From Chamaelirium japonicum (Eukaryota > Streptophyta > Magnoliopsida > Liliales > Melanthiaceae), in NCBI GenBank assembly GCA_947650365.1, contig OX393550.1, positions 97,354,519-97,418,518 of the forward strand: a stretch of 64,000 nt of DNA, read 5' to 3'. Made by a program: the position numbers and the translations under genes. Numbering within the stretch: position 1 is the first letter of the stretch; every line of letters begins with the position of its first letter. The notes beneath the pieces are model-generated. The model saw nothing but the letters and a program-made list of their open reading frames with translations. It had not been told where the DNA came from and did not search any database. Positions 1 to 64,000 of the stretch are shown here, piece after piece.

Positions 1-169
1 AAAACCTTTCAGACCAACTCTCCTGTGAAAGGTTTGATGGGGTGGCCTTTGTTCTGCACCTTTTATACACTACTAATGAGCTTATATACCTCTATGGAAC
101 TTTGTTCATGTGGAACTTGTTAACATGTAATTAATATAAATCCCTATGTTTTCCCTTTATACACTACAG

Positions 170-368
170 TTCGGATTAGATGGGGAGTTAAAGCAATGGT
201 ATCCGCATTAAATGCCCGTATTAAAAGCTTATATTAAAAGCTCGTATTTAATGCGGACACCATTGCTTTAACTTCCCATCTAATCCGAACCATACGTCGG
301 GGATCTAATGGACGGCCCGGATCATAGGTAACTATATGAGTAAGAGGCCATGAGTAAGAGTATCCCTC

Positions 369-371
<3 letters not shown>
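170..371. mobile_element. Foldback MITE, family 1, copy 1 (deletion derivative)
   Basis: An inverted repeat of about 60 bp per arm (roughly 170-294) is centred near 233. It is followed by an unpaired tail (295-371) that runs directly into a (TA)n tract. The tail and arm sequences recur at 2,372-2,575, where the opposite half of the element is kept. The two copies are therefore differently deleted members of one family. No coding capacity is seen. Confidence 0.6.

Positions 372-452
<81 letters not shown>
372..452. repeat. (TA)n(GA)n compound microsatellite
   Basis: About 52 bp of TA dinucleotides is followed by about 29 bp of GA dinucleotides. It separates two foldback elements. Confidence 0.95.
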
Positions 453-455
<3 letters not shown>

Positions 456-846
456 TGGGATGCTGCCTATCAAAGCAGCATTTTTTGCTGCTTTGAGACA
501 TTGTTTGACCATCCTAGAAGTTTTAGAATTTGATGAAATTTGGTGAGGGTGTTGTCTAGGGTAAGATGATCATCCTCACAAATTTTCATCAAATTCCAAA
601 ACTTCTAGGGGGTTCAAATGGTCGAAGCAAAATCAGTCGTCTGCAGTCGCCGTTAAAATCTGCAGCATTTTGCTTCGACCATTTGACCCTCTTAGAAGTT
701 TTGGAATTTGATGAAAATTTGTGAGGATGATCATCTTACCCTAGACAACACCCTCACCAAATTTCATCAAATTCCAAAACTTCTAGGATGGTCAAACAAT
801 GTCTCAAAGCAGCAAAAACGCTGCTTTGATAGGCAGCATCCCATTC

Positions 847-848
<2 letters not shown>
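453..848. mobile_element. Foldback MITE, family 2 (near-perfect 0.4-kb palindrome)
   Basis: The left arm begins GGAATGGGATGCTGCC and the right arm ends with its reverse complement. Complementarity continues to a short centre near 650, so almost the whole 396 bp can fold into one hairpin. It is bounded by (GA)n on the left and (TA)n on the right. No ORF of interest is present; the short frames that cross it are microsatellite read-through. Confidence 0.7.

Positions 849-849
<1 letters not shown>

Positions 850-926
<77 letters not shown>
850..926. repeat. (TA)n microsatellite
   Basis: Pure TA dinucleotides, about 77 bp, lying between two palindromic elements. Confidence 0.95.
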
Positions 927-930
<4 letters not shown>

Positions 931-1312
931 CAGGTTCAATGGACACTGTTTTTGCACTCAATTTTTTACACCAATTTTCAAATCATTAGATAGAGATTTC
1001 ATAAGTTCTTCATTTTTTTGTGAGCATAATCATCTTGTCTTAGATAGTATGTCCACAAAAAATTAGCACATTCTAAAGCCTCCAGGTACATCAAAACTAA
1101 AAGGCTATATCGACCGTCCATTTTAATCGCTAATTTGAAGAGCACATTTAATAAGTCTAGAGGCTTTAGAATGTGCTGATTTTTTATGGATGTGTTATCT
1201 AAGACAAGTTGATTATACTCACAAAATATCAATAACTTATGAAACCTCTATCTAATGATTTGAAAATCGGTGTAAAAAATTGAATGCAAAAACAGTGTCC
1301 ATTGAACCTGTC

Positions 1313-1314
<2 letters not shown>
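927..1314. mobile_element. Foldback MITE, family 3
   Basis: The left end GGGTCAGGTTCAATGGACAC is matched at the right end by GTGTCCATTGAACCTGTCCC (one mismatch). Complementarity runs inward, with mismatches, to a centre near 1,120. Both sides are TA tracts. It is noncoding. Confidence 0.7.

Positions 1315-1409
<95 letters not shown>
1315..1409. repeat. (AT)n(GA)n compound microsatellite
   Basis: About 70 bp of AT repeats is followed by about 24 bp of GA repeats. Confidence 0.95.
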
Positions 1410-1555
1410 AATGCTTGAATGCGGCATGCGGTGCGTGCGGCATCGCACCGCAGCCGTGTGATGCACGCGCTGCGTGCATGCGATGCACGCAGCAGTGCAT
1501 CACACGGCTGTGGTGCGATGCCGCACGCACCGCATGCCGCAGCATAGCATGCCCC

Positions 1556-1556
<1 letters not shown>
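1410..1556. mobile_element. Short GC-rich foldback element
   Basis: Arms at roughly 1,425-1,467 and 1,493-1,536 are near-perfect reverse complements rich in GCATGC/GCACGC motifs. (GA)n lies on the left and (TA)n(GA)n on the right. A 46-bp sequence follows at 1,595-1,640 between two further TA/GA tracts and may be the stump of another insertion. Confidence 0.55.
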
Positions 1557-1594
<38 letters not shown>

Positions 1595-1670
1595 GAATGA
1601 TTAAGCTTATGGACACCGCACGCCGCATCCTAACACCCCTATATATATATAGAGAGAGAGAGAGAGAGAA

Positions 1671-2300
1671 AACGGGGTATGAGTTGACAGCCTATTTGGG
1701 CATTTGGGCTGTCAGCTCACAGCCCTCCGATCGTCATCAGCAGCCGTCCATTTAAAATAAAAAAAACACACACACAACACACCCAACCCCACTATCTCCC
1801 TCTCCCTCTCTCTCGCCCCCGACCCCCTCCGGCCCCGGTCCCCTCCGGCCGGATCCAGTGCCCCCGACCCCCTCCGGCCCCGGTCCCCTCCGGCCCCCGA
1901 CCCCCTCCGGCGCGACCACATCCGGCGCGACCCCATCCCGGCGCCCCCGACCCCTCCGGCGCGACCCCATCCCGGCGCCCCCGACCCCTCCGGCGCGACC
2001 CCGTCCTGGCGCCCCCGACCCCTCCGGCGCGACCCCGTCCCTGCGCCCTCGACCCCTGCCCCCTGCGACCCCGTCCCGGCGCCCCCGGTCCCGGCGACCC
2101 AGTCCCGGCCCCCGTCCGCCGCCCCCTGATCCTGTCTCCGGCCGGGCCCCTGACGGGGGCTGCCGCTCGCGAGAGAGAGGGAGAGGGAGAGAGTAGTTTA
2201 GGTTTTTTTTAAAAAAAAAAACGGACGGTTGCTGATCATGATCGGAGGGCTGTGAGCTGACAGCCCAAATGCCCAAATGGGCTGTCAGCTCATACCCCGT

Positions 2301-2301
<1 letters not shown>
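1671..2301. mobile_element. Foldback element with GC-rich core
   Basis: Arms of about 90-110 bp (1,671-1,760 and 2,215-2,301) are reverse complements. The core (about 1,800-2,160) is a degenerate tandem array of CCCCCGACCCCTCCGGCGCG-like units, very C-rich on this strand. Long frames through the core are an effect of its composition, not genes. (GA)n and (TA)n tracts bound the element. Confidence 0.65.

Positions 2302-2305
<4 letters not shown>

Positions 2306-2371
<66 letters not shown>
2306..2371. repeat. (TA)n microsatellite
   Basis: About 66 bp of TA dinucleotides between two foldback elements. Confidence 0.95.
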
Positions 2372-2375
<4 letters not shown>

Positions 2376-2570
2376 GAGGGATACTCTTACTCATGGCCTC
2401 TTACTCATATAGTTACCTATGATCCGGGCCGTCCATTAGATCCCGACGTATGGTTCGGATTAGATGGGGAGTTAAAGCAATGGTGTCCGCATTAAATGCG
2501 GGGGATCTAATGGACGGCCTGGATCATAGGTAACTATATGAGTAAGAGGCCATGAGTAAGAGTATCCCTC

Positions 2571-2575
<5 letters not shown>
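2372..2575. mobile_element. Foldback MITE, family 1, copy 2
   Basis: The arms (about 2,372-2,445 and 2,503-2,575) are reverse complements starting AGGGGAGGGATACTC. The central segment matches the arm kept by the copy at 170-371. (TA)n lies on both sides, with 2,576-2,646 forming the right-hand tract. Confidence 0.7.

Positions 2576-2646
<71 letters not shown>
2576..2646. repeat. (TA)n microsatellite
   Basis: About 71 bp of TA dinucleotides marking the right edge of the foldback cluster. Confidence 0.95.
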
Positions 2647-2649
<3 letters not shown>

Positions 2650-2833
2650 TTCTTCCCCTTTTTTTTTCAAATGAATCATAGTGACCGGCACCGAGTCATA
2701 TCGGTAAGCTGTTTTGGTTTTTGACCCCCGATATGGGCCTCGATACTGAGCTTTTGACCCTTGATTGCAATATATAACAGGGAACAATGAGACTCACTTA
2801 ACACTGCATTGTTCTAGAGTGATTTTTTTTTAG

Positions 2834-3061
2834 TGTAAATTACACTTTGCCCCCCTGAAGTTTAGCTCAAAAACACTTAACCCCCTTATAGTTAAAAAAC
2901 TACATTTTGCCCCCCTTCAATTCAGTTTTGATCAGATAAAAATTAGCAAATGAAGAAATCAAGTAGTTGAGAAAAGGGGGTATTGTGCTAACAGTTCAAA
3001 CTTTAGGGAGTGATTTGGAACAAAATAAACATGAAGGGGGTTAAGTGTTTTTGAGCTAAAC

Positions 3062-3098
<37 letters not shown>

Positions 3099-3113
3099 AA
3101 GTGTAATTTACCC
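2834..3113. mobile_element. Inverted-repeat MITE with G33 homopolymer
   Basis: The left terminus carries GTAAATTACACTTTGCCCCC and the text beyond it. The right side carries the reverse complement, ending CAAAGTGTAATTTAC. The arms run about 70 bp and include a CTCAAAAACACTTAACCCCC stretch. A run of 33 G (3,064-3,096) sits at the right-hand counterpart of a six-C run in the left arm, so it looks like expansion of a short tract. I could not assign a superfamily or define a clean target duplication. Confidence 0.6.
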
Positions 3114-4382
3114 TTTTTTATCAAGCAGCTTAAAATATGGATATACCCAATATATACATGTAATAAAACCCGCCCAAATAGGTATGGGTTGGGTATGAAC
3201 TCTCCTATGCCACAAGCGAATGGGTATGGATAGCTTAGGGTCCAACCCGAACCAAACCCATTGCCACACCTAAATCGGGGGGGGGGGGGAGGGGGTGGGC
3301 GGGGTCTCTGGCTGCAAGTGAGGGCAGATCTCTCCCTTGGAGACGTCCGCGTTTTCTTCTTCTCGTGGGGTCTAGTTTAGCAACAGCCCCTTCTCTAAAA
3401 CACCAAACATAACCAGTCGTTGAAACTCTACCATTGCCCAAAGGCTTCCATCTCATAAAGCGAGCAGTAGCTAAAGCCCACCTCCCTCGGCGCGAGTTAG
3501 CCGCCATCGGCGTCCGACAACCCTACACTAGATTCGTTGCTCCTTTTCTTCTACGAGCACCTCTAGCCGGCTGCGGCTCCACCGCATCAAATTGTGATCA
3601 CCTAAGTCATTAATCATCCAATACAACACCTGCCTCACCCTCTAGAAGAGAAAAAATGGTATCCCCTTGTCTAATTCCAAGCAAGCTTATGAAATAAAAC
3701 AAAGTAATAAATTTGTCATAAATCAAAACAGAAACAAATCAAGCAGTTGAGAGGTGCCTATAATCACCCCACTTCGCCTCTCCATAAACCCCATCCTAGA
3801 CATTATGAAATCATGCAATTAACCAATCTAAAAAACATTTTTCATGTCAAGTTTTTAAGTAACATCCCAACCGACTAACTACTGCACTAAGATGTCATAA
3901 AAAGAGCATGATTAAGAATCCACATGCCACATGATATCAATCTTAAGTGAACTTATTAACTGGAGTAATAGGACCTAACGCCTAAGGGGTCCTCTATGGT
4001 TTTCCTTTGGATGATTGGACACTCCCAATGAATAATTTCAGAGATCCATTTTGAAGTATTAACTAAATAAAATTCACAAACCATTTTTGGTTACAAGCAA
4101 GCAGGACACATGGCAAAGACTACAGTAGCCTAACAACAAGCAAGTTTTGGTCTTCTAAAGTATAATTCGGTAAAGATCCTCACCCTCTTCATGTCATTGT
4201 CATATCCTATACATTTGCTGAACTATTTTCAGTGATATCAAAAAAAAACATGAGCGCACTTCATATAATCAGGAATCAACAATATCTATGTATCAAAAAA
4301 CTAATGATCATTTAATATAGCTCATAATGAGAACTGAACTACATAGACCACATAACGTAGCGGTGCATTTTGAAAACATTAC
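3114..4382. other. Non-coding stretch, VPS2 intron or downstream region
   Basis: A G-rich patch near 3,279-3,305 and A/T-rich unique-looking sequence. I looked on the minus strand for the downstream VPS2 exons (C-terminal acidic region) and did not recognise them, so they lie beyond the left edge or are lost. Confidence 0.5.
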
Positions 4383-4487
4383 CTGAATTCTAAGAGATAC
4401 ACCTTGGAGCTGTGATTTGAGTGCATAAAACTTGGTGATCTGGTGTCTAGTTCGAATAAGGTCTTTGGCCATAACTTTTACAGCTCC
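4383..4487 (-). CDS. VPS2: VPS2/CHMP2 ESCRT-III subunit, coding exon 3 (partial gene)
   Basis: A 105-nt exon encodes 35 residues (GAVKVMAKDLIRTRHQ through GVSLRIQ). This closely matches the conserved second-helix region of plant VPS2.1 (charged multivesicular body protein 2a). The acceptor reads TTGCAG before GGAGCTG and the donor is CAG|GTAATG, giving phase 0 at both ends. Exons 1-2 lie more than 7 kb away at 11.7-12.2 kb and again at 14.5-14.9 kb. ESCRT-III VPS2 polymerises on endosomal membranes for multivesicular-body sorting. The three exons give 91 of the roughly 225 residues expected for the family. The C-terminal exons are not in the window. Confidence 0.85.
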
Positions 4488-5586
4488 CTGCAACAAAATA
4501 CCCAACAATGATGATGTCGACAAAGATGCTTCAATATTAACTGGTTTTACTACTCAAGCAACAAGCATAAATAATACATGCAGTAACAAACTGAAAAAAA
4601 AATCAGACAGGAAAACTGAATGGCCAGATAAATTAAGCAGGAGGGACAAGAGAACACCAAGAAGAGAAGATTTCACCCATTCAGGTCCGTCAGCTCAGTG
4701 CTTGAAGCTAACAAGAATGCACAAAAGAATTTGTTGCATTTCCTAAAGATATGTTGGTCTAAGGACACATTTGGCTAGGCTTATGCTGACTGCCACCCAC
4801 GTATAATGGTTGAATCGGGCCTCTAAAAACTGGGTTGGCATTTGGGATGGGGGAGTGTCGTCAGCCACCACATATTTTAACCCTCCTAGTGTTTTCCTCT
4901 GAAAAGCGCTTCCTGACACTGCTCGTCTTTGAGGCTTTTGGGGACTGCTGCAATACCGCAGCAGCGCACAGGAGTGGGTATGTATGGGTCCGCAAAGGCT
5001 TATCCCAATGCAGCCTAAGTAACCTAGACATAAGAGTTCAAAACACTATCGGGTTTTATATGTTGTCCAATTCGATCAGCTTTATGAAATATTTGTGGCA
5101 AAGACAGGGGCCACACTATATTATATAAGTTATATGTTGTATGCCTCAAAATTATGGAGTCAGGTTTTGATGGTGCTATCCATGACATCTGGAGAGTGGG
5201 TTGTATCCTTGTCAAACCTTTCTAAAGAAATCCCCCCCCCCCCACACACACCAAGTCTACCTAGATTTTAGCAAACGGCTGCCGTCACCCCACCCAACAA
5301 GACCATTTCAAGTTGCCGATCTTTACAACAGGAAAAAAAAAATATTTGCGACACATCGCTGTAAGTTTCGTGACAGTATCAAGAGACGTCGTAATGTCCC
5401 ACTATTAGACAAAAGATTTACTTGATCGGATAGCTATGTGTTTGAGTTGAAAACATATTCTATCAGACTATGAGAAAATCTGAGCAAGAGGACTCCAAAC
5501 CCCTAGCAATCAGGATCTCTCTCTACCAAATCCCTAGAGCTTCCATCGATCGGGATCGGGATCGGGATCGAGGTCAAGTGGTTAAC

Positions 5587-5588
<2 letters not shown>
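4488..5588. other. Non-coding stretch, probable VPS2 intron 2
   Basis: No coding sequence recognised. The segment about 4,770-5,020 looks like a small non-autonomous DNA element, but I could not define its ends. Confidence 0.4.

Positions 5589-5671
<83 letters not shown>
5589..5671. repeat. (CT)n microsatellite
   Basis: Pure CT dinucleotides, about 83 bp. The Leu/Ser or Arg/Glu frames through it are not genes. Confidence 0.95.
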
Positions 5672-5673
<2 letters not shown>

Positions 5674-7149
5674 GCACGTTCCTCTCACTGCCTCGTGGCC
5701 ATGACACACTAGATCGCGTGTTAAGCCAGACAATCGAGGACTTTCACATTTTTTGAAAGCTCATCGCTACAATTCGTCAGGCATATATGATTCTCGCATC
5801 TGGAGCTTGCCTTAGCATTAGGGTTTGCTTGGAATCGTTTTTCGGAGCTTTGAGGAAACAATTTGAGCTTTAGAGCATAAGCAGATCTCAAATAGCTAAA
5901 GCTAAGATATCACAAGTTTGATTTGTTCTCTATTGATTAGCAAGTTCAGAATATTGATGCCCTATCCTTTTTCTGTTTTTCCACAATTGGAATAAGAAGA
6001 ATTTTGGTATCATAACTCAAATTTGATACAAATCTTTTTGGCGATCTCATGCTAGGAAGAGAGGAACTGGCAAACGATAAAGTTGAGAATCATTGGATCA
6101 ATAGCAATCTTTATCTGAACTCGTGAAAGGTAAACCACATCTACAACCCTCAAACTCTTTTCTTTGCTCTAACTATATCTTTCTTATCCACCAATAGTAC
6201 AACAAATGCTTTTTAAAAACAATGCAATGATGCAAATTGCATGCCCCTTTACTCTTCTAACTTTTTGCAACTGCTCTATTAATCCACAAGATTAAAAAGA
6301 TGTTATCTATTTTTTTTTAGAAATAAAAAAGTAGCTAAGTGATATACATAGAGGAAGAATTATAAATTTAAAGTATAAATAAAACAACTTCAGTTCTATT
6401 TGTTTTTGATAATTAGTTTTTTATGAGGTTTGAAACAATGGATGCTACTTTGTTGTGAATATGGGTATTTTCAGTCCAAATCATTGTTCTAGAAGATAAT
6501 CCATGTTTTGCTCTTATAAGTTTAGGATATTTACTTATAAGCTCGTTTTATCAAAGTTCTTGTGCAAATTATATGTCATTGTTTAATTAGAACAAATTTT
6601 AGGTATTTTCAGCAATTGTATTCTATTGAATCCAGGTCAAACTATGATTAAATCATCTACCATCGATTCATTCTTTAAAACAAAAGATCAACAAAGATTA
6701 GAGGTTTTTACCTTTGTTCTCTATTCCCATAGATTCTTCTCAAGATGTTCATCCTTCCAAATATCCAAAAATCGAATCAGAAATTGATATTGATGCTCTT
6801 GAATATGATACATCAACTCATGATACTCTTGACGTCCATCGTTATGAATCTTTGAAAATAGAATCTACGGGATGCGATATTATTTCTTTAGAACGTGATT
6901 CAGGACTGCAACAATGAGCTTACATCCAATGCTATTAGAATATCGACTTTCAGGACCAGAGAAACATCGACTTCAATCATCTCAGTTCAAAATATTTTCA
7001 TCATGTTTTTAGTTTTCAACTACCATGATGGGGACCAGAACCTGAGCCTGCACAAACTCCAAATCCAAATCAAGTCGGTACGCATCTTGAGGCGAATTGG
7101 AAATAAAATAATTATTTTCGGATTAAATATTTATGGTAATTTTAAATTT
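5672..7149. other. A/T-rich stretch, no clear gene
   Basis: A/T-rich sequence with short open frames near 6,714-7,152. These may be the debris of an old retroelement, but no family motif is recognisable. Confidence 0.35.
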
Positions 7150-7400
7150 TAGTTTTAGTTGAGATTCGGTTAGAATCCATCTCTAAGTTAGAAAAAATCT
7201 ATCTATTACAAGGTTTGAATTTTTATGGTTATCTTTGATTAGATAGAATTTGATTAGAATCAAATCAATTTGAATTTATTAAGAATTATCTCCTTGGATC
7301 TTTTGTATGCCTATAAAAAGGTTACCAGTGTAACCATGAAGATATGAATGAAAAGAAATTTTCTTGCGAGCATCTATGATCCTGAATTGGATTGAAGAGA
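7150..7400 (+). other. Possible LTR remnant
   Basis: The TATA-like CCTATAAAAAGG near 7,310 is followed by an AATGAA-rich stretch, the look of a plant LTR U3/R region. No partner LTR or target duplication was found, so this is tentative. Confidence 0.25.
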
Positions 7401-7604
7401 GGTGGATTCCTCGAATCCGGTTGACTCCAGATCTGGGATACATCGATACTTCGAAACAGGTGACGTACTCGTATCGGAAACTTTCCGATACTCCGATACG
7501 GCGGGATACGTATCCGAAACGTCTAGGAAGTATCAGGATTTAAAAAAACAAAAAAAAAAGATCCGATACATCGGGGATACGGGACCGATACGCCAAGAAT
7601 ACAG

Positions 7605-7755
7605 AACCGATAATGTTCACCATATCAATTCTAGGAATGGGGAACCTATAATTAATAGTTATTTTACTGATGGCTCGGCTATCAACGCACGTCCTCCTGC
7701 TACCATCTTTCTTGGGTGTGAGCAATGTGGGTGCATGGATGCATACCCTCCATAA
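7605..7755 (-). pseudogene. Ty3/gypsy reverse transcriptase fragment
   Basis: About 45 residues read [20 protein letters not shown] followed by the [14 protein letters not shown] motif. This corresponds to RT motifs 1-2 of plant gypsy elements (consensus of the type [20 protein letters not shown]). The frame opens from flanking unrelated sequence on both sides, and no protease, active-site YxDD or integrase is nearby. It is a short relic. Confidence 0.7.
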
Positions 7756-8261
7756 AAAAAAAAACCTACATATACTCATCCACTTAGTGTTTCAGATTAG
7801 CAAGTTTACTCAGGTCTATCCTATAGTGTGGCAAGTTTGGTCCGTGCAACCAAATTGATGGCATGTTGAATAACCCCTTAACAGAGGTAGCTCATCAGGA
7901 AACTCGTCAAGAAAAACATTAAAAAACTCAAACAATATCTTATCCATCTGTTGAGTGATTTCTTGGTCTGGCTCTCTAGTGGCTCATGAGACAATGCGAT
8001 TTGTGGATCATAAGGTATTTATGCTTTAAATTATGGTTTGGGTAGGTGCGAGCTTTGTTCGCATCTGGTCCGAGCCACAGATACCGAACCGACTCATTAA
8101 TAAATATTAAGTCTATTATTAGCTGCAAGATCGTAAGTCGGGATATAATCTTAATTGATGAGATTGATTGGAAGCCAAAACAAAACCCTAAAGGCCTTAG
8201 GAGTCCAAAAAACCACCGGCCACCTCCCTTTTTCTCTCTCTTCGCGTGGATGTACGGAAGC

Positions 8262-8575
8262 TGCACGGCTTTGTTACCTCGGGCCTGCATGCCACGTGAA
8301 TCCTTCCCCCCTTTGCACGTCTCCTCTCTTTCTCTTCTCTTCTCTTCGTTTCCCCTTCCACCTCTATAAAAATACTTCATAACCCTAATAGCCGATTGAT
8401 TAACTGATGAAAGTTTGAAACCCTAATCGAAGAAGCGAGTTCGCTTGTTCAGAAATCTTATATGACGGATCCTCTCGTTTCTCATTCTCTTCTACTCTCC
8501 GCAAGCTTCTTCCTCGCCACCACGCCCTAGTGTACGGCTTCGCAAAAGATCGACACGGAGATCTCTTCTTCTTCA
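8262..8575 (+). promoter_or_regulatory. Promoter/5'-leader-like module, copy 1
   Basis: A CACGTG core (about 8,294), a CT-rich stretch, TATA at 8,364 (CTATAAAAAT) and then AACCCTAATAGCCG-like leader sequence suggest a plus-strand transcription start near 8,395. The downstream sequence has no convincing long ORF from an ATG. The same module recurs at 12,778-13,055, so it is part of the local duplications. Whether it drives a transcript is inference. Confidence 0.4.
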
Positions 8576-10169
8576 AGATCAACTCATTTTGGCTTCTTCA
8601 TCCCTCTCTTCCGGACCACACCTCCTCTTTCGTATATTTCATCTACAACAACGGAGTTCTCATTAGCGGCCGACATTGACCAAATCACGGTTTGATTCAT
8701 CGCTTGATCTTTTAATGTGATAATCTCCTCTTTATTGTGGCCTATTACTGAATTTATTTGGGACTTATCATTGTTAGTGGTTTCTAAATAATCTCATCCA
8801 TTAGTTCGTATCTAACTAAGATCTATATTTTCATTGATAGCATAGTCATCTTTTGAGATATTATCATGTGAGTCATTGCTGGATTTCTTCTATAAAATCA
8901 GAAATCAATTGTTCTCGTGTTAGTTTTACTTCTTTGTTCAAGTAAGCTTATTTGGGCATGTTTAGATAAGGTTAACCCTCATTTATCGTTGCTGAAAATT
9001 GAATATAAAATGTAGCTCACCTTTAATTGCTTAAAATTCAGCACTTGTGTTCCCTCAAGAACCCTACATGCATCAACTTTTAGCTGGGAAGAAATTAACA
9101 TAGTTCGCCTTGCATCTGTTAAAATGTGTAAGTGCATTTTTGAAGGGTCCTCACGGTCAGTGTCTTGCCTGTAAGTGCGTTGGACCCAAGAAAGACCAAG
9201 GTTTGAATCTTACCTTTGCCTAAATATTGCCATATAGGAGCACAAATAAACCCGTCATGAAGGTGATAGATAAACCTACCATAAAGACAGGAGGGAGCAC
9301 ATGGAATTCAATTAAAACATGCAAGTGTTATTCCTCACATAGTGGATCACGTTTAAGTTATTGGGTATTCCTCTCCCAAGTAAAATATAAGCAACATCCA
9401 TAGGGAGAACATCGCACAACACTTGGTACTTATAAGTGGAAAAATGAAGCAGGAACAAGCAGTGTTAGCTGATACGCATAATGCTTTCATCTACCCATGC
9501 CAAAATTATATGGCTGAGGAAATGGTTCTGGTTCATGCTTCATCTATTCCATAACACACTTGGAAATCATATTCAAGCAATTCCAACCATCAATGATAAC
9601 CTCGTAGTTCTTATCACCGCATGTCATATAAGTATGAAAGATGGAAGTGCACCTCTAGTCATCCTCACCTGATGTAGGACAGACCATGAGGGCCTGACAA
9701 AAACATAGGTTCTCGCTCTAGGTGGAAAAAAAGGGTTTGGGAAGGTGCTGAAACTTTAGACCACAAAGGGTATTTTTATCTTTTCACAAAGTTTAGTTTT
9801 TTAGATTTGGATGAAACTTGGTGGAGAGGTATGTTTTGGCGTTAGGAAAGCTTGGTAAAAGGTTCGAGTCGATCGGACCATTGGATTAGGAGATATCAAG
9901 GAATTACGAGATCAGGACAGTGTTCCTAAAATTGGACTCCAATTTATAGATACCAATTGGGAATTTTGGGAGTAGAAGATGTAGAAAGAGAGGGGGCTCC
10001 AATGACATAAAAATATAAAATTAAATTTTTAAGAACTCAAGTAGATAAATTATTAAATATTGAAATAATATCAAAATCACCAAAAACTCATTACCAATTC
10101 ATTAAATCAAAACAATATTGTATTTCAAAATTCCTTCCATTACGAAAAGCCCGTCTATAAAACTAAATC
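8576..10169. other. Non-coding stretch
   Basis: No gene, RNA or repeat could be supported here. It lies between the promoter-like module and the duplicated block. Confidence 0.4.
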
Positions 10170-12783
10170 TTGATTTATTAAAAGAAGTGGGATTTGTAAT
10201 TTATTAAAAAAAAGTCGTACTTTCATTTGAAAAGATTGTGCTTTTTATTCTTACAAAATAGCCCTCATATTAATGTCAATATGTTGTTCGGATTATGGTT
10301 GCTCATGTGCTCGCTTAGCGCCTTTCACCTAAGGCGTGGCTCAGACACCTAGGCGACTGCCCACTAAAGAACACCCACCCACTAGGACCTCTAAAACACT
10401 AAGGCAAGCACCCATGCATCGCCTTGACTTCACTGTAACCTATCAAGACAAGGTTTTTAAGCAAACTTGAGTTTTTAAGTAGTGAACTATATGTAGTGGA
10501 TTCCACATATCCTTTCTTCCTATTTCATCTTCAGGCTTAATATCATCTTTCACTTCTCCATCCATCCTTCATCGTTCAGGAAAAAATAAAATAGCATGAA
10601 GATTTCCCTTAAAGATTTCTTGTTTTTCTCTAAGTCCGAGTTTTGCTTATTGGAAAACTTTACTACTAAGGCAATGAAGCAGTGGGATATGTAGTTTATT
10701 AAAAAAGGAAAGCCTTACTTTCATTTAAAAAGGATATGCATTTTATTCGCCCCTCATATTAATGTCAATATGTTGTTCGGATTATGGCTGCCCATGTGCC
10801 TACAACCTTTCACCTAAGGTGCACCTAGCACCTAGGTGACAGCCCAATAAAGACCTCCCGACCAGGTGACCACCTACCCACTATGACCTCTAAAATGCCT
10901 AGACGGGAACCCATGCATCGCCTTGACTTCACTGTAAGCTATCAGGACAAGGTTATTAGGTAGAGTTCAGTTTTTAGCTCTGTTACCAAAAACTTTGATT
11001 TTTTGAAAAAGTCGCGATTAAACGTTACCGAAAACTTTAGTTTTAAACGTTCGCTGAGCGACCCTTTCCCAAATTTTTGAAAAAAAAAAGTCATGATTTT
11101 GATTTTTCAGGTTTTATTCCCGATTTACACATTTTAATCTCGATTAATTGCGTTTTAATCATGTCATGTACTACTCAAAAACCCTGTTGTAACATCTATG
11201 TATCAATATATTGTATGTCTCTACTGTTGTGTCCCATCTCTTTCCTGACATTCCCAATTTTTTTCCGATTTTTCCGACTTCTTCCCTAGCAAATTTTTCC
11301 TGATTTCCGACTTGGCAACTATGGTTTTAAGTACTAAACATATGTGGTGGATTCCATATATCCTTTCTTCCTTTCTCATCTTCAATCTTAATATCATCTT
11401 TCCCTCTTCCATCCACCCTTCATCTTTCAGGTGGAAAGAAAAGAGCATGAAGATTTCCCTTAAAATATTTTTCTTTTCTTTAAGTCTAATTTTTGCCTGT
11501 TGGAAAACTTAACTTCAAAGACAATGAAGGGAACAATCCAAACCCAAATTTGATGTGAACATGCACCTACTCCACAAGGGGAAGCTTCCAACAAAAACTC
11601 CTGTTAGATAACCAATACCATGACCTAATGTCGCGAATCAATGTTAGAACAAACGTAAAAGCTAAATTCCAAATACCCAGCACAACCCTCCATTAGTTTT
11701 AATCACGGTAGGTGGTCGTGGAAAAGGGTATTACCATCTGCCCTTGCTTCGCAGTTTTCTTGATCTCCGCGATGAGCTTCTTCTCCTGGGTCTGCAATCC
11801 CTGCCTCTCCCTCTCTATGTCTCGGATGGATCTGTCCAGCATTCTCTTGTTCTCCCGCAGTAGCTCTGCGATCATCACAGCAACCATTGGATTCCCAATC
11901 AAAACCACACCTTTTAGGGCTAGAATACACCGAAATACACCAAAATCATGAAAAAGAAGAAGAAGGGAAATCATCATCATCTAGTTCTATCCACGATTGG
12001 AATCGAAGGGGATCGATGCGAGAACCGGGATTCGATGGGCACACGATGGAGAGGAGCAATCGATAATCTTTAGAGAGATCGAAGATCGGATCGTCGCCAT
12101 GGATCGAGAATCGGGACGAGTACCTGCGGGGGTTTTCTTCTTGCCGAAGAGGAAACTCATGGCGGCGGGTGCAGATCGACGCCGAGGGATCCGCCGCTTT
12201 GCTCCGATCAAAAGCCCTCCGATCTTTCCCTCTGCAACGCGGTTTTCAACGGTTATAATGGACGTTGTACTTGGAGGCCCCCTGGTACTGAGGTTCCTTG
12301 CGTCAAATGACAACGTAACTAAGTAGGAAAATACTTTTTAGCCCGAATTTTCAACCAGAATGACGTGTCCTCATCACATCCGTCCGTTTCACTCAGCCCT
12401 CCGATCGGCAGGCAAATTTGATGCCACGTCATTCTGGTTGACCGGCGGGCAATGGGAAGCTGTGATTGGATGCCACTTTTCGGGTGGAATAGCACTTCTC
12501 AACTAGGTATATTGGCCCTACTTGGTAGGGGTAGACATGTCAAAGGGCAGGATTGCGGTCAAACCGGGCTTAACCCTTTGTTTTAGGAGGTTGGCCCTAG
12601 CCCTTCAGTGCCATAAAATAATAGGCCCTAGCTCAAACCTTCAAGGGCCAGAGTCGATCAAGGACCAAATTAATATCACTAAGATAAGAATTATCAACAT
12701 ATCTATTTATTCAGTTTAGACCTTTAAGAAATTGTAAAATCTTTTTTTTTTCTCCCTAAACTACACTTATGTCAATGCACGGC
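10170..12783. repeat. Segmental duplication, copy A (contains VPS2 exons 1-2)
   Basis: Sequence from about 10,430 to 12,783 is repeated at about 13,180-16,233, offset by 2,726-2,742 bp, with high identity by eye. Within the block, a roughly 0.5-kb subunit (GTGGGATTTGTAATTTATTAAA followed by a CACCTAAGGCG region) occurs at about 10,182, 10,678 and 13,424. A related segment is at 11,312-11,520. The right part (from 12,529) resembles a non-autonomous hAT-like insertion starting TAGGGGTAGACATGTCAA. Confidence 0.8.
11735..12160 (-). CDS. VPS2: VPS2/CHMP2 coding exons 1-2, copy A
   Basis: Exon 1 (12,160-12,124) encodes MSFLFGKKKTPA and ends in phase 1 at GCAG|GTACTC. Exon 2 (11,865-11,735) starts after a TCGCAG acceptor and encodes ELLRENKRMLDRSIRDIERE through KTAKQGQM, ending ATG|GTAATA. 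Joined, they give 56 residues matching the basic N-terminal first helix of plant VPS2.1 without a gap. They continue in frame into the exon at 4,487-4,383. The reading frame is intact. Copy B (14,463-14,891) is equally intact, so the sequence alone does not say which pair the gene uses. This copy is the closer to exon 3. Confidence 0.85.
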
Positions 12784-13178
12784 TTTGTTGCCTCAGGCCC
12801 GCATGCCACGTGAATCCTTCCCCCCTTTGCACGTCTCCTTTCTTTCTCTTGTCTTCTTTTACCCTTCCACCTCTATAAAAATACTTCATAAACCCTAATA
12901 GCCGACTGATTGACTGATGAAATTTTGAAACCCTAATCGAAGAAGCGAGTTCGCTTGTTCAGAAATCTTATATGACGGATCCTCTCGCTTCTCATTCTCT
13001 TCTACTCTCCGCAAGCTTCTTCCTCGCCACCACGCCCTAGTGTACGGCTTCGCAGAAATCTTATATGACGGATCCTCTCGCTTCTCATTCTCTTCTACTC
13101 TCCGCAAGCTTCTTCCTCGCCACCACGCCCTAGTGTACGGCTTCGCAGAAGATATGACGGATCCTCTCGCTTCTCATT
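12778..13178 (+). repeat. Promoter-like module, copy 2, with internal 93-bp tandem duplication
   Basis: It repeats 8,262-8,560 (including the TATA at about 12,874). The segment AAATCTTATATGACGG...GGCTTCGCAG (93 bp) is then duplicated head to tail at 12,963-13,055 and 13,056-13,148, with a third partial copy to 13,178. It lies exactly between the two large duplicated blocks, so it may mark the joint at which the duplication arose. Confidence 0.7.
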
Positions 13179-14462
13179 GTGACCTATCAAGCCAAGGTTT
13201 TTAAGCAAACTTTAGTTTTTAAGTAGTGAACTATATGTAGTGGATTCCACATATCCTTTCTTCCTTTCTCATCTTCAGTCTTAATATCATCTTTCACTTC
13301 TCCATCCACCCTTCTTCTTTCAAGAAAAAAGGAAATAGCATGAAGATTTCGCTTAAAGATTTCTTGTTTTTCTTTAAGTCCATGTTTTGCTTATTGGAAA
13401 ATTTTACTCCTAAGACAATGAAGCAGTGGGATTTGTAATTTATTAAAAAAAGGAAAGCCTTACTTTCATTTAAAAAGGTTATGCATTTTATTCAACCCTC
13501 ATATTAATGTCAATATGTCGTTCGGATTATGGCTGCCCATGTGCCTACAACCTTTCACCTAAGGCGCACCTAGGTGACAGCCCAATAAAGACCTCCCGAC
13601 CAGGTGACCACCTGCCCACTATGACCTCTAAAATGCCTAGACGGGGAACCCATGCATCGCCTTGACTTCACTGTAAGCTATCAGGACAAGGTTATTAGGC
13701 AGAGTTTAGTTTTAAGCTCTGTTACCAAAAACTTTGATTTTTTGAAAAAGTCGCGATTAAACGTTACCAAATACTTTAGTTTTACGTTCACTGAGCGACT
13801 CTTTCCCAAATTTTTGAAAAAAAAAGTCATGATTTTGATTTTCACGTTTTATTCCCGATTTACACATTTTAATCTCGATTAATCGCGTTTTAATCATGTC
13901 ATGTACTGCTCAAAAACCCTGCTGTAACATCTATGTGTAAATATATTGTATGTCTCTACTGTTCGTTTCCCGTCTCTTTCCTGACATTCCCAATTTTTTT
14001 CCAATTTTTCCAACTTCTTCCCTAGCAAATTTTTTCATGATTTCCGACTTGGCAACTATGGTTTTAAGTCCTAAACATATGTGGTGGATTCCACATATCC
14101 TTTCTTCCTTTCTCATCTTCAATCTTAATATCATCTTTCCCTCTTCCATCCACCCTTCATCTTTCAAGTGGAAAGAAAAGAGCATGAAGATTTCCCTTAA
14201 AACATTTTTCTTTTCTTTAAGTCTAATTTTTTCGTATTGGAAAACTTAACAATGAAGGGAACAATCCAAACCCAAATGTGATGTGAACTTGCCCCTACTC
14301 CACAAGGGGAAGCTTCCAACAAAAACTCCAGTTAGATAACCGATACCATGACCTAATGTCACGAATCAATGCTAGAACAAACGGAAAAGCTAAATTCCAA
14401 ATACCCACCACAACCCTCCATTAGTTTCATTCACGGTAGGTGGTCGGGGAAAAGGGTATTAC

Positions 14463-14891
14463 CATCTGCCCTTGCTTCGCAGTTTTCTTGATCTCCGCGA
14501 TGAGCTTCTTCTCCTGGGTCTGCAACCCCTGCCTCTCCCTCTCTATGTCTCGGATGGATCTGTCCAGCATTCTCTTGTTCTCCCGCAGTAGCTCTGCGAT
14601 CATCACAGCAACCATTGGATTCCCAATCAAAACCACACCTTTTAGGGCTAGAATACACCGAAATACACCAAAATCACGAAAAAGAAGAAGAAGAAGGGAA
14701 ATCATCATCATCTAGTTCTATCCACGATTGGAATCGAAGGGGATCGATGAGAGAACCGGGATTCGATGGGCACACGATGGAGAGGAGCAATCGATAATCT
14801 TTAGAGAGATCGAAGATCGGATCGTCGCCATGGATCGAGAATCGGGACGAGTACCTGCGGGGGTTTTCTTCTTGCCGAAGAGGAAACTCAT
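14463..14891 (-). CDS. VPS2: VPS2/CHMP2 coding exons 1-2, copy B
   Basis: Exon 1 (14,891-14,855) and exon 2 (14,593-14,463) encode the same 56 residues as copy A with the same splice sites (GCAG|GTACTC; TCGCAG acceptor; ATG|GTAATA). Both frames are open, so either copy could feed exon 3 at 4.4 kb. Alternatively, copy B could be a 5' gene stub ending in intron 2. The minus-strand upstream sequence is also duplicated for roughly 600 bp, so the proximal promoter probably travelled with it. Confidence 0.8.
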
Positions 14892-15458
14892 GGCGGCGGG
14901 TGCAGATCGACGCCGAGGGATCCGCCGCTTTGCTCCGATCAAAAACCCTCCGATCTTTCCCTCTGCAACGCGGTTTTCAACGGTTATACCGTGTACTTGG
15001 AGGCCCCCTGGTACTGAGGTTCCTTGCGTCAAATGATGACGTAACTAAGTAGGAAAATACTTTTTAGCCCGAACTTTCAACCAGAATGACTTGTCATCAT
15101 CATATCCGTCCGTTTCACTCAGCCCTCTGATCGGCAGGCAAATTTGATGCGACGTCATTCTGGTTGACCGGCGAGCAATGGGAAGCTGTGATTGGATGCC
15201 ACTCTTACGGTGGAACAGTACTTCTCAACTAGGTATATTGGCCCTACTTGGTAGGGGTAGACATGTCAAAGGGCAGGATTGCGGTCAAACCGGACTTAAC
15301 CCTTTGTTTTAGGAGGTAGGCCCTAGCCCTTCAAGGGCCAGAGTCAATCAAGGGCCAAGTTAATATCACTAAGATAAGAATTATCGACATATCTATTTAT
15401 TCAGTTTAGACCTTTAAGAAATTGTTAAATCTTTTTTTTTCCTCCCTAAACTACTCTT

Positions 15459-16203
15459 TTTTTTTCTTTTTCTTTTTTTTTTTGAAGGGTAAAAAACTAA
15501 TCTATTACTGGAAAATAAAGGCAGTTACAGGACACGGCTTGTCTCTGAGTGAGCAAGCAGACCACACGACCTAATAGGCCACAACAACAAGAAAATCCTA
15601 TCTCATCGCACGGAGAGCAGACCAACATGGTAGCCCCCGGACTTGAGGTAATACCCAACACTCACCTAAGACTATCACAATAGCACAATGAACCAGAACT
15701 CTGACTTCACTAACTGGCCCCCCTGCTCCTCGTAACCCTATCAGACTGACCCTTAGGCCAGGATTCTTTAGCTCGGGCCTGAAACTCTGGATTCGGCATG
15801 GTAAGGATAGTGGGGCAGTTGGCAAGATGAGGAGGCAATTTCTTGTACTGATCAAAAGAATGATCAACGCCTGCCTGCTCCACTCGATCTGGAGCCTCCC
15901 CATCCTGAGCAAGATCCTGAAAAACCCCTGAATCCGGTTCTTCAGATAGCCCCGTCGTATCCTGCCATAAACGAGCCCTCAAAACCTGCTTCCGACGAGA
16001 TCGTTGAAGAGTAGGAATAGTTACGTTGGGACTTCCTTCTCGTTGGCTTCGCCAACCAGGATGCTTCTTAGCACCTCCAACTACGACCCCACTCCCACTA
16101 TCGAGAGCTAACACAATCGGTCTCTCCTCCTCACTAGCTGAACTCTTAGTTTGGACAACAACCCCTTCATTCTCTAGCGTAATATTGCCTGCAATCATTG
16201 CAA
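15459..16203 (-). mobile_element. LINE-like retroposon with 16-bp target duplication
   Basis: The direct repeat TCCCTAAACTACTCTT flanks it (15,443-15,458 and 16,204-16,219). The left end is T-rich (a poly-A-like 3' tail on the minus strand), as expected of target-primed insertion. The minus strand carries an open frame at about 16,198-15,710 (162 aa) with a hydrophilic, Arg/Ser-rich composition that could be LINE ORF1-derived. No endonuclease or RT is present. Copy A of the duplication holds the uninterrupted target (12,761-12,777, one mismatch). Confidence 0.8.
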
Positions 16204-16233
16204 TCCCTAAACTACTCTTATGTCAATGCATTT

Positions 16234-18429
16234 AGGCTTTTGGCATTCATTTAAAATCTCACTCATTTATTTATGCTTGAGACTAATAATACAGCTTAAA
16301 AAGTATTATAAGTGTTATATAATACTTCTAATATTAATATATCCAAACTTGATAACTCCAATTCCTATAGGGTTACAATAAGTGACCGATTAATTACTAA
16401 TTAGTCCCACTTAGTCGTTGGTTTAGCCACTTAATAAGTATTATATATATTATATAATTTATGTATATGGAGGGCAGGGCCTAGTAGGGTCAGGCCATAG
16501 GTTTTCCTAGCCCGGCCCTCTTCTTGGAGGGCTTATGAAAACTGGACCCGGTCTGGCCCTCAGGCCCTTGGTCGGTAGGGCTTTAAAAGGCATTAGAGGG
16601 CCGGGTCGGGCAAGATACCCTTTCCAAAGGGCCAAATTGACAAGCCTAGGTAGGGGTGCAACTTGGGTCAGGTAAAACCTGTTCCTACTCGACCTAGATG
16701 AGTTGGTAACTTGGGTTGGGTGCGTTCGAGTATTCTGAGCAAATAAGTTTGTTCGGTTGTAAGTTTTGTGGAATCTACTAAATATGGATCGGGTCTAGAT
16801 TGAGGCTCGGGAAGACCCGATCCAACTCGAGAACTGAACTCATATATATACGGCTAATAGATGACGAGTCAATGTATTAATGTCACGAGTTTGGACTTGG
16901 GTCAGATAAAACTCGTATAAATCAAAATTGTATTATCAACCCTCTGAAATCATCCAAACCTTACATATCGACGCCGGTAGTTAACTTACATGTAAATTGA
17001 GAGAATATTTCTAAAATATTCATTTATTTGGATATTATTTCATTAACTTAAATGAAAGTGACCAATTGCCGAATGTTTCAATTACTTAAACAAACCTGAT
17101 TTTTTTTTTTATTGAATGTCGGCTTCATCCAAAACCAACATGAACCTAATTCAAGTCTAACTTGGACCTAACCTAAATTATTCTCACTTTAGAAAGGTAT
17201 TTTGGCCATTAAGAGAAAAATACAAAGAAAATAGAAAATAAAATTAATTGTTTAAAACTAATGACCAAATAACGGCATATTCAAAGAAGATTCCTTAGTT
17301 TAGTTCACCCACCTAAGTCCTGACTTTTCAATATTTTATAATCACCATCTTATTATGAATACGGTTGGCTAACTTTAGTGATCCACCATTCATTAGAATC
17401 ACACAATAAGACACCTAGTTCTCCTTAGAAAGTATAGAATTTTTACAGACTACTTGTGTTACTTAGGGCTCAACGCAAACCATCCAATCTACCTAGATTT
17501 AGGTTTTAATAGATTGCACTGTTGGCATGTCAAAGTGGAGAACACTAAACCTAGGGTTCATAACACATCCTAGGATTGTAGTTATAGTCAACTAGCAATA
17601 GAAGCAATATGGTCATGGTTGACATTCACTAAGAACAGTTTCCTCTCTTGATTCTGTTTGATGTATTCTAGTTACATCAATACAAGCTAACTTAGTATCT
17701 CATATTGATGGCCGAGATAGGCCACCTCTTCTGAATGTGAAGGTCCACATACTCGAGTCACCTCAACCATAATAATATGGACTAGTGAATTTATGCATCT
17801 CGTGCACAAGGGTTTGTGAGTTTTAGTAATATAAGTCTAATCAAATGTCAGGCATATTGTGATTGGCATGTAGGACACACCAACCCCAATATTCACACCA
17901 CAGGCCAGATAGCAGCCACCACTGGTGAGGAGGGAGTAGGAGGTGGTAAAGGAGGACAACAACACCTTATATCAGTGTATCACACCCCCAGCCCGATGAC
18001 AACCACCACCAACCAGTACATCGCACCCCAGGTGCGATGCGAGTTGCCGTCGGTGAGAAAGGAGAAGAGATTGGACCTAAATATTAGGGGAAAGAAGGGA
18101 GGGAGACAACCAAAGGTGCCTCACGTACGTGTTGGCAACGTGACCTTAGGGACACTCGTTACCCATACCACGTCTTACTATACCATAGTTCACAGAGACT
18201 ATATAATGTACTTATTTGTATCCTCCACCCCTATACAAGTGATTATCAACATTGTTTCTAGCATTGTTTCATAGGTCCAAATCTAACTTGAACCTAACCC
18301 GACTGGATAATGTGGGGAAAAATTTTCGTGCAATCTTGATCGAGAACCTCACCCACAATTTTTGATTGAATGTTGATGGCACCCAAACCCTAAACACCAA
18401 AGCAAAAAATATTATCCCAAAGAATTAGA
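16234..18429. other. Non-coding stretch
   Basis: A/T-rich sequence. GGTTGGGT- and GGCCCGGCCC-rich patches at 16,460-16,830 resemble the ends of small non-autonomous elements. The open frame at 17,816-18,274 has no recognisable domain and is not called as a gene. Confidence 0.4.
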
Positions 18430-18945
18430 TGTTACAATTGGTGAGGTCTACAGCTCGTAAAAACCAATAGTTAAGCTATGTATGGTTGATAATATAAGAT
18501 TGCATCCTGGTACGTACCTTAGTACGTGTTCTGACTACAGAACAGAGGGTCATGGCTACATGGTAATCCTCTTAAGTGGGAGACTCAAGAGACCGGTCCC
18601 ATGTAACCTAAATACGTTCACAGCTCTAATTAGGGTTGGTCGCCCTATCAGGATAAGCTGTTGGGATGACAGAGCGTGGGTATCTCCACCGCTGTTATTA
18701 CCAGGCACAGTGTCTGTGGGCGAACAGAACCAACATGGTGCACAGATCGGTGAGCAGACATCGGTGCACTAAACCGTGTTTCTACTTAGGGTAAAACGAT
18801 CCTAAACCCTAAGTAACCTTGTCTGGTGGACTAACCAGTTGTGTGGTGCTTTTGGCGCACCAATGTGTGAGGATCCGGATGCAGTGATCCAAAACCATGG
18901 TGTACTGGGTTACCCGGCTGGCGTTGCATCAGCGTGTCACTCTTG
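18430..18945 (+). repeat. Copia left LTR (homologous part)
   Basis: Begins TGTTACAATTGGTGAGG and aligns with 40,762-41,276. Homology stops after GTGTCACTC. The left LTR therefore seems to have lost its remaining roughly 1.5 kb, which also removed any recognisable primer-binding site. Confidence 0.75.
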
Positions 18946-19677
18946 GAGAACGATGGTGATCCAGTAAAGCGTCAGGAGATCGTATACAGAGGCTTGCACC
19001 GGATCGAGGAGCCTTGCGAAGGAGACAGAGAGCCTACGCTTTGCTAGTCAGGTTCAGGGGTTGGACCCTGACCTTGATTCAGTTGTGTGGTTGTTTCTTT
19101 CTACTGTTCTTTATATTTATGTAGAGAACCCCGATGCGATAATTTAATTATCAGTGTGTTAGAGGGATGCCCTTTCCCCTCGGGTCCAAGCGACCTTATT
19201 AGGATAGGATTCTACTAGTGACGCCTATTATTTAATTGACCCTTGATGATAGTATAAATTTCTTACATTTGGTTATGCCACCATTAGGTCAACACCCGAT
19301 TAGTCGGGTATGCCTATTTGGCCAGCATCGAAACCTAGAATGAGTTGGAATTCTACTATGACATCAATCGTCAAATTTATAAGCGAGGCGCCATGGTAAT
19401 GGAAGACCTTTCCTGCCAGTCTGACCTTAGGCTAGGCTCCAGAGCATTAGCGTGATAGCTAGGTTTGCAAACCATCGATGTTCTTGGGATATGTAATGTG
19501 ACCCTTGAGTGGAGAAATCCACTCGAGGCAGGGACTATGATATTCCGATATTGATTAATGCTTTGCAAAAGGCTTGAAATGCTAGTGGGAGCACGGTATG
19601 ACCAGGGTCTAGTTTTTAGGTTGTCGTGACCTTAGTATACACTCATACTTGTATAAAATAACCCTCAAATTTAATAA
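18946..19677. other. Copia internal region left of the Tat insertion
   Basis: No clear coding motif. It lies between the truncated left LTR and the Tat target site. Confidence 0.4.
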
Positions 19678-19682
19678 GGGAT
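19678..19682. repeat. Target-site duplication GGGAT (left)
   Basis: GGGAT here is repeated at 36,714-36,718 immediately after the other end of the Tat element. This 5-bp direct repeat is typical of LTR-retrotransposon integrase. Confidence 0.95.
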
Positions 19683-21900
19683 TGTATGCGCAAAAAAAGG
19701 TACGGGTCGGCTTTATTGCACAAAACGAGATTACAATTGTGGCCGGGACCCGGGTTGCTCGGGTGTAGCGAGTCCGGGTTGCGGCGAGTTTTGATCAGGG
19801 GATTGTGGGAAAGATCTTCTGGGGGATCCCTTTGATCCGCGTCTCCACGTGGTGTTCGTGCGAGAGCGCTGAAGGGGCTGCCCAGGACAGGGGTTTTACA
19901 GGGAGAGGGTTTTGGAGAGGCTAAGGAATGTCCACCGTTGCTTTGTCCCTTCCGTGCTTCGCGCTTTCTCGGCTAGGGGGTTTTCGGCTTCGTTCCTCGG
20001 TCTTCGCGTCTTCCTCGTTCCTTGCTTGACCTCGGTGTCCTTGATCGTCGGTTCGCGGCGTCGATCGAGCTTTTGGCGTTGGCTTTGGCTTTGGCTTTTT
20101 GGCTTTGGCTTGGCTCCGGAGTGGCTCTGGCTTTTGCTTTGCTTCGGCGCTTGCACTTGGACGTAGCTGGGAGAGACTTGCGATGCTTTCGTTCTTCCGG
20201 ACTTCGCGTCGTATCGGCTAGAACGTGCGGTGCTTTTGCTCGTGGCCGGCGTAGTCGCTTGGCTTTGGCTCTTGCTTTGCTTTGGCGCGGGCTTTACTGG
20301 GGCTTTGCTTTGGCTTCTTGCGTTGCTTTAGTTTTGGCGTTTACTCGATCTTCTTCTTCGAACGACGTGGGCTACTTCTCCGGTGCTTCGACGGTTTGCG
20401 TGTCAACGGGACTTCTCTTCTTCTCCGGGCTTCTTTGGCGTGATCGGGGTCGAAGAATGCTTTCGAAGATGGTGGGGGTAGCACCGATCTCCGTGCGACG
20501 GTTGTAGCGTCGGCTTTTGTTGATGAAGACGACGGGGGTGGCGACGCTTCAGATGATCTGCTCCAGGCTTTCTTCTTCGTGGATGGCGCAGGCGTTAGTC
20601 GAAGACGACGGGGTGATGACGCTTCGCTTCTCTCCTCCGGGCTTTGGGGCTTGATCGGGATCGAGGGCTTGTTGGAGACGACGGGGTAGTGCCGCTCCTC
20701 TTCTTCTCCGGGCTTTTGGGCTTGATCGGAGTCGAAGCTTGTTGGAGACGACGGGGTAGTGCCGCTCCTCTTCTTCTCCGGGCTTTTGGGCTTGATCGGA
20801 GTCGAAGCTTGTTGGAGACGACGGGGTAGTGCCGCTCCTCTTCTTCTCCGGGCTTTTGGGCTTGATCGGAGTCGAAGCTTGTTGGAGACGACGGGGTAGT
20901 GCCGCTCCTCTTCTTCTCCGGGCTTTTGGGCTTGATCGGAGTCGAAGCTTGTTGGAGACGACGGGGTAGTGCCGCTCCTCTTCTTCTCCGGCCTTTTCTT
21001 CTGGCGTCCTCGGAGTCGAAGGGTTCTTCTTCTCCGAGCTTTCTTCTTCGTGAACGGAGTCGAAGGGGTGATCGTCGTGCGCAAGGGTCTTCACGTTGAT
21101 GAGGACTTTCAGTAAGCCGATCCCTCGGGACAGGCTTGACTGTGCCTCGTGAAGCCTTGGGTCGATGAAGAAGCGTGCTCTCTTCTGCAGAGCTCTGGCG
21201 CTTCGTCTTCAATTTCTCGACCATTTTTTCCTTCCCCCACCCCCTCTATTTATAGGCAAAGAGGTGGGGAGAGAGATATGGAAACTTTTTAATTTTAAAT
21301 CCCTTTTGTATCTCTCTCATAATTACCCGGATTTTATTCATCCATTGATGAAGGGAATAACATTTAATTGTTTTCCTTTTCTGGCGGGTGCAATTATGGC
21401 TGGATTTTGCGCACGAAATCGATGGCGATCGGGCGCTTCGTCTTGTGCGTCGGATCGAGGGATCGGCGCAGATCCGCGTGTGTGCAGACGTCATACGCTA
21501 CCTCCCCCCGCGCATGGCGGTATTCTTTCCTTTTCTTTCTTTTCTTTCCTTTTCTTTTCTTTCCTTTTCTTTTCTTTCCTTTCTTTTCTTTCCTTTTTCT
21601 TTTCTTTCTTTTTCTCCCCTTTCCTTGCAGGGCCGGCCGGCCCCCCATGGGGTTCGGGTCCTACTAGGGCCGGCCCCATGTGGCTTGGGTCCTAGTAGGG
21701 ACCGGCCCCCATGGGGTTCGGACCCTAGTAGGGGCCGCCCCCCCCCCCCCCTTGGCGCATGGGGTCCGGGTCCGCATCGGCGCGCGCGAGTCGGGTTTGA
21801 ATCCATGTCGGTGCGCGCGAGTTGGGTCCGTGTGTCGGGTTTGCATCCGCGTTGGCACACGTGAGTCGGGTTCGGGTCCGACGAAATTCGTGTGTCTACA
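19683..21900 (-). repeat. Tat 3' LTR (left copy)
   Basis: 2,218 bp with TG/CA ends. On the minus strand it contains a TATA box (21,255-21,246, CTATAAATAG), a pyrimidine tract (21,521-21,620) and five copies of a 70-bp tandem unit (about 20,641-20,995). Confidence 0.95.
20641..20995 (-). repeat. 70-bp tandem repeat in LTR, five copies
   Basis: GTTGGAGACGACGGGGTAGT recurs at 20,671, 20,741, 20,811, 20,881 and 20,951. The right LTR has four copies (35,555; 35,625; 35,695; 35,765). Because 70 is not a multiple of three and the unit has no stop in any minus-strand frame, three long overlapping frames result. One of them (21,224-20,595, 209 aa) starts at an ATG about 30 nt from the TATA box, essentially at the expected transcription start. 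Confidence 0.95.
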
Positions 21901-21913
21901 AATGCCCCCTCAA
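21901..21913 (-). other. Polypurine tract (probable)
   Basis: On the element strand TTGAGGGGGCATT directly abuts the 3' LTR start TGTAGACACG. A G-rich tract at this place is where plus-strand DNA synthesis is primed. Confidence 0.7.
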
Positions 21914-22436
21914 GGACGAGTGCGTCGGTGAGAGCGTGTCGGGTTTGGACACGTAGGAATCGTAGAGCGTTTGTCCTTGATTCCTTTTGTGGGCGGGGTT
22001 GGAGGTCTATTTAAGGACCCCTACCCCCTTCTTCCGTCATTGCGTTTCTCTGCGAAGGTTCCGCCGGCTTCTGAAGATCTGAAGAGAGCTGCCTGGGGTT
22101 GCACGAGACTTGCTCCGTCTTCCCGGTGTCGCCTTTTTCGTCGGCCTTGTGCTTTTGCGCGACGGTTCTGCCGGCTTCTGAAGACCGTAGTCGGAAGAGA
22201 GCTGCCTGGGGTTGCACGCGACTCGCTCCGTCTTCCCGGTGTCGCTTCTTTCGTCGGCGGCGATGGTGCGCGATTTCGCGGTCGTTGCGAAGGCGGGTTC
22301 GAAGCGACGATGCGACGAGGCTCGAGGCGGGGAGGATGGAGGAGCGCGGCTGAGGTGCGGGTCGCCTTCGCCGCCTCTCTCTTCCTCCTCCTTCTTCTTC
22401 TTCTTCTTTTCTTTTTCTTTTTCTTTTCTTTTCTTT

Positions 22437-22467
<31 letters not shown>

Positions 22468-22927
22468 TTCTTCTTTTCTTTTCTTTTTTTTTTTCTTTCT
22501 TCTTCTTCTTCTTCGGTTCGGTTCCGGGCTGCACGGGCAGCAGCGGCAGCAGCACCGGCGCGGGGCGCGGCGGGGCCGGCGGCGCGCGGGGTCGCAGCGT
22601 GCGGTGGCGCGCGGGAGGCGGCGACGGCGCGCGGCGCGCGCGGCGGCCGGCGTGCAGGGTGGCGGGCGCGAGCGGATCGGGCGCGGGGGCCGGCGTGCAG
22701 GGTGGCGGGCGCAAGCGGATCGGGCGCGGGGGCCGGGTCCGGCGGCTGCGGGACCGAGTGGGTCGGGCTCGGGGGCCGGGTCCGGCGGGCGTGGCGGTTT
22801 GGTCGGGCTGCAGGCGAAGAAGAAGGAGAAGGAGGGGGGTGCGGGTCCCCCCCTTTCCTTCTTTGTTGTTGCTCTCCAATTGGAAGGGGGCGAGGGGCCC
22901 GTGGGCCCCCCCACTTGTTGATTTCTC

Positions 22928-22928
<1 letters not shown>
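21914..22928. other. Tat internal region: leader of the antisense gene
   Basis: Holds a duplicated segment of about 125 bp (GGTTCTGCCGGCTTCTGAAG type, about 22,045-22,140 and 22,162-22,255), a CTT/TTTC tract (22,376-22,515) and a GC-rich block (22,540-22,800). Long frames here are low-complexity and are not called as genes. Confidence 0.5.
22007..22045 (+). promoter_or_regulatory. Putative promoter of the antisense gene
   Basis: TCTATTTAAGG at about 22,007-22,017 is followed by a C/T-rich initiator-like region (CCCTTCTTCCGTCATTGCG). It lies about 110 bp inside the LTR border and faces away from the LTR, towards the plus-strand PMD gene. It is inferred from sequence only. Confidence 0.45.
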
Positions 22929-22969
<41 letters not shown>

Positions 22970-23084
22970 AACTTCGAAGGCGCCGATGATACCAGTGTCG
23001 GCTCGTGGCGCACGGGTCACGACACGGGTGTGGGCTGGCTGGAGAGTAATCTTGAATCGGGCAATCCTCTTGACAGGGGTGCAG

Positions 23085-23122
<38 letters not shown>
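22929..23122. repeat. Two poly(T) tracts (T40 and T34)
   Basis: Runs at 22,929-22,968 and 23,089-23,122. A third, T38, is at 26,608-26,645. On the element strand these are poly(A) tracts on both sides of the antisense coding region. Confidence 0.9.
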
Positions 23123-23123
<1 letters not shown>

Positions 23124-23358
23124 TGCGCTTGTCTTGACTTGCCTCCTTTCATGGTCCTCCAGGGCCCGCGTCTTCGAGAGTTTGACTTCCTCGGGCTGGA
23201 TAGATGAGGATTTCTTCGACGGGAGGAGATGCCTTTGCTTTCCTTTCACTCGTGTGCGCCGTCACCGCAGCTCAAGGCGGGAAAACCTTCTGTCGTTGCT
23301 CCGTGTCTTTGTGCACGAGCGCATCACGGAAGATGGAGTCGCGGATGCGACTTGCGGG

Positions 23359-26300
23359 ATGCTGAAATTAAGCGAGAAGATCCATACTGACGAAGGGATC
23401 TCCATGAAGCTTCTGCGGCCGAGTTTGAGTCTTCCGTTCCATCATTGCGGTGAAGAGTTCGTGCCTACGCCAGTTGTTGCCTCGAAGATATGTGCTAGGC
23501 TGACCCGATGGGGCCCCGATTCTTGGCCTCGGGGCGACGTCCAGTACCTTTGCGGCTTTCGCGAGTGGATGGACGAGCTCTACGAGGTCTTTGGCGCGGA
23601 ACCTGAGATGAACTTATTGGCCAAATTTCTGGCGCCGGCTCGTCGGGAGTACAGTCGTCCTGAGGGGATGTACCGTGCGCTTTGTGAGCTTTGGTGTCCG
23701 GAGACTAACACCTTCCTTACTGGGGCGGGGGAGATAGGCATCTCGCTTCGTGATGTCCATATCGTTTCGGGGTGCCCCGAGGTACGGAACTACTACCAAG
23801 AGGAGGTGCCTGCCTTGAAGGATCTGCTGGACAGCAGCTACGCTCCGAGTTCTTGCCTCCTTCTGTTCAAGGCATATGCTATCATTGCGGCGAGGGACCA
23901 ATCAGATCGAGTGCGTCCTTCTTCTTGGGTCGATTTTTGGTTCAGAGGCGAGTATAGAGCTCCAGCGCCCTCAGCTCACCCGATGTGGAAGATCGCTCAG
24001 ATGCAGAGACCTCCGCTTCGCTCCTTTGTGAGGCCTATCGATTCCTTGGCTCGAGAGAAGCACTCAATGGAGGGGAAGCAGTGCCCCTGGGAACTCCTTG
24101 GCCTGAAACGGGACAGCGAGGAGTGGCGATCGGTTTACCGAGCCGCCGGGCTGGTCATCTTTCTTTGCCGGTTCGTGCTTCCGTGTTCTGGGGAGGCCAT
24201 TCGTCCGGGGACCTTCCTTGCTGCTTCCAGGATGGAGAGGGGCGAGCTCTTCAATCTAGCCCCAGCCATACTATGCGCCTTGTATCGGGCTCTCAGCGGG
24301 ACTTACTGGGACTTGTCTGGCTCAGATAAGGCCAAGGAGGAGCTCGGCCGGTCGGCTGCTTTCGGACCCTTGCATTATTTGTACGGCTGGATAGCTCTGC
24401 ATTTCCCGAAGGGGATCTTTGCCAGGCGCGGGCATCCAGCCGAGTTACCTTTCCTCCCAGGGGTAGGAGGGATTTTGAACGCCTTTATCAGTTGGGAGCG
24501 TCCGAAAGAGTGTGCTCGTACCCTTTTGAGGAGGATGGGGAGCGTCGATTTTGAATTTCTGTCGGAGCATTCGGTGCTGCCTTTGGAGAGGTCGACCGTG
24601 TATGACAACGACGGGCTCCCGGATAGTCTTTACTGGAATATGGTCAGCTGCCGCCCTGGCTACTTAGTCTGGCGCAAAGGAGATGTGGTGGAGGTGGAGC
24701 GGTACTCCCCCCATCGCTTTGCCCGTCAGCAGGGTTTTCGACAGGAAGTCCCTGGCACGCCTCAGCAGTTGCAGGGGCGTTTCAGTCCGCAGGAGGGTTA
24801 CCGTCTGTGGGCTTCCCTCTACGCTCGCTTTACTGGCAGTAGTTTCTTCCCTGGGGCCAAATCCGGGCTTCGGGACGCCGCCACCCCGGAATACTGCCAG
24901 TGGGTTAAAGGGCGAGTTTCCCCTTTACTTGCGAGTTTTCCAGTCGACGTCTTGGTGAGTAGCGGGTTCAGGAATTTCTGCTTTGATCATTCTGCGGGAG
25001 TAGAGGACCGCCGCCTCCAACTGGGACTTCGGCGGGCGCAGAGGAGCGGTAGTCGTCTTTCCAGCGCTCGTTGTGTCCCTTCTTCCGTTCCGGTGCTGGA
25101 TGTCGAGCTTACTAGTGCCCCTGGGGTATTCTGTTTCCCGAAGGCCGAAGTTGAGGGTGCCCCTCCCAAGAGAAGAAAAATGTGCATTCCTCGCGGGATG
25201 GTCCCGAGAGTCCCTTGTCTGACGGAGGATGCCGAGGAGCCTGGACTTCTGAAAGATGAAGTGATTCCTCCGTCCCGGACCGCTTCGTCCGACCACACAG
25301 GTATGGAACTCTCTTCATTTTATTTGTCCTCTACGTTCAGGAAGCTTTATCACGCTGAGCACCGTTTCTTTCTTTTGACCAGATTCTGTTATAGTGGTAG
25401 AGCGTGGAGCGAGCTCTTCAAAGGTGCCTCTTGGGCATTCGTCCACCGGTGCCGCACAGGAAGTGCCCGAACCCTGCGGGCTAGATATCCCTCCGGATGA
25501 TCTAGATCTCCTCGGACTTTGCGGGGAGAACTTCCCTAGGGGCGACATTAACCTGGACGACATCGATGTCGACGCCTTGTCTTTTGGCGAGGAGGCTGAA
25601 GTCTCGAGCATCGACAAGCGGCGTTCCCCGATGACTGTGCCCTCGTGTCCTTTGGTGGAGACGGTTGTTGCAGCGGTAGCGGCGGTTTCTCCAGTTCCGC
25701 CACCCTTGTTGGCGCAGGCGGCTCCTGTTGCGGCCGCAGCGGCAGCGGAGGTTTCTCCGGTTCCACCACCCTTGTTGGCGCGGGCGGCTCCTGCGGCAGT
25801 TGCAGCGGCAGGGAGGGTCTTGCCCACTTACTCCGAGGCGCCTCGTCCAGTTTTAAGGCCGAGGAGCAGGGTCTCAGAGTTCCTTCTTTCGAGCTGCCGG
25901 CAGTACATCAAGTCGACGTTGGAGCCTTTCCAAACTGCCGGTCTTGGCGCCCTCCAGGACTGGTGGTCGGCAGATGGTGCGGAGTTTTGCGCGAGCCTGG
26001 CGGAGTTCAAAGTTGACAGCTCTCTTTTCGTCGCTCAAATGGACCAGCTTGTGACCGAGAGCGAGGCTTATCGATCCCGGCGGGCTTTGCTGGAGGGGAG
26101 CTCCCCTTCTGAGCTGGAGGCCGCTGAGGCGAGTCTAAGTCAGTCCGGGCATCAACTTGCGGAGGCTACGTCCAGCCTATCGAAGGCCCAGAGGAAGGTG
26201 GAATCTGCGCGCGCCTCACTTCGGAAGGCGGAGTCCCGTTTGGAGCGGGCTGAGGCTGCGGAGAGCACTTTGAAGGCGAGTCATTTGAGGCAACAGTCGG

Positions 26301-26413
26301 ACTTGGCAACCCGTCGCGAGCTTCTGGTCGCTCGTCCCGTGGAGCTTCAGAGAGTGGAGGCAACTAGGGAGGAGCTGTTGCGTCGTCTTCAAGCTCTGGA
26401 CACCTTCTTTTAG
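23359..26413 (+). CDS. Antisense spliced gene in the Tat element: plant mobile domain plus coiled coil
   Basis: Exon 1 (23,359-25,300) has the first in-frame ATG; the frame stays open upstream from 23,134. Exon 2 (25,383-26,413) follows an 82-bp intron with GTATGG donor and TTTTGACCAG acceptor. The join keeps phase and gives about 990 aa. Residues ~28-420 look like the plant mobile domain (aminotransferase-like, transposon type): WCPETNTF at ~112, then GEIGISLRDVHIVSGCP and FLCRFVLPCSGEAIRP at ~270. A basic PKRRK (~603) could be a nuclear signal. Exon 2 encodes an acidic stretch, a duplicated SPVPPPLLA Ala/Pro segment and a ~130-residue Glu/Ala/Arg coiled coil to the stop. The function in the element is unknown. 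Extra antisense ORFs are known in Tat relatives such as Grande. Confidence 0.75.
25301..25382 (+). other. Predicted 82-bp intron of the antisense gene
   Basis: The donor CACAG|GTATGG and the acceptor TTTCTTTTGACCAG|ATTCTG define a GT-AG intron with a pyrimidine-rich 3' end. Removing it joins the 788-codon upstream frame to the 339-codon downstream frame, which otherwise overlap out of register. Confidence 0.7.
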
Positions 26414-26605
26414 TTATTCCTTGTTCCATTGTGGCTTCCTTTTCGGGACTTATGCAGTGTACTGTCTTTGCTTTATTAATAATATCGCCTCATTTTGCCA
26501 CACCCTTTCCATGGAACTTTGTTGTCTTTTTGGTCGGACTGAACCTGAAGTAACTTCTCAGGCTGCCTACGTACCCCCCTAAGGGGGATCAAGTCGCACG
26601 TAGTT

Positions 26606-26646
<41 letters not shown>

Positions 26647-26667
26647 GACAAGGAGTATGGCCTTGCT
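26414..26667. terminator. Convergent 3' region between the antisense gene and gag-pol
   Basis: On the plus strand TTTATTAATAATATCG (about 26,472) could serve as a poly(A) signal for the antisense gene. The T38 tract at 26,608-26,645 begins 22 nt past the gag-pol stop on the opposite strand. The two transcription units converge here with only about 250 bp between stops. Confidence 0.45.
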
Positions 26668-29600
26668 TTAGGCATAGTACCTTTTGAGGTACTTGCCGTT
26701 GATAGGGCCGAGTGTCAGCCCTTCTGGCGTGGCGAGGAGATAAGCACCGTTGGAGTAGACTTCCTTGACGGAATGCGGGCCATCCCATTTGGCATCAAAT
26801 TTCTTCCCTCCTCGATGCGAGAGAATGATGGGGCGTTTGACCGCCAGCACCAGTTCCCCTATCTGGAATGATCGAGGACGAATCTTCTTGTTGAAGGCGC
26901 GAGAGAGCCTGGCCTGATAACACTCCAGACGCTGTTGAGCTTCGAGGCGTCTTTCATCCAGTGCTTCCAATTCTGCTAGGCGGAGCTGGGCGTTGTCATC
27001 GCTGGTGAGGCCTTCCTGGACTGCTATCCTGAGTGACGGGATCTGGAGTTCGAGCGGAAGAACGGCTTCCACGCCATAGACGAGGGAATACGGCGTTGCT
27101 TGTGTCGGCGTGCGGAAGGATGTTCGGTAAGCCCATAGTGCTTCGCCCATGCGTTCGTGCCAATCTTTCTTTGTCTTCGAGACGGTTTTCTCCAGCAGCT
27201 TGCACAGAGTTTTGTTGAAGGCTTCTGCTAGACCGTTGGCTGGAGCGTTGTACATTGTCGAACAATTCTGCTTAATGTTGTACAATGCGCAGAACTGGCT
27301 GACGGCAGCATTCTTGAACTGCTTCCCGTTATCTGTTACGATGTAGCGGGGGACTCCATAGCGGAAGATGATGTCGTTCTGGATAAAGCTGATGACGGAG
27401 TACTTTGTAACTTCCCTCAACGGTATCGCTTCAGCCCACTTGGAGAAGTAGTCCGTTGCCGCCAAGATGTAGAGATGTTGCTTGGATGATTTGGGCAGAG
27501 GACCGACGATGTCAAGACCCCATCCGTCGAAGGGCCAAGACGCGATTGTTGGGTGTAAAGGCTCCGGAGGTTGACGAATGTAGTCCCCGTGCATTTGGCA
27601 AGCTTGACATCTTCTCGCGTACTCCAAGCTGTCTTTGATCATGGTAGGCCAGTAGTATCCCATCCTTCTGACGCGGAAGTGAAGCTTCGGACCGGACTGG
27701 TGTGATCCACAGATTCCAGCGTGTACTTCTTCGAGCGCGGCTTCCGCTTCCTCTTTTGCGAGGCACCTCAGGAGTGTGCCGTCATAGCTTCGTCGGTACA
27801 GTTCGCCGTTGAAGTGGTAAAACCTTAGAGATCGTCGACGGATGTCACTTTTGCGCTTCGGATCTTCGGGGAGTTTACCATGAACAAGGTACTCCACCAA
27901 CGGTTGCCTCCAGTCTTGTTCTTTAATCTCGAGGACATGCACCGCGTTGGTTTGAACTGGTACCTCGGGCGGACCCTCTTTTTCGATGACCACGAATCTC
28001 CTGCAGACGGGGATGACGAGTGAACGCTCATCTGGGAACGGGAGTGTAGCCGCCAGATTTGCGAGTGCGTCAGCCTGCTGGTTGAGGTTTCTGGAAACGT
28101 GTTGGATGGAAACAGCCTTGAGTTTTTCGAGGAGCTTTACGGCTCGCGCATGCAACGGTACCAGGTCTTCTTTATTGACTTCGTATGCCCCCAGGACTTG
28201 CTGGATCACGAGTTGAGAGTCGCCAAAGATCTCTAGTCCTTGAAGGTTCATTTCGTCGGCCAGTTCGAGACCAATGAGTAGGGCTTGATATTCTGCCACG
28301 TTGTTGGAACATGCTTCCGAGAGCAGGAATGAGAAGGGGAGTATTTCGTTGTCCGGAGTGACAAAGATGACTCCGGCTCTTGCTATGTCCTGCCTAGCTG
28401 CGCCGTCGAAGAACATTTTCCAAGGCGGGGCGATGTCGACGGAGAACACTTCTTCATCTGGGAGATCTTCCGATAACTCCCATTCTGCCGGGAGAGGGTA
28501 TTCTGCGAGGAAGTCCGCGAGGGCCTGCCCTTTAACCGCTTTCTGTGGCACGAAGGTGATGTCGAATTCAAGTAGCAACAGGGCCCACTTGGCTAGACGT
28601 CCGGAAAGGACTGGTCTCGACATGATGTATTTGAGTGGGTCAGCCTTCGAGACGAGTCTGATGGTGTGAGCGAGCATGTAGTGTCGCAGCTTCTTCGTGG
28701 CGAAGATGAGCGCTAAGCAGACCTTCTCGATTGGGGAGTAATTCAGCTCTGCGCCGATGAGAGTGCGACTTAAGTAGTAGCAAGCTGTCTCCACGCCAAG
28801 TTCATTGTTCTGGGCTAGGAGTGCCCCCAAGGACTGCTCTTGGGCGGCGATGTAGAGGATGAGCGGCCTCCCTTGAACCGGTGCTGATAGGACTGGCGGC
28901 TTCAGTAGATATGCTTTGATGTTTTGGAGTGCTTCTTGGCACGCTTCATCCCATGTGAACGGCGCTCCTTTCTTCATGAGGCGGCTAAAAGGGTGGCACT
29001 TTCCAGCCAAGTTGGCGATGAATCTTCGGATATACGCCAAGTGCCCTTGGAGGCCTCTGAGGTCTCGCACTGTATTTGGTGCGGGCATATTGACGATAGC
29101 ATCAATTTTGGATTGATCTATCTCAATGCCACGATGTCGGACGACGAAGCCGAGGAATTTGCCCGAGGAGACTCCGAACGCGCACTTGAGCGGATTCATG
29201 CGGAGTTGGTACCTTCGAAGTCGTTTGAAGATTAGCTCAAGATCTTGTAGATGTGCCGACCTCTTCTTAGATTTCACCACGAGGTCGTCGACATAACACT
29301 CCACGTTTTGATGAAGAATGTCGTCGAAGATTTTCTGCATAGCTCGCTGGTAGGTGGCTCCCGCGTTCTTCAAGCCGAACGGCATTACCTTATAGCAGTA
29401 GATTCCTTTTGGTGTGCGGAACGTCGTGAGCTCCTCATCCTTGGGTGCCATCCGAATCTGATTGTAGCCCGATGATCCGTCCATGAAAGTGAGCACCTCG
29501 TGACCTGTCGTCGCATCGACCATTAGTTCCGTGATTGGCAAGGGGAAGTCATCCTTTGGACATGCGTTGTTCAAATCTCTGAAGTCCACGCACACTCGGA

Positions 29601-32600
29601 TTTGGCCGTTCTTCTTTTTGACGGGGACGACGCTAGAGATCCATGTCGGGTACTTGACCTCTCGAATGAAGCCGGCTTCGATCAATTTGTTGACTTCGCC
29701 TTCTATTTGGGGTATCAGTTCTGGCCGGTAGCGTCTTTGTCCTTGCTTGATAGTGCTGGCTCCGTGTTTGACGCTGAGCTGGTGCACTGCGATTTTTGGA
29801 TCGAGGCCCGGCATCTCCTTGTAGGACCATGCGAAGACGTCTCTGTATTCTTTAAGCAGTTTGATGTATGCAGCTTCTTCCTCCGGGGTTAAGAGCGTGC
29901 TGACGAATGTAGGCCGAGGCTCCGTCTCCGTGCCCAAGTTGATTTCCTTCAAGTCATCAACGGTGGACTGCCCCCCTTCTTCGAGGACTGGCGGGGCGTC
30001 GGGCAACTCGTCGTCCGACGTAGAAGTTTCACCGTTGTCGGGGCCCGTAATGGAGATATGATGGACGGCAGCCATGGGTGGGTGGGTGGGTGTTGAGACG
30101 AAGTCCTCGATAGGCATTTCCAGGCGATCGAACACTGACTTCTTCTTTGAATGTTTGACTGGCCCGAGCCTCTCGAACACGGATGTGCGTTTTCGATTCG
30201 ACCAGTCTTTACCACCTCTGGTTTGCTTCCGGAACAAGGCTTGGCATCGAGCCCGTCGTCGTCTTCTCCTGCTGTCTGGATGGCTGAGGTAGGTGGAGAG
30301 TGCATCGGAGACTGTCGATCCTTCAGCTGCTTCATCTACCATCCTCGCCTCGACGTAGTTCGAGGTGAAGGTCTTCTTTGCTGTGGTTCTGATGACCAAT
30401 GGAGCTTGACTGGAGCCGATGCCTCGGCGGTTCGGGGGAATTTGCTCTCCGTTTTGAAATAGCCGAGCTTGAGTTCTTGTCATCCCATGCGGAGTTGCTG
30501 CTGGTGGGAGTGTGCCCATGGCGCTTTCCTCGTTATAGCCAGCTCTAAACAGCAATTTGGCAGCATTTTGCCCCCAACTCCCTTCCGGTTTGAATCCGAG
30601 TGGCTCGAGGTCTGCCGATTCGACGGGTCTGCTTGGGTTCGGAGCTTCTGCCAGACTAGGTAGTGGCACCGTCATTTCTTGCAGAGTGATGACATTGGCC
30701 TGAGATAACGTTGGGGCCAGCTTCCTTGTCGGAGTAGAAGGCGATCGCTCGGATTTGCGGAGCCACTGAGGCGCGAGACGCAAGATAGGCGCCGTTTGGA
30801 TTGGCAACGGGGTATGTTGCATTGCTCTTGGCTCGAAGCTGATGCGCATCCTTTGTCCAGGTTTCGGCGTTCCTTGGACCTTGGGTCTCGCCTCGTCCGA
30901 AGATGGCACTGGATTCCCGGGAAGAGGAGTCTTTTCCTTATTTACTTCTTCAATCTTTTGAGCTCGAGGGGTTTTAGCCGGCAGAACTTCCGCGACCAGG
31001 CCCTTTGCTTGGTAGAATTTAGCGTCGGCCAGGTGTGCCTCGGCCTCGTTGAATGGCTTGTCGTCCGCAACTATGCACCTCTCCACGCCTTCTTCGTAGT
31101 ACTTGAGGCATTGATGCCAGGTGGATACTATGATGCCGTTCTCGTGCAGCCATGGTCTTCCTAGCAGGAGACGATATGATGTCCGACAGTCGATGATGTG
31201 GAAGAGGACCGTCGTATCTAGTGGGCCGATGGAAAGCTTCAGACGAATGATTCCAACGGTGGACTGTCCGCCTTGGTTGAAGCCTTGAATGACCAACTGA
31301 CTTGGTGAGAGCTGGTCGTCGGTAATGCCGAGTTGCCGCATCGTCTGGATGGGCATGATGTTGACAGCGGAGCCACAGTCCAATAAGATTCGGTTCACTG
31401 GCTTCTCCTTGATGTATCCCGAAACGTAAAGAGGCCGGTTGTGCAATCGCGTCCCGAGTTGCAGGTCCTCGTCTGAAAAGGTTATCGTTGCATCACACGA
31501 GGCTACAGCTTTGCCCTTCTGGTCATCCTTCCTTTTTCTCTTGTAGCTATCTGGATCGGCCAAGGCCGCCGCCATTGCCAGGCGAGCCTTCTTCGGAAGA
31601 TGCAAAGCCTCTACGAGCGGCATGTGCAAGATTGCTTCGTCGTGAGCGGCGGTGCCCCCATCGTTGGAGTCGTCCCCCTCATCGGTGGAGTCGCCTTCTT
31701 CAGAAGTTTCGCCTTCGTTCTTTCTTTCCGACACTTCATGGACTTCGACCATGCAACAAGACACCTTGACGTGTTGGTCCACCGGGAGGAAGTGATCCGG
31801 GAAGAACTCTTGCAAAGTTGTCGGCTCTGGAAGACTCTGCTGAAGGATATCGTCTCGGCTCGCTGGCGGTACTTTGAACGCCTTCCTTCCTGGAGTCTTG
31901 CTTTTCTTCTTGTAGGTCTTTCGCTTGGTGAATCCCCTCATCACACGGTCTTGCTTGAGCTTCTTTTCTTGCCAAGGCTTTCGCCGCCGCGGTAGCATGA
32001 CCCATGCTTCTTCGTCGGTGGATTCCCCTTCGCTAGGATGATGGTCGTCAGCAGCAACTGGCTTCTTTGATGACACTTGTTCTTCCGGAGGCTCTACTTG
32101 CTCATCTTCCGATCCCCAGCCGGTGGGCTTGATTTCTTCGATTGGAACGGATGGAGGCCTTGAGTGGAGGACGTAATAGTCAAACTTCCCTGATGGCTGG
32201 CCCAGCAGACCGACTTCGGGGTCTCCCTGCTCGTATCTTTCTCTAAGAGCGCGTTGGGACATAGCTTGGCTGGAAGGGACTTGCTCTTCTCGAGGTTCCA
32301 CTGGCTCTTCTCCCGATCCCCAGCCGGTGGGCTTGATTTCTTCGATTGGAACGGATGAAGGCCTTGAGTAGAGGACGTAATAGTCAAACTTCCCTGACGG
32401 CTGGCCCAGCAGGCCGACTTCTGGGTCTCCTTGCTCGTATCTCCTTTGGAGCGTTCGTTGGGATGCAGTATTGCCTGGAAAAGGTGCTGGCGTGAGCGAT
32501 GATTGCCCCCAGGGCAGCGGTGTTTCCTCTTCGGTGAGCGCAGGAGTACGTTGACGTCGCTTCGAAACTTTCGGCTGAGAAGTTGACTTAGCGATTGGAG

Positions 32601-34494
32601 CTTGACGGTTGATGCGCAATTTGGGCATGCTTCGCCTAGCAGCAACAAGCACCGGCGAAAAGGAGCCGAAGGTGATGGACGTCATGTTGGCCGTAGCAAC
32701 TTCTCCAGAGTCGATCTCTATCTTCCCTTGTTTAGCGAGCGCCATGATTCTTTCCTTGAAGACGAAGCATCTTTCGATGGGATGACTCACCACCCGGTGG
32801 TATTTGCAGAAGAGAGGGTCGTCGACACGATGCATCTGCTCGGGCCTCTTTGAAGGAGGGAGCTCTATCATCTTCTCTTGCAGCAGCTGGTCGAACATGG
32901 AGGAGACTTCCGAGTCTGGGAAAGGGTACTCCTTGGCTTCGAGCTCCTCGAGAGTCATCCTTTGTCTTAGCGGCGGAGGCGGTGGTATGGCGACTCCCTT
33001 CTTCTGATCTGGCTTGCCACCGATCTTGAGCGGCTTGGAGGTTGAAGCGACGTCAGCAACATTGACTTGTTTCAGTTTCGTTGCCGGTGGCTTGTCCTTC
33101 TTCTCTATCTTCAAGAAGTCCTTGTTCTTCAAGTCCCCGCGGTTTGCTAGGCTGAGTTCCATGTCATGAGCCCGAGTTGCGAGTTCTTCGAAAGACCGAG
33201 GCTTGATACCTTTGAGGATGTAGAGCAGACCCCAGTGCATGCCTTGGGTGCACATCTCGATGGCCGAGTCTTCAGACAAGCGGTCTCGTGAATTCAGCGC
33301 GAGGTTCCTCCACCTGTCGATGTAGTCGATCACTGGCTCATCTTTCCTTTGCTTGACGGCGGTGAGTTCGGTCATACTGACTGTACGTCTGGTGCTGTAG
33401 AAGCGATTGAGGAACTCCCTTTCCATCTGGTCCCAGCTGTCGATGGTCCCTGCAGGAAGATCAACGTACCAGTCGAACGCGTTGCCTTTGAGGGTGCGAA
33501 CGAATTGCTTCACCATCTCGTCGCCATATGTGCCGGCATTATTGCAGGTCTCGATGAAGTGGGCGACGTGCTGTCTCGGGTTTCCCTTTCCATCGAAGTG
33601 CTGAAACTTTGGCGGCTGGAATCCGACTGGGAAGCGTAGCTGCTGGATCCTCGTAGTGTAGGGCTTCGAGTATGCCGCCGTGATCGGAGGAAGGCTACTG
33701 CCGTGGGAGCGCATCATGTCGGCTATCAACGCTTGGACTTGCTGAGCACTCATCGCAGCCGCTGTTGCCGGAGGTTGAGTGGCCACCGAGGCTGGCGTAG
33801 GGGAGACGACTTCCACTGGGACGGGAGCCGAGGAGAGCGCTGGAGTAACTGCTTGAATCGTCGGAGCGACTTCTGCAGGAGCGGGAGTTGAAGACGGAAC
33901 TGGAGCGGCTACCGGAGAAGCGACGGGTTGGCTAACTGCTGTAGCGTCCTTTGCGCTTAGCTTCTGGAGCAGAGCGTTGATGTGACGATCCTTCTCCTCC
34001 ATTAGCCGAGTAATCTGCGCCATGTGCTCGTTCATCTGCATGACTTGGAGCTGAAGAGCGGTCGGAGGGTGGTGACGGAGAACGCCTCGGTGTTGCATGT
34101 TCGCATCCTCGCCGTCATCATCTGAGACGTAGTTACGCCGACTTGCTTCTAGCTGATGATTGATGTTTGCCCCCTGCAGAGGAGGTGCAACGTCTGCTGG
34201 AGAACCCGAACTGGTTCGGGGTTGGGGCTGGTCCTCCCCAAACTTCTGGACATGGGCTCCAGGATCGAGGCTCGTTTCTTCATGCACCAGGGCCTCGTCG
34301 GTGCTTTGGCGAGCATCTTCGGTAGTAGCTTCTGGCACGAAGATGTCCGCAAGAGTCCGTGTACGCCGAGTGTAGACGCGCACCATTGGAGGAGCATCAC
34401 CCTCCGGATTTACTGGATCACCGTGGCGGAGTAGAGGAGACTCGGCGATTGGTGAGAGGCTTGGAGCAAACGCATCGTTGTTCGTTCCGGTCAT
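26668..34494 (-). CDS. Tat gag-pol polyprotein, 2,608 aa, intact
   Basis: One frame from ATG at 34,494. The order is: gag (~295-460; FDGKGNPRQHVAHF), a CHHC knuckle-like CKYHRVVSHPIERC (C563), a tandem 68-aa duplication (~675-810), aspartic protease (LLDCGSAVNIMP, D1039; Cys at the usual Ser/Thr site), RT (~1590-1770; YVDD 1734-1737), a degenerate gypsy RNase H (~1850-1975), a second, archaeal-type RNase H (FFDGAARQ, D2030; DALANLAA), an integrase H2C2 finger (~2250-2300) and an integrase core with D2328, D2388, E2424 (D59D35E spacing). There is no chromodomain. Dual RNase H is the hallmark of the Tat lineage. No stops or frameshifts were seen, so it may be active. It encodes the functions for the reverse-transcription and integration cycle. 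Confidence 0.95.
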   Translation of the reverse strand: MTGTNNDAFAPSLSPIAESPLLRHGDPVNPEGDAPPMVRVYTRRTRTLADIFVPEATTEDARQSTDEALVHEETSLDPGAHVQKFGEDQPQPRTSSGSPADVAPPLQGANINHQLEASRRNYVSDDDGEDANMQHRGVLRHHPPTALQLQVMQMNEHMAQITRLMEEKDRHINALLQKLSAKDATAVSQPVASPVAAPVPSSTPAPAEVAPTIQAVTPALSSAPVPVEVVSPTPASVATQPPATAAAMSAQQVQALIADMMRSHGSSLPPITAAYSKPYTTRIQQLRFPVGFQPPKFQHFDGKGNPRQHVAHFIETCNNAGTYGDEMVKQFVRTLKGNAFDWYVDLPAGTIDSWDQMEREFLNRFYSTRRTVSMTELTAVKQRKDEPVIDYIDRWRNLALNSRDRLSEDSAIEMCTQGMHWGLLYILKGIKPRSFEELATRAHDMELSLANRGDLKNKDFLKIEKKDKPPATKLKQVNVADVASTSKPLKIGGKPDQKKGVAIPPPPPLRQRMTLEELEAKEYPFPDSEVSSMFDQLLQEKMIELPPSKRPEQMHRVDDPLFCKYHRVVSHPIERCFVFKERIMALAKQGKIEIDSGEVATANMTSITFGSFSPVLVAARRSMPKLRINRQAPIAKSTSQPKVSKRRQRTPALTEEETPLPWGQSSLTPAPFPGNTASQRTLQRRYEQGDPEVGLLGQPSGKFDYYVLYSRPSSVPIEEIKPTGWGSGEEPVEPREEQVPSSQAMSQRALRERYEQGDPEVGLLGQPSGKFDYYVLHSRPPSVPIEEIKPTGWGSEDEQVEPPEEQVSSKKPVAADDHHPSEGESTDEEAWVMLPRRRKPWQEKKLKQDRVMRGFTKRKTYKKKSKTPGRKAFKVPPASRDDILQQSLPEPTTLQEFFPDHFLPVDQHVKVSCCMVEVHEVSERKNEGETSEEGDSTDEGDDSNDGGTAAHDEAILHMPLVEALHLPKKARLAMAAALADPDSYKRKRKDDQKGKAVASCDATITFSDEDLQLGTRLHNRPLYVSGYIKEKPVNRILLDCGSAVNIMPIQTMRQLGITDDQLSPSQLVIQGFNQGGQSTVGIIRLKLSIGPLDTTVLFHIIDCRTSYRLLLGRPWLHENGIIVSTWHQCLKYYEEGVERCIVADDKPFNEAEAHLADAKFYQAKGLVAEVLPAKTPRAQKIEEVNKEKTPLPGNPVPSSDEARPKVQGTPKPGQRMRISFEPRAMQHTPLPIQTAPILRLAPQWLRKSERSPSTPTRKLAPTLSQANVITLQEMTVPLPSLAEAPNPSRPVESADLEPLGFKPEGSWGQNAAKLLFRAGYNEESAMGTLPPAATPHGMTRTQARLFQNGEQIPPNRRGIGSSQAPLVIRTTAKKTFTSNYVEARMVDEAAEGSTVSDALSTYLSHPDSRRRRRRARCQALFRKQTRGGKDWSNRKRTSVFERLGPVKHSKKKSVFDRLEMPIEDFVSTPTHPPMAAVHHISITGPDNGETSTSDDELPDAPPVLEEGGQSTVDDLKEINLGTETEPRPTFVSTLLTPEEEAAYIKLLKEYRDVFAWSYKEMPGLDPKIAVHQLSVKHGASTIKQGQRRYRPELIPQIEGEVNKLIEAGFIREVKYPTWISSVVPVKKKNGQIRVCVDFRDLNNACPKDDFPLPITELMVDATTGHEVLTFMDGSSGYNQIRMAPKDEELTTFRTPKGIYCYKVMPFGLKNAGATYQRAMQKIFDDILHQNVECYVDDLVVKSKKRSAHLQDLELIFKRLRRYQLRMNPLKCAFGVSSGKFLGFVVRHRGIEIDQSKIDAIVNMPAPNTVRDLRGLQGHLAYIRRFIANLAGKCHPFSRLMKKGAPFTWDEACQEALQNIKAYLLKPPVLSAPVQGRPLILYIAAQEQSLGALLAQNNELGVETACYYLSRTLIGAELNYSPIEKVCLALIFATKKLRHYMLAHTIRLVSKADPLKYIMSRPVLSGRLAKWALLLLEFDITFVPQKAVKGQALADFLAEYPLPAEWELSEDLPDEEVFSVDIAPPWKMFFDGAARQDIARAGVIFVTPDNEILPFSFLLSEACSNNVAEYQALLIGLELADEMNLQGLEIFGDSQLVIQQVLGAYEVNKEDLVPLHARAVKLLEKLKAVSIQHVSRNLNQQADALANLAATLPFPDERSLVIPVCRRFVVIEKEGPPEVPVQTNAVHVLEIKEQDWRQPLVEYLVHGKLPEDPKRKSDIRRRSLRFYHFNGELYRRSYDGTLLRCLAKEEAEAALEEVHAGICGSHQSGPKLHFRVRRMGYYWPTMIKDSLEYARRCQACQMHGDYIRQPPEPLHPTIASWPFDGWGLDIVGPLPKSSKQHLYILAATDYFSKWAEAIPLREVTKYSVISFIQNDIIFRYGVPRYIVTDNGKQFKNAAVSQFCALYNIKQNCSTMYNAPANGLAEAFNKTLCKLLEKTVSKTKKDWHERMGEALWAYRTSFRTPTQATPYSLVYGVEAVLPLELQIPSLRIAVQEGLTSDDNAQLRLAELEALDERRLEAQQRLECYQARLSRAFNKKIRPRSFQIGELVLAVKRPIILSHRGGKKFDAKWDGPHSVKEVYSNGAYLLATPEGLTLGPINGKYLKRYYA
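32065..32475 (-). repeat. 204-bp in-frame tandem duplication in gag-pol
   Basis: Two successive copies encode RYEQGDPEVGLLGQPSGKFD followed by a YYVL...PTGWGS segment, 204 bp (68 codons) apart, with a few replacements between them. It lies in the linker between the gag knuckle and the protease. Confidence 0.9.
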
Positions 34495-34542
34495 TGCAAA
34501 CTTCAAGCAGCTTCTTCAACCGTACGGATGAAAGGAGAAGAG

Positions 34543-34560
34543 GTCCCCCTGGGCGTGCCA
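34543..34560 (-). other. Primer-binding site (probable)
   Basis: On the element strand TGGCACGCCCAGGGGGAC begins six bases after the 5' LTR end. The TGG start pairs with the CCA 3' end of a tRNA. I cannot name the tRNA with confidence. Confidence 0.75.
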
Positions 34561-34566
34561 GAAATC

Positions 34567-36713
34567 TGTATGCGCAAAAAAAGGTACGGGTCGGCTTTAT
34601 TGCACAAAACGAGATTACAATTGTGGCCGGGACCCGGGTTGCTCGGGTGTAGCGAGTCCGGGTTGCGGCGAGTTTTGATCAGGGGATTGTGGGAAAGATC
34701 TTCTGGGGGATCCCTTTGATCCGCGTCTCCACGTGGTGTTCGTGCGAGAGCGCTGAAGGGGCTGCCCAGGACAGGGGTTTTACAGGGAGAGGGTTTTGGA
34801 GAGGCTAAGGAATGTCCACCGTTGCTTTGTCCCTTCCGTGCTTCGCGCTTTCTCGGCTAGGGGGTTTTCGGCTTCGTTCCTCGGTCTTCGCGTCTTCCTC
34901 GTTCCTTGCTTGACCTCGGTGTCCTTGATCGTCGGTTCGCGGCATCGATCGAGCTTTTGGCGTTGGCTTTGGCTTTGGCTTTTTGGCTTTGGCTTGGCTC
35001 CGGAGTGGCTCTGGCTTTTGCTTTGCTTCGGCGCTTGCACTTGGACGTAGCTGGGAGAGACTTGCGATGCTTTCGTTCTTCCGGACTTCGCGTCGTATCG
35101 GCTAGAACGTGCGGTGCTTTTGCTCGTGGCCGGCGTAGTCGCTTGGCTTTGGCTCTTGCTTTGCTTTGGCGCGGGCTTTACTGGGGCTTTGCTTTGGCTT
35201 CTTGCGTTGCTTTAGCTTTGGCGTTTACTCGATCTTCTTCTTCGAACGACGTGGGCTACTTCTCCGGTGCTTCGACGGTTTGCGTGTCAACGGGACTTCT
35301 CTTCTTCTCCGGGCTTCTTTGGCGTGATCGGGGTCGAAGAATGCTTTCGAAGATGGTGGGGGTAGCACCGATCTCCGTGCGACGGTTGTAGCGTCGGCTT
35401 TTGTTGATGAAGACGACGGGGGTGGCGACGCTTCAGATGATCTGCTCCAGGCTTTCTTCTTCGTGGATGGCGCAGGCGTTAGTCGAAGACGACGGGGTGA
35501 TGACGCTTCGCTTCTCTCCTCCGGGCTTTGGGGCTTGATCGGGATCGAGGGCTTGTTGGAGACGACGGGGTAGTGCCGCTCCTCTTCTTCTCCGGGCTTT
35601 TGGGCTTGATCGGAGTCGAAGCTTGTTGGAGACGACGGGGTAGTGCCGCTCCTCTTCTTCTCCGGGCTTTTGGGCTTGATCGGAGTCGAAGCTTGTTGGA
35701 GACGACGGGGTAGTGCCGCTCCTCTTCTTCTCCGGGCTTTTGGGCTTGATCGGAGTCGAAGCTTGTTGGAGACGACGGGGTAGTGCCGCTCCTCTTCTTC
35801 TCCGGCCTTTGCTTCTGGCGTCCTCGGAGTCGAAGGGTTCTTCTTCTCCGAGCTTTCTTCTTCGTGAACGGAGTCGAAGGGGTGATCGTCGTGCGCAAGG
35901 GTCTTCACGTTGATGAGGACTTTCAGTAAGCCGATCCCTCGGGACAGGCTTGACTGTGCCTCGTGAAGCCTTGGGTCGATGAAGAAGCGTGCTCTCTTCT
36001 GCAGAGCTCTGGCGCTTCGTCTTCAATTTCTCGACCATTTTTTCCTTCCCCCACCCCCTCTATTTATAGGCAAAGAGGTGGGGAGAGAGATATGGAAACT
36101 TTTTAATTTTAAATCCCTTTTGTATCTCTCTCATAATTACCCGGATTTTATTCATCCATTGATGAAGGGAATAACATTTAATTGTTTTCCTTTTCTGGCG
36201 GGTGCAATTATGGCTGGATTTTGCGCACGAAATCGATGGCGATCGGGCGCTTCGTCTTGTGCGTCGGATCGAGGGATCGGCGCAGATCCGCGTGTGTGCA
36301 GACGTCATACGCTACCTCCCCCCGCGCATGGCGGTATTCTTTCCTTTTCTTTCTTTTCTTTCCTTTTCTTTTCTTTCCTTTTCTTTTCTTTCCTTTCTTT
36401 TCTTTCCTTTTTCTTTTCTTTCTTTTTCTCCCCTTTCCTTGCAGGGCCGGCCGGCCCCCCATGGGGTTCGGGTCCTACTAGGGCCGGCCCCATGTGGCTT
36501 GGGTCCTAGTAGGGACCGGCCCCCATGGGGTTCGGACCCTAGTAGGGGCCGCCCCCCCCCCCCCTTGGCGCATGGGGTCCGGGTCCGCATCGGCGCGCGC
36601 GAGTCGGGTTTGAATCCATGTCGGTGCACGCGAGTTGGGTCCGTGTGTCGGGTTTGCATCCGCGTTGGCACACGTGAGTCGGGTTCGGGTCCGACGAAAT
36701 TCGTGTGTCTACA
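34567..36713 (-). repeat. Tat 5' LTR (right copy)
   Basis: 2,147 bp, nearly identical to 19,683-21,900 but with four rather than five 70-bp units. On the minus strand the TATA box CTATAAATAG is at 36,069-36,060. This is the promoter that would transcribe gag-pol. Confidence 0.95.
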
Positions 36714-36718
36714 GGGAT
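36714..36718. repeat. Target-site duplication GGGAT (right)
   Basis: Matches 19,678-19,682 exactly. Confidence 0.95.
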
Positions 36719-37633
36719 GCATGAGAGGACTTTTAGAGATCCCCTGGCCTCCACGGCCAATCACTTCGTGCTCGGGTAGAAGAGCATAACTCAACAACCC
36801 CCTCGGGTGAGAGCTGTGTTTTTTTATGCCAAGCAACTTAGTGACTCCCTCAGGATATGGCGATTACGGTGCCAAGCGTTCAGGCTTTACTCACCCTCGT
36901 GGGAGCCATTTGAACTTCCGTTCCGTAATTGCCTAGGCTCATGGTTAAGCATCCGAAGTACACTTGAGGTATTCATTGCGAAGACAATGGTGCATGATCA
37001 CGTGGTACTGGCCAAAAGATAACCATAGTTCATCAAAGCCCTTAGTTGGCAGATTTGGATATGGTCAAGGGAAAGACCCGTGTAAGCGGAAGACCTGCAT
37101 ACTGCCCCCTCAGACAGGTGTAGCCGATTCTGAGATCTTACATACATGGTTAAATTAATCCATAGAGGTATATTCACTGTGAGGGTAGAACTGACATTTG
37201 GATATAATTAGCTTGTTTTAAAAATCCATAAAATAAGTTTTTCTGTATTTTTTTTTTCATTCAACCATATAGTTCCCCTATCCGCTATCCCATAAGAGAA
37301 CTAGTTATCTGGTCTCTAACTACGTAGAGCGGAAGCGCTTTCTTTAGCTTATGCATAGGGTAGTAAACGTACATTGGCTTCCAATCTTAATATCCCTATA
37401 TCAGACCTAACAGGTCCAGATATCACTAGGGCACTAACTAGGGCATATAACGACTAGCGAGAGTCTAAGGAGATGTGTAAGTGCTATATTATAGCAGACT
37501 TGTGGACAACTCTTTTGAAGCAAGTCAGAGATATGCCGGGTCTTCTGAAATAAAGTCTTACTTGCATTAGATGTCAAAGAGGTGAGGTTTATAGACTCAT
37601 CTTTTTTCTATCAAGATACTCGTCGGTACCGAG
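36719..37633. other. Copia internal region right of the Tat insertion
   Basis: Stop-rich sequence belonging to the older copia element. No domain is recognisable before gag. Confidence 0.4.
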
Positions 37634-37846
37634 ATGTCTAAGGGTATGCCTATTCGGGAACACATCTATGAGTTCCAGATCGAACTAGATTCCAAAGATA
37701 TAGTGCCATATAACGAGGTGGTGGAAGATGTCTGTCTTACATCCTTGTCTGGAACCTTCGAAGGCGTTGTCAGAGACTTCAGCTTTAACAAGTTAGAGAT
37801 GACAAACACAGAACTTCTAAGGACATTTCTAAGAGATAAAGGATGA
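37634..37846 (+). pseudogene. Copia gag fragment
   Basis: A 70-codon frame (MSKGMPIREHIYEFQ through LRTFLRDKG) resembles the helical gag (UBN2-type) region of plant copia elements, with the MSEG-like start and a central L-x-SLP-like motif altered to LTSLSGTFEG. It ends at a stop, with no zinc knuckle downstream. Confidence 0.55.
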
Positions 37847-38694
37847 GATCAAGATTAAAGGCAATATCTTTAGTGCTTAACTTAGGTCTTTTTTAGAAGA
37901 ACCTACGGGATTAACTTATCAGAGATCGAAAAACTATTCTAGTATAGAAACTAATGTGGAATCCTAAGTCTGGTAACACCAAGGACGGAAGTATTTCTGC
38001 TGTGGCGAGTGTAGGTGGTATTTGAATATTGAGTATGGACTCAGGGTGTTAGGGGTTAAGTCACTATTTAGTAGTAGTTCTTCTGCTTCTTGGAATATAG
38101 ACTTTGTATCTACAAAGATTCAAGGAAAGTAAAAGGCTACTTTATGCTGAAGTGATCCTAACATAGGTACTGATGACATAAGCCGCTGCGGAAGCTGTTA
38201 GATATGATTGTCTTAGTTTTTCCGAAACACGGATTTTGATCTTTAGAGATTTAGTTCTGTTTTCTCCTTGGTAAATGAAGTTTTTAGTTTTAGACAGCAC
38301 CGTAAGTGTGTATCTTAAACTGAATAGATAGCTTCATTACCAGAGGAATAGATTAGAATAATCTCTTTGTATTTAATCCTAATTTGGAAATATATTTCAT
38401 GACAGCTGCAGCATCTAATTTAAATTCATTAAATCCTTCAAAAACCTATCACATTTGTGACCCCCCTGATCTAGATATTTTGCCTCAGATAAATTCAGAG
38501 ATAATAGAAGGCCGAGTTTCTGTTCACAGATTTATCGGAGATCCTTTTATAACCTATGAGTGTATCTGGAAGCCAGAATAACTAAAAGGGCTACTAAGGT
38601 ATTGGTGTTAGTTATTTTTGACGTCTATGGTTCCAAGAGCGTCCAGAAGATAGGAGTCTCTTCAATTTAATTGAAGGATCGAGTCACTATCGGA

Positions 38695-38832
38695 CGAGTT
38701 CCATAGGGTCCTGAGGGAGCATGGGATTGTCTCTCGGTTAAATGCTCCAAGGATAACACGTCAGAATGAAGTCTCTGAGAGACGGAATCGGACTCTATTT
38801 GACATGATCCGTAGTATGATGAATATTGCCAA
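38695..38832 (+). pseudogene. Copia integrase fragment
   Basis: EFHRVLREHGIVSRLNAP, then NEVSERRNRTLFDMIRSMMN, matches the end of the copia integrase core (consensus type NGVSERRNRTLLDMVRSMMS) including the catalytic Glu. The surrounding sequence is broken by stops. Confidence 0.75.
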
Positions 38833-39589
38833 GTGTATTACCCACCTTTTAGTGGGGTTGTACCTTAAAATAGTAGCTTATATCTGAAACTATCTCTCAT
38901 CTAGATCAGTGCCTCAGACCTATAAGAGAGCTATGATCTAAGCGAAAGCTGACACTATAGTATCTCGAGATATAGGGTTGTCCTGCACTTGTGCGAAAGG
39001 ACAATAGGGATGAGATGGAGATGTAGTTCCAGGTATATCTATTTATAGGTTACCCTGTGGAGGCACAAGGTAGACTATTCTATGATCTTGAGGTTTGGAA
39101 GGTAATCATTTCTATGAATACCATCTACCTAGACCAGGATTATATTATAGACCATAAGTTTACCGGTGAGGTGGTTCTGGGTGAACTACTGGGTACTGGT
39201 AGAGAGTGCACATCTAAAAACGTAGTGGGAGTAGATGATACAGAAACTAGTATATCAGGTACTGTAGAAATGATTCACTTTTGTACCACCACCACCTCGT
39301 CATTGTGGAACTATCAGAGCTCATGAAAGATACTATGGAGAAACTTCGATAATTAATCTAGAGTTTCAGGAGGATGATCCCTAGAGCTATGAAGAAGTAG
39401 TGGGAGCTTCCGACAGCTCTAATTGATAAAAGACCATGGAGGTAAGCTTGCATCAATGTCCCTTAGAACAGCCTTGACACTTATAGCACTATCACCCTTC
39501 AGGGTATAGGAGGTGTATAAGAAGAGCATCCGGTTAAGACTTAAGTAGCTAGATTAGTTACCAAGAGAGAAGGGATTGACTATGTCAAA

Positions 39590-40010
39590 ACCTTCTCGCC
39601 GGTAGCTATGCCTAAGTCTATTTTGGATTCTTTTAATCCATCATATCCCATTATAGTTGGGAGATCTGGATGATGGATGTCAAGACAGTTATTCCCTAAC
39701 GGAAATTTGGAAAGGACATATGGATGATGCAGCCCCAGGTTTTGTGTTAGTAGGTTCGGAAGATATGGAATGCAAGTTGCAAAGGTCCATTTATAGACTG
39801 ATGCAAGCATCCAAGTTGGAATATTTATTTTGATCAAGGAAATCCGCTCACACGGATTTGATCAGAATGAGGATAAACCAAGTGGGTACAAGAAAGGTGA
39901 AATAGCTACAAGGGTGTACTTAGTACTTTATGTTAACGATATTCCACAGATTGTAAATAACGTAAGAATATTGTTTATAGTAAAGGTTTGTTGTTATCAC
40001 AATTCGATGT
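39590..40010 (+). pseudogene. Copia reverse transcriptase fragment
   Basis: Fragments in shifting frames correspond to RT: MDVKT (for WQMDVKTAFLNG), SHGFDQNEDKPSGYKK, and VYLVLYVNDI for the active-site VLYVDDI. The second catalytic Asp is replaced by Asn (YVND), so the enzyme is dead as well as frameshifted. Confidence 0.7.
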
Positions 40011-40249
40011 GAAAGACCCTAGTGAAGCGAGTTATGCTCTGGGAATCAAGGTAACTCGAGATAACCAGAGCAAGGTTCTCTTGCTGTCACAGGCTACACA
40101 TGAAAATAAGATTCTAGCTAGATTCGGTTTACGAGGCTAGATATCTATTGGGTAGTAGGATTCCTGGGTCGGTTTCAGTCGAACCCAGGTCCAGATTACT
40201 GGACTAAAGTGAAGGATATACTCAGAAGTCCTCATCTAGTGAGGATTAT

Positions 40250-40510
40250 GAGTTATCTTGCACTTCACAGGTCCTGATATCGATTAGACACACAGGGTCT
40301 GACTTTGGTGTCAGATGTGCGTTCCAGAAAATCAATTTCAGGAATTGTTTTTATCTTGGGATTAGAAGTAGTAGTTGGTAGAGTGTGAAGCAAGTGCATC
40401 ACAGACTCCACCACAAAGACTGAGCACGTTGTTGTGTGCGAGGTAGTCTACCAGGTGGTATAGCTTAGAAAGTTCTTAAAGAACTTTGGACGTGTACCAG
40501 AGGCTCAGTT
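40250..40510 (+). pseudogene. Copia RNase H fragment
   Basis: Pieces match the copia RNase H: SDVRSRKSISGIVF, WWxSVKQ-like and TKTEHVVVCEVVYQ. They occur in different frames with stops between. It sits just before the polypurine tract and right LTR. Confidence 0.65.
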
Positions 40511-40761
40511 ATCTATTATTGCAAACAGAAGAGCGGTAAGCAAGGTCTAAAGAGACTAGGCACCGCCGTTAGAGAAAACCCATCAAGTACAAACTCCACT
40601 TGATCTGATAGTAATAGGAGGAAATGCAAGTAGCGGTACTGAGGTGGCATCTGCAGATAATGTTACCAATTCATTTAGGGAATTCCTGAAAAGGCTTTTG
40701 GGCAGCATATAGAAGCTACCGAGCTCAAAACCGTTATTCCTCGTTAGAACTATTGGGAGAT

Positions 40762-42800
40762 TGTTAGAAATGGTGAGGTCTACAGCTCGTAAAAACCAAT
40801 AGTTAAGCTATATATGGTTGATAGTATAAGATTGCATCCTAGTACGTACGTTAGTACGTGTTCTGACTACAGAACAGAGAGCCATGGCTACATGGTAATC
40901 CTCTTGAGTGGGAGACTCAAGGGACTGGTCCCATATAACCTAAATACATTCGCAGCTCTGATTAGGGTTGGTCGCCCTATCAGGATAAGCTGTTGGGATG
41001 ACAGAGCATGGGTATCTCCACCATGATCATTACCAGGTACAGTGTTTGTGGCCAAACGGAACCAACACGGTGCACAGATCGGTGAGCAAACACCGGTGCA
41101 CTAAACCGTGTTTCTGCTTAGGGTAAAACGATCCTAAACCCTGAGGAACCATGTCTAGTGGACTAACCAGTTGTGTGGTGCTTTTGGTGCACCAATGTGT
41201 GAGGATCCGGATGCAGTGATCCAAAACCACGGTGTACTGGGTTACCCAACTGGCGTTGCATCAGTGTGTCACTCCTGCAGGCTATCCACATCTCTAACGG
41301 GAGGTACGTTCCTTGGTCTGATCTATATCGTATTAAACCCTAGCCAGGTGGTCATCAGTTGGACTGGTGACGGATTCAGTTGCTCGTCAGAATAATCGGA
41401 GGTACGATGTATGTGGTCAACCTGGAAGGAACCGAGTCATATAAGCACTCGAGTCTGACGGTATTCTCCACCGCTCGAGTTGCATCATGGCACCAAATGG
41501 AGGGACAGAGGGTTTACCATACTAAGCGAAGAGCAGGGGTATGAGGGAGAACATAGTAAGTCTAAGGGAATTAGAGTGCAGCCTGCATCGCACTCTGGGT
41601 GGCCATGTAGGTTAACTCAGACTCAGAGGATCGATGGTAGACTCGGGTAGTGTGTCGATCGAGTCTTAGTTGGAAGCCATGAACCCTGGTCCCTGAAGGT
41701 TCCACCTTATCGACATTATATACGGTCCTAGTACCATCTTCTCGAAACACAGGACGTAGTAAAAGGAAGCGAGTAGTCCAAGCCTATGCTCCATAAGTGC
41801 TTCGCACTAGTGCACGGTAGATGCGTAGCTACATGTGTGCACTAAGGGGAAACCCTACGTTAGTGCAGAGACGCATGTAGTAATTCTTTGTCATAAGTGG
41901 ACTTTGCCACATGGATGTGATGCACCGGGACATGTTGTGAGTTGACTAATTGACTTCACTAGGGGCACCCTACGGGAACCTCAGAGAATAGTGAAATCAC
42001 TGGTGCACTTCACTTATGTGTGCCTTGCAAAGTCTCGTACACGAGGAACAGCCAACTAGTGACATAAGGGCGTTTTGGTCATACCATGCGCCACTATGCA
42101 CTAAGGGGGCTGGCCCTAAGTATTAGGAGACTGGTCAAGGCCGGCCCCATTGATTTCAGGAGGTTGTTGCCTCCAATGAAGGGGCCGATCATGAGGCACA
42201 GAAAATGAGATGGTTTTGACCGTTTTCAAAACCAAGGAAAACATAGAGATAAAGAAGAGATATATAGGGAGAGGTTTGAATTAGTTGAACCTTATCCGTA
42301 CTAGCCTCATCCATAAGGATAGGACATCCCTATATAAAAGTAATAGGGGAGAAGGGGGGTCGGTGATGACAAGCCTTAGGGCCGGCCATGCCATGGGGAA
42401 ACCCTAGTCGCCCCCTCTCCTCTCTTCTCTTCTCCTCTCTCGTCTCTCTCTCCTTCGCTTGCGCCATTAGATGGTGACTCGTCTTCCTCGCATGGTGTTT
42501 TGTAGAAGGAGAAGGCTCATCAGATGGAGGCACTCAGAGATCCATCGACGAGGTGCCATGCAACATGTGAGATCAGGTGAACTAGAAGGCATCTCCCGTA
42601 AGCTTTTGCTGTCTAGAATCAGCACAGAAAATCAGTGTTGTTTCTATGATTTCGGGAGCTACAAAAGTTCAAATGGGGTGAAACTTATTATAAAAGTTGC
42701 ATCTTGAAGTTGGCTACCTACATCCCAATTTTCAGCCCAATCAGAGTTCGGAGCAGAAAGTTATGACTGTCGCACCGAAGCTATTATTGGAATTGGATCC
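40762..42800 (+). repeat. Copia right LTR (end approximate)
   Basis: TGTTAGAAATGGTGAGG follows the polypurine motif TTGGGAGAT. The first 515 bp align with the left LTR. The end is placed near 42,800, where plus-oriented LTR-like sequence meets GCAGCGGAAGC of the inverted second copia element. I could not find the terminal CA with certainty. Confidence 0.6.
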
Positions 42801-44687
42801 GCTTATCAGAGTCGCAGCGGAAGCAAAAGAAAGATCCGAAGATCATACGGTGTATGTTACATTATGATTACGCTATAAAACAATCTACATGCAAATCTAT
42901 AATCTTAGAATATGTGCGGACACCCCAGAGGCATACTACGATCTACGGAAGACATGCATGCATCTAGTTAGGTGTTTAGAATCATCATACCTTTTTGGAT
43001 CTATGATCCGGAGATGACGGAACGATGAAGAACCGCACTTGAATGGCAAGGGAAACTGTCGGATAGCACCTTGTCCTTTGCGAATTGAAGAATCCTCGAA
43101 ATCCCGTCTCTGAGTGCAGGGATTACGAGCCGACGGAGGAATCCATTGCGAAGACGATGGCGAGCCGCGAGATTTTCTCCTCCTCTTTCTCCTTTCTTCC
43201 TTCTCCTTCCTTCCTCTTCCTTCTCCCTTCTTCTTCCTCTCTTTTCCTTTGCCGAAACCACAAAGGAGGAGGACTAGGGGGTCGGATTTTTGGAGAAGAG
43301 GGAGAAACCCATAGGGCTAGCTCTCCCCCTCCCTATTTCCTTTATAGGGATAAGGAGGGGCGGTTTTTAGGGATATCCAGTGTCTATCGTGAAGCCTGGA
43401 TGAAAACGCCCTTCACGAAAAGTGGAAAACTGAAAGAGAGACTGAGTGAGGTGCGCTGCTCGGAATCGAGTTCCGTCAGCGCCTATGAGCTCATGGAATT
43501 ATTCCGCTCATTTTAAGATCCATATTTAATGTGTTTTGAGCCATATTTCAATATTTACCAATATACCCCTACGGCCCATAACACACATGAATTAGGTTCT
43601 TAGGCTCCGGGCTTGCGCTCTATCGCGCTACTTCGCATCCAACGTATCCAACTAGGTCAGGGAACAATTCCTATACGCAACGAAAGGGTGGAACCTTCAG
43701 GGTTCGGGATCTCTAGCTCCAACCGGATCCCTGATTAACTGTTCCGGTGACACACCGAAAGTTCCTTTAATCAGCCCTAATCCGATTAACCCGCGTAGCC
43801 ACCCAGAGTGCGACGCGAGTTGAACTCTAGTGATCCTAAATTTATGTTACTCCTTCATAACCCTGTTCTCTACTATACACCGATAATCCTTAGTCCCTCC
43901 TATTACTAGTGCCATGATACGACTCGGGCGGTGGGGAGCACCGTCAGATCCCGATCGATCATCTGACTAGGGTTTGATGACTTATCACCTATAACACCAC
44001 ACACGTTCCGGTGCTATACCTAGCATCCGGAACATCATCAGTCATACTGATAACCACCAGACCTGGGTTAACTGTGTGGACAGATTGACTCATCAAAACG
44101 CACCCATCCAACACTGGACGTCGGATAACCTGTAGGGATTACATGTCACTCAAGCGCCAGCCGGGTAACCCAACGTACCGTGGTATTGGACTATGGAAGG
44201 TTCGCACACGTTGGCACATCAAAGCACCATATAACTGGTTGGCCCAGTGTACATGGTCCCTCAGGGTTAAGGACGGATTATCTATAGTAGTAAGATGGTT
44301 TCTGCACCAGTGTCTGAATTACCGAACTGTGCACCATCTTGGTTCCTGTTCAACACGATCATCGTGCTTAGTCAGGTGAATGGGAATCCCACGTTCTCGT
44401 GGTGGAGACTTCACCATATCCTCTACCTGCCAAAAGCTTGTTCTCGGTGAAGCGACCGGCATCACCTAAGATGTGAACTAGTACTAGGTCTACACAGAAC
44501 TGGTCCACTGGGTCTCCCAAGCTTGGATCCACCATGCGCCTCAGTGGCCTACTGTGTTCCCTAGGGTCTTTTTATTATATGAGTATTATCATATACCAGG
44601 GTAGTATTCTAATGAATGCAATAACCAAAGTCAGCTTTATTAATGTTAATACAGAAATTTCACGCTAAGGACACACGAGCTACAACA
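42800..44687 (-). repeat. Second copia element, 3' LTR
   Basis: On the minus strand the LTR begins TGTTGTAGCTCGTGTGTCC at 44,687, directly after the polypurine tract AAGTGGAAGAT. Its end is near 42,800 (approximate). It resembles the first copia LTR only in patches, so it is a related but distinct family, inserted head to head with it. Confidence 0.6.
43001..43520. other. CT/GA-rich stretch inside the LTR
   Basis: Open frames here on both strands are low-complexity (Ser/Phe/Pro or Glu/Arg) and belong to LTR sequence. Confidence 0.5.
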
Positions 44688-44701
44688 ATCTTCCACTTGG
44701 C

Positions 44702-45485
44702 CTAGCGGGGAACAACAGTCTTAACTCCCATGGCATCCACGTGCTTCTCAAAAGCCTTGGTCGGTAACGCCTTTGTGAAAGGGTCCGCCATGTTATCTGC
44801 AGACGCCACCTGAGTCACTGCAACCTCCCCCTCGCTTCTGCAAGTCCCGGATAATGTAGTATTTCCGCTCGATATGCTTGCTCTTCTGGTGATATCTTGG
44901 CTCCTTGGATTGTGCTACCGCTCCACTATTGTCACAGTAAAGGACAATAGGATCTTGAGCTCTCGGTACGCATCCTAAGTCCGTGAGGAACTTCTTGAGC
45001 CACATCGCCTCCTTAGCTGCTTCGCACGCCGCAACGTACTCAGCCTCTGTCGTCGAATCCGCAATACATCCCTGCTTCACGCTCCTCCAATTGACAGCTC
45101 CTCCTTCTAATGAAAACACAAACCCTGATATCAATCTCCTGGATTCCGGATCTGATGTAAAGTCAGAATCCGTATATCCAATCGGTATCAGTTCTTGTGA
45201 AGAGTAAACTAACTCATAATCTCTCGTCCTACGGAGATACTTGAGTATACTTTTCACAGCAGTCCAGTGCCCTGGACCCGGATTTGACTGATACCTGTCC
45301 ATCATGCCTACTGCATAGCATATATCTGGTCTCGTGCACTGCATGGCATACATCAGACTCTCTATTGCCGAAGCATAAGGTATCTTCTGTATCTCTGCCC
45401 TCTCCTCAGGAGTCTTAGGACCCTGATCCTTGGACAATTTCATTCCATATCTGAATAGAACCAGTCCCTTCTTTAATCTAAGCAA
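44702..45485 (-). pseudogene. Second copia element, RT end and RNase H, truncated
   Basis: From 45,485 the frame reads KIPYASAIESLMYAM, CTRPDICYAVG, then the RNase H: GYTDSDFTSDPESRR, GGAVNWRSVKQGC, TTEAEYVAACEAAKEAMWLK and LYCDNSGAVA. An extra G in a G run near 44,826 shifts the frame. Beyond it the usual C-terminus continues (VASADNMADPFTKALP ... MGVK). Everything upstream of the RT end is missing: the element stops abruptly at about 45,485 against the DUF1985 gene. Confidence 0.85.
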
Positions 45486-46568
45486 TTAAAAACCCGTATA
45501 CTTATTTTATTGGAATTCACAATATCATTTATTCTTTGGTGTGACGATGCTCTTATGTCATACCAATTGAGTAGTCTCGGCCACCTTGGATGCTCAAGCA
45601 TCATGGCACATACACTCCCCAGTTGGGGAATCCGTTCGAATGTCCATGCCTATAGCAAATAATTAAAGAAAAATTAATACAAATATCATACAATAGATAT
45701 TATGAATTGTTTATGTATAGAATAATACCTGTAAAATGTACATGCATCCAAAAATATTATACTTTGGTGGCCACTTTGTAACATTTACTGCACCTTCAAG
45801 CCCAGCTATGATATGGCTATAACAGAGGTTACCCCAAGGGTAACTATTGAAACTGTCCAAATCATCCACCAATCTCAAATATCTTTCCGGTACGATCACA
45901 TTCTTGTTGCTGCCAAGAATGATACTTTCCAAAATAAGTACCAAAGAAAGTTTTATTGCATCATTTGAAACTGCAATTGCTATGATTGAAGCCATTAAGG
46001 AGGCCTGAGTAGCCCCGCGTGGAAAGTATCTACTTCTCAAGTTGTCTGACTCTATCTCTAGTATCGGATGAGGAGGCCCAAGACAATACCGGAGTCCAGA
46101 AACTAAAGAAAACTCCAACGGCGAGAAGGAAATAATATGACCATCCAAATTAAACTTCAGACCACCTAAGTGTCTTTGCCACAAATAATGAATGACACTA
46201 AGGGAAATCATAGCTCGTGCACTGCGTCTCCAATCAAATAAGAAACCAAAACAATTCTTTTTCATCCTATCTATTATATCTGTAGAATTGTTTTTTGTAT
46301 CCATTGACTTGAAGTGCTCCTCAATTTCATTAAGGTATTTAATGTTGTTCCTTGCAGAAGCTTTACCAAAATACCTCAATCTATCACTTAGCTCTGTGAC
46401 CACTTTCTTTTCTTCAATATTCTCTCTCTCTTCTATCTTTCTTTTCTTTTTCTTTACTTCAATAGTTTGTGTAATCATACCGGACATGTCCCCCTCCATA
46501 GAAGCATATGCAGGGTCCCTATCACCACGTACACGAGAACGCCCACGACCACGGTTTCTCTTAACCAT
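45486..46568 (-). CDS. DUF1985-domain transposon gene, two exons, 3'-truncated
   Basis: Exon 1 (46,568-45,729, 280 codons) starts MVKRNRGRGRSRVRGD. It has a Lys/Glu-rich stretch and then the DUF1985 pattern: SVIHYLWQRHLGGLKFNLDG, SFSPLEFSLVSGL and LILESIILGSN...YLRLVDDLDSFNSYPWG. A 79-bp GT-AG intron (CAG|GTATTA; GCTATAG|GCATGG) leads in phase 0 to exon 2 (45,649 to about 45,486), AWTFERIPQLG through NDIVNSNK. The frame then runs into copia sequence and stops. In plants this domain is commonly found with Ulp1-type proteases in CACTA or Mutator-like elements. No protease remains here. ATTTACAG just before the ATG could be a splice acceptor, so an upstream exon is possible. Confidence 0.8.
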
Positions 46569-46829
46569 CTGTAAATAAAATAACAAAGATACAATAAATT
46601 AAATGAGGTCTCAATAAAATATATATATGAAAATTTGGATGACATATGGACGAAACAATACATAAAATATAGACGAAACTACTATTAGTTATTCTCCAAA
46701 TACGAAAATACTGTAAGCTTTGTTTGAAGAGAATTGATATCTAAGATTAGTCTTCGGAGATATAAACCCAATGCTTGGGGATATGATGTTTTTGACTACT
46801 TACATGTTTGAAGAGAATCTACATATGGT

Positions 46830-46880
46830 TTTTTATTGATTTAGAGAAGACTTATGATAGAGTACTACCAAATGTAATAT
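46830..46880 (+). pseudogene. LINE reverse transcriptase scrap
   Basis: WFFIDLEKTYDRVLP matches the LINE RT motif FIDLEKAYDRVPR. Only about 16 residues are recognisable, just before the 91-bp array. Confidence 0.5.
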
Positions 46881-46891
46881 GTTGCTAATAT

Positions 46892-47631
46892 ACCTTACAT
46901 TCAAAAAAAATTATAAAGAAAGAAAACATAGACGAAATTTATGATTTCGTCTAATTTTCGTCCAACTTTCGTCTCACAGCTCAATGCCAGTCTCGGGCAA
47001 GACTGACTGTGATTTTTCGGCAACGAAACATAGCCGAAATTTGTTATTTCGTCCAATTTTCGTCCAACTTTCGTCACACAGCTCAATGCAAGTCTCGGAC
47101 AGAACTGACTATGATTTTTCGGCGACAAAAACTAGATGAAATTTGTTATTTTGTTCGATTTTCGTCATACAGGCCATAGCCAGTCTCAGCCAGAACTGAC
47201 TGTGATTTTTCGGCGACGAAAACTAGACGAAATTTGTTATTTCATCCGATTTTCGTCAAACAGACCATAGCCAGTCTCTGCCAGAACTGACTGTGATTTT
47301 TCGGTGACAAAAACTAGACGAAATTTGTTATTTCGTCCGATTTTCGTCAAATAGACCATAGCCAGTCTCTGCCAGAACTGACTGTGATTTTTCGGCGACG
47401 AAAACTAGACGAAATTTGTTATTTCGTCCGATTTTCGTCATACAGCCCATAGCCAGTCTTGGCCAGAACTGACTGTGATTTTTCGGCGATGCAAACTAGA
47501 CGAAATTTGTTATTTCGTCTGATTTTCGTCTCACAGCCCAAAGCCAGTCCCGGGCAGAAATGACTGTGATTTTTTTTGCGATGAAAACTGAACGAAACTT
47601 GTTATTTCGTCGGATTTTTTGAATGTAAGGT
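46892..47631. mobile_element. 91-bp tandem array bounded by a 17-bp inverted repeat
   Basis: ACCTTACATTCAAAAAA at 46,892-46,908 is perfectly inverted at 47,615-47,631. Between them about seven units recur with 91-bp spacing (GACTGTGATTTTTCGG at 47,198, 47,289, 47,380, 47,471, 47,562; the first two intervals are 102 and 91 bp). Each unit contains the dyad GACGAAAT-TTGTT-ATTTCGTC. GACGAAA/TTTCGTC motifs of this kind are common in the subterminal regions of plant CACTA elements. Confidence 0.7.
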
Positions 47632-47639
47632 TTAGAAAC

Positions 47640-48109
47640 ACTATATTTCTTTACTTTAAAACACTATACCTTACCAAATTCGAAAAAATATCATATCACA
47701 ATGTCGGATAATTAAAAAAACTAAATTATATGAAAATATAGGGCTAAGATTTGGGTCTATAGAGCATACCTTGGCAAGGCAAGCTAAATCCGACGAAGCC
47801 TGAACGATGAAGCCTCGGCGACGAAGCCTCAACGACGAAGCCTCAGCAACTGTTGAAGTTGACGCCGGTCCGACGAACCTCGACGACGGTTGATCGTGAC
47901 GAACCCTCGACGACAAACCCTCGACGAAAAGCGGGATTTTGGAAGCCGGTTGAGTTGGAGGTGGTCAGACGCAGCCTCGATGAAGGTTGTTCGTGACGAA
48001 AACAAGGCGAAAGGCTCGATTTCTCTCAAACTGGTAAGAAACCAAGTTACCCAGCCACGATAGGTTTTTACAGTGGTAAGGGTCAATATGTCTTTTTACC
48101 TGTTTAGTG
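47640..48109 (-). other. Probable 5' part of the DUF1985 transposon
   Basis: The minus strand reads Arg/Ser-rich frames from GACGAAGCCTC-like short repeats (47,790-48,000). At 48,105-48,109 the plus strand has TAGTG, that is CACTA on the minus strand, a possible element terminus. No partner end is available because the other side is cut by the copia element, so the boundary is tentative. Confidence 0.3.
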
Positions 48110-48327
48110 TCACCGTGCGACCTGTTTCCCACGTGCTGGTGGCCATTTTCGTTCAGATTTCTTGACGGGGTCCATTCTCAACAATAGTTGAGAGTTGGTG
48201 GTCATTTCGGTAAAAGCTTCAGAAGAGAAACCAATTCCCCACACCCAACACCTCACCAGTGCCCATTTCAAATCAGTTCTGAAAACAAGAAAAAACTGCC
48301 GCAGATTTCTCTGAAATCCTCTCCAAC

Positions 48328-48338
48328 TATATAAAAAA
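48328..48338 (+). promoter_or_regulatory. TATA box of the DUF1677 gene
   Basis: CTATATAAAAA lies 122 bp before the ATG at 48,460, followed by a C/T-rich leader. A CCACGTGC G-box-like site is at about 48,129. Only about 350 bp separate the ATG from transposon-like sequence upstream. Confidence 0.65.
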
Positions 48339-48459
48339 AAACCCTCCTCCTCCAACCCAAAGGCCTCCCCCCCCCCCAAACCGACCACTACTCATCCCAT
48401 TCAAGCTTCAACACAGTCTGCACAATCAAAGGCCTAGCCATTAGATACCACCATCAGCC

Positions 48460-48816
48460 ATGGATGTCGAGTCGGCGAAATGCGAGTGCTGCGGCCTGAG
48501 AGAGGACTGCACCCAGGACTACATCAGTGGGGTGAAGGCCAGCTTCGACGGGCGATGGTTGTGCGGTCTGTGCGCAGAGGCGGTGAGGGACGAAGCCAGT
48601 GGGGGGAGGCGGAAGGGGTACGGGACGGAGGAGGCCGTGAAGGCGCACATGTCCTTCTGCCGGAAGTTCAGGTCAAATCCGGCGGTCAGGGTGGCCGACG
48701 GGATGCGGCAGATGCTTCGGAGGAGGTCGGGGGAGATGTCGGCCGCGCGGGTGCCCTCCGAAAAGTTCTGGAGGCCGGCGAGTGCAGCCCAAGTGGAGGA
48801 TGGTTCACTCTCTTGA
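48460..48816 (+). CDS. DUF1677 family protein, complete, single exon
   Basis: The 118-aa protein is the only complete conserved host gene here. It carries the family's cysteine pattern: KCECCGLREDCT (C8, C10, C11, C17), FDGRWLCGLCAEAVRDE (C35, C38) and AHMSFCRKFRSNPAVRVADG (H63, C67), then MRQMLRRRS. Cys/His spacing suggests metal binding, but the biochemical role is unknown. The start is the first ATG after the TATA box and sits directly before the conserved region. Codons are strongly GC-rich at third positions, unlike the A/T-rich flanks. The C-terminal tail (SEKFWRPASAAQVEDGSLS) is less conserved in the family. Confidence 0.92.
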   Translation: MDVESAKCECCGLREDCTQDYISGVKASFDGRWLCGLCAEAVRDEASGGRRKGYGTEEAVKAHMSFCRKFRSNPAVRVADGMRQMLRRRSGEMSAARVPSEKFWRPASAAQVEDGSLS

Positions 48817-49299
48817 TATGGGACTAGCTTTGGAATGGAATAATGGTAGCCTCTTTGGTTTTTTACTTCATCTCTCTATGGTTGTGGAGAGAGGATTTGA
48901 TCTAATTGGAGCTTTTAGGCCTTCATAGATTTATTCAAGTTTTGTTAGAACTTATAAACTCCTAATTAATTGCTCAATCTTTTTTTTCTCAAATTTTGAT
49001 TCATTTCTCTCATTCTTTTATTTTATTTTATTTTTTTTGTGAAATCCCTCTAAGCTTTGCTCATTCAATGTGTTTGCTCTCTAGTTACCACTGAGAGGGC
49101 TCGAAGATTGTTAAAGAACCATTAAGGTCTTGATTCACAGTCCGTAGCCTCTACCTCAGCACTCATGTCCTTACCACATGGCCCTTCACACATATCTGGC
49201 ACACGCAGTGTTATGTTAATGTTCGCTTCTTTCTATGGATAGTTCTCTATTACCATACCCTTACAACTGATAACCTAGCTCGTAGAGGTATCTCTACAT
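48817..49299. other. 3' region of the DUF1677 gene and intergenic sequence
   Basis: T-rich 3' sequence with AATAATGG right after the stop as a possible poly(A) element. No other gene is seen. Confidence 0.4.
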
Positions 49300-49515
49300 C
49301 ACACACTTGCCCCTTTGGTACACAACCGTCCATTGATCATATTTTTCTCCTATGCTCACAGAGCCAGTTTCTTTGGCTTAAAACCTTTGGTGTTCTTGGA
49401 GACAGGAGCACATACCACGCCAATTTCTGATTGCATGGGATAGGAGTGTAGCCAGTCTGTTATGGTGTATCTGGCTTGAGTGGAACGCGAGGCTGTTCAG
49501 AAACCTTTAGAAGCG
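49300..49515 (+). pseudogene. LINE RT C-terminal (zf-RVT) remnant
   Basis: CPFGTQPSIDHIFLLCSQSQ, then WCIWLEWNARLFRN, matches the cysteine-containing C-terminal region of plant LINE reverse transcriptases (SxDHLFFxC ... WLERNxRxF). Frame changes and stops separate the pieces. Confidence 0.65.
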
Positions 49516-50130
49516 TTTTTTCTTTTTTGTTCATTCGAAGGGGAATGTCACAATCGGACCTTCAAGAGGCACCACATGCCGGCGCAAACCAAGAACCGCC
49601 ACACCGATGGAGAGTACAGGAGGCCCAAGGCACCTTGACCACAAATCCACAATAGGCCACACCGGCAAAACAATAAGCAACGCCCTAGGTGTCGCAGACC
49701 ACAGCTCCGCCGCACCAACCAGAGCAAACACAAAGCCGCCACTCCGACGGGAGATACACAGGATTACAACAAAAAGCCCTAAAAAAATCTCCAAAACTCA
49801 AAGCCAAACCATAATTACACAGCTCCGAGGGGGACAAAACCTTGATCTACTGTCAGTAGAAAAGAGGTGAGGACTCGCGAATCCTCGATCCACCGCTGCC
49901 ATCACGCACCGCAGGGATACACATCGCCGAGCTATGGAGGGGCAAAAAGACCCTTCACTAGAACATCCCCCACAGGCGCCGAGGCCTAGATATCTACTCC
50001 CACAGCCACCGTCGGACGCCACTACCCTGGGCCGCCTTGAACGACGAATTCGAGGAGGGAGGGTCGCATCACCCCAGAGTGATGAAAACAAAACGCCGGC
50101 GATAGAGGAGAGCCCCCCCTAATCACAAGG
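49516..50130 (-). mobile_element. Possible minus-strand retroposon with T-rich end
   Basis: A TTTTTTCTTTTTT tract at about 49,520 could be the poly-A tail of a minus-strand retroposon covering this Pro/Arg-rich, weakly coding stretch. I found no target duplication, so this is tentative. Confidence 0.3.
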
Positions 50131-50921
50131 GGAGGGAAGGGGCACCAGATCCACTGCTCAAGGATCAGAAGTCAATTGAGGATATCTTCCTGGATGCAGG
50201 CAGACAAGCTAGCCTCTGGCGAGAGTTATAACAAATTTTTTTGGGGGCCTCCTTGCAAAGAGCTACTTGTTTATGTAAGACTGTCAATTGGGCTGGGCTA
50301 TCCCAAAACCCGCTTGTTCGGTCCGAAAAATTTGGACCGAGCTTTATGTGAGCTTGGGTTGGACTGAGCTTGGATATGATTTTAATCCCGAACTTGAGTT
50401 CGGGCTGAGTTTGGACCGTGTTAAGATCGGCCCGTTTTAAGATCGAACCCGAAATAGTAAGGGTGTATTAGTTTATTAAATCATCCCATCTCGATATATT
50501 TTACTTATTTAGAAGATAAAGTTATACACAAGTTAGTTTTTATTGAGAGTACCTATTGTTTAGAATGTCATAGCCTTTTAGTGAGATGTGTTGTTACTTA
50601 TAAATTGTTGGAGCATACTGAATATCATTTTTTCATGAGTTTTTCTCTCACAATGTTCTTATTCGGCCTGGCCCTAACTCGGTCTGAAGTCCGAGAAGTA
50701 AAATGGACTGAATTTGGGCTGAACATGATGGTAAAACTTTGGGCCGAGTTCAGACTTGGGAGGGCCACCTAGAGTTTGGGTTGGGTTTGGACAGACCTTG
50801 ACCAATCCATCCTTGCCCGATAGACATGCCTATGTCTATGTGATGTTTTTGTGTTGCTTTTTGCTTGTATCTTACATGATGTACTATGTTTTAATCCCAC
50901 TTTGCATTTACCCATCAAGAG
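50131..50921. other. Non-coding stretch
   Basis: Contains GGGCTGGGCT/CCCGAACTTGAG-type repeats (50,280-50,800) that look like a non-autonomous DNA element. The ends could not be fixed. Confidence 0.35.
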
Positions 50922-51274
50922 TGTTGGGATTTAGTAGCACATCAGCTGGAGATAGGCAACGATTGTCCTCATATACGGTTATACTCTCTAGTGGACCTCC
51001 CCCTTACAAATGATATCAAAGCCCAGGTCGGCCCAAGCTCGTGCTGATTTGGTAGACGTTGGGTGTGTTTGCTTTCGCACCCCAGGCCTCCACGCCGGCG
51101 CTCGTGTCTCTTGAGCGCCAAATACTCAATTAGTCCCTTGAACCCACATGAGGTGGAGTTGGCTTCTCCCCCAGGCCTTAGTGGGACGGAAAGATTTGTT
51201 GGGATTTAGTCCCACATCAGTTGGGGACAGGCAACGATCTTCCTCATATACCCTCTTGTGAACCTTCCCTTACG
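50922..51274 (+). mobile_element. TRIM (miniature LTR retrotransposon)
   Basis: Direct repeats TGTTGGGATTTAGT... at 50,922-51,008 (87 bp) and 51,197-51,274 flank about 190 bp with no ORF. TGATATCAAAGCC follows the first repeat by two bases and matches the initiator-Met-tRNA primer-binding site TGGTATCAGAGCC with two changes. GGGACGGAAAGAT before the second repeat can act as the polypurine tract. Confidence 0.75.
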
Positions 51275-52649
<1,375 letters not shown>

Positions 52650-53265
52650 TGTGGGTGCAAAAATTGTACCGGACCGGATCAGAGCGGCATGGGCCCGCGC
52701 AACGGCCCAAGTGAGTAAGCCCGCCCGGGTGCATGGGCCCCCTCTACGAGGCTCGCAGATCAAGCCCTCCCCCTTATTGGGCCCGAACAACGGCCCAATA
52801 AGGGCCCAGCAAGGAGGCCCAGAACCAGTGCCACGTCATCATCGCCACGTCATCACTGCCAAATCGGGCACGTGCCTACGCTATAAAAGGACCCCCAAGG
52901 CATCCAGGAAGGGGGTGGGTCATTCAATCAGGGACGAAGAGGGATTCCAGATCCAGAGCCAGAGCCCTCTATTCTCCCCACCTTGTTCTCTTCTAGTTGC
53001 TCCGTGCAACCCCACTGTACGAAGCTTCTCTCGGCCTGTCGAGAGAACGCTCAACCCTTTATATTCAAATTATAGTGAAGATCAGGTGGTACCTCTCGCC
53101 CGGAGACGTAGGTCGTAAGACCGAACTCCATCACCAATCCTTGTGTCATCGCTCTTTACTCTCTCTATCTATTCTCCCATCTCTCTAACTCTACAAACAA
53201 TCCAATTCAATCAAGGCTGTGGGGTGGGATTCTCGATCAAGGCGGCTCGGAAATTTCCCCCCACA
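52650..53265 (+). repeat. 5' LTR of a gag-only Ty3/gypsy-like element
   Basis: 616 bp bounded by TGTGGGTG...CCCCCCACA, with the TATA box CTATAAAAGG at 52,881. The primer-binding site follows after five bases. No 3' partner was recognised before the window ends. Confidence 0.75.
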
Positions 53266-53270
53266 ATCTT

Positions 53271-53288
53271 TGGCGCCGTCTGTGGGAT
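53271..53288 (+). other. Primer-binding site of the gag-only element
   Basis: TGGCGCCGTCTGTGGGAT directly after the LTR. A TGGCGCC start is common in plant gypsy elements. Confidence 0.8.
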
Positions 53289-54967
53289 ATCGTTAGAGGT
53301 CTTACCCACACCTCTACCGACTCCTATTCAACTTGCGGTGACGAGCCACAAGTCCTCATCCAAATCAACATCAACGCCATCATCACGCCGACATCAACAC
53401 GCTCGATGGTGAAGGCCAGCACTAACCCACCAAAGGCGGGTGCTAAACGAACAAACGATATGCTGATCGAAGAAGAACAAGAAGTCTCGGTTGCAACCAA
53501 CCGAAAAAATGTTCGGGAACGACTGGGCCGCAAGGCAGCCTTCCAGAAGGGCACAGCGATCGGCGAGACCCATCATCCCCGAGGCGTCGGTCCGGCAAAG
53601 AACCTGTTATTCAAGGGAACGAGCCTCAGGCTACATATGAGATCTCGGCTGCTGACTTCCAGCTGTTAAATCTCATCAAGAAGAATGCGGCCCTCGAACA
53701 AGAGAGAGACTCCTTGAAGAAAGCAGCTGAGAGGGCGGGGGTTATGATCCTCAACTCTCCCGCTATGACTGAAGGCCCACTGAAGACTCACCCAGCTGCG
53801 AGTCATCATCTTGAAGAACCATATGTGCCGCGGATCGAGAGGCGTCAGGTATCCACACAAGCACCAAGGCAAACGGTGTGGGATCGCCTCGATGTCGACG
53901 GTGCACTAAGTTATCGCCGAGAAGGATCGCCTCAGTCAACAAGGTCCACTGGACGTTCTATCCCTCCGCACATGAAAGCAACAAATGCCCGCGAGCTGCT
54001 CAACCGATTAAGGCATACCGCCGACATGGGACGCCGTCATCAAGACCGTAGACAGCTAATCACCTCGGTGGGGCCACTGCATCCTCAGGTTCTAGTAACC
54101 CCATTTCCTATGGGTTGGCGAACACCGAGCCTGCCAAAGTTTAACTGCATCAAGGGAGACCCTGCTCTCCATATCCTAGCCTACAAGCAGGCCCTGACGT
54201 CGTATGAGTATGAGAATCATATCCTTTGTCGTATGTTCGCGGGAAGTCTCGAGGGACCTGCCCTCGACTGGTACCACACGCTGCCTACCGGTACGGTGGC
54301 CACATTCAAAGAGTTGGCTGAACTTTTCATGGACCATTATCGGCTAAACTTAAAGCCGAAAAAGAAGCTGGATATACTCTACCGGCTGAAGATGGGCTCC
54401 GATGAGTCTCTAAGGAGCTTCATGATGAGGTTTCGTAATGAGCACTCTGAGCTCACCGATCGGTCCCAGAATGAGGAGGCCATCATGCTGGCATTTCAGA
54501 ATGCTATCCGGCCAGAGCTCCACGTCTACACCGACTTCATCCAGTACCCTCCCAGTACCTTAGAGGCAATGTTCAAGCGCGTACAGCGGGAGATAGAGGT
54601 GGAAGACAATCAGCAGGCCAGAAGACTACGCGAGCCCCGCGAGTCTCGTGACTCCCGACATAAGAAAGATGATGAAGCTCCTAATGAAGCACGCTACAAG
54701 AAGTCTGCCCATGCTGCGTCCGACCAAAAGGCCCAGGCCAAAAGGTACAATGAAGATCCAAAAACCCCTCCAGCAGAAAAGAGGCGAACTCCAAGGGAGC
54801 AAAGGGTGTTCACTTAGCTGAACACCTCCATTGAAGACATCTTCGCCTACTTACAGAACGAGCCCTTTTGCAAGTGGCCACAGCCTCTCTCTCCAAATTC
54901 CGACCAGGCGGGAGATACGACAGCCTACTGTGAGTTTCATCGCATCCATGGCCACCCAACCTCTACA

Positions 54968-54972
54968 TGTCG
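54968..54972. repeat. Target duplication TGTCG (left) of the solo LTR
   Basis: Repeated at 59,063-59,067. Confidence 0.9.
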
Positions 54973-57900
54973 TGTAACACCTGTGGTGTTAGATTTGAGA
55001 ATAATAGAAATCCTCCATGGCTAGTTTCGTCTTTTTGCAGCCAGACTTTTTCTTTGGGCTTTTTCCCAATAAATGGATCGTAAACCTATGAGATGTTTTA
55101 TGTTCACATTCTCCGTAACTTCGAGCATGTCACGATGGTGCATTTCGTGCAACGATCATGTGTATGCGCAGACAGTTTCGGCAGCCCGGCAGGTAAACCC
55201 TAGAAAAACGATAATTGGTCGATAGTTGTAACTGTTTTGTTTCTTGCAAGAGATCGGGTGATCGGATCGTAACGAAACAAGATACATTAGATGAGTCTCT
55301 AAGAGAACCTTCCAATGAGCCTGAGTTAGGGTCGATCCGACACCCGGGTGAATAGTTATTGCTATTTTGAGTTTTGGAGTCTTTCCTTCTTTTCGGGAGA
55401 TCTAGAAGTCCAAAAATTATGTACCAAGTGCTAACGCGTTCGCGTTGACGAGACCTTTCCAACGAATCCTCTTGGGCCCTATTCCGACTTCCGGTTTGAT
55501 AGTTACGACCTATTATTCTTTTCAGCCCGGTTGATGGACGAATCGCACCCGGATTCCAACCGAGCCCGACCAGCCCTAGAGCCTACCTTCCGGTCTCCTA
55601 GCATAATTTAGGCTCTCTTGACCTCCCTCCCCGGTTATTTAAATCCGAAATTCGGATGGTAATTATCGGGTAGGATTGGGATGATTTATCCCTATCTTTC
55701 TTATCCTTATCTCTAAGCTTTAACCGACCCTATCCGCCCAGCCCATCTCACCATATCCACAACAGTCTCCCCCCTCTATAAATAGAGAGAGAACGGGAGA
55801 GAGAGAGAAGGACATAGTAGAGAGAGAGAGAACGGGAGAGAAAAAGAGAGAAAACGGGAGAGAAAGAGAGAGAGATAGAGAGAGAGATGCAGAGAGAGAC
55901 AGAGCGAGCGGAGACGGAGAAGGAGGAGAGATCGAGGGAAATGGAGCGCCGACCCGCCCCTCGCCGGAGCCCCGGTGAGCACGCCGAGACACCCGCAGGT
56001 CAACCCCCTCTCACCCTCCCATCCTCCTCCGCGACCCAACCCGCGACCCCCTTCCTCCTCTCTTGCCGCGGCCCGCACGGGCAGTGCTTGCCGCCGCAAC
56101 CGAGCCCCTCCCCGGCGACCACCGACCTCCAAACCCATGCGAGCCCCCGCTCCGTCCGAGCTCTTGGGAGTCCGACGGCCGCTCCGGCCGCCTCCCCCCG
56201 CGCCTCCTCCGTGGGGGTGGTGCGGGAGAGGCCGGCCGAGCGCTCGCCGGCGCTCCAGGCCGCCCCTCCCGTCGGCCGCCGACGCGCAAGAGCCAGCCCG
56301 CGCTGGTACGTCGCGGTCTCGTAAAGAAGATGAAGTGGGGGGGTAGAATAGTAATTTCCCAGGTTTTAATTAACCCCAGACCCAACTTGTTTAAACCTGA
56401 ACCCGACCCGACCCAACAAGGCACTGCAGACCCAACCCGACCCAGCAGACCTGACCCAACCCATGTAGTGAACCGGTCTGGTTCACCTGAACCAAACCCG
56501 TGAACCAGACGATTTTTGTTCGACTGTCATTTCTCCGTCCGAACTCGGAATTGGACGAAACCAGCGCTATTTCGACCGGCTCGGAAAATACTACCTGTTG
56601 GTAATAGTTTAGCATAGTAATTGTACTGTTTAATACCCTGTTTTATCCTTGGACCCGATATTATCACGGTACCGTGGTTTGACCGCTGTTTCATCGTCCG
56701 AACTCGGATTCGGACGAAACTAGCGGCATTGTGCTCAGAACATTGAGCCCTACCTTTTAAACCCAGAATATAACCCTAGAACCTCTTCTACCCTAGTGAA
56801 CCAACCATGTGATCGGTTTTATCGGTTCTACGTGGTTTGACCCGAAACTATCCGACCGAAGTCGGATTCCAGCGAAACCGGAACCATCGAGCAGGGTTCT
56901 TCGAGCCCGATTCGATGAGTAGGTTTAGCTTCTGGTTACTTGATTGGCCTAGTATTGCTTAGGTTCGAGTTCTTCAGTCGCACGGATTTGCGTGCTGTCA
57001 ACTCAATATTGGTCCCCTATCGAGGGTGCCCGACTATCCTTGGCATAGAACCCTCGTCGTTGACTCTTATGTTTTAATCGATAGCATTGTGATATAGAGC
57101 TGTGTTTGTTATCAGACCATGATTATGGTGATCCAGTGGAGACGGATCAGAGGCAACTAGCAGGAGTCGTGTGCGATCGACAACCAGGTGACATCTACTA
57201 CCCTTGCGTGGTCTTTAATAGTGGGAAATGAGAATGACTAAGGGTAGGTGTCCATGACACTGCATGCGGGCCCCGCCGGGCATCGTTGCATGTGGTCAAG
57301 TGGACCCCGCCTTGCATGCGGAGTCGCGAGTCCGGCAACGCATGCTTAAAATATTAATATAATAATAATAATGATTGCTCTTGATTGTATGGACACCGTA
57401 ATTAGGATTCCCTTAAATTAATCAGTAAATTGAATAACTAATAATTATAGGAGCCCACCCTCCTGAGAGGAGTATGGCAACCCTAGCACACGGGTCACTG
57501 GGATGAGTGTCTTACTTTATTGATTTATTATGTCGTATGGGTTGCGAGAGCAGTACGGGATCAGGGGTAAATTGTTGAAAATTGTTAAGCATTAAATATA
57601 CCTTTGTTAGCTTCATTGTATATGTTGAAATATGTTATATGAGAATCTACCTGGTTAGAAGGTAGGGACCCCGTGCGCGCATGGGCCGTGAACCACCCTG
57701 CGCGTACAGCCGAAGTTAAGTAGGTTAGGGGTCACGGGCAAGGGTTGTGGTAAAGCCAATAGGAGGTGCCCTCGAGTAGGGATTGGCCTAGCAACCCTGT
57801 CCCGGGGAGTTGAAGTCCCCATAGTAAAGCAAGTTGGGCGGTAGAGCTCCACCATGAAAGACGGGAAACCCCTTATGATCATCTGGGTGACTAGTGCATG

Positions 57901-59062
57901 GTGTTGGTGGATGCACAGCGAGAGAGTTGGCCCTCTACATCAAAATAAAAGGCCCTATAGTAATGCCCGACCGGGGGCAGGATGAACAAAATATCCGGGG
58001 TTCACATTTTGATAGAGTGTGTTTTATCTGTATATGAATTTAGAATTGTATGACTGTTCACATGATGATCTCATGACTTTAAATGAATGTCTTATTTAGT
58101 TTGTTCTTTAATGCTGTAGAACATTGAATGGACTTTAGGTTAGATGACCTAGTGACAGTAGGAATTGCATATGAATATAGACTATTGATAGGTTTAGGTA
58201 TCATTCTGCAAACATTGATCATACTAGAACTGCTAGATTATATCTTAATTTATTACTATTGGTCGTCTCATATTATTATAGACTATTAGGATGTCACTAG
58301 CCATTAATTTGGCTAATCTTCCAATTTCCTATTGGGGGCTACTCTTTCCCACGAGTAGGCTCAGTTGCAGGTCCGGAGGCTCAGGAGTAGCAGTAGGAGT
58401 CCAGAGGCGGAGTTGGAGTTGCAGCTTTACCTTTCTGTTTAGTATGTCCGTCTTGTAGTCTTTTCTCTTCAGACATGGTAATTGTATTGAAATAAGAGTT
58501 TTTATTAGTTAGTTAGTATTCTATGGTTGTAGTTGCAATGGTTCCAGCTGAATTCTTTTGGGTAGGCCTCTCCTCAAGGCCCCAAGCCTAGGATAGATCA
58601 TGATGAAAATATAAATGCACATAAATGACTAAATTGATTAACCCTGTAGATAGGAACCCTAGACTGGTGCACCTGAGTGTTAGGGAGTGGTTGAGACGAC
58701 TTGGCTAGCCGTCGGAGGCTTGAGCCTCATGCTCCCTCAGATAGACTCCTGTCAGTATGTAGTGGCACCGATAGGTCACACATACTGAGAGGATATGACT
58801 TTTGAAGGTCGAGCCGGACTAGATAATGTCTTCTCTCTATTGACAATTCTCTTTCTTTGCTTTTTAATAAAAATATTTTTGAAAAATCAAATTTAAAAGA
58901 TTCCCCTCTTGTTTCTCCCTCCTTCTTGTTTTTCATATTAGAGGGCATAGAAGAAGTCCTGTGAGAACCCAAATTGGTGTAAATAATTGACCAGACCCAA
59001 AATCCCATCCTTTTCTCACCTCATACCCCAGGGATCGGTATTCAGATTTCTGGGGCGTGACA
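54973..59062 (+). mobile_element. Probable 4,090-bp solo LTR
   Basis: The ends TGTAACACC...GGGGCGTGACA and the 5-bp duplication TGTCG on both sides mark an LTR-type insertion. No internal repeat pair, primer site or pol domain is present. A TATA box (CTATAAATAG at about 55,775) followed by a GA-rich leader sits about 800 bp in, as in a U3/R boundary. Long GC-rich frames at 55,880-56,500 (Pro/Arg/Ser) are composition effects. LTRs of 2-4.5 kb are known in Tekay/Del-type chromoviruses, but the family assignment is a guess. The orientation is from the TATA box. Confidence 0.75.
55775..55784 (+). promoter_or_regulatory. TATA box inside the solo LTR
   Basis: CTATAAATAG is followed by about 130 bp of GA-rich leader-like sequence. 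Confidence 0.6.
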
Positions 59063-59151
59063 TGTCGGAAGCTAAAGCATCACATCGAAGACCTGATCCA
59101 AGAAGGGCAGCTCGATGGCTACCTCGCTAACAAGGAACCAGGTCGAGAGAA

Positions 59152-59299
59152 GTAAAGGCAGCAGCAGTGGAGAAAAAAAAGTTAATGTAATACATGGATG
59201 CATAATCGTAACGTCCGCTGGGCAACTTCTGGAAAAGTGTAACTGCAACTTTGTTATATCAATAAAGTGTCTTTTTTTTTTCTCAAAATCAAATCTCTC
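59152..59299 (+). terminator. 3' end region after gag
   Basis: ATCAATAAAGTG at about 59,259 is a good poly(A)-signal match, with a T-rich tract right after it. It lies between the gag stop and the first tandem array. Confidence 0.4.
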
Positions 59300-59940
59300 G
59301 AAGTTCGATTCCGCCCATTCGAGTCAGAAGCTTGAAGGCAATTCGGCTACGCCCTCTCGAGGCTAAAGTCCGATAAAAGGCTCCTGGCAACCCAGGTCAA
59401 CCAAAGACCTTCGATTCTGCCTATCCAAGTCGGAAGCTCGAAGGTAATTCGGCTACGCCCTCTCGAGGCTAAAGTCCGATAAAAAGGCTCCTGGCAACCC
59501 AGGTCAACCAAAGACCTTCGATTCCGCCCGTTCAAGTCGGAAGCTCGAAGGCAATTCGGCTACGCCCTCTCGAGGCTAAAGTTCGATAAAAAGGCTCCTG
59601 GCAACCCAGGTCAACCAAAGACCTTCGATTCCGCCCATTCAAGTCGGAAGCTCGAAGGCAATTCGGCTACGCCCTCTCGAGGCTAAAGTCCGATAAAAAG
59701 GCTCCTGGCAACCCAGGTCAACCAAAGACCTTCGATTCCGCCCATTCAAGTTGGAAGCTCGAAGGCAATTCGGCTACACCCTTTCAAGGCGAAAGTCCGA
59801 TAAAAATGCTCCTGGCAACCCAGGTCAACCAAAGACCTTCGATTCCGCCCATTCAAGTCGGAAGCTCGAAGGTAATTCGGCTACGCCCTTTCAAGGCGAA
59901 AGTCAGATAAAAATGCTCCTGACAATCCAGGTCAAGCTAA
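59300..59940. repeat. 107-bp tandem array, about six copies
   Basis: TTCGATTCCGCCCATTCAAG recurs at 59,304, 59,410, 59,517, 59,624, 59,731 and 59,838, with 107-bp spacing (the first interval is 106). Units differ by a few substitutions. Confidence 0.95.
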
Positions 59941-59954
59941 ACTATCAACTATAC

Positions 59955-60850
59955 TTATCCGAGGTGACCAATGCCTCGGCACTCTATAAGCCCAAGGCCC
60001 AGTCCTTGGAACTCGATGACAAAGTCCGAGGCGACCAACGCCTTGGCACTCAACAAGCACAAGGCCCAACCCTTGGCACTCGAAGATAAAGTCTGAGGTG
60101 ACCAATGCCTCGACAATCTATAAGCCCAAGGCCCAGCCCTTGGCACTCGAAGACAAAGTCCGAGGCGACCAATGCCTCGGCACTCTACAAGCCCAAGGCC
60201 CAGCCCTTGGCACTCGAAGACAAAGTCTGAGGTGACCAATGCCTCGGCACTCTACAAGCCCAAGGCCCTGCCCTTGGTACTCGAAGACATAGACTGAGGC
60301 GACCAATGCCTCGGCACTCTACAAGCCCAAGACCCAGCCCTTGGCACTCGAAGATAAAGTCCGAGGTGACCAATGCCTCGGCAATCTATAAGCCCAAGGC
60401 CCAGCCCTTGGCACTCGAAGACAAAGTCCGAGGCGACCAATGCCTCGGCACTCTACAAGCCCAAGGCCCAGCCCTTGGCACTCGAAGACAAAGTCCGAGG
60501 TGACCAATGCCTCGACACTCTACAAGCCCAAGGCCCTGCCCTTGGTACTCGAAGACATAGACTGAGGCGACCAATGCCTCGGCACTCTACAAGCCCAAGG
60601 CCCAGCCCTTGGCACTCGAAGACAAAGTCCGAGGTGACCAATGCCTCGGCACTCTACAAACCCAAGGCCCAGCCCTTGGCACTCGAAGACAAAGTCCGAG
60701 GCGACCAGCGCCTCGGCACTCTACAAGCCCAAGGCCCAGCCCTTGGCACTTGAAGACAAAGTTCGAGGCGACCAACGCCTTGGCACTCTACAAGCCCAAG
60801 GCCCAGCCCTTGGCATTCGAAGACAAAGTCCGAGACGTCGTCGCCGACGT
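59955..60850. repeat. 67-bp tandem array, about 13 copies
   Basis: The unit holds AAGCCCAAGGCCCAGCCCTT and CCGAGGCGACCAATGCCTCGG. Each unit carries two short dyads: CCAAGG-(6)-CCTTGG and CCGAGGC-(7)-GCCTCGG. Since 67 is not a multiple of three, the same peptide motifs reappear in rotating frames. These are not genes. Confidence 0.95.
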
Positions 60851-61289
60851 ATTGGCATTCGATCAAAAGTCCAAGCTTAGTTTTGTCACTCAGGTCCAAG
60901 CATCAGATTGTCACTGGCCATCACCTTTTTTCGACGACTAACGGTTCCAAACCGGTCAGGGGGTGGTTGGTCTGACTCTGTCAGTGCGTGTCTCCACACT
61001 GGTGCAGTCGACGGTAGGTAACACGAGATAAAATGGTGCTTCCTTGATCCTGGCCAAGTCAACACCCTCACGTGACCGTAGTACCTGGTGAATACAGTAA
61101 CCAGGTGCGGTGATACATTGGGTGAAGACTGGCTGGCCATCATGCGGCGTCATCCTAGATTATCTCTAAGAAACCCCCTCGAATATAGCATTGTCCCTCG
61201 CCGACATCCCCGCGCACCAGCGTTTTACCGAAAAAGTGTCGGTTTCAAATGGGGCTGAAATTCGAAAAATACACTATTTTCAATACCGA
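60851..61289. other. Spacer between arrays
   Basis: CCTGGTGAATACAGTAACCAGGTGC (about 61,083) resembles a segment near 62,340 after the next array, so the spacer sequence is itself repeated. No gene was seen. Confidence 0.45.
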
Positions 61290-62160
61290 CACTTTTTGGC
61301 CTCTTCTAGCAGCCCGAATAATGGGGTGTCGGCATCGACAAGCAACCCCCCCTCGGTTTCGCACAAAAACTGAGTGGGGAGGGGGTGACGACACACCATC
61401 AGCACACCCCTCGGTTTCGTCAGAAAACCGAGAGGGGGGGTGTGTCGGTATTAACAAGCAGTCCACCCCTCGGTTTCGCACAAAAACCAAGTGGGAAGGG
61501 GGTGACGGCACACCATCAACAGCACACCCCTCGATTTCGTCAAAAAACCGAGAGGGGGTATGTGTCGGCATCGATAAGCAACCCCCCCTCGGTTTCGCAC
61601 AAAAACCGAGTGGGGAGGGGGTGACGACACACCATCAGCACACCCCTCGGTTTCGTCAGAAAACCGAGAGGGGGGGTGTGTCGGTATTAACAAGCAGTCC
61701 ACCCCTCGGTTTCGCACAAAAACCAAGTGGGAAGGGGGTGACGGCACACCATCAACAGCACACCCCTCGGTTTCATCAGAAAACCGAGAGGGGGTATGTG
61801 TCGGCATCAACAAGCAGCCCCCCCTCGGTTTCGCACAAAAACCGAGTGGGGAGGGGGTGACGGCACATCAGCAGCACACCCCTCGGTTTCGTCAGAAAAC
61901 CGAGAGGGGGTGTGTGTCGGCATCAGCAAGTAGCCCCCCCTCGGTTTCGCACAAAAATCGAGTGGGGAGGGGGTGACGGCACATCAGCAGCACACCCCTC
62001 GGTTTCGTCAGAAAACCGAGAGGGGGTGGGGGTCGGCATCAACAAGCAGCCCCCCCTCGGTTTTGCACAAAAACCGAGTGGGGAGGGGGTGTCGGCACTA
62101 ACAACACGAACACCCACCCCTCGGTTTCGTCAGAAAACCGAGAGGGGAGGTGCTCGGTGT
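61290..62160. repeat. Hairpin array, period about 59 bp (118-bp double unit)
   Basis: CCTCGGTTT recurs at 61,351, 61,409, 61,468, 61,529 (variant), 61,587, 61,645 and onward. Each time it is followed within about 8 bases by AAACCGAG, giving an 8-bp stem. Two loop types alternate, CGCACAA-like and CGTCAGA-like. Confidence 0.95.
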
Positions 62161-62475
62161 CATCCACACACAATGATTATTCAAAGACGAAGGGCTATCT
62201 TCCTTTGGGTCGGTTGGATAGAATCTCATCCAAACCTATTGATTTGCTTGTACAAACTTCACAAGAAAAAAAATCCCCTCTCTCATAAAGGGTGAGCACG
62301 CGGTAACTGTTGCGTCATCACTGGGGCCCGACTGCAGTCCCTAGTGAACACAGTAACTAGGTGCAGTTGGGTGTCGGACAAAGCGGATGAGTTACAGCAT
62401 GCCGAGACATCTTTAAGACGCTAGCCTAAAAACCTGGCCGGCGCGTTCTTAAGAGTCATCTCTCTATAAAGGTGA
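62161..62475. other. Spacer
   Basis: Non-coding. Contains the second copy of the AACACAGTAACTAGGTGC-type segment. Confidence 0.4.
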
Positions 62476-62815
62476 ATACCATAAAAGTTACACGTCAAGG
62501 CGAACAATGTTTCACGTCCACTTTGACCGTTTTTTCGATGCCTACACAACGGCACCTTATACGTATTCATCCGACATGTGTATGAAAAGTTACGGCTATC
62601 AGAAGTTTTTGAGGTATTTTTCTTCAAAGACAGACATCGGAAAAGTTGTACGTCAAGGTGAACTATATTTTATATCTACCTTGATCAGTTTTTCGACGCC
62701 GATGCAATGGCGCCTTATAAGCATCGATCCGACGCACGTATGAAAAGTTATGATTGTCGGAGGTTTTTGGGACACTTCTTCCTGAAGACCAACTTCGGAG
62801 AAGTTACACGGCAGC
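62476..62815. repeat. Two-copy 160-bp direct repeat
   Basis: AAGTTACACGTCAAGGCGAAC (about 62,483) and AAGTTGTACGTCAAGGTGAAC (about 62,643) begin two diverged units. A third partial one starts at about 62,800. Confidence 0.75.
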
Positions 62816-63640
62816 GACGGTCACACTGACGTCTTCAACCTGGTTCACTATGCGACCAACTCACAGCAGGCCAAACACTGCGCATAAGAGAAGAACTCAT
62901 GCCTCTCCTCGCGAGCATGGGTACTTGGTGGCAGCGGATCGGAACGGGGACGAGGGGTTGGATGAACCAAACCCCCCTCCTACACGCTCTCCTCACAGAT
63001 ACCTCATGCACACGCTACTCCTTGCAGCCAACAGAGACAACCCGGGGTGGGGTCGAACGAACCAAACAGCCCTCCTTCTCCGCACGCCCACCTCGCAGCC
63101 GACAGAGACAAACCCGTCGTGGGGTCGGACGAGCCACGCGCCCCCCCCCCCCCTCTCTCTGCGCAACCTCTTCACAGCAGCACAACTCAACCCGTTGCAA
63201 CCTCAACCCAAACCCAAAGGGCGAGACGACCCCTGGGGGATCCAACTCCATCCCCGCGACGCGTGCCCGCTTCGACTACAAATGGCGATGAGTCGAGGGA
63301 AGGATATAGATCCGATCCCCCCTGCGTGTCCTCATCGCACGATAGCGAGCCGCATGCCCCGGCGCGTCCCTCCTCGCACAACAACGGCAGCCGCGCGCGG
63401 GCCCCACTCTATATGGCGGCAGCCTGAAGCGGAGAAGAAGAGGAGGGATCCCCCACGTGTTTCTCTTCACCCGCGCGAGCGACCCCTTCATCGGGTACAG
63501 CCGGAGCGGGAGAAAGGGTGGAGGAGACCCGCGCGGGGCTCCTTGTCGCTCGACCTCGTCACGCGACTCTTTTCCGCTCGACCCGCATGCTCCAACACAG
63601 GGCAACTGAGAAGAGAAGGAGGAGACCCGCTGCTGCTGCT

Positions 63641-63688
<48 letters not shown>

Positions 63689-64000
63689 TCTTTCTCCTGA
63701 AGCCCGGCCTGATCGCCTGCCGCTCCCTTGCCGGTGCTTGTGCCCAGCCCGATCGCCCCACGCACCGCTCCGTCAAACCCCACGCCCGCGCTGACCCCAT
63801 GCACGCCCGGCCACCGCCGGCTGCCTTCGCCCACCTCCGCTCGCACCCGGCCGCCGCTGAGCCCCGCGCCGCACGCCATCACCACTGGCGCAGCTCTTTC
63901 TCGCACCCGCTCTCTCTCTCGCGTAGGTCTCCCACTCACGCTCGGCAAAAGAAAGAGAGAGGAACGCTGCTCTCTCTCACGCGACTAAAAACCAAAGAAA
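62816..64000. other. GC-rich stretch, no supported gene
   Basis: Long frames here (for example 62,754-63,794) are Pro/Arg/Ser-rich and have no domain. A GAACCAAACC...CGCACGCCC...CAGCCGACAGAGAC motif repeats weakly three times at about 62,940-63,150. A (CT)n tract lies at 63,645-63,682. Confidence 0.45.

What the first reader, a model, noticed from the sequence alone, without database searches (positions are those of the whole stretch)
22007..26480. A complete-looking spliced gene on the antisense strand of a young Tat retrotransposon
Seen: a TATA-like TCTATTTAAGG about 110 bp inside the LTR, a pyrimidine-rich start region, a 648-codon plant-mobile-domain exon, an 82-bp GT-AG intron that joins two out-of-register frames in phase, a coiled-coil exon and a possible poly(A) signal. 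Known: Tat-lineage elements carry antisense extra ORFs, and plant mobile domains occur in host MAIN/MAIL proteins and in transposons. Inference: this element carries an independently transcribed, spliced gene convergent with gag-pol. In a virtually unmutated element both frames are intact, which suggests selection. The fused PMD, basic motif and coiled coil might act on chromatin or silencing.
Basis: partly seen in the sequence, partly recalled or inferred. Interest (0 to 1): 0.78.

Follow-up and report, generated by a model that had tools for sequence, protein, structure and literature searches.

The report
Spliced antisense gene in a retrotransposon
A very abundant plant retrotransposon carries, on its opposite strand, what looks like a three-exon protein gene that selection has kept intact; accessory genes of this kind are known, but the introns and the measured selection are unusual, and whether the gene is expressed is still untested.

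Summary
In 12 further genomic copies the four splice dinucleotides are unchanged, while intron 1 varies from 121 to 814 bp and five copies share a 1-bp deletion in intron 2. In the 11 copies compared for gaps, the only coding indels are three of 63 or 66 bp. Substitutions are constrained in the proposed frame (exon 3 omega 0.32 without one truncated copy, against about 1.1 in the shifted + frames). Two eudicot homologues share the domain order. Antisense accessory genes with their own promoter, and plant mobile domains in gypsy elements, are published. My six searches of open papers listed no spliced one, but two key papers were not held. Most likely it encodes a nuclear accessory protein that regulates the element or counters host silencing; that part is inference. 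No RNA data were available.

The parts
19683..36713 (-). Whole Ty3/gypsy element, flanked on both sides by GGGAT (+ strand; 19678-19682 and 36714-36718) as target-site duplication
   Evidence: LTR alignment; ends and flanks read
19683..21900 (-). 3' LTR of the element
   Evidence: 4 mismatches in 2,218 aligned columns with the other LTR, plus a repeat-length gap; TG...CA ends
21901..21915 (-). Polypurine tract next to the 3' LTR
   Evidence: Read directly
22006..22016 (+). TATA-like box, candidate internal promoter of the antisense gene
   Evidence: Identical in 7 of 7 copies that cover it; 1.0% of random stretches hold such a site
22263..22354 (+). Exon 1, proposed first coding exon (30 codons + 2 bases), ATG at 22263
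   Evidence: 0-1 differences in 92 positions (90 in L031) against each of 12 copies; first ATG after 22040; ATG in 12 of 12 copies that cover it
22355..23162 (+). Intron 1 (GT-AG, 808 bp here)
   Evidence: 121-814 bp across 13 copies, interior replaced between subfamilies, ends kept
23163..25300 (+). Exon 2 with the plant mobile domain (PF10536) and a PPKRRK basic motif
   Evidence: Pfam E=7.7e-20; homologues at 26-34% identity; selection
25301..25382 (+). Intron 2 (GT-AG, 82 bp; 81 bp in five copies)
   Evidence: Splice dinucleotides in 13 of 13 copies; shared 1-bp deletion in five copies; G+C 0.415 against 0.57-0.67 in the exons
25383..26413 (+). Exon 3: acidic and Ala/Pro linker, WW-containing helical module, long coiled coil, stop TAG
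   Evidence: Matches C-termini of P0002 and P0004; helix model; selection
26478..26483 (+). Weak poly(A)-like signal AATAAT
   Evidence: Read directly
26668..34506 (-). gag-pol, one open frame
   Evidence: gag, RT, RNase H, second RNase H-like domain, integrase in pieces
34542..34560 (-). Primer-binding-like site TGGCACGCC...
   Evidence: Read directly; identification by position only
34567..36713 (-). 5' LTR of the element

Best explanation
This is an antisense accessory gene of a Tat-type Ty3/gypsy retrotransposon: a TATA-like box between the 3' LTR and the gene, three coding exons and two spliceosomal introns, encoding a 1,086-residue protein (plant mobile domain, basic motif, acidic and Ala/Pro linker, WW-containing helical module, long coiled coil). 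Shown by sequence: the anatomy, the conservation of the splice sites, and purifying selection on the frame. From general knowledge: because the gene is antisense, its introns are not in spliceable orientation in the genomic RNA, so retrotransposition does not remove them. Inferred: the protein is nuclear, multimerises through the coiled coil and acts in trans on the element or on host silencing.
For: Plant mobile domain at 71.8 bits. Splice dinucleotides of both introns identical in 13 of 13 copies. Intron 1 of 121-814 bp with exon 1 at 0-1 differences. Gaps against the window in 11 copies: 3 in exons (63 or 66 bp), 5 in intron 2 (one shared 1-bp deletion), 82 in intron 1 (my count). Allele-count omega: exon 2 0.17; exon 3 0.50 with all copies, 0.32 without L041, 0.27 for alleles in at least two copies; shifted + frames 0.99-2.59. 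[quoted passage not shown] Grande's antisense protein is nuclear and has its own promoter (review passages).
Against: No RNA evidence of transcription or splicing. The exon-2 omega is biased low, since copies were ranked by exon-2 protein score. The upstream coding part alone is inconclusive (3 synonymous, 6 nonsynonymous, p=0.4), and its similarity to homologue N-termini is weak (271, 18, 14 and 12 of 2,000 shuffles reach the score). The mirrored minus-strand frame also shows low omega (0.26 and 0.39), though with 18 and 8 stops. The DOWN motif linked to MAIN/MAIL1 is absent from the element. No direct evidence for the silencing role.
Confidence: 0.7

Rival explanations
1. Same gene, but translation starts at ATG 23359; 22263-23358 is 5' leader or promoter, with intron 1 (if real) in the untranslated region.
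For: The N-terminal extension has weak similarity to homologues and inconclusive selection.
Against: Six of the nine upstream ATGs (22986 to 23345) and the first three lie before 23359 in an unspliced leader; exon 1 and its ATG are conserved; the frame upstream of 23359 stays open (from 23074) and has no indel in the 11 copies compared; phases of exon 1 and exon 2 agree.
Confidence: 0.17
2. The antisense RNA itself, not the protein, is what matters: it pairs with genomic RNA and feeds or tunes small-RNA silencing.
For: The genomic RNA includes this region, so the antisense RNA is complementary to it; the 2020 review raises this possibility (passages); plant-mobile-domain genes of tea produce phased siRNAs (passages of PMC10673657).
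Against: Frame-specific constraint and in-frame coding indels show that the protein is selected; an RNA-only role would not spare codon position 3 from constraint.
Confidence: 0.08
3. The protein serves the element only as a structural or integration cofactor (for instance carrying the integration complex into the nucleus), with no link to silencing.
For: Basic motifs and long coiled coil; a nuclear-import role for such proteins is suggested in the 2020 review (passages).
Against: Nothing here excludes it; host plant-mobile-domain proteins are known for silencing and gene regulation.
Confidence: 0.3
4. Chance open frames with no gene.
For: Exon 3 alone (344 codons) is at the edge of what random sequence gave (maximum 349 in 1,000 draws).
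Against: Pfam match, homologues, frame-specific selection and splice-site conservation.
Confidence: 0.01

Closest known systems
Antisense additional ORFs between pol and 3' LTR: maize Grande gene23, rice RIRE2, Silene Retand ORF4, bean PvRetro13
   Same: Position, antisense orientation, convergence with gag-pol; for Grande an own promoter upstream of the gene and a nuclear protein (passages of PMC7264820).
   Different: Two introns and three coding exons proposed here; a plant mobile domain. The review passages that I saw mention no intron in those genes; the Grande 2013 paper itself was not held.
Retand-lineage elements with PF04195 (TRP28) antisense ORFs
   Same: Long pol-3'LTR region with antisense coding; C-terminal Smc-type coiled-coil annotations in some (PMC11963269, parts 1-3 of 5).
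   Different: No PF04195 match here; plant mobile domain instead; that paper's main text has no mention of 'PMD' or 'intron' (word search). LTRs here are 2.1-2.2 kb against 315-1,194 bp there.
PMD-A1/A2 plant mobile domains of gypsy retrotransposons
   Same: Plant mobile domain encoded by a gypsy element (passages of PMC5418596; PMC9289625).
   Different: Clade not tested by a tree here; the passages give no orientation, exon structure or C-terminal module.
Host MAIN/MAIL1 plant-mobile-domain proteins
   Same: Share the PF10536 domain.
   Different: Those are host genes that act in silencing with PP7L (passages); this is element-borne, with an added WW/coiled-coil module, and lies far from the host-type domain L001 (weak phmmer match, E=4e-7).
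HTLV-1 HBZ
   Same: Antisense retroelement gene with spliced and unspliced forms that differ at the N-terminus; nuclear; acts on LTR transcription (passages of PMC10186651).
   Different: Promoter of antisense retroviral genes lies in the 3' LTR, here the candidate lies internal to it; no sequence relation known. Analogy of anatomy only.

Membership tests
Tat lineage of Ty3/gypsy LTR retrotransposons | Second (dual) RNase H domain between RNase H and integrase | tested here: met
   RT_RNaseH, then RVT_3, then integrase in order; feature as stated in PMC9289625 passages
Tat lineage of Ty3/gypsy LTR retrotransposons | RT phylogeny within Tat, and sub-lineage | not tested
   No reference RT set was in hand
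Antisense additional ORF between pol and 3' LTR (Grande gene23 kind) | Coding region antisense to gag-pol, between pol and 3' LTR | tested here: met
Antisense additional ORF between pol and 3' LTR (Grande gene23 kind) | Own promoter active upstream of the gene | not testable with these tools
   A conserved TATA-like box is present; activity needs RNA data
Antisense additional ORF between pol and 3' LTR (Grande gene23 kind) | Nuclear protein | not testable with these tools
   Candidate basic motifs only
Retand-type TRP28 accessory gene | PF04195 domain | tested here: not met
   Not reported at E<=0.1 in either exon
Plant mobile domain family (PF10536) | Score above the curated cut-off | tested here: met
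   71.8 bits against 34.9
PMD-A clade | Placement in the PMD-A1/A2 clades of the domain tree | not tested
   Only element association was shown; no tree built
HBZ-like antisense retroviral gene | Promoter in the 3' LTR | tested here: inconclusive
   The candidate TATA-like box lies 108 bp outside the LTR, but no 5' end is known
HBZ-like antisense retroviral gene | Spliced antisense mRNA | not testable with these tools
   Splice dinucleotides kept in 13 of 13 copies, but no RNA data; analogy only

The most novel reading that the evidence does not exclude
Tat-type elements carry an HBZ-like, spliced antisense regulator whose plant mobile domain engages or mimics the host MAIN/MAIL-PP7L machinery to blunt silencing in trans. 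The antisense orientation is what lets a retroelement keep spliceosomal introns through every round of reverse transcription, so that the accessory mRNA looks like a spliced host mRNA to RNA surveillance.
Probability: 0.2. Interest if true: 0.82.

Novelty: new variant of a known kind. Interest (0 to 1): 0.52.

Why it matters
What the antisense genes of plant Tat elements do is an open question, and the survey I read counted them as single open frames. A three-exon model with measured selection gives exact junctions to look for, a full-length protein to test, and a link between a highly amplified retrotransposon and the domain that host silencing proteins use. It also suggests a reason why such genes are antisense: only there can introns survive retrotransposition.

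Tried and rejected
PF04195: no match. AlphaFold of the plant-mobile-domain exon: mean pLDDT 33.9, unusable; no fold search was made with either model. Profile against the PDB: one chance-level hit, E=0.92. Database search for relatives of the C-terminal part: none at E<=10 among 7,995 scored candidates; the directed comparison with known homologues worked. Profile search for more homologues returned the same six proteins. IMG/VR: 35 pattern hits, none confirmed as a relative. MAIN/MAIL1 DOWN motif CATGCAGTTT with up to one mismatch: 3 matches in the window, 3.86 expected, none in the element. Bacterial promoter/terminator scan: nothing found, and not informative for a plant. Twenty plant-mobile-domain stretches chosen from the 126 matches were fetched; against them and the eight loci the full protein gave at best weak matches (lowest E 4e-7, to L001), so they are distant relatives, not copies. 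Never answered: whole-genome DNA search with the gene, searches for spliced-junction sequences (processed copies), PF04195 in the genome, and the search with P0001.
Full report
ELEMENT. Two LTRs, 19683-21900 and 34567-36713, differ by 4 mismatches in 2,218 aligned columns, plus a repeat-unit length difference. They begin TG and end CA and are flanked by the same 5 bases (GGGAT on the + strand). A polypurine tract lies next to the left LTR and a primer-binding-like site next to the right one, so the element runs on the minus strand. Its gag-pol is one open frame, 26668-34506. Searched in four pieces it shows gag, reverse transcriptase, RNase H, a second RNase H-like domain and integrase, with protease matches below the cut-off. 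The double RNase H is the Tat feature named in PMC9289625 (passages).

The TATA-like box, the 647-codon frame from 23359, the 82-bp GT-AG intron and the second frame are all present. The first frame holds a plant mobile domain at 71.8 bits against a cut-off of 34.9. The TATA-like box is 108 bp on the internal side of the LTR. PF04195 was not reported at E<=0.1.

A THIRD EXON. The frame of the plant-mobile-domain exon is open upstream to 23074, while nine ATGs lie between 22040 and 23358. The best-scoring donor in 22030-23100 is at 22355, by a donor matrix that I wrote from recall. It follows the first ATG (22263) by 92 bases and is in phase with a pyrimidine-rich acceptor at 23161-23162. This gives exon 1 (22263-22354), intron 1 (808 bp), exon 2 (23163-25300), intron 2 (82 bp) and exon 3 (25383-26413): 1,086 residues.

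OTHER COPIES. I fetched 12 copies from the 15 lowest-scoring of those 68 rows and aligned them with the window gene. They form two main groups by intron 1. Seven copies (L030, L032, L033, L034, L037, L039, L040) differ from the window in the intron-1 interior at 136-168 of 501-594 aligned positions, with many gaps, yet show 0-1 differences in 92 in exon 1, 1 in 38 at the end of intron 1, and 13-18 in 2,138 in exon 2. The intron interior differs far more than synonymous sites do, so it has probably been replaced or turns over as repeats; its alignment should not be read as simple divergence. One copy (L038) has only 121 bp of intron 1, with both ends intact. The splice dinucleotides of both introns are identical in 13 of 13 copies. 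The 22263 ATG is present in 12 of 12 copies that cover it; L031 was cut by my fetch. The joined frame is open to its normal stop in 10 of 13. L030 has one internal stop. L031 has no stop in exons 2 and 3 in the proposed frame. L041 departs from the others near 26321, where other sequence begins. In the 11 copies left after setting L041 aside, gaps against the window number 3 in exons (-66, -66 and -63, all in the Ala/Pro repeat of exon 3), 5 in intron 2 (one shared 1-bp deletion) and 82 in intron 1. The counts are mine from the list; many are shared by descent or lie in simple repeats.

SELECTION. Alleles counted over the 13 copies: exon 2, 34 synonymous and 19 nonsynonymous (omega 0.17, p=5e-10); exon 3, 60 and 87 (0.50, p=5e-5), or 43 and 40 without L041 (0.32, p=4e-7). 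Alleles present in at least two copies: exon 2, 15 and 1; exon 3, 32 and 25 (0.27, p=1e-6). With all copies the shifted + frames give 1.35 and 2.22 in exon 2 and 1.46 and 0.99 in exon 3; without L041, 1.31 and 2.59, and 1.14 and 1.11. The p values treat alleles as independent, which shared descent makes optimistic. On the minus strand the mirrored-phase frame also looks constrained (0.26 and 0.39), as overlap of third positions would produce, but it holds 18 and 8 stops. Pairwise Nei-Gojobori dN/dS for the whole frame is 0.21 (window-L033) and 0.13 (window-L034), and 0.45 for the close pair window-L031. Exon-2 values are biased downward, because copies were ranked by exon-2 protein score; exon 3 was not used for ranking. 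The upstream coding part alone (exon 1 to 23358) is inconclusive: 3 synonymous, 6 nonsynonymous, p=0.4.

PROTEIN. Six homologous proteins, all from eudicots by their source names, were found at 26-34% identity (7,997 candidates scored). P0002 and P0004 also carry a C-terminal module like exon 3 (E=3e-7 and 4e-7 in a six-protein set; 0 of 500 shuffles reach the score for the WW segment), P0005 more weakly (E=0.005). So the two main exons correspond to one protein in other plants, which supports the join. A search of the large protein database with the C-terminal part found nothing. The model of exon 3 shows a helical region and one 101-residue helix at pLDDT about 90; the first 164 residues are unstructured and pTM is 0.26. 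The model of the plant-mobile-domain exon failed. SKRR in exon 1 and PPKRRK in exon 2 are candidate nuclear signals (positions; the reading is recalled).

MECHANISM. The introns are antisense to the genomic RNA, so their GT-AG signals are not in spliceable orientation there and pass through reverse transcription; this follows from general knowledge and explains how a retroelement can keep them. The most likely role is a nuclear, multimeric accessory protein. Two readings are open. One is regulation of the element itself, as HBZ does from the antisense strand of HTLV-1 (passages of PMC10186651). The other is interference with host silencing: MAIN and MAIL1 act with PP7L in silencing and gene expression (passages of PMC7156037) and support MORC1 expression (passages of PMC9899485), and PMC5418596 speculates about anti-silencing use of plant mobile domains captured by MULE elements (passages). 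My one direct test, the DOWN motif, was negative.

WHAT IS KNOWN. [quoted passage not shown] Retand elements carry PF04195 antisense ORFs in 97% of clusters (PMC11963269, parts 1-3 of 5). Plant mobile domains in gypsy elements are described in PMC5418596 and PMC9289625 (passages). My six library searches listed no paper whose title or abstract describes introns in such a gene. Papers under subscription are mostly not in the library, and the Grande 2013 and Steinbauerova 2011 papers were not held, so an earlier description cannot be excluded.

VERDICT. A real, selected and apparently spliced antisense gene; a new variant of a known kind; function inferred.

Noticed in passing
22052-22258: The presumed 5' leader of the antisense gene holds two diverged tandem copies of a ~100-bp unit (22052-22145 and 22159-22258), seen; possibly regulatory.
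   Followed up: partly
22400-22510, 22930-22970, 23090-23122, 26610-26646: Long T-rich tracts on the + strand (A-rich in the genomic RNA), of variable length between copies; three sets lie in intron 1 and one between the ends of the two convergent genes.
   Followed up: partly
L032, exon 3: By intron 1 this copy belongs with the second subfamily, but its exon 3 differs from the window at 18 of 1,031 positions against 42-49 in the other six of that group, as recombination between subfamilies would give.
   Followed up: no
L038, intron 1: Intron 1 reduced to 121 bp by one large deletion that leaves both splice sites; intron 2 and exon 3 also differ from both main groups.
   Followed up: partly
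20597-21106 and 35481-35920: 70-bp tandem repeats within the LTRs, one unit more in the 3' LTR than in the 5' LTR.
   Followed up: no
53714-54817: Separate gag-like frame on the + strand (Retrotrans_gag E=2.2e-9), probably another gypsy element.
   Followed up: no
46967-47665, 59268-60927, 61326-62149: Tandem arrays with units of 91 bp, of 107 and 67 bp, and of 236 bp.
   Followed up: no
L001 (G000:C4:7684603-7688691): A full-length plant mobile domain (profile 1-347, E=2.7e-97) in a 693-residue open frame, the likely host-gene type; one search scored 117 of 3,270 candidates and listed 126 matches, most of them degenerate.
   Followed up: partly
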